A stretch of DNA of 36,051 nt, taken from Candidatus Dormiibacterota bacterium (GTDB taxonomy: Bacteria; Chloroflexota; Dormibacteria; Aeolococcales; Aeolococcaceae). The notes beneath the pieces were generated by a model. The model was not told the DNA's origin. It worked only from the letters and a program-made list of their open reading frames with translations, and searched no databases. This document shows, piece after piece, positions 1-36,051 of this stretch. The stretch is from positions 3,926 to 39,976 of the forward strand of contig PNBE01000205.1 of NCBI GenBank assembly GCA_003135895.1. The letters are read 5' to 3'. The position numbers and the translations under genes are program-made. Positions within the stretch are counted from its first letter, which is position 1; every line of letters starts with the position of its first letter.

Positions 1-522
1 TACGCGAAGATCGCGGGCGCAACAGTCGTTGCTGTCGACGTCACAGCCGAGAAGCTGGCGATGAGCAAGCGCCTCGGCGCCGACTACACAGTCAACGCCG
101 CGGAGGAGGATCCGGTTCAGGCCATCCAGCGCCTCGGTGGCGCTGACGCAGCCATCGCCCTCGCAGTCTCACCACGCGCGTTCGAGCAGGCGTTCGGATC
201 GCTGCGCCGCAAAGGCACGTTGGTGTTTGTGGCGCTCCCTGCGGACAATGCGGTGAGCATCCCTATTTTCGAAACGGTCTTGAACGGGATCACCATCGTT
301 GGCTCCATCGTCGGCACCCGCAAAGATCTCGATGAGGTGTTCGACCTCCATGCTCGCGGACGGACAACCGTGATCCGCGAGACGCGCCCGCTGAGCACTG
401 TCAACGAGTCGATCGACGACGTGCTCAAAGGCAGGATCTCCGGGCGGATCGTCTTCGACATGGCCAGCACATCGGCCGAGGTCGCCGCGCTCTCTCGCGA
501 GGAGGTCCGAGCCGCGCAGTGA
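1..522 (+). CDS. Zinc-type alcohol dehydrogenase, C-terminal part (5' end outside window)
   Basis: The reading frame is open from base 1, so only the last 173 residues are seen and the start lies upstream. The fragment begins inside the NAD(P)-binding Rossmann half of a medium-chain dehydrogenase. A strand ends in an acidic residue (GATVVAVDV, Asp about residue 13 of the fragment), where NAD-preferring enzymes bind the adenosine ribose. The family's lid region (GTLVFVALP) and a C-terminal stretch GSIVGTRKDL typical of AdhA/AdhP-like zinc alcohol dehydrogenases follow. The catalytic zinc ligands would lie in the missing N-terminal half and cannot be checked. The expected reaction is primary alcohol to aldehyde with NAD+ in the cytosol. 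About 275 bp without a clear signal separate it from the next gene. Confidence 0.85.
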   Translation, partial: YAKIAGATVVAVDVTAEKLAMSKRLGADYTVNAAEEDPVQAIQRLGGADAAIALAVSPRAFEQAFGSLRRKGTLVFVALPADNAVSIPIFETVLNGITIVGSIVGTRKDLDEVFDLHARGRTTVIRETRPLSTVNESIDDVLKGRISGRIVFDMASTSAEVAALSREEVRAAQ

Positions 523-797
523 GGGCCCAAAGTCACCCCAAAATCATCAGCAGATGAGGTCGCGCCGCGACGGGGCGTTTTGCCTCGGGCTCGGCGCGAC
601 TTGGTCGCCTCCACGGAATCGCCAGTGAGATTTCGAGGCGTCCAAAGCGATCGCTAGGACACGAACTGGGACCCTGGACGCAGGGATGGCCCGTCTTGAG
701 ATCATCCGCGTGTGGACGAGAAACTCGACCGGGCGGCCGCGGGTGACGTTCCTGTGTCAGAGGCAGAGGCGGCGGTCCGTGGGCTCTCCGCGCGGCG

Positions 798-1769
798 GTG
801 CGTCGTGTCGCTCGTGCAGGTCTAGCCACGAGCCAAGACGCATCGAGACGTGTCCACGTCGACCTTTTCGGTACGGCACTGATTGCCGCCGCATCGGTTC
901 AACTTGGGGCTATCGTCATCATCGCCAAACTTCTGACCGAGAAGACGCTGCCGGTGCCCTTCCTGCTGGCGTTTCGGTTTGTCGTGGCGGCGATCGTGAT
1001 GGCGGTGCTTCTCTCCTGGCGAAAGGAGCCGCTGCTTGCCGCCCACCGGGAACGCGTCGCGCTCATCGGCATCGGCACACTTGGCTATGGGCTTGCCGCG
1101 CTGTTGTTCTTTCTGTCGCTGCGCTACGGGCCGACATCAACGCTGGCGCTCATCGTGTACTCATACCCGATCTTCGTGGTCATCGGGTCAGTGCTTCTGG
1201 GGCAGGGGCTACCGGCGCGCCTTGTGGTCACCGCCATCGTCGTCGGATTCTGTGGTGTCGTGTTCATCGTGTGGACGCCTGGAGGCGGCGTCGCTGTTCG
1301 TCCACTTGGCGTCCTGCTCGCGCTGCTCGGAGCCGTCGCGTATGCGGGCTACTTGACCGGCGGTGGTCGCCTCGTTCACCGGACGGGATACATGACAGCA
1401 TCTCTCTGGACGAGCGGATCGGCAGGCGTCGCGCTGGTCGTGTTCACCGTCTCGACCGGCGCTGCCCGGATGCCCGCCGGCAGCCAGTGGGTGATGCTCT
1501 TCGGCATAAGCCTCCTGACGGCCTCAGCCTTCTACTGCCTGTTTCGGGGATTGCGCCGGCTTGGTTCGGTGAAAGTCGCCGCCCTCGGCACCGTTGAACC
1601 GCTGTCGACGGCGGCGCTGGCCATCATCATCCTGCACGACCAACCGACTCTTGGGTTCGCCATCGGCACGCCGCTGATTATCGCCGGTGCAGTCACCGCT
1701 TCATTTGCGAGGGCTCGGCCTCACCGCCAGAAGGCGCCCCCGCAGGGACTCGACGCGCGCACGCCGTAG
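798..1769 (+). CDS. EamA/DMT-family membrane transporter
   Basis: This is a roughly 320-residue integral membrane protein with about ten hydrophobic helices in two repeated halves, the layout of drug/metabolite transporters of the EamA type (usual length 280-320). Recognisable family stretches are PFLLAFRFVVAAIV in the first half, SLRYGPTSTLALIVYSYPIF in the middle and LGSVKVAALGTVEPLSTAAL near the end. The latter two are the paired helix motifs of each EamA repeat. Substrate and direction cannot be read; relatives export amino acids or small metabolites. The GTG start at 798 has no convincing ribosome site, and the first 20 or so residues are polar, so the true start may be somewhat downstream. 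The small gene at 1800 follows after 30 bp. Confidence 0.8.
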   Translation: MRRVARAGLATSQDASRRVHVDLFGTALIAAASVQLGAIVIIAKLLTEKTLPVPFLLAFRFVVAAIVMAVLLSWRKEPLLAAHRERVALIGIGTLGYGLAALLFFLSLRYGPTSTLALIVYSYPIFVVIGSVLLGQGLPARLVVTAIVVGFCGVVFIVWTPGGGVAVRPLGVLLALLGAVAYAGYLTGGGRLVHRTGYMTASLWTSGSAGVALVVFTVSTGAARMPAGSQWVMLFGISLLTASAFYCLFRGLRRLGSVKVAALGTVEPLSTAALAIIILHDQPTLGFAIGTPLIIAGAVTASFARARPHRQKAPPQGLDARTP

Positions 1770-1786
1770 CTGCGCTAGGTGCTCTC

Positions 1787-1792
1787 TATAAT
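1787..1792 (+). promoter_or_regulatory. Candidate -10 box (TATAAT) for a leaderless transcript
   Basis: A perfect TATAAT is followed by 7 nt and then a GTG codon at 1800, so transcription would begin at or next to the start codon. No good -35 hexamer is seen 16-18 nt upstream. The arrangement recurs at four other unit starts in this window. Confidence 0.5.
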
Positions 1793-1799
1793 GGGACAC

Positions 1800-1934
1800 G
1801 TGCCTCTGTGGATCCTCGGCAATCCCGACGACACTCCCTCTCAAGTCTGGAAGAAGTTCTTCGCTCGTCAGATCATCATTTTTGGCGCAGTCGCACTCCT
1901 CATTCTGATTACCGTTCTCATAGTCCATCGCTAG
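1800..1934 (+). CDS. Small single-pass membrane protein (44 aa)
   Basis: A short frame encodes 44 residues. The polar N-terminal half (PLWILGNPDDTPSQVWKKFF) is followed by Ala-Arg-Gln and then one strongly hydrophobic stretch of about 17 residues (IIIFGAVALLILITVLI), ending in His-Arg. The Lys-Lys and Arg ahead of the helix fit an N-in single-pass topology. The GTG at 1800 sits 7 nt after a TATAAT box, which favours leaderless translation. An in-frame ATG at 1791 overlaps that box and would add three residues. I recognise no family. It lies between the DMT gene and the convergent aminotransferase. Most of the support is the promoter position plus the membrane segment, so it remains a prediction. 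Confidence 0.5.
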   Translation: MPLWILGNPDDTPSQVWKKFFARQIIIFGAVALLILITVLIVHR

Positions 1935-2025
1935 AGACTCCATGGAGCGATCGCCGCCTCTCCCGGACGCTGCGCGTGCCATACGAAAGGGAGCGCTGCC
2001 GACGCATCAGCTTCACGCGCTTTGG

Positions 2026-3324
2026 TCAGACATCCGCCAATGCATCGTCCAGGTTCGATAAGAAGACGTCGGCATTCTCGCGGCTGAAGGGCAGCGGAGG
2101 CCGGAGCTTTAGCACGTTCCCGAGAGGCCCCGTAATGCCTGTCAACACTCTACGCTCGCGAAGCCGATTCATCAGTCGTTGCGCCCTCGGCCCGTCGGGC
2201 ACCCCATCGGAGTGAGGCGCAACGATGTCTGCGCCGATGAACAATCCAGTGCCGCGAATCTCACCGATACCTCGATCCGCGCTCGCGATCCGACTCATGC
2301 CGCTTCGCAGATACTGTCCCACGCTCGTCGCATTGTCGAGTAAGCCTTCATCTGCCAGCACATCCAGTACAGCACGCGCGGCCGCCACGCACACGGAGTT
2401 CGCCGCGAACGTGTTGAAGTATTTCACCGCTGTCCCGAAGTCGGTCAACAGTTCTGCCCTCGCCACCACTCCAGCGATGGGCATTCCGTTCCCCATCGGT
2501 TTCCCGAGAGCGACCAGGTCCGGGACGACTCCATGGCGCTGAAACCCCCACATATCTCCAGTACGACCGAACCCAGCCTGCACCTCGTCGGCGACCACAA
2601 GACCGCCCGCTGCATGCACCACACCGACAGCATCTTGCAGAAAGCCCGCCGGGTGCGTGAAGACACCATCGGAGGAGAAGACGGTATCGACCACGAGAGT
2701 CCCGAATCCGATCCCGTGGCGCTCAAGGTCCTTGATCGCTGAGCTCACTGCCGCTGCCCAGACTGGTCCGGCGCCATCGCCTGAGGATGGAGCGTGGATC
2801 GTGCGGACATGCCGTCCAAGAGGCACGCGCTCGCCGATCATCGGTGATATCTCAGCGACACCAGTCGTGATGCCATGGTAGGCGTTGGCGGTCACGATGA
2901 TGCCCTCGCGACGTGTATGAAACCGCGAGATGCGGAGAGCGAGATCGATAGCCTCACTGCCGGTGCACGTGAACATCACGTGCTCCAGTTCGCTCGGGAA
3001 CGTTCTCAGCAGGCGCTCCGCGTAGTCCACCACCAGCTCGGAGGCATATCTCGTATTGGCGTTCAACGTCGCCGCTTGCTCTGCTATCGCGGCGACTACC
3101 CGAGGGTGGCAGTGGCCGACGGCCGGCACGTTGTTGTAAACGTCGAGGTACGCGCGACCCAGGTCGTCGTAAAGGTATACGCCTTCTCCGCGCACGAGAT
3201 GGATCGGCGCGTCGTACGAGAGTCTGTATGCTGGACCGAGTGCTCGCGCCCGGCGTCGCACGATGTTGTTGACGTCCACAGAGTCATCCCGTGCCAATCG
3301 GCTTTCGATGTCCTCTACCGTCAT
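2026..3324 (-). CDS. Class III PLP enzyme, AGXT2L-type phospho-lyase (hydroxylysine/ethanolamine-phosphate lyase-like)
   Basis: A 432-residue fold-type I PLP enzyme of the class III aminotransferase family. The cofactor lysine is about K275 in LGKPMGNGMPIAG, and the Asp that pairs with the pyridine nitrogen is D246 in VVADEVQAGFGRTG. The N-terminal third (VGHCHPRVV, LNANTRY, DYAERLL, GSEAIDLALR) resembles the human ETNPPL/PHYKPL phospho-lyases more than transaminases. Those enzymes eliminate phosphate from O-phosphoethanolamine or 5-phosphohydroxylysine, giving an aldehyde, ammonia and phosphate. The gene lies 18 bp downstream of a kinase of the hydroxylysine-kinase type, so the pair would phosphorylate and then eliminate an amino alcohol. 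An ordinary omega-transaminase role is possible but less likely in this context. Confidence 0.8.
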   Translation of the reverse strand: MTVEDIESRLARDDSVDVNNIVRRRARALGPAYRLSYDAPIHLVRGEGVYLYDDLGRAYLDVYNNVPAVGHCHPRVVAAIAEQAATLNANTRYASELVVDYAERLLRTFPSELEHVMFTCTGSEAIDLALRISRFHTRREGIIVTANAYHGITTGVAEISPMIGERVPLGRHVRTIHAPSSGDGAGPVWAAAVSSAIKDLERHGIGFGTLVVDTVFSSDGVFTHPAGFLQDAVGVVHAAGGLVVADEVQAGFGRTGDMWGFQRHGVVPDLVALGKPMGNGMPIAGVVARAELLTDFGTAVKYFNTFAANSVCVAAARAVLDVLADEGLLDNATSVGQYLRSGMSRIASADRGIGEIRGTGLFIGADIVAPHSDGVPDGPRAQRLMNRLRERRVLTGITGPLGNVLKLRPPLPFSRENADVFLSNLDDALADV

Positions 3325-3342
3325 GGGTTACGGACGCTACAC

Positions 3343-4419
3343 CTAGATCACGCCACAGCGGCGCATGAGATCTGCGACGACGACGCTGTGCGAAACCGCT
3401 TGCAGACTATTGAACTGAGCCCAGGTGCTGACGAGGTTGCGCACAATGTACGGGCGGTCCGCGGGAAACAGGGAGGCCCTCCACTCCGTGATGACAATGC
3501 GGAAGATCAACCTCATGAGGACCAAGTCAAAGAAGATCGTGAGCTCCTCCCTCAGCAGCGCTTCGATCTGATGGTAACCGACAACCAGATCGATTGCCGC
3601 GGCCGTGGGGTCCACGTCGCTTGTGATGTGATATGACGCTGCGACTGCCACATCGAGGATCAGTGGCGCTCGAACGGCGTCTCCGAAGTCGAGGATGCCG
3701 GAGACGACTCGACGATACGGGTCGATGAGGATGTTGCCACTGTTGAAGTCGTTGTGGATCATTTGGGAGCGTAGCGTTGTGAGCTGCGGGGATACAACAG
3801 TTGCGAAGCTGTCGACATGGCGGAGTAGCGTTTGGCGGGCGTTCCGATCAGGGATCACGGGAATGAGTTCTTTGAGGTGATGCGCCCATTGCAGATCCCA
3901 TATGAGAATGCGATCCGCTGCGCCGTGGGTGAAGTGTCGCAAGCCTTGGTCGAGACGCGCCAGCGTCGCTCCAACTTCGCGGCGGAGACTCGCCGATGGA
4001 GAAACAGAGTGCAACGGTCGCCCATACAGATACGAGGTGACGCGCGCGACGCGACCGGCGTTGTGACCGTTAGTCAGCTGATGCTCGCTGAGCCCGTCCT
4101 TTGTGGCAAGAACGCGCGGTGTCGGGATCGCGGGGGTTGTGACAGCGAGATAGAGAAGCAAGCTGGTGTGCAGATTCGTGACGAGCCGGTCTTCCTGGTG
4201 ATGAGCCACCTTGAGGACCAGCCGTGCGCCGTCACGGCCGTCAATTCGAAAATTATCATCACGTTCGCCCGTCAAACGTGTCGCCTTCCCCGCAGTTGCA
4301 TAGTAACGAAGCATCAACTCTGCAGCTTCGGCTGTTGAAAGCGGCGGGGAAGCTACTGCGAGGACTGCCTTCGAGGCAGCCCATGCTTCGGGGAACGGTG
4401 TCTCGAGGCGGCCCGTCAT
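3343..4419 (-). CDS. APH-fold small-molecule kinase, hydroxylysine-kinase-like
   Basis: A 358-residue protein with the aminoglycoside-phosphotransferase/choline-kinase fold. The catalytic loop is MIHNDFNSGNILID (about residues 220-233), with H222, D224 as base and N229. It is followed by GILDFGDA, whose D244 holds the magnesium. The N-terminal lobe carries DDNFRI and LVLKVAH, with a Lys at about 70 as the ATP-binding residue. This order and the linked phospho-lyase resemble hydroxylysine kinase (AGPHD1/HYKK) rather than antibiotic-modifying enzymes. It is the first gene of a two-gene minus-strand operon. The ATG at 4419 has only a weak ribosome site. The exact substrate (5-hydroxylysine, ethanolamine or another amino alcohol) is inferred from family and partner only. 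Confidence 0.75.
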   Translation of the reverse strand: MTGRLETPFPEAWAASKAVLAVASPPLSTAEAAELMLRYYATAGKATRLTGERDDNFRIDGRDGARLVLKVAHHQEDRLVTNLHTSLLLYLAVTTPAIPTPRVLATKDGLSEHQLTNGHNAGRVARVTSYLYGRPLHSVSPSASLRREVGATLARLDQGLRHFTHGAADRILIWDLQWAHHLKELIPVIPDRNARQTLLRHVDSFATVVSPQLTTLRSQMIHNDFNSGNILIDPYRRVVSGILDFGDAVRAPLILDVAVAASYHITSDVDPTAAAIDLVVGYHQIEALLREELTIFFDLVLMRLIFRIVITEWRASLFPADRPYIVRNLVSTWAQFNSLQAVSHSVVVADLMRRCGVI

Positions 4420-5125
4420 CCTGACGTTTCTCGATTGGCGCGCACAACGTGATCCGCAATCCTGCCGGATGATCTGGGAAGGCCTGTTCGTCTCCCCTGG
4501 GGCCGCTTCGAGAAGCCGAGCCGAGAGCCTCGGCTCAGGCGGCGCGGCGAGAGTGAGTCAATTCCGTCGGGCCATCCGCGCCAGTTCTCCAAGGAGCGCG
4601 GTGCGCTGTCCGATGCCCTCAGCGGCGATCCACTGTTGTCCGTGGTCTTCCGCGCTGGTGGAGCCTGTGCCTCCGAGGAGACGAGCGCCGGCAGTCGAGC
4701 TGGTCTCACCATCGCCGGCGCCACTCGTTGCATCGTTGACGGACCCGACTCCGAGGCATCGAACCATCGCCCTCACAAATCTGGCCAACCGTCTGTGGAT
4801 CACACGATCCACACTCGGAAGTCATGCTCAGCGGCACTTCGGCACCGAAGCTGATCGAAGGTAGCAAGGACGTGGCACCCGGTCCGAAGTCTTCGCCCCA
4901 TCACATCGGTGAGGCTACTCTCATCGCACCCCGTGCGCAATTGCGAAGACTCTTCCGATTGCGACCAGAGGGCACCAGTTTGATGAGAAGCGCGTGTGCA
5001 GCAGGTTTGGACGCCTCGCTCACTTTGGGAATTGCGTTCCGATATCTGCGGTGCTAGCATCGCTCGCCAATCGGACCGCGCGGCCGAGACCAGGCGACCG
5101 CGCAGCAATGGGGTGACGGAGTACC
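4420..5125. other. Intergenic region between divergent units, no gene recognised
   Basis: About 700 bp separate the start of the kinase gene (-) from the start of the large catabolic operon (+). Short open frames exist on both strands (for example 4558-4812 on the minus strand), but their translations are Arg/Ser/Gly/Ala-rich without any family pattern. A candidate promoter for the operon lies near the right edge. The length leaves room for a regulatory site or small RNA, but I see no clear operator palindrome or riboswitch fold. Confidence 0.5.
5032..5060 (+). promoter_or_regulatory. Candidate promoter of the 12-gene operon
   Basis: TTGCGT (5032-5037) and TAGCAT (5055-5060) are separated by 17 bp, an ideal spacer. 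The -35 matches consensus only at TTG, and the -10 matches at four of six positions. Transcription would start near 5067, giving a leader of about 60 nt before the GTG at 5126. Confidence 0.35.
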
Positions 5126-6157
5126 GTGGACTTCAGCCTGTTTCTCGACCTCAGGCCGCGTCAGGGCGCTCCCATGACGTCCGAGGATTTCGAACAGGCT
5201 GTGCAGCTGGTCCGAGCGGCCGAACGGCTTGGGTTCCACGGGGTCTGGACGAGCGAACAGCACGGCGTCGATGACGGATACCTCCCTGCGCAGCTGCCGG
5301 TGCTCGCCGCGTTTGCCCGGGAGACCACGACGCTGCGGCTCGGGACCGGTGTCATCCTCCTCCCGCTGACGCACCCACGTCACGTCGTCGAGGAGGCCTG
5401 CGTGGTCGATGTCATCTCGAATGGCCGGCTCACGCTTGGGCTGGGGGCGGGAAACTACCCGAACGAGTTCCGCATTTTCGGCGTCGACCCCGCGGATCGG
5501 CGTCGGCTCATGGAGGATGGGGTCACCTTCATCAAGGCAGGCCTGTCTGGAGGGATCTTGCCGGATGGCTCGTGGGTGAACATCCCGCCGGTGCAGCGGC
5601 CAATTCCGCTGGTGCTGGGCGGTCTTGTTGCGCCGGCAATCGACCGCGCGGTGCGGCTGGCGGACGGACACTTCGCCTATTCATTCAGCAACCCGGAGCA
5701 GACCTTGGCAGAGCTGTATGGAGAGCAGATCCGGCCTGCGCTGGATCGGCATGACCGCTCGCCCGATGGGTTCCGACTCCTGTTCGCATCGGTCCTCTGG
5801 CAGTCGGACTCGGCTGAAAGTGAATGGAGAGATGTCATCGGGCCGGCCTTCGCCTACCAGCAGCGCAAGTACGCGGAATGGGAGGAGAGCGCGGCGACCG
5901 CCGGCGGCTACGCGTTCGCCACCGACCTTGACCAGTCGCGCCGCGAGCTGTTCGTCGGACCGCCGGACCAACTGGCTGAGCGCCTGGTTTCGTTGCGCGA
6001 TCGCTATCCGTTTGACGAGGTCGTGTTCTGGGCCCGACTTCCGGGCGTACCGTTCTCCCTCGCCATGGAGCATCTCGAACGTCTGGCTTCCGGGTTGTTG
6101 CCAATGGTTCGAGAGGCGTCCCCGGTGCGCGTTGGAGACTACAGTGCTGGCTCATGA
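5126..6157 (+). CDS. LLM-class flavin-dependent oxidoreductase (luciferase-like)
   Basis: A 343-residue bacterial-luciferase-fold protein, the usual length for the family. Typical stretches are RAAERLGFHGVWTSEQH near the N terminus, TLRLGTGVILLPLTHP (the strand-loop lining the flavin pocket), SNGRLTLGLGAGNYP and PIPLVLGG. Members use reduced FMN or F420 to oxygenate or oxidise small organic substrates; which cofactor applies here cannot be told. The GTG start at 5126 is preceded by GGAG at good spacing. The gene opens the catabolic operon, and its last codons overlap the Rieske gene, whose GTG lies at 6144. No flavin reductase is encoded nearby, so reduced flavin would come from elsewhere. 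A monooxygenase acting on an N-alkyl or heterocyclic substrate is the reasonable inference. Confidence 0.85.
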   Translation: MDFSLFLDLRPRQGAPMTSEDFEQAVQLVRAAERLGFHGVWTSEQHGVDDGYLPAQLPVLAAFARETTTLRLGTGVILLPLTHPRHVVEEACVVDVISNGRLTLGLGAGNYPNEFRIFGVDPADRRRLMEDGVTFIKAGLSGGILPDGSWVNIPPVQRPIPLVLGGLVAPAIDRAVRLADGHFAYSFSNPEQTLAELYGEQIRPALDRHDRSPDGFRLLFASVLWQSDSAESEWRDVIGPAFAYQQRKYAEWEESAATAGGYAFATDLDQSRRELFVGPPDQLAERLVSLRDRYPFDEVVFWARLPGVPFSLAMEHLERLASGLLPMVREASPVRVGDYSAGS

Positions 6158-7235
6158 AGCGGAGATGCTGCAACGTCTATGGTTCCCGGTCGCCCGGCTA
6201 CAAGACCTGGAGTCCGACCGCCCCGTGGGAGGCGCCCTCCTGGGCAAGCGGGTTGTGGTGTATCGAAGCTCGGCTGGTGTCATCGTCGCCCTGGATCGCT
6301 GCCCGCACCGCGGAGCGCGGCTCTCGCTGGGACGCATGTCGGAGGGGACGCTCGAGTGTGCGTACCACGGGTGGCGATGGGGTCACGACGGCGCATGCGC
6401 GTTGGTGCCGTCGCAACCCGAAGTCCATTCCAATGCGACCCTCGAACTGCTCCCGGTACAGGAGCGTTTTGGTTTGGTCTGGACCAGCCTCGAAGCGACT
6501 CTCACGACTCCGCCCTCGATCCCCGAGATGGAGCACGACACCGGCGGTGGATGGGAGGTCGAGCTCGGCGAGTGGTTCGACGTCGGCTGCGGACTCAGGA
6601 GCATCACCGAGAACTTTCGTGATTCGAGTCACTTCGCCTTCGTCCATCGCGCGGCATTTGGCGACGTGAATCCAGCCATGGGCGCCTACACAGTGCATGC
6701 GGAAGGACGGCGGCTGTCGTGGGAGATTGCACTCACCTTCGGGTCGCCGTGGTCAGTTCGGGACGGCGACGATGGGCAGGCCCCCAAGTATCGGTTTGGC
6801 GAGTCGTCGGATAACGGGCCCGGCACTGACGCACCGGCGGAGATGCTCCTGAAGTACCGGTTTGAGATGCCGGCCCTCTCCTACGTCTACACCGAGCACG
6901 AGGGCGGCGGACGGCGGTTGGTCTGCCAGGCGGCAGCTCCCACGGGGCTTGACGGACGCTCCTGCCGCGTCTTCTTCTTCGTTGCCGCCAACAGCGAATT
7001 TCGACGCCAGAACGGCCCGCTGTCCGCTCAGGTCGAGCTGGAGGCGCGGATCTTCGCTGAAGACGTTCCCATCGTCGAGAGCCTCGACCCGCCTGACGCC
7101 CCGCTGGAACTCCAGGGCCAGGCACACGTCCGAGCTGACCGCTATTCGATCGCGTATCGAAAGCTGTATGAGGAAATGCTCAACGAATTCAGGTCCTCTC
7201 GCCAACACCAGCCGGCCGGTGCGGATTGGAAATGA
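6144..7235 (+). CDS. Rieske non-heme iron oxygenase, oxygenase component
   Basis: A 363-residue oxygenase of the vanillate O-demethylase / phenylpropionate-dioxygenase-like group. The Rieske 2Fe-2S ligands are C53-x-H55 (RCPHRGA) and C72-x2-H75 (CAYHGW), 16 residues apart. The mononuclear iron site is D160-x2-H163-x4-H168 (DSSHFAFVH), with the third ligand probably D307 in AEDVPIVE. Family members demethylate or hydroxylate aromatic, N-methyl or heterocyclic substrates using electrons from a reductase. I chose the GTG at 6144 because GGAG lies 6 nt upstream and it couples to the previous gene; the ATG at 6165 has GGAG directly abutting it. No ferredoxin or reductase gene is present in the window, so the electron donor must be elsewhere. 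Confidence 0.9.
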   Translation: MLAHEAEMLQRLWFPVARLQDLESDRPVGGALLGKRVVVYRSSAGVIVALDRCPHRGARLSLGRMSEGTLECAYHGWRWGHDGACALVPSQPEVHSNATLELLPVQERFGLVWTSLEATLTTPPSIPEMEHDTGGGWEVELGEWFDVGCGLRSITENFRDSSHFAFVHRAAFGDVNPAMGAYTVHAEGRRLSWEIALTFGSPWSVRDGDDGQAPKYRFGESSDNGPGTDAPAEMLLKYRFEMPALSYVYTEHEGGGRRLVCQAAAPTGLDGRSCRVFFFVAANSEFRRQNGPLSAQVELEARIFAEDVPIVESLDPPDAPLELQGQAHVRADRYSIAYRKLYEEMLNEFRSSRQHQPAGADWK

Positions 7236-7245
7236 GGCGCGAGTC

Positions 7246-8037
7246 ATGAGTGCAGTCAGGCATGGCGGGCGTCTCGCTGACAAGGTCGCGGTGATCACCG
7301 GCGCGACCTCGGGCCTCGGCTGGGCCGGCGCAGTGCGCTTTGCCGAGGAAGGCGCGAAAGTCGTTGCGGCGTCGAGGCGCACCGCTGAGGGAGCCGAGCT
7401 CGTTCACGCGATCGAAGCGGCCGGCGGCGAGGCTGTCTTCGTCAAATGCGACGTGGCCGATCCGAGTGATGTCGAGCGACTGATCGCCAGTGCCGAAGCG
7501 AGGTTCGGCTTGGTGAATGTCCTGTATCACAGTGCCGGCGTCATGCCCACCGGAACGGCACCGGAAACGAGCGAGGCGGACTGGCGGCAGGCCATCGACG
7601 TCAACCTCGGAGGCGCGTTCTGGCTGGCGAAGTTCGGGATTCCGGCTCTGGAACGCGCGGGAGGCGGCTCGATCATCCTGACCGCGTCGGAACTCGGGCT
7701 TGTCGGCGCCCGCAGTATGGCGGCGTATTGCGCTGCCAAAGGTGGGGTGGTCAACCTCGTGCGCGCGCTCGCGGTCGACTGCGGACCGCTCGGCATCCGT
7801 GTCAATTCCCTGTGCCCCGGTCCGATCGACACGCCGATGCTCCGCGGCTGGTTCGAGGCCGCGTCTGATCGCGCCGCGGCTGAGCACGTCCAGACCGATC
7901 CGCTACCGCTGGGCCGCGTCGGTCGGCCCGGTGAGATCGCCGATGCTGCGGTGCACCTCGCGTCCGATGCTTCGAGCTACATGACCGGCTCGGTCATGGT
8001 GGTCGACGGTGGTGCCACGGCCTGGTACGGGTTGTGA
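7246..8037 (+). CDS. Classical SDR oxidoreductase
   Basis: A 263-residue short-chain dehydrogenase. The nucleotide motif is TGATSGLG (about residues 18-25), the structural Asn is N120 in DVNLGG, and the active site holds S148 (ILTASEL), Y161 and K165 (YCAAK). The C-terminal VVDGGATAWYG is typical. The usual NNAG is HSAG here. It would oxidise a secondary alcohol or reduce a carbonyl with NAD(P)H. The ATG at 7246 is 10 bp after the Rieske stop, with GAGG upstream. Its position right after two oxygenases suggests that it oxidises the alcohol they create. A second active SDR with the same YCAAKGG active-site stretch occurs further down the operon. Confidence 0.9.
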   Translation: MSAVRHGGRLADKVAVITGATSGLGWAGAVRFAEEGAKVVAASRRTAEGAELVHAIEAAGGEAVFVKCDVADPSDVERLIASAEARFGLVNVLYHSAGVMPTGTAPETSEADWRQAIDVNLGGAFWLAKFGIPALERAGGGSIILTASELGLVGARSMAAYCAAKGGVVNLVRALAVDCGPLGIRVNSLCPGPIDTPMLRGWFEAASDRAAAEHVQTDPLPLGRVGRPGEIADAAVHLASDASSYMTGSVMVVDGGATAWYGL

Positions 8038-8049
8038 GGTGGGTCGTGC

Positions 8050-8856
8050 ATGACTGATGCTGGAATGGGCGATCGCATGCCGGCGGACGCACCCCTGCTG
8101 CTCGAGACCCTCACGTCCCCCGACGTTGCCAAGCTCATCCGCGACCAAGTACCGCTCGTGCTTCCCGTCGGAGCGATCGAGCAGCACGGACCGCATCTGC
8201 CGCTCGGCACCGACGGGTTCATCCCCTACGAAGTCGCGAAGCGTGTGGCTGCGGGCCGTCGCCTCATCGTTGCGCCCCCCATGTTCTTCGGGGCGTACTC
8301 GCGACCGAGGACGGGCGGCGGGAGGCACTTTCCCGGATCGGTCGGCCTCCCCGGGCGGGTCCTCGAGAGCGTCGTCGGGACACTCCTCGCCGACTGGTTC
8401 CGCCAGGGCTTCCGGAACCTCGTTGTGCTGAACGGCCACTTCGAGAATGCGTGGACTCTCCTCGAGGCGATCGAGCAGGGCACGGAGCGATCCAGCCCGG
8501 ACCAGAAGGCGCTGTTGATCCACTGGTGGGACCAGGTGAGTCCCGACGACATCCGCCGGATATTCGGTGAGTCGTTCCCGGGATGGGAGGCCGAGCACGC
8601 CTCGATCACAGAGACGTCGATGATGGAGTACATGCGGCCGGATCTCGTCAGAACCAACCTGAAAGCTGACGGTGGCGCCCAACGGATGACCACGTACGAC
8701 ATCTTCCCCGCGCCCGCCGACATCCTCTGGCCGAACGGCATCGGCTACAGCGCCCTTCCCGCCTCGCCCGAGATCGGTGAGCAGCTGGTCAGCGTGCTGG
8801 TGCGCAACATCGGGCGCATTCTCGATGAGGAGTTTCCGGGGGCCGCAGGCGCGTGA
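8050..8856 (+). CDS. Creatininase (creatinine amidohydrolase) family, catalytically complete
   Basis: A 268-residue protein, the usual creatininase length. The binuclear metal site is complete: E44 and H46 (AIEQHGPH), D55 (LGTD), H130 and E132 (NGHFEN). The residues that in Pseudomonas creatininase shape catalysis (Trp154, Trp174, His178) also have counterparts in W160, W179 and H183 (GWEAEH), and TETSMM and YDIFP match that enzyme's C-terminal half. Creatininase reversibly opens the lactam of creatinine to creatine. A close relative acting on another cyclic amidine or amide is possible. It lies 12 bp after the SDR, and the next gene's GTG overlaps its TGA. Together with the downstream ureohydrolase and urease genes it suggests ring opening followed by urea release. 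No creatinase (M24 family) gene is visible. Confidence 0.85.
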   Translation: MTDAGMGDRMPADAPLLLETLTSPDVAKLIRDQVPLVLPVGAIEQHGPHLPLGTDGFIPYEVAKRVAAGRRLIVAPPMFFGAYSRPRTGGGRHFPGSVGLPGRVLESVVGTLLADWFRQGFRNLVVLNGHFENAWTLLEAIEQGTERSSPDQKALLIHWWDQVSPDDIRRIFGESFPGWEAEHASITETSMMEYMRPDLVRTNLKADGGAQRMTTYDIFPAPADILWPNGIGYSALPASPEIGEQLVSVLVRNIGRILDEEFPGAAGA

Positions 8857-9800
8857 GGATCTACTTCTGCTCCGACATCCACGCGTCGCGAAAGTGCTGG
8901 AAGAAGTTCCTCAACTCGTGGAAGTTCTACGAAGCCGACACCATCATCGTCGGCGGCGACATCACCGGAAAATTCGTCGTTCCGATCGTCGAGACACGCC
9001 CTGGCGATTACACGGCGACGTTCATGGGCGTGCAGCGCAAGGTCAACTCTCCGAAGGCACTCGAAGCACTCAAAGTCATGATCGCCGACTCCGGCCAGTA
9101 CGACTTCATCACGACGCCCGACGAGTACCGAACCTATCAAGGGGACCAGGCGAAGATCGACACACTGTTCCGCCGTCTGGTCGTCGAGCGGGCGCAGGAA
9201 TGGATGGCCGAGGCAGACATGAAGCTCCGCGGCACGGGCGTCCGGTGTTTCGTGTCTGGCGCCAACGACGATTTCTTCGAGATCGATGACGTGATCGCCT
9301 CCTCCGAGGTCATCGAGGATCCGAATGGGAAGGTCATCGAGCTCGAGGGGGGATTTGAATTGCTCGGCATGGGCTACGGGAATCCAACGCCGTGGGCATG
9401 CCCCCGAGACATCCCCGAGGACGCGCTGGCCGGTCGGATCGATGCCGCTGCCAAAGGTGTGCACGACTTGAGCCGGGCGATCTTCAGCTTGCATGTCCCG
9501 CCGCTCGGAAGCGGCCTCGATATCGCGCCCAAGCTCGACGACTACCTGCGGCCCCGCGTCGGCTCGGACGGGCTCGAAATGATCCCAGTCGGGAGCACCG
9601 CGACGCGTGACGCAATCATCAAATACAAACCTATAATCGGCCTGCACGGCCACATCCACGAGTCCAAGGGGATCAAGCAACTCGAGGGTGTGACGATCGC
9701 CAACCCGGGGAGCGAGTATGGCGAAGGGATACTCGACGGACTGCTTGTCGACGTAGACCCGCACAAAGGACTTCAGCGAGTAGAGCTGGTAGTGGGATAA
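8853..9800 (+). CDS. Calcineurin-like metallophosphoesterase
   Basis: A 315-residue protein with the ordered metal motifs of the family: D8-x-H10 (CSDIH), D36 (VGGDI), N138 in SGANDD, H214 (SLHVPP), and H267 and H269 (GHIHES), ending with IANPGS. The usual GNH(D/E) motif is replaced by G-A-N-D, so the metal-binding Asn stays while the catalytic His is Asp; some phosphodiesterase branches vary at this place. The insert between residues 40 and 125 is long. The GTG start overlaps the creatininase stop by 4 bp, so the two are translationally coupled. A phosphoesterase is unexpected in a hydrolytic nitrogen pathway. It might remove a phosphate from an intermediate, or act on a nucleotide or a non-phosphorylated amide. 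Confidence 0.8.
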   Translation: MRIYFCSDIHASRKCWKKFLNSWKFYEADTIIVGGDITGKFVVPIVETRPGDYTATFMGVQRKVNSPKALEALKVMIADSGQYDFITTPDEYRTYQGDQAKIDTLFRRLVVERAQEWMAEADMKLRGTGVRCFVSGANDDFFEIDDVIASSEVIEDPNGKVIELEGGFELLGMGYGNPTPWACPRDIPEDALAGRIDAAAKGVHDLSRAIFSLHVPPLGSGLDIAPKLDDYLRPRVGSDGLEMIPVGSTATRDAIIKYKPIIGLHGHIHESKGIKQLEGVTIANPGSEYGEGILDGLLVDVDPHKGLQRVELVVG

Positions 9801-9822
9801 GGAATTAGTAACGGAGGGCAGC

Positions 9823-11406
9823 ATGGCGACAGAGATGCCGACCGTCACGGGTGTCTTCACCCGAGCGAGTTCAGGGCTAGTCAGACAGGTCAGAACCCAG
9901 GACGTTGTCTTCTACGGCGTGTCCCAGATTGCGCTGTCGTACATCGTGTTCGTCGTCCTCGCATGGGGCTTGTACCCTGGGGCATCAATGCCGATCGCGG
10001 CGCTCATTGCGACGGTGGGCGGGCTGGCGATGGGTGTCTGCTACGCGATGTTCGCCACGCTCTATCCGCGCACGGGCGGCGAGTACGTGTACCTGTCGCG
10101 CACCCTGTCGCCGGTCGTCGGTTTTGTCGTGAGCTTCTCGTTCGCGTTCTGGGAGGCGTTCTACGCCGGCGTCAGCGGTGCGTTCCTCAGCCTGTACTCG
10201 ATCTCGCCGTTCCTGGCGGGACTTGGTCTTCAGATGAAGAGCCAGGCTTTGTTGAACGCGTCGACCTGGTTCAATCATGGCTGGGGCATTTTCCTCGGTG
10301 GCAGCGCCGCGATCGTGCTCGTCATCTGGCTCCAGATTCGTGGCGCCGGCGTGTATTTCCGGTGGCAACGGTGGGCGGCCTACGCAGCGTTCGCAAGCAT
10401 CGCTATCACCATCGTCGTGCTCCTGCTGGCGGCGACGGGTGCGCTCGACTTCAAGTCCAACTTCGACTCCATCGCCGGCGCCGGCTCCTACAACAAGATC
10501 GTGGCTCAAGGTGTGAAGGCGGGCTTGGCGCCATCAGCCCCGTTCAATCTTGGGAACACGATCAACTTCATGATCTGGCCGGCATTTTCGATCTGGTTCG
10601 CGGTCGCGTCGACCTCGTTCTCCGGCGAGATCAAGAATGTGCAGCGGAGTCAGCTGCTCGGTATCTCGGGTGCGGTGGTGCTCATGGGCATCGCCTTCAT
10701 CGCGCTGACGTGGCTCTATCAGGCAGCATTCGGGAGCAGCTTCCTCCTCACCACAGCGGTTCAGGGCGTTCCGGTGCAAGCACCGCCCTATGTTCCGTTC
10801 TTCACCGCCGTCGCAGGGGGCCAGCCGATACTGACGATCTTGATGAGCGTCTGGGTGGTGTTCATCGCGGTGTTCGTCATCGGCACCACGCTCATCTATG
10901 CGAGTCGAGCCACCCTCGCATGGAGCATCGACGGCGTCGCTCCTGAGTGGCTGGGCAACGTCAGCGAGCGGTATCACTCCCCGCACTACGCCCTTCTCGT
11001 GTGGGGGGTGGTTGCCGAGATCTTCCTCGCGCTGTTCGCGTTCACGACACTGCTCGGTCCGATTTCAGGATTCCTCGGGCTGGCCATATCGTTCATCGTC
11101 GTCAGCATCTGGGCGATCTTCTATCCCTTCGTGCGCAAGGTGCAGTTCGACAACTCCGCGATCGCGTGGCGGGTGGGTGGCTTTCCGCTCATGAGTCTGC
11201 TTGGGATCATCGCCACGATCATCGTGGGCTACGGCTTCTGGCGCCTTGCGGTTGACGGTTCGTTCTCGACGAATCTCGGCTTCGCGGACGGAGGGGCGGC
11301 GGTCGGAGTGATCTTTGCAGCGATCTGGTTCTTCGCCTTCAAGGCATATCGCAAGCGGCAGGGAGTCGACATCAACCGCCGCTACGCGGAAATCCCGATC
11401 GAGTAG
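9823..11406 (+). CDS. APC-superfamily amino acid/polyamine permease
   Basis: A 527-residue integral membrane protein with about 12-14 hydrophobic segments. A charged N-terminal tail is followed by helix 1 (VVFYGVSQIALSYIVFVVLA) and the family's second-helix region LYPRTGGEYVYLSRTL. That R-x-GGxYxY element is characteristic of APC amino acid permeases. It would import the substrate, probably an amino-acid-like or cationic guanidino compound, across the cytoplasmic membrane. The ATG at 9823 has a good GGAGGG ribosome site at 9813-9818. It sits in the middle of the catabolic operon, 22 bp after the phosphoesterase and 13 bp before the next gene, so it is probably the dedicated uptake system of the pathway. 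Confidence 0.85.
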   Translation: MATEMPTVTGVFTRASSGLVRQVRTQDVVFYGVSQIALSYIVFVVLAWGLYPGASMPIAALIATVGGLAMGVCYAMFATLYPRTGGEYVYLSRTLSPVVGFVVSFSFAFWEAFYAGVSGAFLSLYSISPFLAGLGLQMKSQALLNASTWFNHGWGIFLGGSAAIVLVIWLQIRGAGVYFRWQRWAAYAAFASIAITIVVLLLAATGALDFKSNFDSIAGAGSYNKIVAQGVKAGLAPSAPFNLGNTINFMIWPAFSIWFAVASTSFSGEIKNVQRSQLLGISGAVVLMGIAFIALTWLYQAAFGSSFLLTTAVQGVPVQAPPYVPFFTAVAGGQPILTILMSVWVVFIAVFVIGTTLIYASRATLAWSIDGVAPEWLGNVSERYHSPHYALLVWGVVAEIFLALFAFTTLLGPISGFLGLAISFIVVSIWAIFYPFVRKVQFDNSAIAWRVGGFPLMSLLGIIATIIVGYGFWRLAVDGSFSTNLGFADGGAAVGVIFAAIWFFAFKAYRKRQGVDINRRYAEIPIE

Positions 11407-11419
11407 GCGCCGCGTCGTA

Positions 11420-12052
11420 GTGATCGTTCTGGTCGCGGCGGCTGCGAACGAGGAGGTATCCCAACTCGCCGATGAGTTGGGCGGACCCGAAAGGGTCGTC
11501 CTCCTCACTTCGCAGCCGCCTCCGCGGCTCACCTCGGGCATTTCCATTCTCGACGTTGACCTCATGTCAGCCGTCGGGACATCCGAAGCCTGGCGGCTAC
11601 TCGAAGAGACGCACGGACCCGCCGATGCATTGGTGGTTGCCCCCGCTCCAGCGACGACCACTGGCACTCGCGTCGCCGACGTCAGCGATGCGTTCTGGTC
11701 GTCGGCGATGGCCGGCCTGACGGTTGCCATGCACGCTGCCCGTGCAGCCGTCGGACCGATGATGCGTCGAGGGCGTGGCAGGATCACGTTCGTCACGTGG
11801 CGTATCGACGATCCGGAGGGTCAGGTTCCGCTTGCTACCGTCTCCGGCGCGATCATCCAGCTGGCTCGAGCTCTGGCGACCGAGCTCGGGACGAGTGGAG
11901 TGACCGCGAACGCCATCTCTGTCGCACCTGGGCGGTTGGCATCAGTGGCCCCTGTGGTGCGCTTCCTCGGTTCGGCAGCATCTGGATATCTCACGGCGGA
12001 AGTGATTTCGGTCGGCGGGACGAAGGCTGCCTCCTCGTGGTGGAATGGATGA
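11420..12052 (+). CDS. Degenerate SDR-fold protein, probably catalytically inactive
   Basis: A 210-residue protein that keeps the later SDR framework: GRGRITFVT (strand E), ALATELGTSGVTANAISVAPG (helix F and strand F, residues 151-171) and a C-terminal VISVGGT. It has lost the catalytic and cofactor elements. The glycine-rich TGxxxGxG is replaced by AAAANEE, NNAG by VAPAPA, and the Tyr-x3-Lys pair by residues of ATVSGA. It is also about 40 residues shorter than its neighbours. The GTG at 11420 is the likely start. Its last codons overlap the active SDR gene by 4 bp (ATGA), so the two products are made together. Active/inactive SDR pairs that form heteromers are known (BbsCD of toluene degradation). 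A structural partner role is my inference. Confidence 0.75.
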   Translation: MIVLVAAAANEEVSQLADELGGPERVVLLTSQPPPRLTSGISILDVDLMSAVGTSEAWRLLEETHGPADALVVAPAPATTTGTRVADVSDAFWSSAMAGLTVAMHAARAAVGPMMRRGRGRITFVTWRIDDPEGQVPLATVSGAIIQLARALATELGTSGVTANAISVAPGRLASVAPVVRFLGSAASGYLTAEVISVGGTKAASSWWNG

Positions 12053-12816
12053 TGCGCGGCCTGACCGGTAAGGTGGCCTTGGTGACCGGCGCGGGTCAGG
12101 GGATCGGCGCCGCCATCGCCGCACGACTAGCCTCGGAAGGCTGCGTCATTGCCGTCAACTCGCTGCACCCAGAGAAGGCCGAAGCCACTGCGACCCGTCT
12201 CCGGGAGAATCAAGTGCGCGCCGAGGCCTTTCCGGCCGACGTCGCAGACCCCGACGCGGTGGACGCGATGGTGCGGGCCGTCGAGGAACGTCTCGGCGTC
12301 GTCAACATCCTCGTCAACAACGCCGCGGTCCTGGAGATGGCGCCCTTTGTTGACCTGGATCTCGGGGTCTGGGATCGGACGATTGCGGTCAACCTCACGG
12401 GGCCCTTTCTCTGTACACGGCGGGTGGTTTCCGGGATGCTCGACGCTCAGTGGGGGAGGATCGTCAACATGTCCTCGATCTGGGGCGTCATCGGTGCGAG
12501 GGGAGCAACAGCGTATTGCGCGGCGAAAGGAGGATTGATCGAGATGACACGAGCATTGGGGGCCGAGCTTGGTCCGGGTGGAGTTGCCGTCACCGCGGTC
12601 GCGCCAGGAGTCATCGACACTCCGCAGCTCGCCGCGGATGCGGGCTTCGCCGGTGTGACCCTGGATGAGATGAAAGCGCTGTATGCAGAAGACACTGTCG
12701 TTGGCCGTATCGGCACCACGGCGGAAATCGCCCACGCAGTGGCCTTTCTGGCTTCCGAGGATGGCATGGGGCTGTGCGGCCAGGTGCTGCCGGTCACCGG
12801 AGGGCGGTCAGAGTGA
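12049..12816 (+). CDS. Classical SDR oxidoreductase
   Basis: A 255-residue short-chain dehydrogenase with all motifs: TGAGQGIG (residues 13-20), NNAA at 90-93, N115 (AVNLTG), S143 (NMSSIW), Y156 and K160 (YCAAK), and the C-terminal VTGG. The sequence is close to the FabG/glucose-dehydrogenase type. It should oxidise a hydroxyl group of a pathway intermediate with NAD(P)+. The start ATG (12049) overlaps the stop of the degenerate SDR, and its TGA overlaps the GTG of the ureohydrolase, so three genes are linked by 4-bp overlaps. A second ATG directly follows the first, and either could be used. Confidence 0.9.
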   Translation: MMRGLTGKVALVTGAGQGIGAAIAARLASEGCVIAVNSLHPEKAEATATRLRENQVRAEAFPADVADPDAVDAMVRAVEERLGVVNILVNNAAVLEMAPFVDLDLGVWDRTIAVNLTGPFLCTRRVVSGMLDAQWGRIVNMSSIWGVIGARGATAYCAAKGGLIEMTRALGAELGPGGVAVTAVAPGVIDTPQLAADAGFAGVTLDEMKALYAEDTVVGRIGTTAEIAHAVAFLASEDGMGLCGQVLPVTGGRSE

Positions 12817-13844
12817 GCGATCAGACACCCGTCGGCGACGCGCAACCCAAGCCCTCCCCCCGGTATGTGCCCGCTGACTCGCTGCAGAGTCCGAGATTCA
12901 CAGGTATCCCAACCTTTGCCCGTCTGCCCAACGTCCGCACCACCGAGGACGTCGACCTCGCAATTATCGGGGTGCCCTTCGACACGGGCGTGTCGTTCCG
13001 CGCCGGCGGACGTTTCGGACCGAACGCGATCCGCGCTGCCTCCGTCCTGATCAGAGGGCACAACCCCGTGCTTGAGGTGCACCCGTTCCGGGTCCTCTCG
13101 TGCGTCGATTACGGCGACGTCGCCATCGTGCCGGGTTACATCGAGCGCAGTTACGAGATCATCGAGCGCGAGGTCACTCCGGTCGTCAATGCGGGTGTGA
13201 TTCCGCTCCTGCTCGGTGGGGATCACTCCGTCACACTGCCACACCTGCGCGCGACCCGCTCGGTCGGACCGGTGGCCGTCATCGACTTCGATTCGCACAC
13301 CGACGCCTGGGACTCGTTCTTCGGCGAGAAGTACAACCACGGCACCTGGATGCGCCGGGCGATCGAGGAGGGGCTGGTCGACGTGGACCACTCGATCGAG
13401 GTCGGCCTGCGCGGGTCGGTGTACGGCCCTGACGATTGGCCGGTCTTGAAACGAGAGCTGGGCCTCGAATACATCCCCACGCACGAGGTCCTCACCCAGA
13501 GCCCCGACGTGACCATCGAGGCGATCCGCCGCCGAGTCGGAGGCCGTCCAACCTTCATCAGCTTCGATATCGACGTCGTGGATCCCGCGTTCGCACCAGG
13601 AACCGGCACACCCGAAGCGGGGGGCCTCTCGTCGTTTCAGGCTCTCCAATTGATCCGGGGATTGCGGGGCATCGATTTCGTCGGGTTCGACGTCGTCGAG
13701 GTCATACCCAGCTACGACTCGGGTGAGGTGACCGCGATACTCGCCGCGAACCTCGCGTTCGAGATGATCAGTCTCTCTGCATTGAGGCGACTCGAAGGAG
13801 GAACTCGGACTCCTGCCCGCATCGTGTCCACGGAGCAAGCGTAA
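12813..13844 (+). CDS. Ureohydrolase 1, agmatinase/guanidinobutyrase-like
   Basis: A 343-residue arginase-superfamily enzyme that hydrolyses a guanidino group to an amine and urea with a binuclear Mn (or Ni) site. Ligands are H138 (GGDHS), D160, H162 and D164 (DFDSHTDAW; the family's usual Ala is Ser), D252 and D254 (SFDIDVVDP). The loop APGTGTPEAGG and the substrate segment with HGTWMRRAIEEG match the agmatinase / guanidinobutyrase branch (GbuA, SpeB) rather than true arginases. The GTG start overlaps the previous stop by 4 bp. The urease-like genes follow after 27 bp, so released urea could be used at once. Within the operon it is the natural next step after ring opening by the creatininase. 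The substrate is not determined by sequence. Confidence 0.9.
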   Translation: MSDQTPVGDAQPKPSPRYVPADSLQSPRFTGIPTFARLPNVRTTEDVDLAIIGVPFDTGVSFRAGGRFGPNAIRAASVLIRGHNPVLEVHPFRVLSCVDYGDVAIVPGYIERSYEIIEREVTPVVNAGVIPLLLGGDHSVTLPHLRATRSVGPVAVIDFDSHTDAWDSFFGEKYNHGTWMRRAIEEGLVDVDHSIEVGLRGSVYGPDDWPVLKRELGLEYIPTHEVLTQSPDVTIEAIRRRVGGRPTFISFDIDVVDPAFAPGTGTPEAGGLSSFQALQLIRGLRGIDFVGFDVVEVIPSYDSGEVTAILAANLAFEMISLSALRRLEGGTRTPARIVSTEQA

Positions 13845-13871
13845 GGTGCCGACCGGCGCGGCGCACTAGGT

Positions 13872-14441
13872 ATGTATGTGTCGGCCACGGAGCACGATCG
13901 TCTTCTGGTGTTTCTCGCCGCCGAACTCGCTCGCCGAACCCTGTCTCAGGGCGAGAAGCTCAGCGCTCCGGAGGCGATCGCTATCATCTGCGACGGCATG
14001 CACGCGGCAGCCCGATCGGGATCGACGTACGACGAAGTCGTCGCGACCGGCATGTCTGCACTGAGCAGTGACGACGTCCTCGAGGGCGTGCCCGCGCTGG
14101 TTGAAGAGGTACGGCTCGAGGTGCTGCTCGGCGATGGATCCCGACTGATCGTCCTGCGCGATCCACTTGGTCACGCGACACACCTCGGCACTCCAGGTAC
14201 CGTGACGATCAACGAGGGCCGGCGGCGCATCACCCTCGAGGTCACCAGTCATTCGCAGATGCCGATTCGGGTGGCGTCGCACTTCCCATTCTGGTTGTCG
14301 AATCGACGACTTTCCTTCGACCGCGGGGCAGCTCGCGGCTACCACCTCGACCTCGCCGCCGGGGCGTCGCTGCGCTGGCAACCCGGCCAAACTCGACGTG
14401 TCGCCCTCGTCGCGTACGCACGTCAAGCAAGCGTCGGATGA
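13872..14441 (+). CDS. ureAB: Urease gamma-beta fusion subunit (UreA-UreB type)
   Basis: A 189-residue fusion of the two small urease subunits. Residues 1-100 match UreA: SATEHDRLLVFLAAELA, then SAPEAIAIICD, then DDVLEGVPALVEEVRLE. Residues 105-189 match UreB: GTVTINEGRRRITLEV, MPIRVASHFPFW, LSFDRGAARGYHLDLAAG and WQPGQTRRVALVAY. The tail is shorter than usual UreB, which normally runs on through GFRGEVMGP. Fused gamma-beta subunits are known in Helicobacter ureases. The ATG at 13872 aligns with UreA N termini, although a GTG at 13878 has the better-placed AGG. The stop overlaps the alpha-subunit start by 4 bp. The product should form the scaffold around the catalytic subunit in the cytosol. 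Confidence 0.85.
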   Translation: MYVSATEHDRLLVFLAAELARRTLSQGEKLSAPEAIAIICDGMHAAARSGSTYDEVVATGMSALSSDDVLEGVPALVEEVRLEVLLGDGSRLIVLRDPLGHATHLGTPGTVTINEGRRRITLEVTSHSQMPIRVASHFPFWLSNRRLSFDRGAARGYHLDLAAGASLRWQPGQTRRVALVAYARQASVG

Positions 14442-16165
14442 GGATGTCGAAAGAGCGCTATCGAGCGCTCTACGGGCCGACCACTGACGATGTGATCCGG
14501 CTTGCGGATACGAACCTGAGCGTCGTGGTCGAGGCCGATGACGTTGGCTACGGCGACGAACCGATCTGGGGGTACGCGAAGAACATCCGCGCCGGCATGA
14601 CCCAGTACGACAAGGTCCCCAGCGCCAGTGAGCTCGACGTGGTCGTTGCCGGGGTTGTGGTTGTCGATCCCCTCCTGGGCATACGCAAGACGAACATTGG
14701 GATCAAGGACGGCAGAATCGTCGCGATTGGAAGGGCGGGGAGCCCAAGTATCAGCGATGGCGTTGACTTGGTCATCGGACCCCACACCATGCCCGTCATG
14801 GGGTACGGGTTGATCGCGACCCCCGGAGGCGTCGACAGCCACGTGCACCTCCTCACACCGCGCCTGATCCCCGTGGCGCTGTCCGCCGGAGTGACGACGT
14901 TGATCACAGGCGGGTTCGAGGAGCCCCCCTTTGCAATGTTGCAGACGCTTCGAGCACTCGAGGGGTGGCCTGTCAATATTGGTCTGCAGGCATGTGCTCG
15001 CACCACCAACCCAGAGGCACTCGTTGCGCTCCTGGAGGCGGGCGCAGTCGGCTTCAAGATTCACGAGGATTACGGCGCGACGCCCGAGATCATCGACGGC
15101 ACGCTGGCGATCGCCGACGTGCACGACGTCACTGTCTGCCTGCATACGGACGGGCTCAACGAGTCCTGCGAGCTCGAAGACACGGTGCGAGCCATCGCTG
15201 GTCGTGCTATTCATGCCTATCACGTCGAGGGCGCCGGTGGTGGGCACATCCCGAACCTGATGGAGATCGTCGCTGAGTCCAACGTGATCTGCTCCTCGAC
15301 AACGCCGACGCTGCCTTACGGCACCGCCGCGGCGCGAGAGCACCAGGACATGATCTTGCTGAGTCACAACGGGTCCGCTCAGTCCGAAGATGACCTCGCC
15401 GCTGCGCTGGAACGGATCCATCCGGCCACGATGGCTGCCGAGGGCCCCTTGCACGAGCTGGGAGCGATCAGCATCATCAACAGCGACTCGCAGGGGATGG
15501 GTCGAATCGGCGAGACCGTTCGACGAACCTGGCAACTTGCTCACGTCATGAAGACCTGGCGCGCGCAGCGCGAGGGTATCGGATGGCATGAGCCCGCCGC
15601 GGTAGCTCGCAGCGGACCCTCTGCGACGGCCGGCATTATCAGCCTGGATAACGACAATGAGCGGGTCCTCAGGTACCTCAGCAAGTACACCATCAATCCG
15701 GCCATCACACATGGAGTCGCCGCTGACGTGGGGACGCTGGCGACCGGGCGTCTGGCGGACATAGTGCTCTGGAAGCCAACCTATTTCGGGGTGCGTCCGG
15801 AACTGATTCTCAAGGGCGGCTATCCGGCGTGGGGTGCGCTCGGCGAAGGTAATGCCTCCGTCGAGCGCAGCGAGCCGGTGCAATACGGCAGCCACTGGGG
15901 AGGTATGGCGCCCAACTCACTCGCCACCACTTTTGTCTCGCGCGCTGCGCTCGACACAGGTATCGCCGCGGCGTTGGGCAGCCGCCGTACCCTGCGCACA
16001 CCTCACGGGAGCAGAGGCGTGACCCGGCGATCGATGGTGGGGAATGACTATGCTCCGAGCATCACGGTCGATCCGGTGAATGGGAGCGTGACTCTGGATG
16101 GAAGATTGCTGACCGCGACCCCGGTGGACGAGGTGCCGCTGAATCGCCGGTACTTCCTGGCATAG
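14438..16165 (+). CDS. ureC: Divergent urease alpha (catalytic) subunit
   Basis: A 575-residue protein, matching the usual UreC length. All metal ligands are present: H135 and H137 (DSHVHL), the carbamylated-lysine position K207 with H209 (GFKIHEDYGATP), H236 (CLHTDGLNES), H262 (YHVEGAGGGH) and D350 (NSDSQGMGR). The mobile flap differs. The normal C-H-H-L-D-P is S309-H310-N-G-S-A, so the flap Cys is Ser, while the general-acid His (H310) and the conserved Arg (R326) stay. The reaction is expected to be urea to ammonia and carbamate, but the altered flap allows another substrate. No ureD, E, F or G gene occurs in this window, although nickel insertion normally needs them. Helicobacter mustelae has an iron urease with fused small subunit and no adjacent accessory genes, a possible parallel. 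Confidence 0.9.
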   Translation: MRMSKERYRALYGPTTDDVIRLADTNLSVVVEADDVGYGDEPIWGYAKNIRAGMTQYDKVPSASELDVVVAGVVVVDPLLGIRKTNIGIKDGRIVAIGRAGSPSISDGVDLVIGPHTMPVMGYGLIATPGGVDSHVHLLTPRLIPVALSAGVTTLITGGFEEPPFAMLQTLRALEGWPVNIGLQACARTTNPEALVALLEAGAVGFKIHEDYGATPEIIDGTLAIADVHDVTVCLHTDGLNESCELEDTVRAIAGRAIHAYHVEGAGGGHIPNLMEIVAESNVICSSTTPTLPYGTAAAREHQDMILLSHNGSAQSEDDLAAALERIHPATMAAEGPLHELGAISIINSDSQGMGRIGETVRRTWQLAHVMKTWRAQREGIGWHEPAAVARSGPSATAGIISLDNDNERVLRYLSKYTINPAITHGVAADVGTLATGRLADIVLWKPTYFGVRPELILKGGYPAWGALGEGNASVERSEPVQYGSHWGGMAPNSLATTFVSRAALDTGIAAALGSRRTLRTPHGSRGVTRRSMVGNDYAPSITVDPVNGSVTLDGRLLTATPVDEVPLNRRYFLA

Positions 16166-16765
16166 ATGAGCGAGCGCATGCTGATCCCGGCTCGTGGGGC
16201 GGTTGCCGTGCGGGTGGCTGCCGATCAGCGCTTCCGGGTGATCGACCTCGAGGGCACCCAGGTGGTTGATCTCTTTGCCTTTGTCGACGGCGATGTCGGT
16301 GAATACGCGAGTGCTGAGCACACGCGGGTGTTTGTGAAGCGGCTCTTTCCGAAGTCCGGCGAGCCGTTTGTCACGAACCGCCGCCGCCCGCTTCTGCTGC
16401 TTGAGGAGGATTCGTCGCCCGGTGTCCACGACATGCTCTGCGCTGCGTGTGATCCGACGAGATACGCGCTCCTGGGGCACACGGGCTGGCACGCCTCGTG
16501 CCAGGAGAACCTCGAGCGCACGATGGACGAGCTTGGCTATGCCGGTGTTGAGATTCCCCAGCCGATCAACCTGTTCATGAACGTCTCGCGCGACGCCGAC
16601 GACGCGCTGAACTTTGCCCCGGCGCTGACGAGAGCAGGCGACTCCGTCACGCTTCGGGCGCTGCTGCCGTCCATCGTTGTCGCGTCCGCGTGTCCGATGG
16701 ATCTGAACGTCATCAACGGGGCGGGTCCGACCGATGCGGCTGTCGAGGTTCTGGATCCGGCGTAG
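16166..16765 (+). CDS. DUF1989 (urea carboxylase-associated / carboxyguanidine deiminase-like) protein
   Basis: A 199-residue member of the DUF1989 family. Diagnostic stretches are DLEGTQVVDLFAF, the metal-site candidates H88, C92 and C95 (HDMLCAACDP), H109 and C112 (HASCQENL), INLFMNV at 135-140 and VASACPMDLN with C176. Characterised relatives, UAAP1/UAAP2 (CgdA/CgdB), deiminate carboxyguanidine and sit beside guanidine/urea carboxylases. Here the gene instead follows urease alpha with no gap: TAG is directly followed by ATG. It could act on a carboxylated or carbamoylated nitrogen intermediate, or help the urease-like enzyme. The subunit is single, whereas CgdAB is a pair. Its last 53 bp overlap the 3' end of the convergent amidase gene. 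Confidence 0.85.
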   Translation: MSERMLIPARGAVAVRVAADQRFRVIDLEGTQVVDLFAFVDGDVGEYASAEHTRVFVKRLFPKSGEPFVTNRRRPLLLLEEDSSPGVHDMLCAACDPTRYALLGHTGWHASCQENLERTMDELGYAGVEIPQPINLFMNVSRDADDALNFAPALTRAGDSVTLRALLPSIVVASACPMDLNVINGAGPTDAAVEVLDPA

Positions 16766-18182
16766 CTGTGGGCGGACGTCTGCCAGCCCATGGGCGACTT
16801 TCCTCGAGTTGCGCGGCGAGTCGCATCAGCGTGCGGTCTGCCCCGAACTGGCCGACGAACTGCGTCCCGATCGGCAGGTCGTCCTCGTTCCAGAACAAGG
16901 GAGTCGACATCGCGGGTTGCCCGGTGACATTCGCGACGGTCGTGAATGGACAGAACTCGCTGTCGCGTTGATATCCGCGCAACGGATCGTCACTGGAAGA
17001 CGCAATGAACCCGATCGGTGGGGGTGGCGTGGCCACCGTGGGCGTCAGCCAGACGTCGTGACGGTCGAAGAAGCCGGCGACCGTCCTGCTCATGCGCTGG
17101 AGTTCATGAACCGCCTCGAGATATTCAGTGGCGGCGATGCGCCGCCCCTTCTCGTAGAGAGCCCACGTGAGGATCTCGACATCGTGAGCTTGCGGAGCGC
17201 GATGGAGCAGTCCTCCCCAGTAGTCGATCATCCACGCGACGCCGGCGATCCAGACCGTGTCGAAGGCGACGGCATACGGCTCTGGGTCGAGTGCGGGCGC
17301 CGCTTCTACAACTTCGTGTCCAAGCTCCTCGCACAAGTGCGCAGCGTCGATCATCGCTCGCGCGCAGGTCGGGTCCACAGGTCCCCCGGTAGGAGACGCA
17401 GCGCTGAAGGCGATCCGGAGCCTTCCCGGAGATCGGTCCAGGTCAGCGGCTGACGACGAATCCTCGGCCGCCGGCCAGTACGGATCGCCGGCGACCGTGC
17501 CAGACGTAGCCTCGAGCAACCGAGCGCTGTCCCGGACGGACCGCGTGAGAACGTGCTCGGCCCACAATCCCGAGAACAGATCTCCATGTTCGGGTGCCAT
17601 CGAGATCCGTGCGCGAGAAGGCTTGAACCCGAAAACGCCGCAGCACGACGCCGGTATCCGGATTGATCCGCCGCCGTCGTTACCGTGGGCCATCGGGACC
17701 AAGCCGGCCGCGACTGCTGCAGCCGACCCTCCGCTTGATCCACCTGTCGATCGATTGAGATCCCAGGGATTTCGGGTCGGGCCGAAACGCACTGGCTCGG
17801 TTGTTCCCAGGATGCCGAACTCTGGGGTGTTGGTCTTACCAACGATAACCAGTCCGGCGTGCTTGTACCGCCGTACGAGCTCGGTATCTCGCCGTGCGAT
17901 GAACTCCCCGAGAAACGCCGATCCCGCGGTGAGGCGGCTTCCTGCTTCGCCGGCGAGCAGGTCCTTGAGGAGGAAGGGCACGCCCGCAAAAGGACCATCG
18001 GGCAGTTGTGCGCCGGCTAGGGCAAGAGCATTCTCGTACAACGGAGTGATGACGGCGTTGATGACGGGGTTCAACAACTCGATGCGGTGGATCGCGGCCG
18101 TCACCAACTCGACTGGGCTGACATTCCCGCGAGCGACCATCTCGGCCTGATCGGTCGCGTCCAGCCACGCCAACTCGTTCAC
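16713..18182 (-). CDS. Amidase-signature family hydrolase (1)
   Basis: A 489-residue amidase-signature enzyme. The Ser-cisSer-Lys triad is K73 (FLLKDLL), S149 in GGSSGGSAAAVAAG and nucleophile S172 in DGGGSIR. The C-terminal part (WLTPTVATPPPP, FTTVANVTGQPAMSTP, PIGTQFVG) is typical of AmiC/6-aminohexanoate-cyclic-dimer-hydrolase-like members. It cleaves a carboxamide to acid and ammonia or amine. The GTG at 18182 is chosen because a TATAGT -10 box sits 7 nt upstream, implying leaderless translation; GTG codons at 18188 and 18191 are alternatives, and the frame runs open to 18380. The Pro/Arg-rich tail extends 53 bp into the convergent DUF1989 gene. There is no allophanate-hydrolase C-terminal domain. 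Confidence 0.88.
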   Translation of the reverse strand: MNELAWLDATDQAEMVARGNVSPVELVTAAIHRIELLNPVINAVITPLYENALALAGAQLPDGPFAGVPFLLKDLLAGEAGSRLTAGSAFLGEFIARRDTELVRRYKHAGLVIVGKTNTPEFGILGTTEPVRFGPTRNPWDLNRSTGGSSGGSAAAVAAGLVPMAHGNDGGGSIRIPASCCGVFGFKPSRARISMAPEHGDLFSGLWAEHVLTRSVRDSARLLEATSGTVAGDPYWPAAEDSSSAADLDRSPGRLRIAFSAASPTGGPVDPTCARAMIDAAHLCEELGHEVVEAAPALDPEPYAVAFDTVWIAGVAWMIDYWGGLLHRAPQAHDVEILTWALYEKGRRIAATEYLEAVHELQRMSRTVAGFFDRHDVWLTPTVATPPPPIGFIASSSDDPLRGYQRDSEFCPFTTVANVTGQPAMSTPLFWNEDDLPIGTQFVGQFGADRTLMRLAAQLEESRPWAGRRPPTATPDPEPRQPHRSDPPR

Positions 18183-18189
18183 GACCACC

Positions 18190-18195
18190 ACTATA
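18190..18195 (-). promoter_or_regulatory. Candidate -10 box (TATAGT) for the amidase gene, leaderless layout
   Basis: Read on the minus strand, TATAGT is followed by 7 nt and the GTG of the amidase. The -35 region (TTCGAC, 17 bp upstream) is poor. No ribosome site precedes the GTG, which fits a leaderless mRNA. Confidence 0.45.
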
Positions 18196-18329
18196 TGTCC
18201 GCTGAGGCTGAGGTCGAAGGTGATGCCCTTCCGCGCAATCGGAGACAGCCTCGTCGGCGTGTTGCGAGTGGGCGTTTTCTGGATCGCCCCACGACCTGGC
18301 GCACCCTGCACTGCCCCCGCCTGAGCGCC

Positions 18330-18335
18330 GATAAT
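18330..18335 (+). promoter_or_regulatory. Candidate -10 box (GATAAT) for ureohydrolase 2
   Basis: GATAAT lies about 48 nt upstream of the ATG at 18383, in the short divergent region shared with the amidase gene. An 18-bp spacer leads to CTGCAC, a weak -35. The gene itself has a strong GGAGGT ribosome site at 18371-18376, 6 nt before the ATG. Confidence 0.3.
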
Positions 18336-18382
18336 ATGCATTCCTTCCTTAGCGGAAGCGACCGACCACAGGAGGTACATCC

Positions 18383-19387
18383 ATGGCGACGAAGCACCCC
18401 GACATGTTCACCGCCGCCGCCGCCTCGACGGGTCATGGAGGGCTGTTGCACAGTGGTCCCGGGACGTTCCTGAAGTCCCCCGGCGTGGCATGTGAGACAA
18501 AGGCGATTCAGGAACACGGCGCCAAGGCAGTCTTCCTGGGAGTGCCCTTCGACCAGGCGACCATCTATCGTTCCGGATCCAGCCTCGCACCGAAGATGAT
18601 GCGGTTCGTCTCAGACCAATACCTCCCCTACCTCGGTGACTTCGACATCAATCTGTTCGACGAGTTCGGCCTGGTCGATGCCGGCGACGTGCCGATCATC
18701 CCGGCCAACGCTGAGCGCTCACGGAACAACATCGAGGAGTGTGTCGGCAATATCCTCGATGCCGGTGCGATGCCCATCTGCATCGGCGGCGATCACTCGC
18801 TCCCCATCCCGATCGGGCAAGCCCTGTCCAAGCGCATCGGCCCCGACAAGAAGTTCGGCTACATCCACTTCGACGCGCACATCGATTGCCAGCCGGACTT
18901 CCACGGCGAGCCGTACACAAACTGGTCGCATATGGCGCGGATGGTCGAGCTGCCCAACATCGACGCGAAGAACATGGCCGTCGTGGGCGTGCGTGGCGCA
19001 ACCAACCCTCCCGAGCAGTGGCGATTCATCGAAGAGAATGGGATCAATCTCTACCGCATGCGGGAGATTCGCCGCCGCGGAGTCGAGGATGTCGTGGCAG
19101 ATGCGCTGGCCAAAGTGACAGACGGCGTCGACGCCTTCTACGTCAGTTGGGATTCCGACGTTGTGGACGCGGCCTTCCTTCCCGGCACCGATGGGCCCGA
19201 GGTTGGCGGCATGACGTCATGGGAGATCCTCAAGGCATGCGAGATGGTCGGCGCGAAGAAACCTGCAGTGATGGACATAGTCGAGTTGATTCCCGCCTAT
19301 GATCACCCAAGCTACATTTCGCACCGGCTGGCCTGCTATTTCATCTTCCATCTGCTCGGCGGCATGGCCACTGGAGGCGTGAGCTAG
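18383..19387 (+). CDS. Ureohydrolase 2, divergent branch
   Basis: A 334-residue arginase-superfamily enzyme. Metal ligands are intact: H138 (GGDHS), D164, H166 and D168 (HFDAHIDC), D257 and D259 (SWDSDVVD). The loop that usually reads DPAFAPGTGTPE is DAAFLPGTDGPE, and the substrate segment after the first Asp cluster (PYTNWSHMARM) lacks the HGT of agmatinases. An N-terminal extension of about 45 residues (TGHGGLLHSGPGTFLKSPGV) precedes the fold. It should release urea from a guanidino compound, but neither agmatinase nor guanidinobutyrase can be assumed. Guanidine hydrolase and metformin hydrolase also belong to this superfamily and remain candidates. The start has the best ribosome site in the region. 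The nucleotidyltransferase-like gene follows after 64 bp. Confidence 0.88.
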   Translation: MATKHPDMFTAAAASTGHGGLLHSGPGTFLKSPGVACETKAIQEHGAKAVFLGVPFDQATIYRSGSSLAPKMMRFVSDQYLPYLGDFDINLFDEFGLVDAGDVPIIPANAERSRNNIEECVGNILDAGAMPICIGGDHSLPIPIGQALSKRIGPDKKFGYIHFDAHIDCQPDFHGEPYTNWSHMARMVELPNIDAKNMAVVGVRGATNPPEQWRFIEENGINLYRMREIRRRGVEDVVADALAKVTDGVDAFYVSWDSDVVDAAFLPGTDGPEVGGMTSWEILKACEMVGAKKPAVMDIVELIPAYDHPSYISHRLACYFIFHLLGGMATGGVS

Positions 19388-19451
19388 CGAACGTTGTTGC
19401 GATCTGGACCCGGCCCTACGGGTTGGCAGCTGGAGGAGCGCGCAGCCACGC

Positions 19452-20243
19452 ATGACAATCGATCCCAACTACGAGGAGGCACTCCACGGCCTCATCCCGG
19501 ATGAAGCGACGCGCTTGATTGAGGCCGCGTCAAGCCGCTCCTTGCATCTTCGGCTGACCGGATCGCTCGCCATCCGGTTGCACTCCTCCGAACACGCGCC
19601 TTTGCTAGACGCAATGGGTCGACGGCGATTTCGCGACATCGACTTCTGGGGATACGCCAAAGAGCAGAAGCAGCTTGAGCACCTATTCCTTGCCGACGAG
19701 TATGTCGCCGATCCCGACATCATCCGTGCACACGAATGGGGCGTCAAACGCCTCATCTTCGAGCACCCTCAGACGAGAATCAAGATCGACGTGTTCATGG
19801 ACGAACTCGTGATGGCGCACACGATCGGATTCAAAGGTCGCCTGGAGCTGGACTACCCGACCACGGACCTGACGTACCTCATGCTGTCCAAGCTCCAGAT
19901 CCACGAGATCACCGAGAACGACATGATCGACATGATCGTGCTCTTGGCCGAGCATGACTTTGGATCCGGGAATCGGGAGCTTATCGACTCCGCAGACATC
20001 GTCGAGATCATGCGCGGCGATTGGGGGTTCTGCTACACGACGCTGGAGAACCTGACGAAGTGTGACGCAGCCCTGGATCGTTACCCGATGCTACCGACAG
20101 AGGTCGTTCAAAGAGTTCGCGCTCGGCTCGAGGCACTCCGCGACCAGATCGTCTCGGCACCAAAGACGACTCGATGGAAGATGAGGAGTAGGGTCGGCAC
20201 GCGCGCTCGTTGGTACGAGGAGGTCGGCGACGTCGAGCGCTGA
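19452..20243 (+). CDS. Nucleotidyltransferase-fold protein of unknown role
   Basis: A 263-residue protein with the minimal signature of the polymerase-beta-like nucleotidyltransferase fold. It shows LTGSLAIRL (G37-S38), RDIDFW with acidic pair D62 and D64, then KIDVF with the third Asp D113, and a helix LTYLMLSKLQIHE, similar in place to the KL helix of AbiEii-type toxins. No second domain is evident; the C-terminal 60 residues are Arg-rich. Such proteins transfer a nucleotide to protein, RNA or small molecules, but I do not recognise this subfamily and assign no substrate. A GGAGGAG site lies 13 nt before the ATG, somewhat far. It is co-oriented with ureohydrolase 2 (64 bp) and the DMT gene (70 bp). 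No antitoxin-like partner is visible. Confidence 0.65.
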   Translation: MTIDPNYEEALHGLIPDEATRLIEAASSRSLHLRLTGSLAIRLHSSEHAPLLDAMGRRRFRDIDFWGYAKEQKQLEHLFLADEYVADPDIIRAHEWGVKRLIFEHPQTRIKIDVFMDELVMAHTIGFKGRLELDYPTTDLTYLMLSKLQIHEITENDMIDMIVLLAEHDFGSGNRELIDSADIVEIMRGDWGFCYTTLENLTKCDAALDRYPMLPTEVVQRVRARLEALRDQIVSAPKTTRWKMRSRVGTRARWYEEVGDVER

Positions 20244-20313
20244 ATGTCTACACGCGGTGGGTATTCAGCGCCGATTGTCGAGTACCAGGCGAGGATGACC
20301 GGATGATGCGCCG

Positions 20314-21171
20314 ATGCTGATCGGACTGGCCTCAGCATTGGGCTTTGGCTTCGCCGACATATTCGGTGCGACCAGCGCGAGGAGAATCGGTGTTCTCACC
20401 ACGCTGGTCATCGTTCAATCTGTCAATGTCGTGATCCTGTCGGTCCTTTGGCTCACGCCGGTCGCAGGGTCGGTGACGGCAACTTTGCCTGTAGGGCTTG
20501 CGATCGCTGTCAGCGGCGTTCTCGGTACTGTGTCGTACTTCTCGTTCGTTCGCGCACTCCAGTTGGGCCCGGTTTCGATCGTCACCCCGGTCTTTGCTTC
20601 CTACGCAGCGCTCACGGTTGTCCTGTCGGTGGTTTTCGATAGTGAACGCTTCTCTGCGCTCACGGCGGCTGGAATCGCGTCGACCATTGTTGGCGTGGTC
20701 CTGGCATCGATCACACGCAGCGATCAACCAGTGAGCCTCGCCACACGGAGTGGGATTCCGTTCGCTCTCACGGCGGCGGTGGCCTGGGGCGTCGCCTCGT
20801 ATCTGCTCGGACACAGCTCACAGCAAGCAGGGTGGTTCCTACCGCAGTACGGCTCACGGCTGGTTGAGTTCGTCGCAGTCCTCGCCATCCTGTTGGGGTT
20901 CTGGGCACGGGGTGGGACAGTCAAGGTCCCGGGAGGGAAGTCCTTTGTGATTGCGTCCGTATCGGCCGTCGCGGACAACATCGGCGTGGCCGCGTTCAAT
21001 AGGGGAAGCCAGTTGGGCCTCATCTCGATTACATCGGCCGTCTCGGCAAGCTTTCCGCTGGTCGTCATCGCCGGGACGCTAATCTTGTTTCACGAGCGTC
21101 CGTCGGCTCGTCAGTGGGTCGGAATCCTTGCCGCCGTCGGGGGTCTGGTCATGCTCGGCCTCAGCCAGTAG
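20314..21171 (+). CDS. EamA/DMT-family membrane transporter (2)
   Basis: A 285-residue membrane protein with about ten hydrophobic helices in two EamA repeats. Family stretches include LASALGFGFADIFGATSARRIG at the start, SFVRALQLGPVSIVTPVFASYAAL at the end of repeat one and NRGSQLGLISITSAVSASFPLVV in repeat two, followed by LFHERPSARQWVGILAAVGGLV. Members export or import small metabolites. Its place 70 bp after the nucleotidyltransferase-like gene and near the ureohydrolases hints at movement of a pathway compound. The ATG at 20314 begins directly at the first helix and has no strong ribosome site. It converges on the amidase gene at 21180 with an 8-bp gap. Confidence 0.85.
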   Translation: MLIGLASALGFGFADIFGATSARRIGVLTTLVIVQSVNVVILSVLWLTPVAGSVTATLPVGLAIAVSGVLGTVSYFSFVRALQLGPVSIVTPVFASYAALTVVLSVVFDSERFSALTAAGIASTIVGVVLASITRSDQPVSLATRSGIPFALTAAVAWGVASYLLGHSSQQAGWFLPQYGSRLVEFVAVLAILLGFWARGGTVKVPGGKSFVIASVSAVADNIGVAAFNRGSQLGLISITSAVSASFPLVVIAGTLILFHERPSARQWVGILAAVGGLVMLGLSQ

Positions 21172-21179
21172 ACCGTTCG

Positions 21180-22748
21180 CTAGACAACTCGCGAGGGTCG
21201 GTTTCGAGCGGGGGCTGCGGGATGCTCGGGCACCCAGCCAAAGTTCATCTCGTACGTCCGTGCAATGGCGAGCAGCTGACCATCCTCGAAATGCCGGCCC
21301 ACCAACATCACACCGACGGGTAACCCGCCCGCCTCGGCGGCGGGAATGGTCACGGCGGGGTGTCCAGTCATGTCGAACGGTGTTGTGTTGGACAGCACCG
21401 CCCATCCACGGATCACCCGTTCAGCGATCGACAGGTCTTTGTCGTCAGCATGCGGACGCCCGGGCGTTGTGGGCATCACCAGGAAGTCAAGGTCATCGAA
21501 GATGCGGTCGTAGGCTGCCGTCAGAGGCGCACGCAGGTTCTGTGCCGTGGCGTAGTAGCGGCCGAGGTAACGACGCCGGAGGTGGGTTCCGCAGATGAGC
21601 GCCACCTTCATTTGCGGTGGGAGCTCCTGCCCTGATCTCGTCAGGCCTTCACACAACGCAGACGCGAATTCGGGCCAATACCTCCCCCGCCAGTGCCAGC
21701 CATTGCCGCCACCACTGATCAGTGCTGTCATCCCCTCGATGAAACCGGCAAAGCCGATAGCAGCGGATGACAGGTGAGCGGGCACCGAAACCGACCGTAT
21801 CTCCGCTCCCAGCTCCTTGAGACGCTCGATGGCTGCCTGAGCTGCCGCCACTGTTTCCCGCTCCACCCCGGCCTCAGGGCTGAAGCCCTCCTCCACAACG
21901 CCGATGCGAACGCCGGTGAGGCGATCCGCAGCCTCGGCGACGAACCTCGAGTAATCCTGGGTCGCGACGCCCGCGCGCTGGCGTGGGTCCGACTCTTCGG
22001 CACCCGCAATCACGCTCAGGACCTGCGCGGCGTCCTCGACGTGAAGCGCGATCGGGCCGCAGTGATCGAAGGTTTGATCAATGCCGGCAATACCCACATA
22101 TGGGACCAGACCATGGGTTGGCTTGAGGCCCACCGCTCCGCACCACGCCGCGGGCACACGAATCGAGCCTCCTTGGTCAGCGCCGATTGCGATGTCGACA
22201 TCGTCGTAATAAAGAGCCGCAGCTGACCCGCTCGATGAGCCGCCTGCCGTTCGGGTGAGATCGAAAGGGCAGAGTGTCGGCCCGTATTCGCTGGTGTCGC
22301 CGCCCCCTGAAAAGGCGAAGTTGTCCATGTTGGTAACTGCGCTGATCGTCGCTCCGGCTCGAAGGAGACGGTCGGTGACCACGCTGTCCAATGTCGGCAC
22401 GAAGCCCTCGAGCACCTTGGATCCGCACGTCATGGGGATTCCCGCGATGGCGATCGAGTCCTTGAGTCCTATCCGCTTTCCCGTGAGGGGACCTTCGATA
22501 TCGGCTTTGACATGGCACCGGCGGACGACAGCGTTGTACGGATCCTCTGCTGGTGTCGGACGGTATCCAGGGTCACGGACCGCCGCGACGTTGCCGGCGG
22601 GCACCGGATGCTCGACATCAAGGGGGTCGAGTACTCGGAGGACGAACTCCGCCAGCTGCTCGTACTCGCTGATCTCCGAGTCGTCGATACTGAAATGGAA
22701 CTCCCGCGCGAGATCGTTCAGCTCGTTGCGGCCAACCCGTTGCGGCAT
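21180..22748 (-). CDS. Amidase-signature family hydrolase (2), Rhodococcus enantioselective-amidase-like
   Basis: A 522-residue amidase. The triad is K96 (GLKDSIA), cis-Ser S171 in AGGSSSGSAAAL and nucleophile S195 in ADQGGSIRVPA. An N-terminal helical extension of about 75 residues, the stretch GLKPTHGLVPYVG and the C-terminal NTTPFDMTGHPAVTIP closely resemble the stereoselective amidase of Rhodococcus. The ATG at 22748 is supported by a strong ribosome site GGAGGAGG 5 nt upstream; the longer frame would begin at a TTG without such a site. It hydrolyses an amide to acid and ammonia. It is the last gene of the minus-strand operon with CoA-transferase, ureohydrolase 3 and amidohydrolase, 39 bp after the latter. 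Confidence 0.9.
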   Translation of the reverse strand: MPQRVGRNELNDLAREFHFSIDDSEISEYEQLAEFVLRVLDPLDVEHPVPAGNVAAVRDPGYRPTPAEDPYNAVVRRCHVKADIEGPLTGKRIGLKDSIAIAGIPMTCGSKVLEGFVPTLDSVVTDRLLRAGATISAVTNMDNFAFSGGGDTSEYGPTLCPFDLTRTAGGSSSGSAAALYYDDVDIAIGADQGGSIRVPAAWCGAVGLKPTHGLVPYVGIAGIDQTFDHCGPIALHVEDAAQVLSVIAGAEESDPRQRAGVATQDYSRFVAEAADRLTGVRIGVVEEGFSPEAGVERETVAAAQAAIERLKELGAEIRSVSVPAHLSSAAIGFAGFIEGMTALISGGGNGWHWRGRYWPEFASALCEGLTRSGQELPPQMKVALICGTHLRRRYLGRYYATAQNLRAPLTAAYDRIFDDLDFLVMPTTPGRPHADDKDLSIAERVIRGWAVLSNTTPFDMTGHPAVTIPAAEAGGLPVGVMLVGRHFEDGQLLAIARTYEMNFGWVPEHPAAPARNRPSRVV

Positions 22749-22753
22749 GTGCG

Positions 22754-22761
22754 CCTCCTCC
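22754..22761 (-). promoter_or_regulatory. Strong ribosome site fixing the start of amidase 2
   Basis: GGAGGAGG on the minus strand lies 5 nt before the ATG at 22748. It decides against the upstream TTG at 22763. Confidence 0.8.
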
Positions 22762-22787
22762 AAGTCGAGCCGAATGAACCAGTCAAT

Positions 22788-23693
22788 CTAAGCGGGAACC
22801 TTCAGAACGCGCGATGCGTTCGCTCCGAGGATCGCCGTCTTCTGGTCATGGCTGAGCAGCGGAAGTTTCATGACTTGATTGACTGTCTCGGCGAGCCCGT
22901 ACCAGGGAAAGTCCGTTCCCATCATCACGCGTTCCGGTCCCACGTCGATGATCAGCTGAGCGAGCTCGGCGGACGACGGCGCACCTGGGGCGCCGATCCA
23001 GGCGATGATCTCGCAGAGATCGAATGATGCTTGCGGAAAGGCCTTGGCGAAGCTCGCGGTCTGACGCCATGCGCCTCCCCCAAGGTGGGCGAGGACAAGG
23101 TTGAGCTCGGGAAACCCGCGCAGCACGTTGCCGAACGCGTTGGGCTCGGCGTACGGAGAGCCGTCGCGCATCAGCCCCGAATGCGACAACACGGGAATGC
23201 CCAGGTCCACACACGTCTGGTAGATGGGAAGCATCTGCGGCTCGTCTGGCGCGAACCGCTGCACAGCCGGGTGAATCTTGACCCCTCTTGCCCCGTGCTG
23301 CTCAACCATGTCACGGAGGTGTGCTGCTCCCGCCTCCCCACCCAGTACGGTGGGATCGACCGCGACGAACACTGAAAAGCCTTCATGACCAGCAGTCACG
23401 TCACATGCCCACTGATTCGATGCTTTGAGGTGCTCCGCCTGCGCCGTCAGCCCGGCTGAACGGGTTTCCTCGTCGAGGAGCGCGATGGCGAAGAGGTTGG
23501 CGACAACGACGTGTGAGAAGCCGGCAGCGACCATCGCGTTCTGCGCGTCCTCGATGTCGCCGGCGAGCGGCTCGAACGCCACATCATGCTTGGCCCCGTA
23601 TTCCCAGATCTCATAGTTCTGCTTTTCGACCAGCCCCGCGGCTTTGGTGGGGTAGAGGTGAAGGTGCGCATCGATGCGGAGCGGATCAGCCAT
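22788..23693 (-). CDS. Amidohydrolase_2-family TIM-barrel hydrolase/decarboxylase
   Basis: A 301-residue metal-dependent amidohydrolase of the PF04909 type. The first metal ligands are H10 and H12 in IDAHLHLYP. GVKIHP, VLSHSG, LAHLGGG and GTDFPWYG follow in the expected order, giving the barrel's other His ligands and the catalytic Asp. Family members hydrolyse lactones or amides, or decarboxylate aromatic acids (ACMSD type). The ATG at 23693 has AAGGAG 7 nt upstream; an ATG earlier in the frame lies inside the previous gene. Its start overlaps the end of ureohydrolase 3 by 8 bp. It could open a ring or cleave a C-N or C-C bond downstream of guanidine removal. The substrate is not evident. 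Confidence 0.82.
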   Translation of the reverse strand: MADPLRIDAHLHLYPTKAAGLVEKQNYEIWEYGAKHDVAFEPLAGDIEDAQNAMVAAGFSHVVVANLFAIALLDEETRSAGLTAQAEHLKASNQWACDVTAGHEGFSVFVAVDPTVLGGEAGAAHLRDMVEQHGARGVKIHPAVQRFAPDEPQMLPIYQTCVDLGIPVLSHSGLMRDGSPYAEPNAFGNVLRGFPELNLVLAHLGGGAWRQTASFAKAFPQASFDLCEIIAWIGAPGAPSSAELAQLIIDVGPERVMMGTDFPWYGLAETVNQVMKLPLLSHDQKTAILGANASRVLKVPA

Positions 23694-24732
23694 CGTGCAC
23701 TCCTTCAGCATGTCTGCGGGCGGCGCGCTTCTGAGCTCTGCGCGCCGATTTCTCGATCCAACGAGGCTGATCGCAAATCCGGCCAAGGAAGTCGACGACG
23801 ATGTGGGCGGCCAGGTACGCGGTGACTCCGCTGGCCACATCGAGTTGTGGATTCACCTCCACCAGGTCGAAACCCGTCACGTCGGTGCGCTCGGCGATGG
23901 CGGTAAGCAAATCGCGAAGCTCTCGATAGGTCATGCCGTCAGGCTCAGCCGAGACACAACCGGGGACGAGTGAGAGATCGAGTACGTCGATGTCGATACT
24001 CACGTAGCAGGACGCGTTCTTCGGAATCGTGTCCAGGACGACCGGCGCACCGTGCAGTCGGAACTCGTCCATGGTCACCACCTGGTTTCCGTCCGCGACC
24101 GAGTCGCGATGCATGACCTCTGTGGAGCGAAGGCTGCGGATCCCCACCTGGCAAAGGCTGGCGACTTGCGCCAGTTTGCGAATGTGTCGAAATGCATTTG
24201 AATTGCTGTGCATGATCCCGTGCACGAACGGCGTGTAGTCGAAGTGTGCGTCGAGGTGAATCACGTGCAACGGTCCGCCGAATGCGCGCACCACCGGGAA
24301 CGTGATCGCGTGATCGCCGCCGATGACGACCGGCATCGCGCCCGCCGCGAGGATGCCGCTCGTCATTTCGGTGATGTTGTCGAATGTTCCGCTGACATTG
24401 GTCGGAAGAATGTCCGCGTCGCCGACATCGACGATCAGGCCGCCCATCTCGCGCTGTAGGAACCGACGACCGCGTTGTGGGTCGTAATAACCGCCCTCGC
24501 CGGATACGAAGCGCAAGGAATGCTCGCGTATCGCGCGGGGCCCGAAGCGTGAGCCCGGCATGAACGGCGATCCCTCATCAGTCGGGACCCCGAGCACGGC
24601 GATGTCGGCGTCGAGTGAATGAAGGTCGGAGTGCACCGGCGCGCGCATGAAGGAAGGGATGCCGACAAACGGCATGTCCAACCTTTGAGACGGTGCCGAC
24701 GTGGTCACAGGATCGGTCGGGTTGTCGGTCAT
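23686..24732 (-). CDS. Ureohydrolase 3, divergent branch
   Basis: A 348-residue arginase-superfamily protein with complete metal ligands: H141 (GGDHA), D161, H163 and D165 (HLDAHFDY), D247 and D249 (SIDIDVLD). The following loop, normally DPAFAPGTGTPEPGG, reads DLSLVPGCVSAEPDG, so the Pro, Thr and Gly residues that shape the guanidino pocket are changed while the Glu is kept. The substrate segment is MHSNSNAFRHI instead of HGT. A basic C-terminal tail (ARRAQKRAARRH) is unusual. It would hydrolyse a guanidino or related amidine compound different from that of the other two paralogues. It is flanked in the operon by a CoA-transferase (15 bp upstream) and an amidohydrolase (8-bp overlap). Confidence 0.85.
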   Translation of the reverse strand: MTDNPTDPVTTSAPSQRLDMPFVGIPSFMRAPVHSDLHSLDADIAVLGVPTDEGSPFMPGSRFGPRAIREHSLRFVSGEGGYYDPQRGRRFLQREMGGLIVDVGDADILPTNVSGTFDNITEMTSGILAAGAMPVVIGGDHAITFPVVRAFGGPLHVIHLDAHFDYTPFVHGIMHSNSNAFRHIRKLAQVASLCQVGIRSLRSTEVMHRDSVADGNQVVTMDEFRLHGAPVVLDTIPKNASCYVSIDIDVLDLSLVPGCVSAEPDGMTYRELRDLLTAIAERTDVTGFDLVEVNPQLDVASGVTAYLAAHIVVDFLGRICDQPRWIEKSARRAQKRAARRHAEGVHDG

Positions 24733-24747
24733 GTGGCGTGAGCCCGC

Positions 24748-26046
24748 TCAGACACCGATCGTCTCCGCGGCCGAGGCCACGACTCCCGCGGCCGTCAGCC
24801 CCGCGATCTCGGCCGGCCCCAGTCCAAGCAGTTCCCGAAGGATCTGGGCCGAGTGCTCGCCGAGCTGGGGCACCCACGCCGCGACGGTCGTGCCATCAAG
24901 GCCCGGGACCATGACCTGGGGATAGCGCTCGAGGGGGTGCAGGAGCCCCATGCTTTCGATCAGTTCGTCGCCGACCGCCTGCCCAACGCCTCGCACCGGG
25001 GCTCCAAGGAGTCGGCGCTGGTGCAGTCGCTCCAGCCAGTACTCCGTGGACTGGAGCTCGGTCTGGGCACCGATCCGTGCTTCCAAGCGCTGGCGGCGCG
25101 CGACTCGTTGCGCATTGGTGACCAGTTCGGGATCGGTCGCCAGCTCGGGCAGTTGCAGCGCCTCGCAGAACTGCGGCCAGGCATCGTCGCTGATGACACC
25201 AGTGATGAGGAATCCATTGTTGGTGGGGAATCCCCCGTAGGGGCAGATGGAAGGGTGATGGGAGCCCCACCGCTTGGGCTCGACTCCAGTGGCAGTGAAC
25301 GCTGCGATCGAGGTTCCCAAAGCGGCGATCGCGACGGAGTATAGCGGTACCTCGAGGTGGGTGCCAGTGCCGCTGGAACGCGCTCGCATCAGAGCGGCCA
25401 GAATTTTGGTCGACGCGGTCAGGCCGGTGGCGATGTCGACCATGGCGACACCAAAGCGGACTGGCGGGCCGTCCACCGTTCCAGTGATCTCCATCAATCC
25501 CGACAGCGCCTCGACAACGATTTCGGTCGCGGCCATCTCCGCAAACGGGCCGCGACTGCCGAACCCGTTGATCGAGCAGCTGACGATGGCGGGATTCCTC
25601 GCCGCCAAGGTGCCGTGGTCGATGCTCAGACGCTGAGCGACGCCGGGACGGAAGTTCTCAACGACGACGTCACAGCGCGTCGCCAGTGTAGCCACAAGCT
25701 CGCGGCCCCTCTGTTGATTCAGGTCGACCGCCAGGCTCCGCTTACCGCGGTTGAGCGCCGCAAAATATGTGGCGATTCCCGCTTTCGCATCGAGGAATGG
25801 GGGACCCCAGGCCCTCGTCTCATCCCCACCGTCGATCCGTTCCACCTTGATGACGTCCGCGCCGAGGTCGGACAGCAGCAGCGTGCAGTACGGACCAGAG
25901 AGCACTCGGGTGAAATCCAGAACGCGCAGCCCGTCGAGGGGTTTCTCGGAATGTTGATCCGCTTTTGACAACTCCAGGGCGATGGTAGAGTCCGCTCGAG
26001 GGGGTGTCAAACGGAGGCTCGAATCCCCCACCGGCGCTTCCAGCAT
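24748..26046 (-). CDS. Class III CoA-transferase (CaiB/BaiF family)
   Basis: A family III CoA-transferase, 432 residues from the first ATG. The core starts with PLDGLRVLDFTRVLSGPYC and LGADVIKVE. The catalytic Asp corresponds to D204 in AMVDIATG, where formyl-CoA transferase has D169 in GDS. These enzymes move CoA between carboxylic acids, activating a pathway acid for further breakdown. The 35-residue N-terminal extension is not typical. A good promoter (TTGACA, 17 bp, TACCAT) lies inside it, so the true start may be downstream, for instance near the TTG at 25971, although no good ribosome site marks it. It heads the four-gene minus-strand operon and is divergent from the aminotransferase. 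Confidence 0.85.
   Translation of the reverse strand: MLEAPVGDSSLRLTPPRADSTIALELSKADQHSEKPLDGLRVLDFTRVLSGPYCTLLLSDLGADVIKVERIDGGDETRAWGPPFLDAKAGIATYFAALNRGKRSLAVDLNQQRGRELVATLATRCDVVVENFRPGVAQRLSIDHGTLAARNPAIVSCSINGFGSRGPFAEMAATEIVVEALSGLMEITGTVDGPPVRFGVAMVDIATGLTASTKILAALMRARSSGTGTHLEVPLYSVAIAALGTSIAAFTATGVEPKRWGSHHPSICPYGGFPTNNGFLITGVISDDAWPQFCEALQLPELATDPELVTNAQRVARRQRLEARIGAQTELQSTEYWLERLHQRRLLGAPVRGVGQAVGDELIESMGLLHPLERYPQVMVPGLDGTTVAAWVPQLGEHSAQILRELLGLGPAEIAGLTAAGVVASAAETIGV
25982..26010 (-). promoter_or_regulatory. Candidate promoter of the CoA-transferase / ureohydrolase 3 operon
   Basis: Read on the minus strand, TTGACA (26010-26005) and TACCAT (25987-25982) are spaced by exactly 17 bp. 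The -35 is perfect and the -10 matches four of six. It falls within the first codons of the longest CoA-transferase frame, arguing for a later translation start. Transcription would begin near 25975. Confidence 0.45.
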
Positions 26047-26102
26047 TACGGAAAGCAGCCGGGTAGTTCACTGCTGAAGCGCGATGTAAGGGAGAGCGGG
26101 CG

Positions 26103-27389
26103 ATGACCCAGGCGCCGACCCGATTCTGGCACCCATTCTCTGACATGGCCAAGATCGCCGGCCACGAGATCATCCTCGACCGCGCCGAGGGCGTGTGGCT
26201 GTGGGACCGGGCTGGGCACCGTTACTACGACGCCACCGCAAGCCTCTGGTACTGCAACGTGGGCCACGGGCGATCCGAGCTCGCCGAGGCCGCTGCCAAA
26301 CAGATGCTTCGCTTGGACTCCTACTCCAGCTTCGGCAGCTATGCGACAGAACCAGTGCGCGAGTTGGCCGAGCGAGTGTGCGCCCTGGCACCGATTAACG
26401 AGGCTGTTGCCTTCTTCACCACGGGCGGTTCGGATGCGGTGGACACCGCAGCCAAACTGGTGCGCCGCTATTGGAACGCCGTCGGGCAACCCGAGCGGCA
26501 GCTGATCCTGGTCCGCGAGGGTGCCTACCACGGCATGAATACCTATGGCACCAGCCTGGCCGGCATCCCGGCCAATGCGGCCGGCTATGGCGATCTCGTC
26601 CCAGGCGTGGTCCGGGTGGCACGCGACAGCGCCGCCGACCTGGCCCGAAGCCTCGACGAGCACGACGGGAGGGTCGCAGCCTTCTTCGCGGAGCCAGTGA
26701 TCGGAGCGGGCGGGGTGTATCCCCCGGCCGAGAGCTACTGGACAGAGGTACAGGAGCTCTGCCGAGCCCACGACGTGCTCCTGGTCGCGGACGAGGTGAT
26801 CACCGGCTTCGGCCGCGTCGGGAGTTGGTTCGGAAGCCAGCGTTACGGCATCGAGCCTGATCTCATCGTCGGAGCCAAGGGCATCACGTCGGGGTATTTC
26901 CCCGTCGGAATGGTGCTCTGCGGGCGGCGGATACAAGAGCCTTTCTGGCGTGGGACTGCGGGTGTGCTCCGACACGGCTATACCTACTCGGGCCACGCAA
27001 CCGGGGCCGCGGTGGCACTGGCCAACCTCGACTTGATCGAGTCCGAGAATCTCGTGGAGCGGGTGCGGGAGCTGGAAGGAGTGCTTGCTTCGACGCTCTC
27101 GGTCCTCTCCGACCATACCCTCGTGGGTGAAGTGAGAACCGTGGGGCTGACAGCCGCGGTGGAACTCGAGGCCAGCGTCCTGAGCGAGGATCCTGGTGTC
27201 ATCGACAGAGTGGTCCAGGCTGCACACGAGCGGGGAGTGCTGACCCGCGGTCTCGTTGGCCGGGCGCTGCAAATCTCGCCCCCGTTTGTGACCAACGCCG
27301 ACGAGCTGGCCGATTTGGCAACGGTGCTCGGTCAGAGTCTCGACGCTGTGGCCGAGCAACGGCTGTCCACGCCCGTCGCACACCGCTAG
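26103..27389 (+). CDS. Class III omega-amino acid / diamine aminotransferase
   Basis: A 428-residue PLP aminotransferase. The Schiff-base lysine is K259 in VGAKGITSGYFPVG, D230 in VADEVITGFGRVG pairs with the pyridine nitrogen, and the N-terminal substrate region reads FWHPFSDM and DATASLWYCNVGHG, as in beta-alanine:pyruvate and putrescine/taurine-type enzymes. It moves a terminal amino group to a keto acid, giving a semialdehyde. That would follow naturally after ureohydrolases, which leave primary amines. The ATG at 26103 has GGAG about 8 nt upstream. It is divergently oriented to the CoA-transferase operon with 56 bp between. Its TAG lies inside a strong hairpin that may end transcription. 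Confidence 0.9.
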   Translation: MTQAPTRFWHPFSDMAKIAGHEIILDRAEGVWLWDRAGHRYYDATASLWYCNVGHGRSELAEAAAKQMLRLDSYSSFGSYATEPVRELAERVCALAPINEAVAFFTTGGSDAVDTAAKLVRRYWNAVGQPERQLILVREGAYHGMNTYGTSLAGIPANAAGYGDLVPGVVRVARDSAADLARSLDEHDGRVAAFFAEPVIGAGGVYPPAESYWTEVQELCRAHDVLLVADEVITGFGRVGSWFGSQRYGIEPDLIVGAKGITSGYFPVGMVLCGRRIQEPFWRGTAGVLRHGYTYSGHATGAAVALANLDLIESENLVERVRELEGVLASTLSVLSDHTLVGEVRTVGLTAAVELEASVLSEDPGVIDRVVQAAHERGVLTRGLVGRALQISPPFVTNADELADLATVLGQSLDAVAEQRLSTPVAHR

Positions 27390-27411
27390 CGTCGCGTCGG
27401 CGGCGCTAGCG
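27384..27411. terminator. Hairpin between convergent aminotransferase and DMT genes
   Basis: Two copies of the self-complementary CGCTAGCG (27384-27391 and 27404-27411) extend inward with TCGC/GCGG to a 12-bp stem (one T-G wobble) and a GTCG loop. The left arm includes the stop codon of the aminotransferase. No T-run follows on either strand, so it may act as a bidirectional hairpin without a classic tail. Confidence 0.5.
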
Positions 27412-27414
27412 TGC

Positions 27415-28245
27415 TCACCCGACGGTGATGAGCACGACTGCCGCTATCGCGGTGCCGACGCCGACGATCTGTTGCGTCCGGAGCCTTTCACCGAGAAAGA
27501 GCATCGACCACAGCACCGTGGGGACGGGATACAGAGAGGCGAGCACGGCCACGATGCTGAGCAAACCATGGTGCACCGCGAGCAGGTACAGCGCATTCGC
27601 GCTCACGTCGCAAACACCGGCGCTGAGCACCACAGCCGGGCGTGTCGCACCAAAGCGGGGTGTTTGACGAGTGAAGGCCGCAACCAGGACGAGCCCGGTG
27701 ACGGATGCTCCCCGAGCTGAGGCCAAGGGCCAGAGGTTCGCCGCGGTCGATGTCTTGGCCATGGCGACATAGAACAACCCGAGGGCAAGTCCAGCGCCGA
27801 GCGCGAGCAGCAGCGTGTCGCGACGCAGCCGAACAGCAGCGCTTCCGCCGGCGCTGAGCAGAGTGACTGCGGCAACAGCCAATGCAATACCGATGTACTG
27901 AGGCGCCGCGGGACGCTCGCCGCCGCCGATGCCCACCGCAACCGGCACCACCACGGCAACGACGCCCGTGATGGGAGCGACCGTTGACATCGCACCGGAC
28001 GCCAAGCCTCGATACAGCATGCCGACACCAGCAACTCCCGCGATCCCGGCGAGCGCCCCGAGGGCAAGATCGCTACCGGTGGCGATTCCACCGATCAAGG
28101 CGGCGACGATCAACATCCCGATAAGCCCGACCCCCTGCGAGATCAGCAGCACGGAGAGCAATGGGGTCGCACGATTGGCAAGACCGCCAAGGAAATCACC
28201 GGAGCCATACAGCGCAGCAGCGACAAGCGCGAGCCCGATAGCCAT
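27415..28245 (-). CDS. EamA/DMT-family membrane transporter (3)
   Basis: A 276-residue membrane protein of about ten helices. The start IGLALVAAALYGSGDFLGGLA is the first EamA helix, and SGAMSTVAPITGVVAVVVPVAVG and HHGLLSIVAVLASLYPVPTVLWSMLFLGE are the paired helix ends of both repeats. It is a likely exporter of an unidentified small molecule. The ATG at 28245 is 6 nt after a TAGGGT box, suggesting leaderless expression, and there is no ribosome site. It stands alone, convergent with the aminotransferase. Confidence 0.85.
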   Translation of the reverse strand: MAIGLALVAAALYGSGDFLGGLANRATPLLSVLLISQGVGLIGMLIVAALIGGIATGSDLALGALAGIAGVAGVGMLYRGLASGAMSTVAPITGVVAVVVPVAVGIGGGERPAAPQYIGIALAVAAVTLLSAGGSAAVRLRRDTLLLALGAGLALGLFYVAMAKTSTAANLWPLASARGASVTGLVLVAAFTRQTPRFGATRPAVVLSAGVCDVSANALYLLAVHHGLLSIVAVLASLYPVPTVLWSMLFLGERLRTQQIVGVGTAIAAVVLITVG

Positions 28246-28251
28246 CTGTCG

Positions 28252-28257
28252 ACCCTA
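28252..28257 (-). promoter_or_regulatory. Candidate -10 box (TAGGGT) for DMT transporter 3, leaderless layout
   Basis: On the minus strand TAGGGT is followed by 6 nt and the ATG at 28245. No clear -35 is seen and no ribosome site is present. Confidence 0.4.
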
Positions 28258-28875
28258 TATCGACATGTGACTTTGCCGCGGCGATCGCGGCTGTCCGGCA
28301 GGCGTCACAGCCGCCACCTGAAGTCGCGGAACCTCGATCGACCTTTGGCGCATGCGGGGTTGTACTCTACGGTGTGCAACCGGCGATCATGCGAGTCGAT
28401 TTGAATCGTCAGGTGTGGACTGTTCGTTGCAGGGACGTGATGGAGTGGCGCCTCCCCAGCCGAGCGCGAGTCGCGAAGGGTCGATGCCCTGAATCATCTC
28501 GCTATCGACCGCAGAGAGCAACGGCTAAATTTGTACCATCAGTGCGAGCGACGTTGGGACGTTTTGATGCACCTGAGATGAGTCAATCCAAATCGGCCAC
28601 CCGCACCCGCTGAGTCGATGCACAGCAAGCGATAAGTCGCGTTAGATGATGGTTCCCAACGCCACAACACGCGTTCAGGAGGTGCAAAGAGGAACGAGTA
28701 ATTTGCGGTTATGCCATGCGGCGCGCGCTATCCTGACTAGGCGAATCACGTGGTCCATACGAGAAGGTCAAGGACGCCTGACGGCCCAATTCTTCTCGGC
28801 TCATGCGGTGAATTTGCACTGGCATGACCGACGCGACTATGACCAGTTGGCCTGAGTGAGACGTTGACCTTCTCG
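28258..28875. other. Intergenic region, lower GC, no gene recognised
   Basis: About 620 bp lie between the start of DMT gene 3 and the end of the cyclase gene. The right two thirds look AT-richer than the flanks (for example around 28525 and 28700). A frame at 28374-28613 (79 codons) starts 5 nt after TACTCT, but its translation is Arg/Ser-rich and matches nothing I know. No hairpin with T-run, tRNA or repeat was found. Confidence 0.5.
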
Positions 28876-31800
28876 CTATGCGGAAGCTGCGAGCAGGCCC
28901 TCAGCCTCGCGGATGTAGCGGGTCGCGCCGACCGAACGGTAGAAGGCAAGGACGCGCTGCAGTTCGACATCGGCCTCAGCCCGGGAGCCCTGGTCGATCA
29001 GCGTCTCCGCAAGCCAAAGCCGGTCGCGCGCCTCCTCAGTGGCGGCGCCCATGAGGCCGCAGATGTCCGCCGCTCGGCGCAGATCCCCCGAGGCGAAGGC
29101 AGCGGCCGCCTGGACCCATGGGACATCCGAGGTGGGGAGAACCTCGATCAGCTCTTCTCCTCGACGCAGGGCGGCAAGCGTCCAAGCGAGTACGTGGACG
29201 GCGGTCATGGCTGAGGCGACTCTTCTTCGCGTCTTCAACGCAGCGAGGAACTCATCAGCCAGCGCTGATGCGCGCTCCGACTCGCCGCTTTCGCACAAGA
29301 TGTGCGCGCACGCTGCCAGCGTCGGGAGGAGAATCTGCGGATCCTTGATCCCGCGGGCGAGTTCCAGCGATCGATCGGCGTCGGCCAGTGCTCCGTGAAC
29401 GTCGTCGCGACCGATCCGGGTTTTAGCCCGAATAAGGTAAGTCCACGAGGCATCGTAGTGCGGGGAGCCGGCCTCCACCTGGGCGAGTAACTCCTCGGCG
29501 ACATTCAGAGCCTCGTGCCAGTGGCCGCGGTCAAACTCATCACCCGCTTGATCGCCGCGTATCCAGCGCTGTTGTCCAACCAGGCCGAAGCGGGTTGCGG
29601 TCTCGGCCGCCTCGGCCGCCACCGCAGCCGATTGCGCGAGCTGGCCACTCATAAACAGCGCCGCCGAGAGGTTCCCCTGTGCCCGGCAGATCGCTGTCGG
29701 AACATTCGCCTCTAGCGCAAGAGCGCGGCCTCGCTCAAGGTCCTCGATGCCACCGGGGTCACCGCTGTCCACTCTGGACATGCCGATGGTGATCATTGCG
29801 TTCGCACGCAACTCGTCCAGACCGAGCTGCTCTGCCATGGCTATTGCGTCCCGTCCAAGGCTGATCGCATCACCGCTCTCTGACGCCAGCATCAGGAACC
29901 GGGAGATGCTGCCGATGACAGCCGCCTTGGCGCGTGATGGCTCGCTCGCATCCACCAGCTCTCGGGCGCGCCGCACATGTTCGGCGGACTGACGAGTATC
30001 TCCCCGGTACCAATGCAACTCGGCGAGCGTCGCCTCCGCCTCGGCAGCCGTTTCACGGTCGCCTACTGCCACCAACTCGGCGCAGGCCGAGGCAAGCACA
30101 GCGGGCTCGAGATCACCGCCGATGAGCTGCGTCCGGCCGAGCTGGAACAGCAGCCGCGCCCGATCCGGCGAACCAGCCGGAGCCAACTCGAGTGCAGCCC
30201 GGTAGAAGCCGACCGCGCTGGCATGTGCATTGAGCGACAAGGCGCGATTGCCCGCGTCAGAGACGCTTGCCAGGACGCGCTCGGTGAAGGCGGGGTCGCT
30301 GGGTTGCGACGCCGCGCGCCGAAGCTCCAGGCAGCTGAGGTAGTGGTGGGCGAGCATCTCAGCGTGGTCCTGAGTCCGGCCCAGTGACCGGATCCACTCC
30401 GCCGCAAGATGATGTTGCTCGGCGCGCCGCCCACGGGGGATCTGCCCGTAGGCGACGTCGCGGACCAGCACGTGGAGGAACGCATACTCCGCCTCATTCG
30501 CCACCGAGGAGCGACGCGCCCGTTGCAAGAAGTCCTTGCGTTCCAGTGCGTGGAGATGAAGCTCCACCGCCCCGCGGTCCAGCCCGCTCCCCTGAGCCGC
30601 GGCACCCAGCCAGAAGACCTTGCCGATGACCGCCGCCGTCTGCAGCAGACTCTTCTCCTCGGCCGGGAGGGCGTCGAGTCGGGCCGCGATGATGCCCTGA
30701 ACGGTCTCTGGCAATGGCAACGTCTCGGCATCGCCTCGCTCGGCCAGCATGCGCATGTACTGCTCCGCGTACAGCGGGTTGCCGTCGGCCCGCGCCAGCA
30801 GCGCGAGCTGCGTCTCGGCTGCCATCACTGGTCGATCGCTGAGGCTGCCGATCAGCTGTGCTGTTTCCTTGTCGGAGAGCCGCGAGAGCGACAGGGTGAT
30901 GGCTTGGCGCTTGCCGCCGCCCCACCCGGACCGACGCTCGAACAGCTCCGGCCGGGAATTGCAGACGATGAGCATCGGTAGGCCGCTTACCCAGTCGACG
31001 AGATACTCCACAAAATCGAGGAGATTGTCGTCCGCCCAGTGCACATCCTCGAAAACCAGCACCAAGGGGCGCTGCTCGGCGAGCGCCTCGAAGAACCGCC
31101 GCCAGGCGGCGAAAGCCTCCTCGCGCCGGTCGCCGCCGGCCTCGCCGTTGCTGCTCAGGCCAGCGAGCGGGCGCAGGTGGCCCTCCACCCATTGTGCATC
31201 CGCCCGTTCGAGGATCACCGCGGCGACCGCCGCTGTCAGCTTCTCCTCAGCTTGCTCAGGAGGGTCCGTCTCCAGAATCCCAGCCTGCGCTTTCACCATC
31301 TCGCCGAGGGCCCAGAAGGTGACCCCATCGCCGTATGGCACAGAGCGACCCTGACGCCAGCACACGGTCTCGTTCGCATCCTCGTCGACCACCCGAAAGA
31401 GCTCGGCCACCAGCCGGCTCTTGCCGATCCCCGGGACCCCCACGATGGTCACCAGTTGCGGGGAACGATCCTCCCGGACGCGCGCGAGGGCGTCTCTCAG
31501 CACATTCAACTCGTGGGCGCGGCCGACCATCGGCGCTCGGCTCGCCGGGGCAAGGTCCACGCCGAACCGCGAACGCGCGTCGAGGGCTTCCCATGCCGGC
31601 ACCGGCTCGGCCTTGCCCTTCGCCACTACTGGGGCCACGGCTCGATAGGTGATCACCTGGGACGTGGCGCGGTAGGCCGCCTCCCCCACCAGGATGCCGT
31701 TCACGGGCGCCGCCGTCTGCAGCCGCGCCGCTGTGTTCACCACGTCGCCTGAGGCCATGCCTTCACCCTGGGCGGGCCTGGCCCCGAGCGTAACCAGCAC

Positions 31801-32208
31801 CTCGCCGGTGTTGACCGCGATGCGCAGTTGCAAGTCCGCCTGCTGCTCCAGCACCCAGTCGCGGATCGCCAGCGCCGCGCGCACCGCCCGCTCGGGATCA
31901 TCCTCGTGGGCCACGGGCGCCCCGAAGAGCGCCATCACCGCGTCGCCGATGAACTTCTCAACGGTGCCCCCGAAGCGCTCGAGCTCGGTGCGCAGTCGCG
32001 TGTAGTAGGGGGACAGCAAGGCGCGCACATCCTCGGGATCGAGTTGCTCGGAGCGCGAGGTGAAGCCCACCAGATCGGCAAAGAGCACCGTCACAACCTT
32101 GCGCTCCTCGTGGGCGGCGGCACTGGCCTCGACCATCGGAGTGCCGCACTTCGAGCAGAAGTTCGCCCCAGGCTGGTTCTCATGTCCGCACGCAGGACAG
32201 AGACTCAT
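28876..32208 (-). CDS. Zinc-ribbon / class III adenylate-guanylate cyclase / AAA ATPase / TPR signalling protein
   Basis: A 1110-residue multidomain protein. Residues 4-21 form a zinc ribbon (CPACG and CSKCG). Residues 35-210 are a class III nucleotide cyclase domain: the metal Asp residues are D45 (FADLVGFT) and D89 (FIGDAVMALFG), and the transition-state Asn/Arg are N158 and R162 (GDVVNTAARL). Residues 225-500 are a MalT/AfsR-like ATPase with Walker A GVPGIGKS (257-264) and the acidic strand LVLVFEDVHWADD. The rest is helical with TPR-like repeats. It should make a cyclic nucleotide under ATP- and ligand-dependent control. The ATG at 32208 directly precedes the ribbon and lies 6 nt after a TACGCT box. 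The longer frame to 32586 runs into the divergent lipoprotein gene and is unlikely. Confidence 0.88.
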   Translation of the reverse strand: MSLCPACGHENQPGANFCSKCGTPMVEASAAAHEERKVVTVLFADLVGFTSRSEQLDPEDVRALLSPYYTRLRTELERFGGTVEKFIGDAVMALFGAPVAHEDDPERAVRAALAIRDWVLEQQADLQLRIAVNTGEVLVTLGARPAQGEGMASGDVVNTAARLQTAAPVNGILVGEAAYRATSQVITYRAVAPVVAKGKAEPVPAWEALDARSRFGVDLAPASRAPMVGRAHELNVLRDALARVREDRSPQLVTIVGVPGIGKSRLVAELFRVVDEDANETVCWRQGRSVPYGDGVTFWALGEMVKAQAGILETDPPEQAEEKLTAAVAAVILERADAQWVEGHLRPLAGLSSNGEAGGDRREEAFAAWRRFFEALAEQRPLVLVFEDVHWADDNLLDFVEYLVDWVSGLPMLIVCNSRPELFERRSGWGGGKRQAITLSLSRLSDKETAQLIGSLSDRPVMAAETQLALLARADGNPLYAEQYMRMLAERGDAETLPLPETVQGIIAARLDALPAEEKSLLQTAAVIGKVFWLGAAAQGSGLDRGAVELHLHALERKDFLQRARRSSVANEAEYAFLHVLVRDVAYGQIPRGRRAEQHHLAAEWIRSLGRTQDHAEMLAHHYLSCLELRRAASQPSDPAFTERVLASVSDAGNRALSLNAHASAVGFYRAALELAPAGSPDRARLLFQLGRTQLIGGDLEPAVLASACAELVAVGDRETAAEAEATLAELHWYRGDTRQSAEHVRRARELVDASEPSRAKAAVIGSISRFLMLASESGDAISLGRDAIAMAEQLGLDELRANAMITIGMSRVDSGDPGGIEDLERGRALALEANVPTAICRAQGNLSAALFMSGQLAQSAAVAAEAAETATRFGLVGQQRWIRGDQAGDEFDRGHWHEALNVAEELLAQVEAGSPHYDASWTYLIRAKTRIGRDDVHGALADADRSLELARGIKDPQILLPTLAACAHILCESGESERASALADEFLAALKTRRRVASAMTAVHVLAWTLAALRRGEELIEVLPTSDVPWVQAAAAFASGDLRRAADICGLMGAATEEARDRLWLAETLIDQGSRAEADVELQRVLAFYRSVGATRYIREAEGLLAASA

Positions 32209-32214
32209 GCAGGT

Positions 32215-32220
32215 AGCGTA
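32215..32220 (-). promoter_or_regulatory. Candidate -10 box (TACGCT) for the cyclase gene, leaderless layout
   Basis: On the minus strand TACGCT is followed by 6 nt and the ATG at 32208. No ribosome site precedes the ATG. Confidence 0.35.
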
Positions 32221-32422
32221 GCCGCTCGCGAGGCACCCATTGCGGGCGTTCAGGCCATCAGGCCTCCGATGCCAAATGTCTGAGACTGCTACCGGTCGCC
32301 ACGCTCGCCGAATAACTACGGCCACGTCCCCGAGCTCGCCCTCGAGCGGTACGGCGACCCGTGCGGCACCAAGCCGCCCGATGGTGTAATCCGGAACTCT
32401 CGACTGTGGCCTATCGAGGATG

Positions 32423-32428
32423 TAGTGT
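32423..32428 (+). promoter_or_regulatory. Candidate -10 box (TAGTGT) for the lipoprotein gene, leaderless layout
   Basis: TAGTGT is followed by 6 nt and the ATG at 32435. There is no purine-rich ribosome site in the gap. Confidence 0.4.
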
Positions 32429-32434
32429 CTTGGG

Positions 32435-33718
32435 ATGGATACCGATAGGGCCCTCGTCTCTTTCACGTTTCTCGCGGTCTGTCTGCTCGGGGCTTCGGCG
32501 TGCGGTTCGGCGGCGCCGTCGTCATCATCGGGAACCTCCTTTTCGAGCGGGTCGAGCTCACCGACGCCGGCCGCGACTGCGTGCACAATGCCCGTTGTCC
32601 AGGATGTCTATGACGGGTTCCACATTGGAGTGCCGAGCGGTTGGTCGGTGTTCTCTGCTAACGGCACCGTCTATGTGTCGAAGGACCAAAGCGCCACCGA
32701 GGAGTCCACGGTTACGCCGGTCCTGATGACACCGGGACTCACGCCGGCCTCGGTCTTCTCCTCCTCACTCGACTCGCTGCAGAGGCAAATCGATGCCGCG
32801 GGGGGGAAGATGACCTCCAGGGTTACGGGCGCGGGAGGCACGTCTCCAACGGCGAGTCTGAGCCTGCAGTCTGGCTCAGTCACGATGACCGGCCAGGCAA
32901 GCGTGGTGGTCTTACCAGAACCGACCGCGCACGGCGGGTCCGTCGCCGCCCTTCTCGCCAGCTGGGCTCCCACCTCGACGTTCGCCAGTGAGCGGCCCAT
33001 GCTCAGCGCTATTGGCAATTGCTATGGGCCGCAGCAAGGAGCGCTGTACCAGGTAATCAGTGATCAGGTCTTCACGTATGCCATCCCACTGGGCTGGAGA
33101 ATTGCCAGTGAGGGTCAGGACCTCATCGAAATCGCGGACGGTAACAATGCTTCGGCAACGTACTTACTGAACTTGTTCCTCCCCGGATCCGGTGTGGATT
33201 CGCCTCAGGGAGTCATCACATTCGACTTCGGCAAGCTCGGGATAACCATCGATCAGATACTTGGCTCGCATCAATCGCAACAAGTCGTCAACGGGACCAC
33301 CGAGGGACTGTTAAGCGAAGAGTTTACCGGGACCATTTCCAGCGGTCAGGCGGTCCACGGGGAGGTGCACGTAGTCGCCGATACCACCAGCAGCACGCCT
33401 TCCGGAGTCATACGTCTCGCTCTTAGCACGCCGGCTCTTTGGAACTCCACCAACGGGGCACTGGCCCACATCCTCAACAGTATCCAGCACAGCTTTGCGC
33501 AGGATTTCCAGCAATGGGAACACGTCACCCAACAGCAGCAGGCGTTTGCGCAGCAGGTTCAAGGGTTCGACTACGCCCTTACCGGCGTCGACCTGGTCAA
33601 CGATCCCGCGACCGGAGCAACGTTCGAAGCGCCGTACGACAGGTATAACCAAACGGGGCCCGACGGCCCGGGTTATTACGATCAGGCGAACAACAAACTG
33701 ACGATAGAAACACCCTGA
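32435..33718 (+). CDS. Secreted lipoprotein of unknown function
   Basis: A 427-residue protein with a type II signal peptide: Asp/Arg at the N terminus, a hydrophobic core (LVSFTFLAVCLLG) and a lipobox-like ASAC with Cys23. A Ser/Thr/Pro/Ala-rich linker of about 25 residues follows, as in surface lipoproteins of Gram-positive-type bacteria. The exported part contains two weakly similar segments (YDGFHIGVPSGWSVFS near 60 and VFTYAIPLGWRIASEG near 215), suggesting an internal duplication of a PsbP-like or similar beta domain. A Gln-rich helix lies near 365. I recognise no characterised family. It is divergent from the cyclase gene and has its own probable promoter. Attachment to the outer face of the cytoplasmic membrane is expected. 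Confidence 0.75.
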   Translation: MDTDRALVSFTFLAVCLLGASACGSAAPSSSSGTSFSSGSSSPTPAATACTMPVVQDVYDGFHIGVPSGWSVFSANGTVYVSKDQSATEESTVTPVLMTPGLTPASVFSSSLDSLQRQIDAAGGKMTSRVTGAGGTSPTASLSLQSGSVTMTGQASVVVLPEPTAHGGSVAALLASWAPTSTFASERPMLSAIGNCYGPQQGALYQVISDQVFTYAIPLGWRIASEGQDLIEIADGNNASATYLLNLFLPGSGVDSPQGVITFDFGKLGITIDQILGSHQSQQVVNGTTEGLLSEEFTGTISSGQAVHGEVHVVADTTSSTPSGVIRLALSTPALWNSTNGALAHILNSIQHSFAQDFQQWEHVTQQQQAFAQQVQGFDYALTGVDLVNDPATGATFEAPYDRYNQTGPDGPGYYDQANNKLTIETP

Positions 33719-33910
33719 CCGGTGTTCAGCAGGCTTCGCTCCGCGTCTGAAGAGTGTCAGGATCGGGAAGCATGCCGCCAAGGGTTTCGAGCGGTGTGCG
33801 TCGTCCGACGACACTGCTGAGTTCGCAGTGGTTGCATATCGTGTGACACCACGCGCACGGTGGGTAGTGGGCCAGCTGAGATACTCGGCGCCCGACACAG
33901 GAGGTCAGTC

Positions 33911-34309
33911 ATGCACGCATATGACTTCAGCATCGTCGCACCCAACAGCAAGGGCAGCCTTGCGACTCTCGCGGAGGAGCTGGGTCGCGAGAAGATCAAT
34001 ATCGAGGGCCTGTGCGCCGTCGAGCAAAACGGAGGTGCCATCTTCCACCTGCTGACCACGGACAAGGCCGCGACCACGCGCGCCATCACCAAGGTCGGCT
34101 ACAAGGTCACCCGCGAGACGGAAGTGATCGTTGAGCACATCGAGGATCGCCCCGGCATGCTTGGTAAGGTCACGCGTCGCCTCGCCGACGCTGGCATCAA
34201 CCTGACCACGATGTACCTTGCGACGGACACGCGTCTGGTGCTCGGTTGCGAGAGCATTTCGGCGCTCGACACTGCCTGGAAGGACCTGGCGGCTGTCGCG
34301 TCCCGCTAA
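33911..34309 (+). CDS. Small ACT-domain protein
   Basis: A 132-residue protein made of two ACT-like beta-alpha-beta-beta-alpha-beta units. The second is clear: VIVEHIEDRPGMLGKVTRRLADAGIN, with the DRPGML turn where ACT domains bind amino acids. The first unit (DFSIVAPNSKGSLATLAEELGREKINIEG) has the same spacing with SKGSL at the turn. There is no catalytic domain, so it probably senses an amino acid and acts by binding another protein. The ATG at 33911 has GGAGG 6 nt upstream. It stands alone with a strong hairpin just behind. Any link to the nitrogen-catabolic island is only suggested by the amino-acid-sensing fold. Confidence 0.85.
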   Translation: MHAYDFSIVAPNSKGSLATLAEELGREKINIEGLCAVEQNGGAIFHLLTTDKAATTRAITKVGYKVTRETEVIVEHIEDRPGMLGKVTRRLADAGINLTTMYLATDTRLVLGCESISALDTAWKDLAAVASR

Positions 34310-34322
34310 GCCCCGCTCATAT

Positions 34323-34352
34323 GGATCGGTCGGCCTTCTGGCCGGCCGGTCC
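34323..34352 (+). terminator. Hairpin downstream of the ACT-domain gene
   Basis: A 13-bp GC-rich stem with a TTCT loop (arms 34323-34335 and 34340-34352, two wobble pairs) begins 13 nt after the stop codon. There is only a weak pyrimidine tail, so intrinsic termination is probable but not certain. Confidence 0.6.
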
Positions 34353-34663
34353 CTCATGCAGTTCGGGCTCCGCATTGAGACAAGCCGACACGACGACGGT
34401 CAGCATTGATGCGGGCTAGGTGGGTGCTGTACGACACCGCCGATCTGAAGCGTCAGTCGCGTCGCGTGCAACCGGGTAGTCGATGATGATGATCGGGCAC
34501 GTATTGGAGGAGGGCATGGATCACGTCCCAGTGGTGTGGCGCCCAAGCGCCCGGGCGCGACCCACAGTTCGTAGACTGGCTCGTGGGTCGCTGCGTTCGA
34601 GAAGGATCTCCAGCGGGCGTCCCGTGGAAAGCGGCCGGCAAAGCTTGTTGGCAGCGAGACGGC
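34353..34663. other. Intergenic region, nothing recognised
   Basis: About 310 bp lie between the hairpin and the end of the acyl-CoA synthetase gene. Short open frames are present but have no family pattern, and no promoter or RNA was recognised. Confidence 0.5.
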
Positions 34664-36051
34664 TTACTGTCGGGCTATCGCCGTGGCGCCGCCGCGCAGC
34701 ACGAACTTTTGGGTTTTGCCCGTCGCCGTCTTTGGCAATGCCTCAACTGGGTGCCAGACCTTCGGCGCCTTGAAATGGGCCATGCGTTCGCGTACGAACG
34801 CGGTCAGGTCCTCGTCAGGTGCCGACATCCCGGTGCGGAAGACGATGAAGGCATGTGGCGTCTCGCCCAGCGCTCGTCCGGTATGCCGACAACCGCTGCC
34901 TCGAGGATGGCCGGGTGGCGCAGCAGCACCGATTCCACCTCCACGGAGGATATGTTCTCGCCCCCGCTGATGATCACGTCCTTGATGCGGTCGCGGATTT
35001 CAATGTAGCCGTCAGGGTGGACAACAGCGGCGTCGCCGGTGTGGAACCAGCCGTCTCCCATGCAGGCCTGCGTGGCCTCGGGATCGCGGTAGTAGCCCGC
35101 CATGACGGCGTTGCCACGCACCACGATCTCGCCGAGTGACTGCCCATCCCAGGGCACCTCGCCACTCTCTGCGTCCACGACGCGCAAGTCGCCACTGGTC
35201 AAGAGCTCGACGCCTTGGCGCGCCTTGATCATCGCCCTTTCACCGGAAGACAGTGCCGCGTGTTCGGGCAGCGGTGCGCAGACGCTGATGAAAGGCGACG
35301 TCTCGGTGAGCCCGTACACTTGGGTCACCTCCCAGCCCAGCTCTCCCTCGACTTTCTCGATCGTCACCGCTGCCGGAGGAGCCCCAGCGGTCACCACGTG
35401 GACACCCTTCGGAAGCTCGCCGCGTGTCTCGGCGGGCGCGTTCGCCAGGGCGATCAGCACCGTGGGCGCCGCACAGAGCCACGAGATGTTCTCGTCGCGG
35501 ACGAGGCGGAAGGCGAGCGCCGGTTCCACCTTGCGCAGGCAAACGTGGACCCCCGCCGCGGCGGTGACTACCCAAGGGAAACTCCACCCATTCGCGTGGA
35601 ACATGGGCAGCGTCCACAGGTAACCGTCTCCGACTCCAATGTCGAGGTGGAGGAGCGTCCCAATCACGTTCACCCACGCGTTGCGGTGGGTGATCATGAC
35701 TCCCTTGGGCCGCGCTGTTGTGCCGCTCGTGTAGTTGATCGTCAGCAGATCGCTCTCGTTGCTCGCCGGACGAGTGAATGTGGGCGGCGCTTGCGTTAGC
35801 AGCGCCTCGTAGTCGAGCCAGCCGTCGTGAGCGCCCTCGAGCGCCACGAAGTGTTCCACGCCAGGCATTCCCTCTCTCGCGGCGTCGATGGCATCGAGCT
35901 GGTCGCTGTGCGCGAGCACGACCCGCGCGCCTGAGTGCTCCACAATGAAGGCCCAGTCGTCGCCCGTCAGTAGAAAGTTGATAGGAACGAGCACCGCGCC
36001 GAGTTGAGGTACGGCGTAGTACTGCTCGAGATGACTATGCGTGTTCGGCGC
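34664..36051 (-). pseudogene. Acyl-CoA synthetase (AMP-binding) gene with a one-base frameshift; 5' end outside window
   Basis: The gene enters from the right edge in an open frame. It shows the P-loop TSGTTARPKGVMITHRN, the adenylate motif YGLTETSPF, and DGWFHTGDAAVVHPDGYIEIRDR with the hinge IKDVIISGGENISSVEVE, all typical of fatty-acyl-CoA synthetases. After GIPDERW the frame breaks: three C bases at 34866-34868 stand where four are needed to read W-G-E-T-P-H-A-F. In the shifted frame the protein continues normally through FIVFRTGMSAPDEDL and the C-terminal lysine motif LPKTATGKTQKF to the stop at 34664. One base restored gives 463 uninterrupted codons. The break lies in a short homopolymer, so a sequencing error is as likely as a true lesion. 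If real, the truncated protein lacks the catalytic lysine. Confidence 0.8.

Follow-up and report, generated by a model that had tools for sequence, protein, structure and literature searches.

A stretch of 36,051 nucleotides from a Candidatus Dormiibacterota bacterium, hereafter the window, carries a run of twelve genes in which oxygenases, short-chain dehydrogenases (SDRs), a creatininase-family amidohydrolase, a permease, a ureohydrolase and a urease follow one another on one strand. What compound such a combination of genes might act upon, and whether all of its parts belong to one pathway, is the question addressed here. No relevant description of an operon with this combination of genes was found in the open-access literature.

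Layout of the locus

The twelve-gene plus-strand run at 5126-16765 described by the first-pass annotation is present and tightly packed, all of the named families being verified by Pfam (Table 1), and the coordinates also bear out its account of gaps of 27 bp or less with several 4-bp overlaps. From the LLM monooxygenase through the Rieske oxygenase, SDR1 and the creatininase to the metallophosphoesterase (MPE), the gaps measure 7 (or an overlap, should the Rieske gene start at GTG 6144), 10, 12 and -4 bp; from the MPE through the APC permease, SDR2 and SDR3 to ureohydrolase 1 (UH1) they are 22, 13, -4 and -4 bp; and from UH1 through urease gamma-beta and alpha to DUF1989 they are 27, -4 and 0 bp. 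Because of this spacing alone we infer that the twelve genes form a single transcript; promoter-like and terminator-like sites in 4700-20400 show no excess over shuffled sequence.

The related gene set extends beyond 16765, as far as 20243, and takes in an amidase, a second ureohydrolase (UH2) and a nucleotidyltransferase-like protein (NT), since the same families recur beside UH1 in another genome (G128, below). A misassembled or foreign contig was rejected, since the UH2-NT end has 86% DNA identity to another member of the genus.

Table 1. Genes of the run and of its downstream extension, with window coordinates and the basis of each assignment.
Feature	Position	Strand	Basis and remarks
LLM-class flavin monooxygenase (bacterial luciferase family)	5126..6157	+	Pfam PF00296 (Bac_luciferase), E 2.4e-47
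Rieske oxygenase, VanA-type C-terminal domain (VanA_C)	6165..7235	+	PF00355, PF19112; alternative start GTG 6144
SDR1, complete short-chain dehydrogenase	7246..8037	+	Pfam SDR; the G070 operon has a homologue with 58% identity
Creatininase-family amidohydrolase	8050..8856	+	PF02633; TIGR04448; PDB 1j2t, E 2.8e-43
Metallophosphoesterase (MPE)	8853..9800	+	PF12850 (Metallophos_2), conserved motifs, neighbourhoods
APC-superfamily permease	9823..11406	+	PF13520 (AA_permease)
SDR2, degenerate short SDR	11420..12052	+	First Rossmann part unmatched; best Pfam match residues 43-169 of 210
SDR3, complete short-chain dehydrogenase	12049..12816	+	Pfam SDR
Ureohydrolase 1 (UH1), guanidino-acid type	12813..13844	+	PF00491 (Arginase), E 7.2e-86; PDB 3nip 7e-82, 3nio 9.3e-82
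Urease gamma-beta fusion, orphan clade	13872..14441	+	PF00547 (Urease_gamma) and PF00699 (Urease_beta) in one protein
Urease alpha-like protein, orphan clade	14438..16165	+	Urease_alpha and Amidohydro_1
DUF1989 protein, single	16166..16765	+	PF09347, E 1.8e-43; PDB 3oru
Amidase-signature enzyme	16713-18380	-	PF01425; convergent with DUF1989; true start probably within the frame
Ureohydrolase 2 (UH2), metformin-hydrolase-like	18383..19387	+	PDB 8snf 2.8e-67, 8ryi_C 1.7e-54, then 7esr 4.2e-50
Nucleotidyltransferase-like protein (NT)	19452..20243	+	Weak NTP_transf_5, E 0.018; co-occurrence

Hydrolases, urease and accessory enzymes

The creatininase passes the TIGR04448 creatininase equivalog model narrowly (236.6 bits against a cut-off of 235). 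In alignment with the Pseudomonas enzyme (1j2t) it retains the metal ligands E34, H36, D45, H120 and E122, the creatinine-pocket residues W154 and W174, and E177, H178 and E183, while S78, Y121 and D175 are replaced by Thr, Phe and Glu, respectively. The pocket tryptophan pair is Met and Trp in G070 and Trp and Ile in the Rhizobium protein. Adjacency of a creatininase and a ureohydrolase is rare in plasmids, being found in one Rhizobium and one Halomarina plasmid (2 of the 725 plasmid records with any match).

The nearest relatives of UH1 in the PDB are the 3-guanidinopropionase and guanidinobutyrase of P. aeruginosa (GpuA and GbuA; 47% and 45% identity over the aligned parts), which score 278 bits against 229 for proclavaminate amidinohydrolase, 218 for the best agmatinase and 158 for 7esr. 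In common with these two enzymes it has all six metal ligands, with the motifs GGDH, DxHxD and DxD; it differs from them in having Phe where GpuA has Tyr157 and GbuA Met161. UH1 also passes the agmatinase models TIGR01230 (213.1 against 174.3 bits) and PRK02190 (303.3 against 302 bits), models which may be unable to separate agmatinase from guanidino-acid hydrolases. In this regard, the available text of PMC9772407 describes human AGMAT, a relative of GbuA annotated as an agmatinase, as hydrolysing guanidino acids, and reports for it no hydrolysis of creatine or guanidinoacetate; a creatine step in the window would, therefore, be a new activity.

For guanidinase (GdmH), the criteria given in PMC11410670 include a Thr at position 15 of the Pfam model and a Trp at its position 223. 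Aligned by eye at these positions, UH2 has Ile and Gly, and UH1 has Ser and Thr. Judged by these two marks, UH2 was rejected as a guanidinase, both being absent and its nearest solved relatives being metformin hydrolase subunits.

Among the matches listed, the LLM monooxygenase reaches the cut-off of none of 25 NCBIfam families, and a Rieske homologue (33%) near UH1 in G093 is the sole tie seen between the LLM and Rieske oxygenases and the remaining genes. The DUF1989 protein misses the cut-offs of both UAAP1 (52.8 against 205.95 bits) and UAAP2 (85.3 against 284.7 bits), and its identification with CgdA or CgdB was rejected on these scores, which lie far under both models. A second, distant DUF1989 gene lies elsewhere in the same genome. 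Among 33 DUF1989-bearing genomes, six, the window's own included, have DUF1989 and UH1-type genes whose starts are no more than 3.4 kb apart, a count based on the best 54 places found with the UH1 query, weaker places being left out.

The first-pass annotation had assigned the cleavage of urea to the urease, but its cleavage by an ordinary urease is not supported: no maturation genes are in view and the flap residues are altered. The alpha protein falls below the TIGR01792 urease-alpha equivalog cut-off (586.4 against 680 bits) and passes a subfamily model alone. Its metal ligands are intact at H134, H136, K217, H246, H272 and D360 (K. aerogenes numbering), and at the flap Cys319 is Ser and Ala363 is Gly. 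In the window's own genome (G000, 79% complete) there is no match to UreD or UreF and none over the cut-off to UreG, for which one weak match was seen (22.8 against 204.2 bits); all three are likewise absent over cut-off from the 13 searched genomes (13 of 13) with close relatives of the urease. It can be suggested, tentatively and as somewhat more doubtful than probable, that this two-gene clade works without nickel insertion by UreDEFG, using another metal or loading route, that its substrate is possibly a larger urea-like molecule, in view of the Gly at position 363 and the loss of the flap Cys, and that it was here recruited into a guanidino-nitrogen operon.

The urease tree leaves out L132, L016 and L015 (the same genes as L003, L133 and L134), L001 and L002 (copies of the window and of L130), the fragments L047 and L048, L064, which has lost its metal ligands, and L017, for which no intact protein was retrieved; L061, which is of odd make-up with Pro at the first metal His, probably through a frame error, was kept. 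The sole Rfam match in the window, a 5_ureB_sRNA on the strand opposite the alpha gene, is below cut-off (35 against 40 bits) and was taken as plain urease similarity.

Recurrence of the modules in other genomes

Conservation of the whole gene order in related genomes, to which the first-pass annotation had looked, is absent from the six other searched genomes of the genus. Indeed, the exact twelve-gene set occurs once in the genomes searched, and it is the modules that recur, the urease, NT/MPE/APC and creatininase-UH1 parts occurring apart in other genomes. At this place the sister species G002 has only the broken 3' end of UH2, together with NT.

Two genomes bring several of the parts together. 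In G070, of the same class, NT, SDR1, MPE, APC, UH1 and creatininase lie in this order in one run (L126), with respective identities to the window of 42, 58, 52, 38, 51 and 39%, and directly before NT, on the same strand, is a guanidine-I riboswitch (8605-8704; 76.1 bits, cut-off 63); no other was found in G070. This riboswitch class was found in 15 of 201 genomes, in seven of them over the cut-off. No guanidine riboswitch was found in the window at E values up to 1, and a hidden one was rejected on that ground; none was found in its own genome either, in a search with stricter filters than that of the window. In G128, of another family, the cluster (L143) comprises DUF1989 (62%), NT, an amidase (34%) beside NT and UH1, UH1 itself (74%) with a 61% homologue of UH2 beside it, APC, two SDRs and MPE.

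The MPE and the downstream NT are unexplained by a degradation pathway and are part of a separate recurring module. NT has no Pfam match over the cut-off; in 12 sequences its D62 and D64 are invariant and D113 near-invariant. Both NT and MPE are present in 65 of the 201 genomes, a 42-residue MPE fragment in G057 being left out of this count, and, of 29 further MPE loci (L097-L125), 26 have an APC homologue (24-56% identical) adjoining MPE. In the plasmid collection, MPE was found only in Thermomicrobium and Halobellus. The idea that riboswitches generally accompany MPE was rejected, since 20 of these 29 loci, with flanks of up to 1.5 kb, contained none. The MPE and NT would form a regulatory or modifying unit tied to APC permeases, and the module suggests that many of these bacteria control their amino-acid-type permeases in a way not recognised so far.

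Function of the locus and its relation to known systems

The role in guanidino-compound metabolism put forward in the first-pass annotation is upheld by the relatives and ligands of UH1, by the creatininase residues and by the riboswitch-led sister operon. Moreover, guanidino-compound catabolism is supported because modules of the locus recur both in G070, behind a guanidine-I riboswitch, and in G128. The locus is thus probably a nitrogen-scavenging cluster for guanidino compounds, built from exchangeable modules. On this reading the APC permease would import the compound; its substituents may be trimmed by the two oxygenases (LLM and Rieske) together with the SDRs; the creatininase would open the ring of a cyclic guanidine lactam, and UH1 would cleave the resulting guanidino acid to urea and an amino acid; and the orphan urease would release ammonia from urea or a close relative of it, with UH2 perhaps handling disubstituted guanidines. 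This general role is more secure than any guess at the actual substrate, for which a creatinine- or glycocyamidine-type ring is a possible, and rather doubtful, candidate.

Another N-heterocycle or amide, such as a purine or pyrimidine product, a hydantoin or an agrochemical, might be degraded instead, with the creatininase-family enzyme opening a different lactam or amide and with UH1 and the urease finishing the last steps. LLM and Rieske oxygenases fit heterocycles, and creatininase-family proteins are many and varied (with matches in 77 of 201 genomes), that of the window barely passing the creatininase model. In G145, a UH1 homologue lies near deacetylase-type, cytosine-permease-like and cytosine-deaminase-like genes, as read by eye, and in G057 the guanidine-I riboswitch heads a permease and amidohydrolase run (names likewise by eye) without a UH1 match. 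Both creatinine-pocket tryptophans are nevertheless kept in the window, and the G070 operon pairs creatininase with UH1 behind a guanidine sensor, such that a different heterocycle is unlikely, although its chance is appreciable.

That the exact set was seen once, that its urease, NT/MPE/APC and creatininase-UH1 parts are separate elsewhere, and that so little of it stands in G002 would also suit a mosaic of independent nitrogen genes, joined by rearrangement and co-transcribed without forming one pathway. Such a mosaic is improbable in view of the parts that recur together, in different orders, in two other genomes and of the 4-bp overlaps that tie members of different proposed modules to one another (UH1 to SDR3, creatininase to MPE). 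Clusters for guanidino natural products also contain LLM, Rieske, SDR and aminotransferase genes, and proclavaminate amidinohydrolase is among the relatives of UH1 (229 bits); a biosynthetic cluster in which the hydrolases serve resistance or recycling is, however, very improbable, given a recurring core of transporter and hydrolases and a Pfam scan of 20 window proteins that showed no carrier, synthetase or ligase.

If the guanidino-nitrogen reading is true, creatinine-like guanidines would be degraded without an M24 creatinase, via an arginase-fold enzyme, and the range of known routes from guanidino nitrogen to ammonia would be wider. Likewise, a whole clade of accessory-free ureases, set apart by their flap residues, would be a new system for testing urease maturation and substrates.

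The classical creatinine pathway consists of creatininase, M24 creatinase and sarcosine oxidase. The window shares with it a creatininase in which metal ligands and tryptophans are conserved, whereas in place of the M24 creatinase it has an arginase-fold enzyme, the Pfam scan of 20 window proteins having shown no M24 protein. Metformin/dimethylguanidine hydrolase, the nearest PDB relative of UH2, shares with it Ile at the guanidinase Thr position; it is encoded, however, by a tandem gene pair, whereas UH2 is one gene and scores only about 230 bits. The carboxyguanidine deiminase CgdAB shares the DUF1989 family with the window and is a pair, where the operon has a single gene.

Canonical nickel urease (UreABC) has the same gamma, beta and alpha parts and metal ligands, but comes with UreD, E, F and G and has the flap Cys and Ala363, whereas the window urease is without UreD, UreF or an over-cut-off UreG and has Ser and Gly. 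Precedents for an accessory-free urease, as far as the available source text goes, are Helicobacter mustelae UreAB2 and the Bacillus subtilis urease; B. subtilis and some cyanobacteria are described in the accessible part of PMC6737895 as having urease structural genes while the accessory set is missing or incomplete. The alignment to 3qga shows that UreAB2, unlike the window protein, retains the Cys-His-His of the flap and the Ala, and the B. subtilis and cyanobacterial ureases are likened to it by that partial description of their accessory genes, the window's clade having flap residues of its own.

A further parallel is found in comammox Nitrospira, in which a riboswitch, an APC permease and a ureohydrolase form a tested guanidine system, according to the available text of PMC11410670. 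As described there, an APC permease and a ureohydrolase lie in one run, as here, and urea passes to urease, as it would in the window; the guanidine-I riboswitch of that operon is matched in the G070 sister operon and absent from the window; and, in contrast to its guanidinase, UH1 is of guanidino-acid type and UH2 is without the guanidinase Thr and Trp. Beyond what is described for that operon, the window adds the creatininase, the oxygenases, the SDRs, DUF1989 and the MPE.

The gene run and its distribution

The twelve genes, from the LLM monooxygenase to DUF1989, follow one another no more than 27 bp apart and overlap by 4 bp at four junctions, a spacing from which they are judged likely to form one transcript; promoter-like and terminator-like sites show no excess over shuffled sequences. 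Their family names in the first-pass annotation are borne out by family scans, SDR2 being a short, remnant-like member. The genome itself is a draft (3.6 Mb, 211 contigs, 79% complete).

Conservation was profiled by searching 201 genomes (this one and 200 relatives) with the urease alpha-like protein (UreC), creatininase, metallophosphoesterase (MPE), nucleotidyltransferase-like protein (NT), ureohydrolase UH1 and DUF1989. The single operon proposed in the first-pass annotation fares unevenly, in that its whole gene order is absent from the inspected neighbourhoods but partial gene sets recur in G070, of the same class, and G128, of another family in the phylum. In the genus, none of the other six genomes has a true UreC relative (the sister species G002 gives only a weak match, E 2.5e-6), and creatininase matches in all six are distant (E 1e-14 to 1e-17). 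At the corresponding place G002 shares a single segment with the window, at 86% DNA identity, holding a frame-broken end of the downstream ureohydrolase UH2 and an intact NT, the remaining cluster being missing. Judged from what G002 keeps here, the cluster varies across the genus.

In G128, genes for DUF1989 (62%), NT (37%) and an amidase (34%) occupy one strand, and UH1 (74%), UH2 (61%), an APC permease, two SDRs, MPE and a second APC permease the divergent side. Taking the best 54 places found with the UH1 query, a UH1-type gene lies no more than 3.4 kb from the DUF1989 start in 6 of the 33 genomes with DUF1989, this one included. Creatininase and UH1 meet at one place in two of 725 plasmid records matching either, from Rhizobium and Halomarina, the Rhizobium pair being adjacent and annotated as creatininase and agmatinase.

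Coordinates of the features discussed
Feature	Location	Coordinates	Strand	Remark
Twelve-gene run	window	5126-16765	plus	
MPE	window	8853-9800	plus	
APC permease	window	9823-11406	plus	
NT	window	19452-20243		
Amidase	window	21180-22763		
Amidohydro_2	window	22788-23840		
Third arginase-fold gene	window	23686-24732	minus	
Type III CoA transferase	window	24748-26046		
Segment shared with G002	window	19212-20252		
Same segment	L139 (G002:C11)	8280-9320		
Guanidine-I riboswitch	L134 (G016:C196)	11715-11822	minus	62.9 bits, slightly below cut-off 63
Guanidine-I riboswitch	L158 (G025:C120)	2738-2846	minus	66.6 bits
Guanidine-I riboswitch	L155 (G057:C29)	6397-6494	plus	82.5 bits

The orphan urease

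Relatives of UreC at about 60% identity come mostly from Chloroflexi/Chloroflexota MAGs, with one from Limnocylindrales and one from Actinomycetota. Where the flank suffices, gamma-beta and alpha form a two-gene unit, its neighbours, read by eye from translations, being smpB, a C-terminal protease, ftsX and prfB. UreG, UreD and UreF were sought in 19 genomes (this one, G047, G195, G016, G025, G167 and 13 of these relatives). No match was found in the 13 relatives' genomes, whose completeness is not given, nor in G047 or G195; in the 79% complete window genome UreD and UreF give no match and the UreG model gives one weak match (E 1.2e-4, 22.8 versus 204.2 bits). All three are present in G016 and G167; in G025 the end of a contig yields a UreF match.

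A quick tree of 46 UreC sequences drew 23 from loci near UreG (22) or UreF (L014) and 23 from loci without either, a status taken from flanking DNA only for L032, L039, L046, L061, L049 and L056. L003 is counted as lacking UreG; in its genome (G167) the three accessory genes accompany a different urease. The flap Cys (position 319) occurs in none of the 23 sequences from loci without UreG or UreF, all of which have Gly at 363; from loci with one of these genes, 21 of 23 have the Cys and 22 of 23 have Ala at 363, the exceptions being L057 (flap Ala, 363 Gly) and L063 (flap Ala). The window sequence falls inside a 19-row clade (SH-aLRT 100%), but the 23 rows are not one clade, since L003, L049 and L056 lie on the canonical-urease side. 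Of the six metal ligands, the Lys among them, none is missing from the window protein or, L061 excepted, from the other rows without UreG, from which the window urease is probably an active metalloenzyme. A UreC relative in Chromobacterium aquaticum (L064) has lost nearly all of them.

From published precedents, an accessory-free urease is not new in kind. In alignment H. mustelae UreB2 retains the flap Cys and the Ala, so the window's clade cannot simply be equated with it.

The NT/MPE/APC module and guanidine-I riboswitches

Calcineurin-type motifs are conserved in MPE (36 aligned rows). NT resembles nucleotidyltransferase families weakly, with D62 and D64 invariant and D113 near-invariant in 12 sequences. 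Both occur in 65 of the 201 genomes, as against MPE alone in 2 and NT alone in 5 (Fisher p 5e-44, relatedness not corrected); NT lies within 12 kb of 76 of 102 MPE places, and an APC homologue adjoins MPE in 26 of 29 loci. All three are also together in the archaeon Halobellus. As a guess, NT and MPE might act as writer and eraser on the permease or on its behalf. Since 20 further MPE loci gave no RNA-family match, the module does not look guanidine-specific. Roughly one in three of the 201 genomes has the trio together (loci L097-L129, L137 and L143).

G070 carries a single-strand run of NT (42%), SDR1 (58%), MPE (52%), APC (38%), UH1 (51%) and creatininase (39%), with a metallo-beta-lactamase-fold gene next. 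Immediately ahead of NT is a guanidine-I riboswitch (76.1 bits, cut-off 63), the only one in this genome; taken at its longest, the NT frame would run into it, such that NT starts at a later start codon. Any guanidine-I match occurs in 15 of the 201 genomes, above the cut-off in 7.

Elsewhere, in G016 and G025, members of the window's own family, such riboswitches stand right before urease genes, in G016 ureA-B-C-F-G-D and then a ureohydrolase. That in G057 precedes genes named by eye as permease, dihydropyrimidinase-like, racemase-like and M20-like, a gene content suggestive of a guanidine-controlled breakdown of heterocycles.

Hydrolase chemistry and comparison with known systems

Over its aligned part the creatininase shares 36% identity with the Pseudomonas enzyme, and it exceeds the creatininase equivalog cut-off by 1.6 bits. 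In the alignment it retains the metal ligands and both pocket tryptophans, with S78, Y121 and D175 changed to Thr, Phe and Glu. UH1, whose nearest PDB relatives are guanidinopropionase and guanidinobutyrase, has six metal ligands and also satisfies the agmatinase equivalog. Its Phe aligns with the specificity residues GpuA Tyr157 and GbuA Met161, and the relatives in G128 and G070 have Tyr there. Within 12 kb the window holds three ureohydrolases; the third, an arginase-fold gene whose nearest PDB relative is agmatinase 1wog, is accompanied by the amidase, Amidohydro_2 and CoA transferase genes.

The simplest account is that the cluster draws nitrogen from guanidino compounds, that is, a guanidino-nitrogen operon, in which the clade of the orphan urease, along with NT/MPE/APC, is most novel. 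Because creatininase and UH1 are paired, a creatinine-type substrate may be guessed. A search of open-access papers for the gene combination returned nothing seemingly relevant.

UH2 has metformin hydrolase as its nearest relative in the PDB comparison. DmgH, studied beside that hydrolase, releases urea from dimethylguanidine (PMC11399263), by analogy with which UH2 may act on disubstituted guanidines. The oxygenases could trim N-substituents; methylguanidine is trimmed in this way by a dioxygenase in another bacterium, although that enzyme is of another family than the window oxygenases (PMC12508155). An established guanidine system combines a guanidine-I riboswitch, an APC permease and a guanidinase, for which Thr and Trp at set positions are required marks (PMC11410670), whereas UH2, in alignments read by eye, has Ile and Gly at these places.

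Follow-up and report, generated by a model that had tools for sequence, protein, structure and literature searches.

Two routes of creatinine degradation are established in bacteria, one running through creatininase, creatinase and sarcosine oxidase and the other through a deaminase, a hydantoinase and carbamoylsarcosine amidase (PMC8864220); a model of Corynebacterium glutamicum ATCC 14067 has a creatininase without a creatinase, there feeding the deaminase route (PMC8864220). Ureohydrolases that act on guanidino acids are represented by the 3-guanidinopropionase GpuA and the 4-guanidinobutyrase GbuA (3nip, 3nio), and in GbuA residue Arg72 caps the active site from the neighboring subunit, where it is positioned to touch the substrate carboxylate (PMC9772407). 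The human GbuA-type enzyme AGMAT hydrolyzes neither creatine nor guanidinoacetate (PMC9772407). Finally, guanidine-riboswitch operons, which encode guanidine carboxylase or guanidinase, include APC permeases and arginase-family guanidinases (PMC12186494). Among open-licence papers, we found no relevant one that pairs a creatininase with a ureohydrolase.

Here we describe such a pairing in a stretch of 36,051 nucleotides from a Candidatus Dormiibacterota genome (contig PNBE01000205.1; hereafter ‘the window’). The genome assembly is 79% complete and genome-wide absences come from targeted searches, such that they are provisional.

A creatininase-family gene in a tightly spaced gene run

Twelve + strand genes, separated by gaps of at most 27 bp, extend from 5126 to 16765 and are the first twelve of the features below, in order; beyond the run lie two further ureohydrolases (UH2 and UH3), two amidases and one amidohydrolase.

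5126–6157, +, luciferase-like flavin oxidoreductase, opening the run (Pfam/NCBIfam)
6165–7235, +, Rieske/VanA_C oxygenase (Pfam)
7246–8037, +, SDR dehydrogenase SDR1, 12 bp upstream of CRN
8050–8856, +, CRN, creatininase-family hydrolase with the full Glu/His/Asp metal set plus Glu132, Trp160 and Trp179 (profiles, alignment, model)
8853–9800, +, metallophosphoesterase MPE (Pfam)
9823–11406, +, APC-family permease (APC), candidate importer (Pfam)
11414–12052, +, SDR-like protein, partial match, start tentative (the codon at 11414 is GTC)
12052–12816, +, SDR dehydrogenase SDR2
12813–13844, +, ureohydrolase 1 (UH1), guanidino-acid hydrolase clade (structure matches, alignment)
13872–14441, +, divergent urease gamma-beta fusion (Pfam; under the NCBIfam cut-offs)
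14438–16165, +, urease alpha-like protein, metal ligands and catalytic His/Arg kept, flap Cys replaced by Ser, loop shortened
16166–16765, +, DUF1989/urea-amidolyase-associated-like protein (NCBIfam)
18383–19387, +, ureohydrolase 2 (UH2), closest solved relative metformin hydrolase subunit A
19452–20243, +, NTP, unannotated, weak nucleotidyltransferase fold (no Pfam or NCBIfam match)
22788–23840, −, Amidohydrolase_2 protein (AH2), 47% homologue adjoins a UH3 homologue in CRN cluster L026
23686–24732, −, ureohydrolase 3 (UH3), 60% identical to the ureohydrolase adjoining CRN in L026

The CRN open reading frame is a real gene of 268 amino acids (GC of 0.68/0.48/0.84 by codon position) that shares 4 bp with the gene that follows. 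It matches the Pfam Creatininase profile at 167.8 bits and passes the NCBIfam creatininase profile TIGR04448 by a narrow margin (236.6 bits, cut-off 235), while scoring 66 bits against the profile for IolN (3-dehydro-scyllo-inosose hydrolase), under its cut-off of 245. The top solved-structure match is Pseudomonas creatininase (E 3e-43), and an AlphaFold model (40 aligned sequences as input, mean pLDDT 92.4) overlays that enzyme at 1.5 Å with a TM score of 0.89, an overlay proposed in an earlier note on this DNA that bears out its assignment. Judged by sequence, then, CRN is a member of the creatininase family and a candidate for creatinine hydrolysis. The gene was found in none of six same-genus genomes searched, and the other genomes of the class yielded one relative at E ≤ 1e-30, such that CRN may have been acquired by transfer.

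Several neighbors of CRN recur with it elsewhere. Homologues of SDR1 (57–59% identity) occur in two related CRN clusters, those of MPE in clusters L024, L027 and L064 (51–57%) and L039 (36%), those of APC in the same four clusters, and those of NTP in L024, L026, L064 and L039. NTP is conserved next to MPE and the APC permease in several genomes, although the MPE-APC-NTP set is also found without CRN; its structure model is poor (pLDDT 71) and its nucleotidyltransferase matches are weak. The Rieske/VanA_C oxygenase (6165–7235) is possibly a demethylase, and no reductase was seen adjoining it. Upstream of the run, at 2026–4419 on the − strand, an aminotransferase class III gene and an APH-type kinase gene correspond to the two parts of the fused family PRK06148.

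The CRN pocket and its place in the creatininase tree

All eight catalytic and pocket residues that the earlier note had matched to Pseudomonas creatininase do align: E44, H46, D55, H130, E132, W160, W179 and H183 of CRN correspond to E34, H36, D45, H120, E122, W154, W174 and H178 (Pseudomonas numbering is used below). The pocket differs at S78 (T88 in CRN), Y121 (F131) and D175 (E180). Little can be learned from His178 and the metal ligands E34/H36/D45/H120, which the whole family shares, whereas the combination of Glu122, Trp154 and Trp174 occurs in none of 39 other creatininase-family proteins, including the second family member of the same genome. Across ~60 creatininase-type relatives, both Trp residues are kept in creatinase-linked and deaminase-linked enzymes, with the exception of L025, while the Trp174 position is occupied by Ile or Thr in ureohydrolase-linked alphaproteobacterial CRNs and by Leu in mycobacterial ones. 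The pair is also seen in creatininases adjoining SDRs only (L034, L036, L038), and so is no proof of creatinine as substrate. Taken together, the residues indicate that CRN, in an unusual setting, has a pocket of the creatinine type; because the Trp pair is kept, creatinine or glycocyamidine is the favored candidate substrate in the window. Since Trp174 is missing from many of the relatives linked to ureohydrolases, creatinine may not serve as the substrate in every case, and theirs is probably another compound.

CRN thus shares with Pseudomonas putida creatininase (1j2t) and its creatinase-linked relatives the fold, the metal ligands, the catalytic Glu, the Trp pair and the catalytic His, but it is ~35% identical to the P. 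putida enzyme, is placed by the best tree outside their clade, and sits without a detected creatinase partner in a run of ureohydrolase and SDR genes. It forms a lone long branch, at most 39% identical to any relative found. Topology tests reject neither its forced inclusion in the creatinase-linked clade that holds the Pseudomonas enzyme (p-AU 0.077) nor its union with an actinobacterial UH/MPE set (p-AU 0.34).

Ureohydrolases and a divergent urease

The top solved relatives of UH1 are 3-guanidinopropionase (3nip) and guanidinobutyrase (3nio), at 278 bits each, as against 218 bits for agmatinase and 158 bits for guanidine hydrolase. All arginase-family metal ligands are kept, as is the equivalent of the carboxylate-capping Arg72 of GbuA, a residue retained by every guanidino-acid-hydrolase-clade ureohydrolase that we found adjoining a creatininase. 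By these features UH1 is a guanidino-acid hydrolase of the GpuA/GbuA clade, predicted to release urea; it differs from GpuA and GbuA in being encoded with a creatininase and a urease, and its guanidino-acid substrate is putative. An arginase-fold enzyme had been said to take creatinase's place next to CRN. UH1 does belong to the same tightly spaced + strand run, but it is the fifth gene downstream, the immediate next gene being that of the metallophosphoesterase (8853–9800). UH2 scores 231 bits against metformin hydrolase subunit A, although it has no clear subunit B partner nearby, and UH3 is ~40% identical to the additional ureohydrolase that some CRN operons of Alphaproteobacteria encode. 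The window holds three of the five arginase-family genes in the genome, and the chance that random placement would bring three of five within 11.1 kb is ~0.0003.

An initial reading of the urease alpha-like protein as inactive through loss of its catalytic Arg (R to His) was discarded, since proper numbering shows Arg338 to be kept and the flap Cys and its neighbor to be changed. Because no UreG was found by targeted search of the 79% complete genome, the urease may nevertheless be inactive or differently matured. Relatives of this urease (61–65%) occur in three genomes of the phylum (L179–L181) with none of the window's guanidino genes nearby. At another locus (L186, G277:C86), two ureohydrolases of the UH1 type lie side by side with a DUF1989 protein and a urease-like set, and no creatininase accompanies them.

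Partners of the classical routes

The earlier note had reported creatinase to be missing near CRN, and its suggested genome-wide search gave the same picture. No M24 creatinase is present in the window, and in the assembled genome there are only generic M24 proteins with 26–27% identity to a creatinase query, as compared with at least 59% to the same query for creatinases adjoining creatininases elsewhere. The sole Creatinase_N match in the genome, a fragment on C172 (L030:12643-14798), proved on inspection to be no creatinase but a generic M24 protein interrupted by a gap in the assembly; it adjoins a DoeB-like gene, with which it may represent ectoine-type degradation. A search for sarcosine oxidase returned an unlinked gene of the N-methyltryptophan-oxidase type (MTOX/MSOX family; 226 bits, soxA_mon cut-off 480), which could oxidize sarcosine. 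One archaeal query detected no cytosine-deaminase-type gene in the genome, and neither a deaminase nor a hydantoinase is among the neighbors in the window.

Creatininase–ureohydrolase loci in other bacteria

Relatives drawn from a scan of genome contigs and plasmids place creatininase-type genes in several settings: adjoining an M24 creatinase, adjoining a deaminase or hydantoinase (deaminases in L037, L051, L059, L074 and L077), with SDR and ureohydrolase genes, or with window-type genes. At creatininase–creatinase loci the two genes lie close together. Ureohydrolases lie near creatininase-type genes at nine of 42 loci as compared with none of 38 loci of control family members (p 0.003, relatedness uncorrected), the nine including one locus (L060) in which the gene is 8.7 kb off and on the other strand; in L032, L047 and L049 (the last from Mesorhizobium qingshengii) the ureohydrolase directly follows the creatininase, an order seen in Rhizobium, Mesorhizobium, Acetobacter, Mycolicibacterium and other bacteria. 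Mapped on the creatininase tree, the ureohydrolase label requires at least three changes on well-supported branches, such that creatininase and ureohydrolase are found together in three or more distinct lineages of creatininases. SDR genes also accompany creatininases without a ureohydrolase (L053, L062, L066, L118).

Operons of the order SDR-SDR-creatininase-ureohydrolase are found in Mesorhizobium, Rhizobium, Acetobacter and Hansschlegelia, and an SDR-creatininase-ureohydrolase operon in Mycolicibacterium hodleri. In Rhizobium CIAT894 the ureohydrolase directly after CRN is a strong 3-guanidinopropionase match (462 bits), while the pair is annotated only as creatininase and agmatinase. The alphaproteobacterial operons share with the window a creatininase, a guanidino-acid hydrolase and SDRs, and sometimes a UH3-type second ureohydrolase, but they carry Ile or Thr at Trp174 whereas the window CRN keeps both Trp residues. 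Nearer in gene content, CRN occurs with several of MPE, APC, NTP and SDR in one Mycobacterium, one Dehalococcoidia and three relatives from the same class or phylum. In one class relative (G061, L024), NTP-SDR-MPE-APC-UH-CRN form a single run on one strand, directly preceded by a guanidine-I riboswitch (RF00442; L024:8605-8704, −; 76.1 bits, gathering threshold 63). This riboswitch-led CRN/UH cluster, with its arginase-family hydrolase and APC permease, resembles the described guanidine-riboswitch operons; the window differs from them in that it has no riboswitch and in that UH1 is not of the guanidine-hydrolase type. Specifically, no riboswitch reached the gathering threshold and no guanidine aptamer appeared at E ≤ 1 in the window, and the guanidine-I model had no match in CRN's own genome. 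The sole weak RNA match in the window, 5_ureB_sRNA, was set aside as antisense inside the urease gene and below threshold. The Dehalococcoidia cluster (L039) includes an amidinotransferase (7469–8647) whose best solved relatives are SxtG and human AGAT, with no Pfam or NCBIfam match.

Other neighbors were seen at single loci. An MppQ-like aminotransferase (enduracididine biosynthesis; 330 bits, under the cut-off) adjoins creatininase, APC and MPE at L027:13966-15129, and in Streptosporangium (L073) and Salipiger (L118) the creatininase adjoins an NtaA/DmoA-type flavin monooxygenase, which is another context again.

A proposed pathway and its alternatives

We consider it somewhat more probable than not that CRN hydrolyzes cyclic amides as a metal-dependent enzyme of the creatininase type, within an operon for the catabolism of guanidino compounds in which UH1 stands in for creatinase. 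The sequences themselves give the families of the enzymes, their active-site residues, the arrangement of the genes and the repeated co-occurrence of CRN with a ureohydrolase in distant bacteria; from these we infer an order of reactions, a substrate, its import and the use of urea, as follows. The APC permease would probably import the substrate, a cyclic acylguanidine with a five-membered ring (creatinine itself, glycocyamidine or a closely similar compound), which CRN would open to a linear guanidino acid. UH1, requiring the newly formed carboxylate, would then split this acid to urea and an amino acid, replacing creatinase, and the divergent urease just downstream may use the urea. Possible tasks for the SDR, metallophosphoesterase, NTP, Rieske and luciferase-like genes are to ready the substrate or to complete its processing, hydroxyl oxidation and N-methyl removal being examples. 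The order from CRN to UH1 is chemically sensible because ring opening makes the carboxylate that the ureohydrolase requires.

This proposal is supported by the creatininase fold and pocket of CRN, by the place of UH1 in the GpuA/GbuA clade with its Arg72, by a pairing that recurs in several separate lineages, by the guanidine-I riboswitch and the amidinotransferase in related clusters, by the absence of a detected creatinase and the clustering of ureohydrolases in the window, and by the UH1-type pair that sits with urease in G277. It is weakened by the distance of CRN from its relatives, its unsure place in the tree and the position of UH1 five genes on; by the rejection of creatine and guanidinoacetate by human AGMAT; by SDR genes with no obvious role in creatinine hydrolysis; and by MPE-APC-NTP sets that lack CRN, the missing riboswitch and the missing UreG. 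The route from creatine-like acids to urea suggested in the earlier note is thus upheld as regards a creatininase-type site, the lack of a detected creatinase, a guanidino-acid hydrolase in the run and a recurrent pairing; creatinine or creatine is only a candidate substrate, in view of the unsure place of CRN in the tree, the loss of Trp174 in relatives, the AGMAT result and the dehydrogenase genes that many ureohydrolase-linked relatives carry, which are superfluous to a plain creatinine-to-urea route.

These dehydrogenases might instead mean that CRN acts on a non-guanidine cyclic substrate after SDR dehydrogenation, in the manner of IolN, an inositol-pathway member of the creatininase family, with the ureohydrolases as separate neighbors for arginine- or agmatine-type compounds. 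SDRs do accompany many CRNs, including the ureohydrolase-free loci noted above, and Trp174 is lost in many of the SDR/UH-linked enzymes; we nevertheless think this unlikely, as the window CRN passes the creatininase profile, falls far short of the IolN cut-off and keeps its Trp pair; that creatininases repeatedly occur with guanidino enzymes, and once downstream of a guanidine riboswitch, also speaks against it. Quite improbable, in our judgment, is an ordinary creatininase of the classical pathway whose creatinase is encoded in the fifth of the genome missing from the assembly. The creatinine-type pocket, shared with creatinase-linked enzymes, the incompleteness of the assembly, the unrejected grouping with the creatinase clade and the oxidase gene elsewhere in the genome would all fit, but creatinase-linked loci keep both genes close, the run in the window is whole and without creatinase, and the neighborhood of CRN fits the ureohydrolase type.

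Two further possibilities seem to us very remote. A creatininase working in reverse to feed a creatinine deaminase has its precedent in the C. glutamicum model (PMC8864220), a case of creatininase without creatinase, and creatininases adjoining deaminases do exist, yet a single archaeal query matched no cytosine-deaminase-type gene in the genome, and the neighbors in the window include neither a deaminase nor a hydantoinase. We likewise give hardly any weight to an operon for free guanidine or methylguanidine with CRN in a side role: the riboswitch on the related cluster and the APC permeases and arginase-family guanidinases of guanidine-riboswitch operons (PMC12186494) would suit it, but UH1 scores higher against GpuA/GbuA than against guanidine hydrolase and retains the Arg that caps the carboxylate. 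Breakdown of streptidine or another guanidino-cyclitol, considered in view of the two SDRs, an IolN-like step and two ureohydrolases, was dropped, as the sequence gave no reason to prefer it to other guanidines and the literature search yielded no paper.

Implications for creatinine-type catabolism

Creatinine-like cyclic guanidines are common as animal waste and as soil nitrogen, and a pathway joining creatininase to ureohydrolase would represent a novel variation on creatinine-type catabolism. More tentatively, and with rather more doubt than confidence, we suggest that the loci described here belong to a widespread pathway new to science, in which SDR oxidation, ring opening by a creatininase paralogue and carboxylate-dependent ureohydrolases follow one another, responsive to guanidine in at least one lineage; in many lineages its substrate would be a hydroxylated or larger cyclic guanidine rather than creatinine, and the window may hold a creatinine-type variant. 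If ureohydrolases can replace creatinase, many pairs annotated as ‘creatininase’ and ‘agmatinase’ have been misread, creatinine use may be wider than creatinase surveys indicate, and new enzymes for assaying creatinine or breaking down guanidines may become available. Thanks to the conserved pairing and to the riboswitch, these ideas can be tested directly in sequenced, named relatives such as Mesorhizobium and Mycolicibacterium hodleri.
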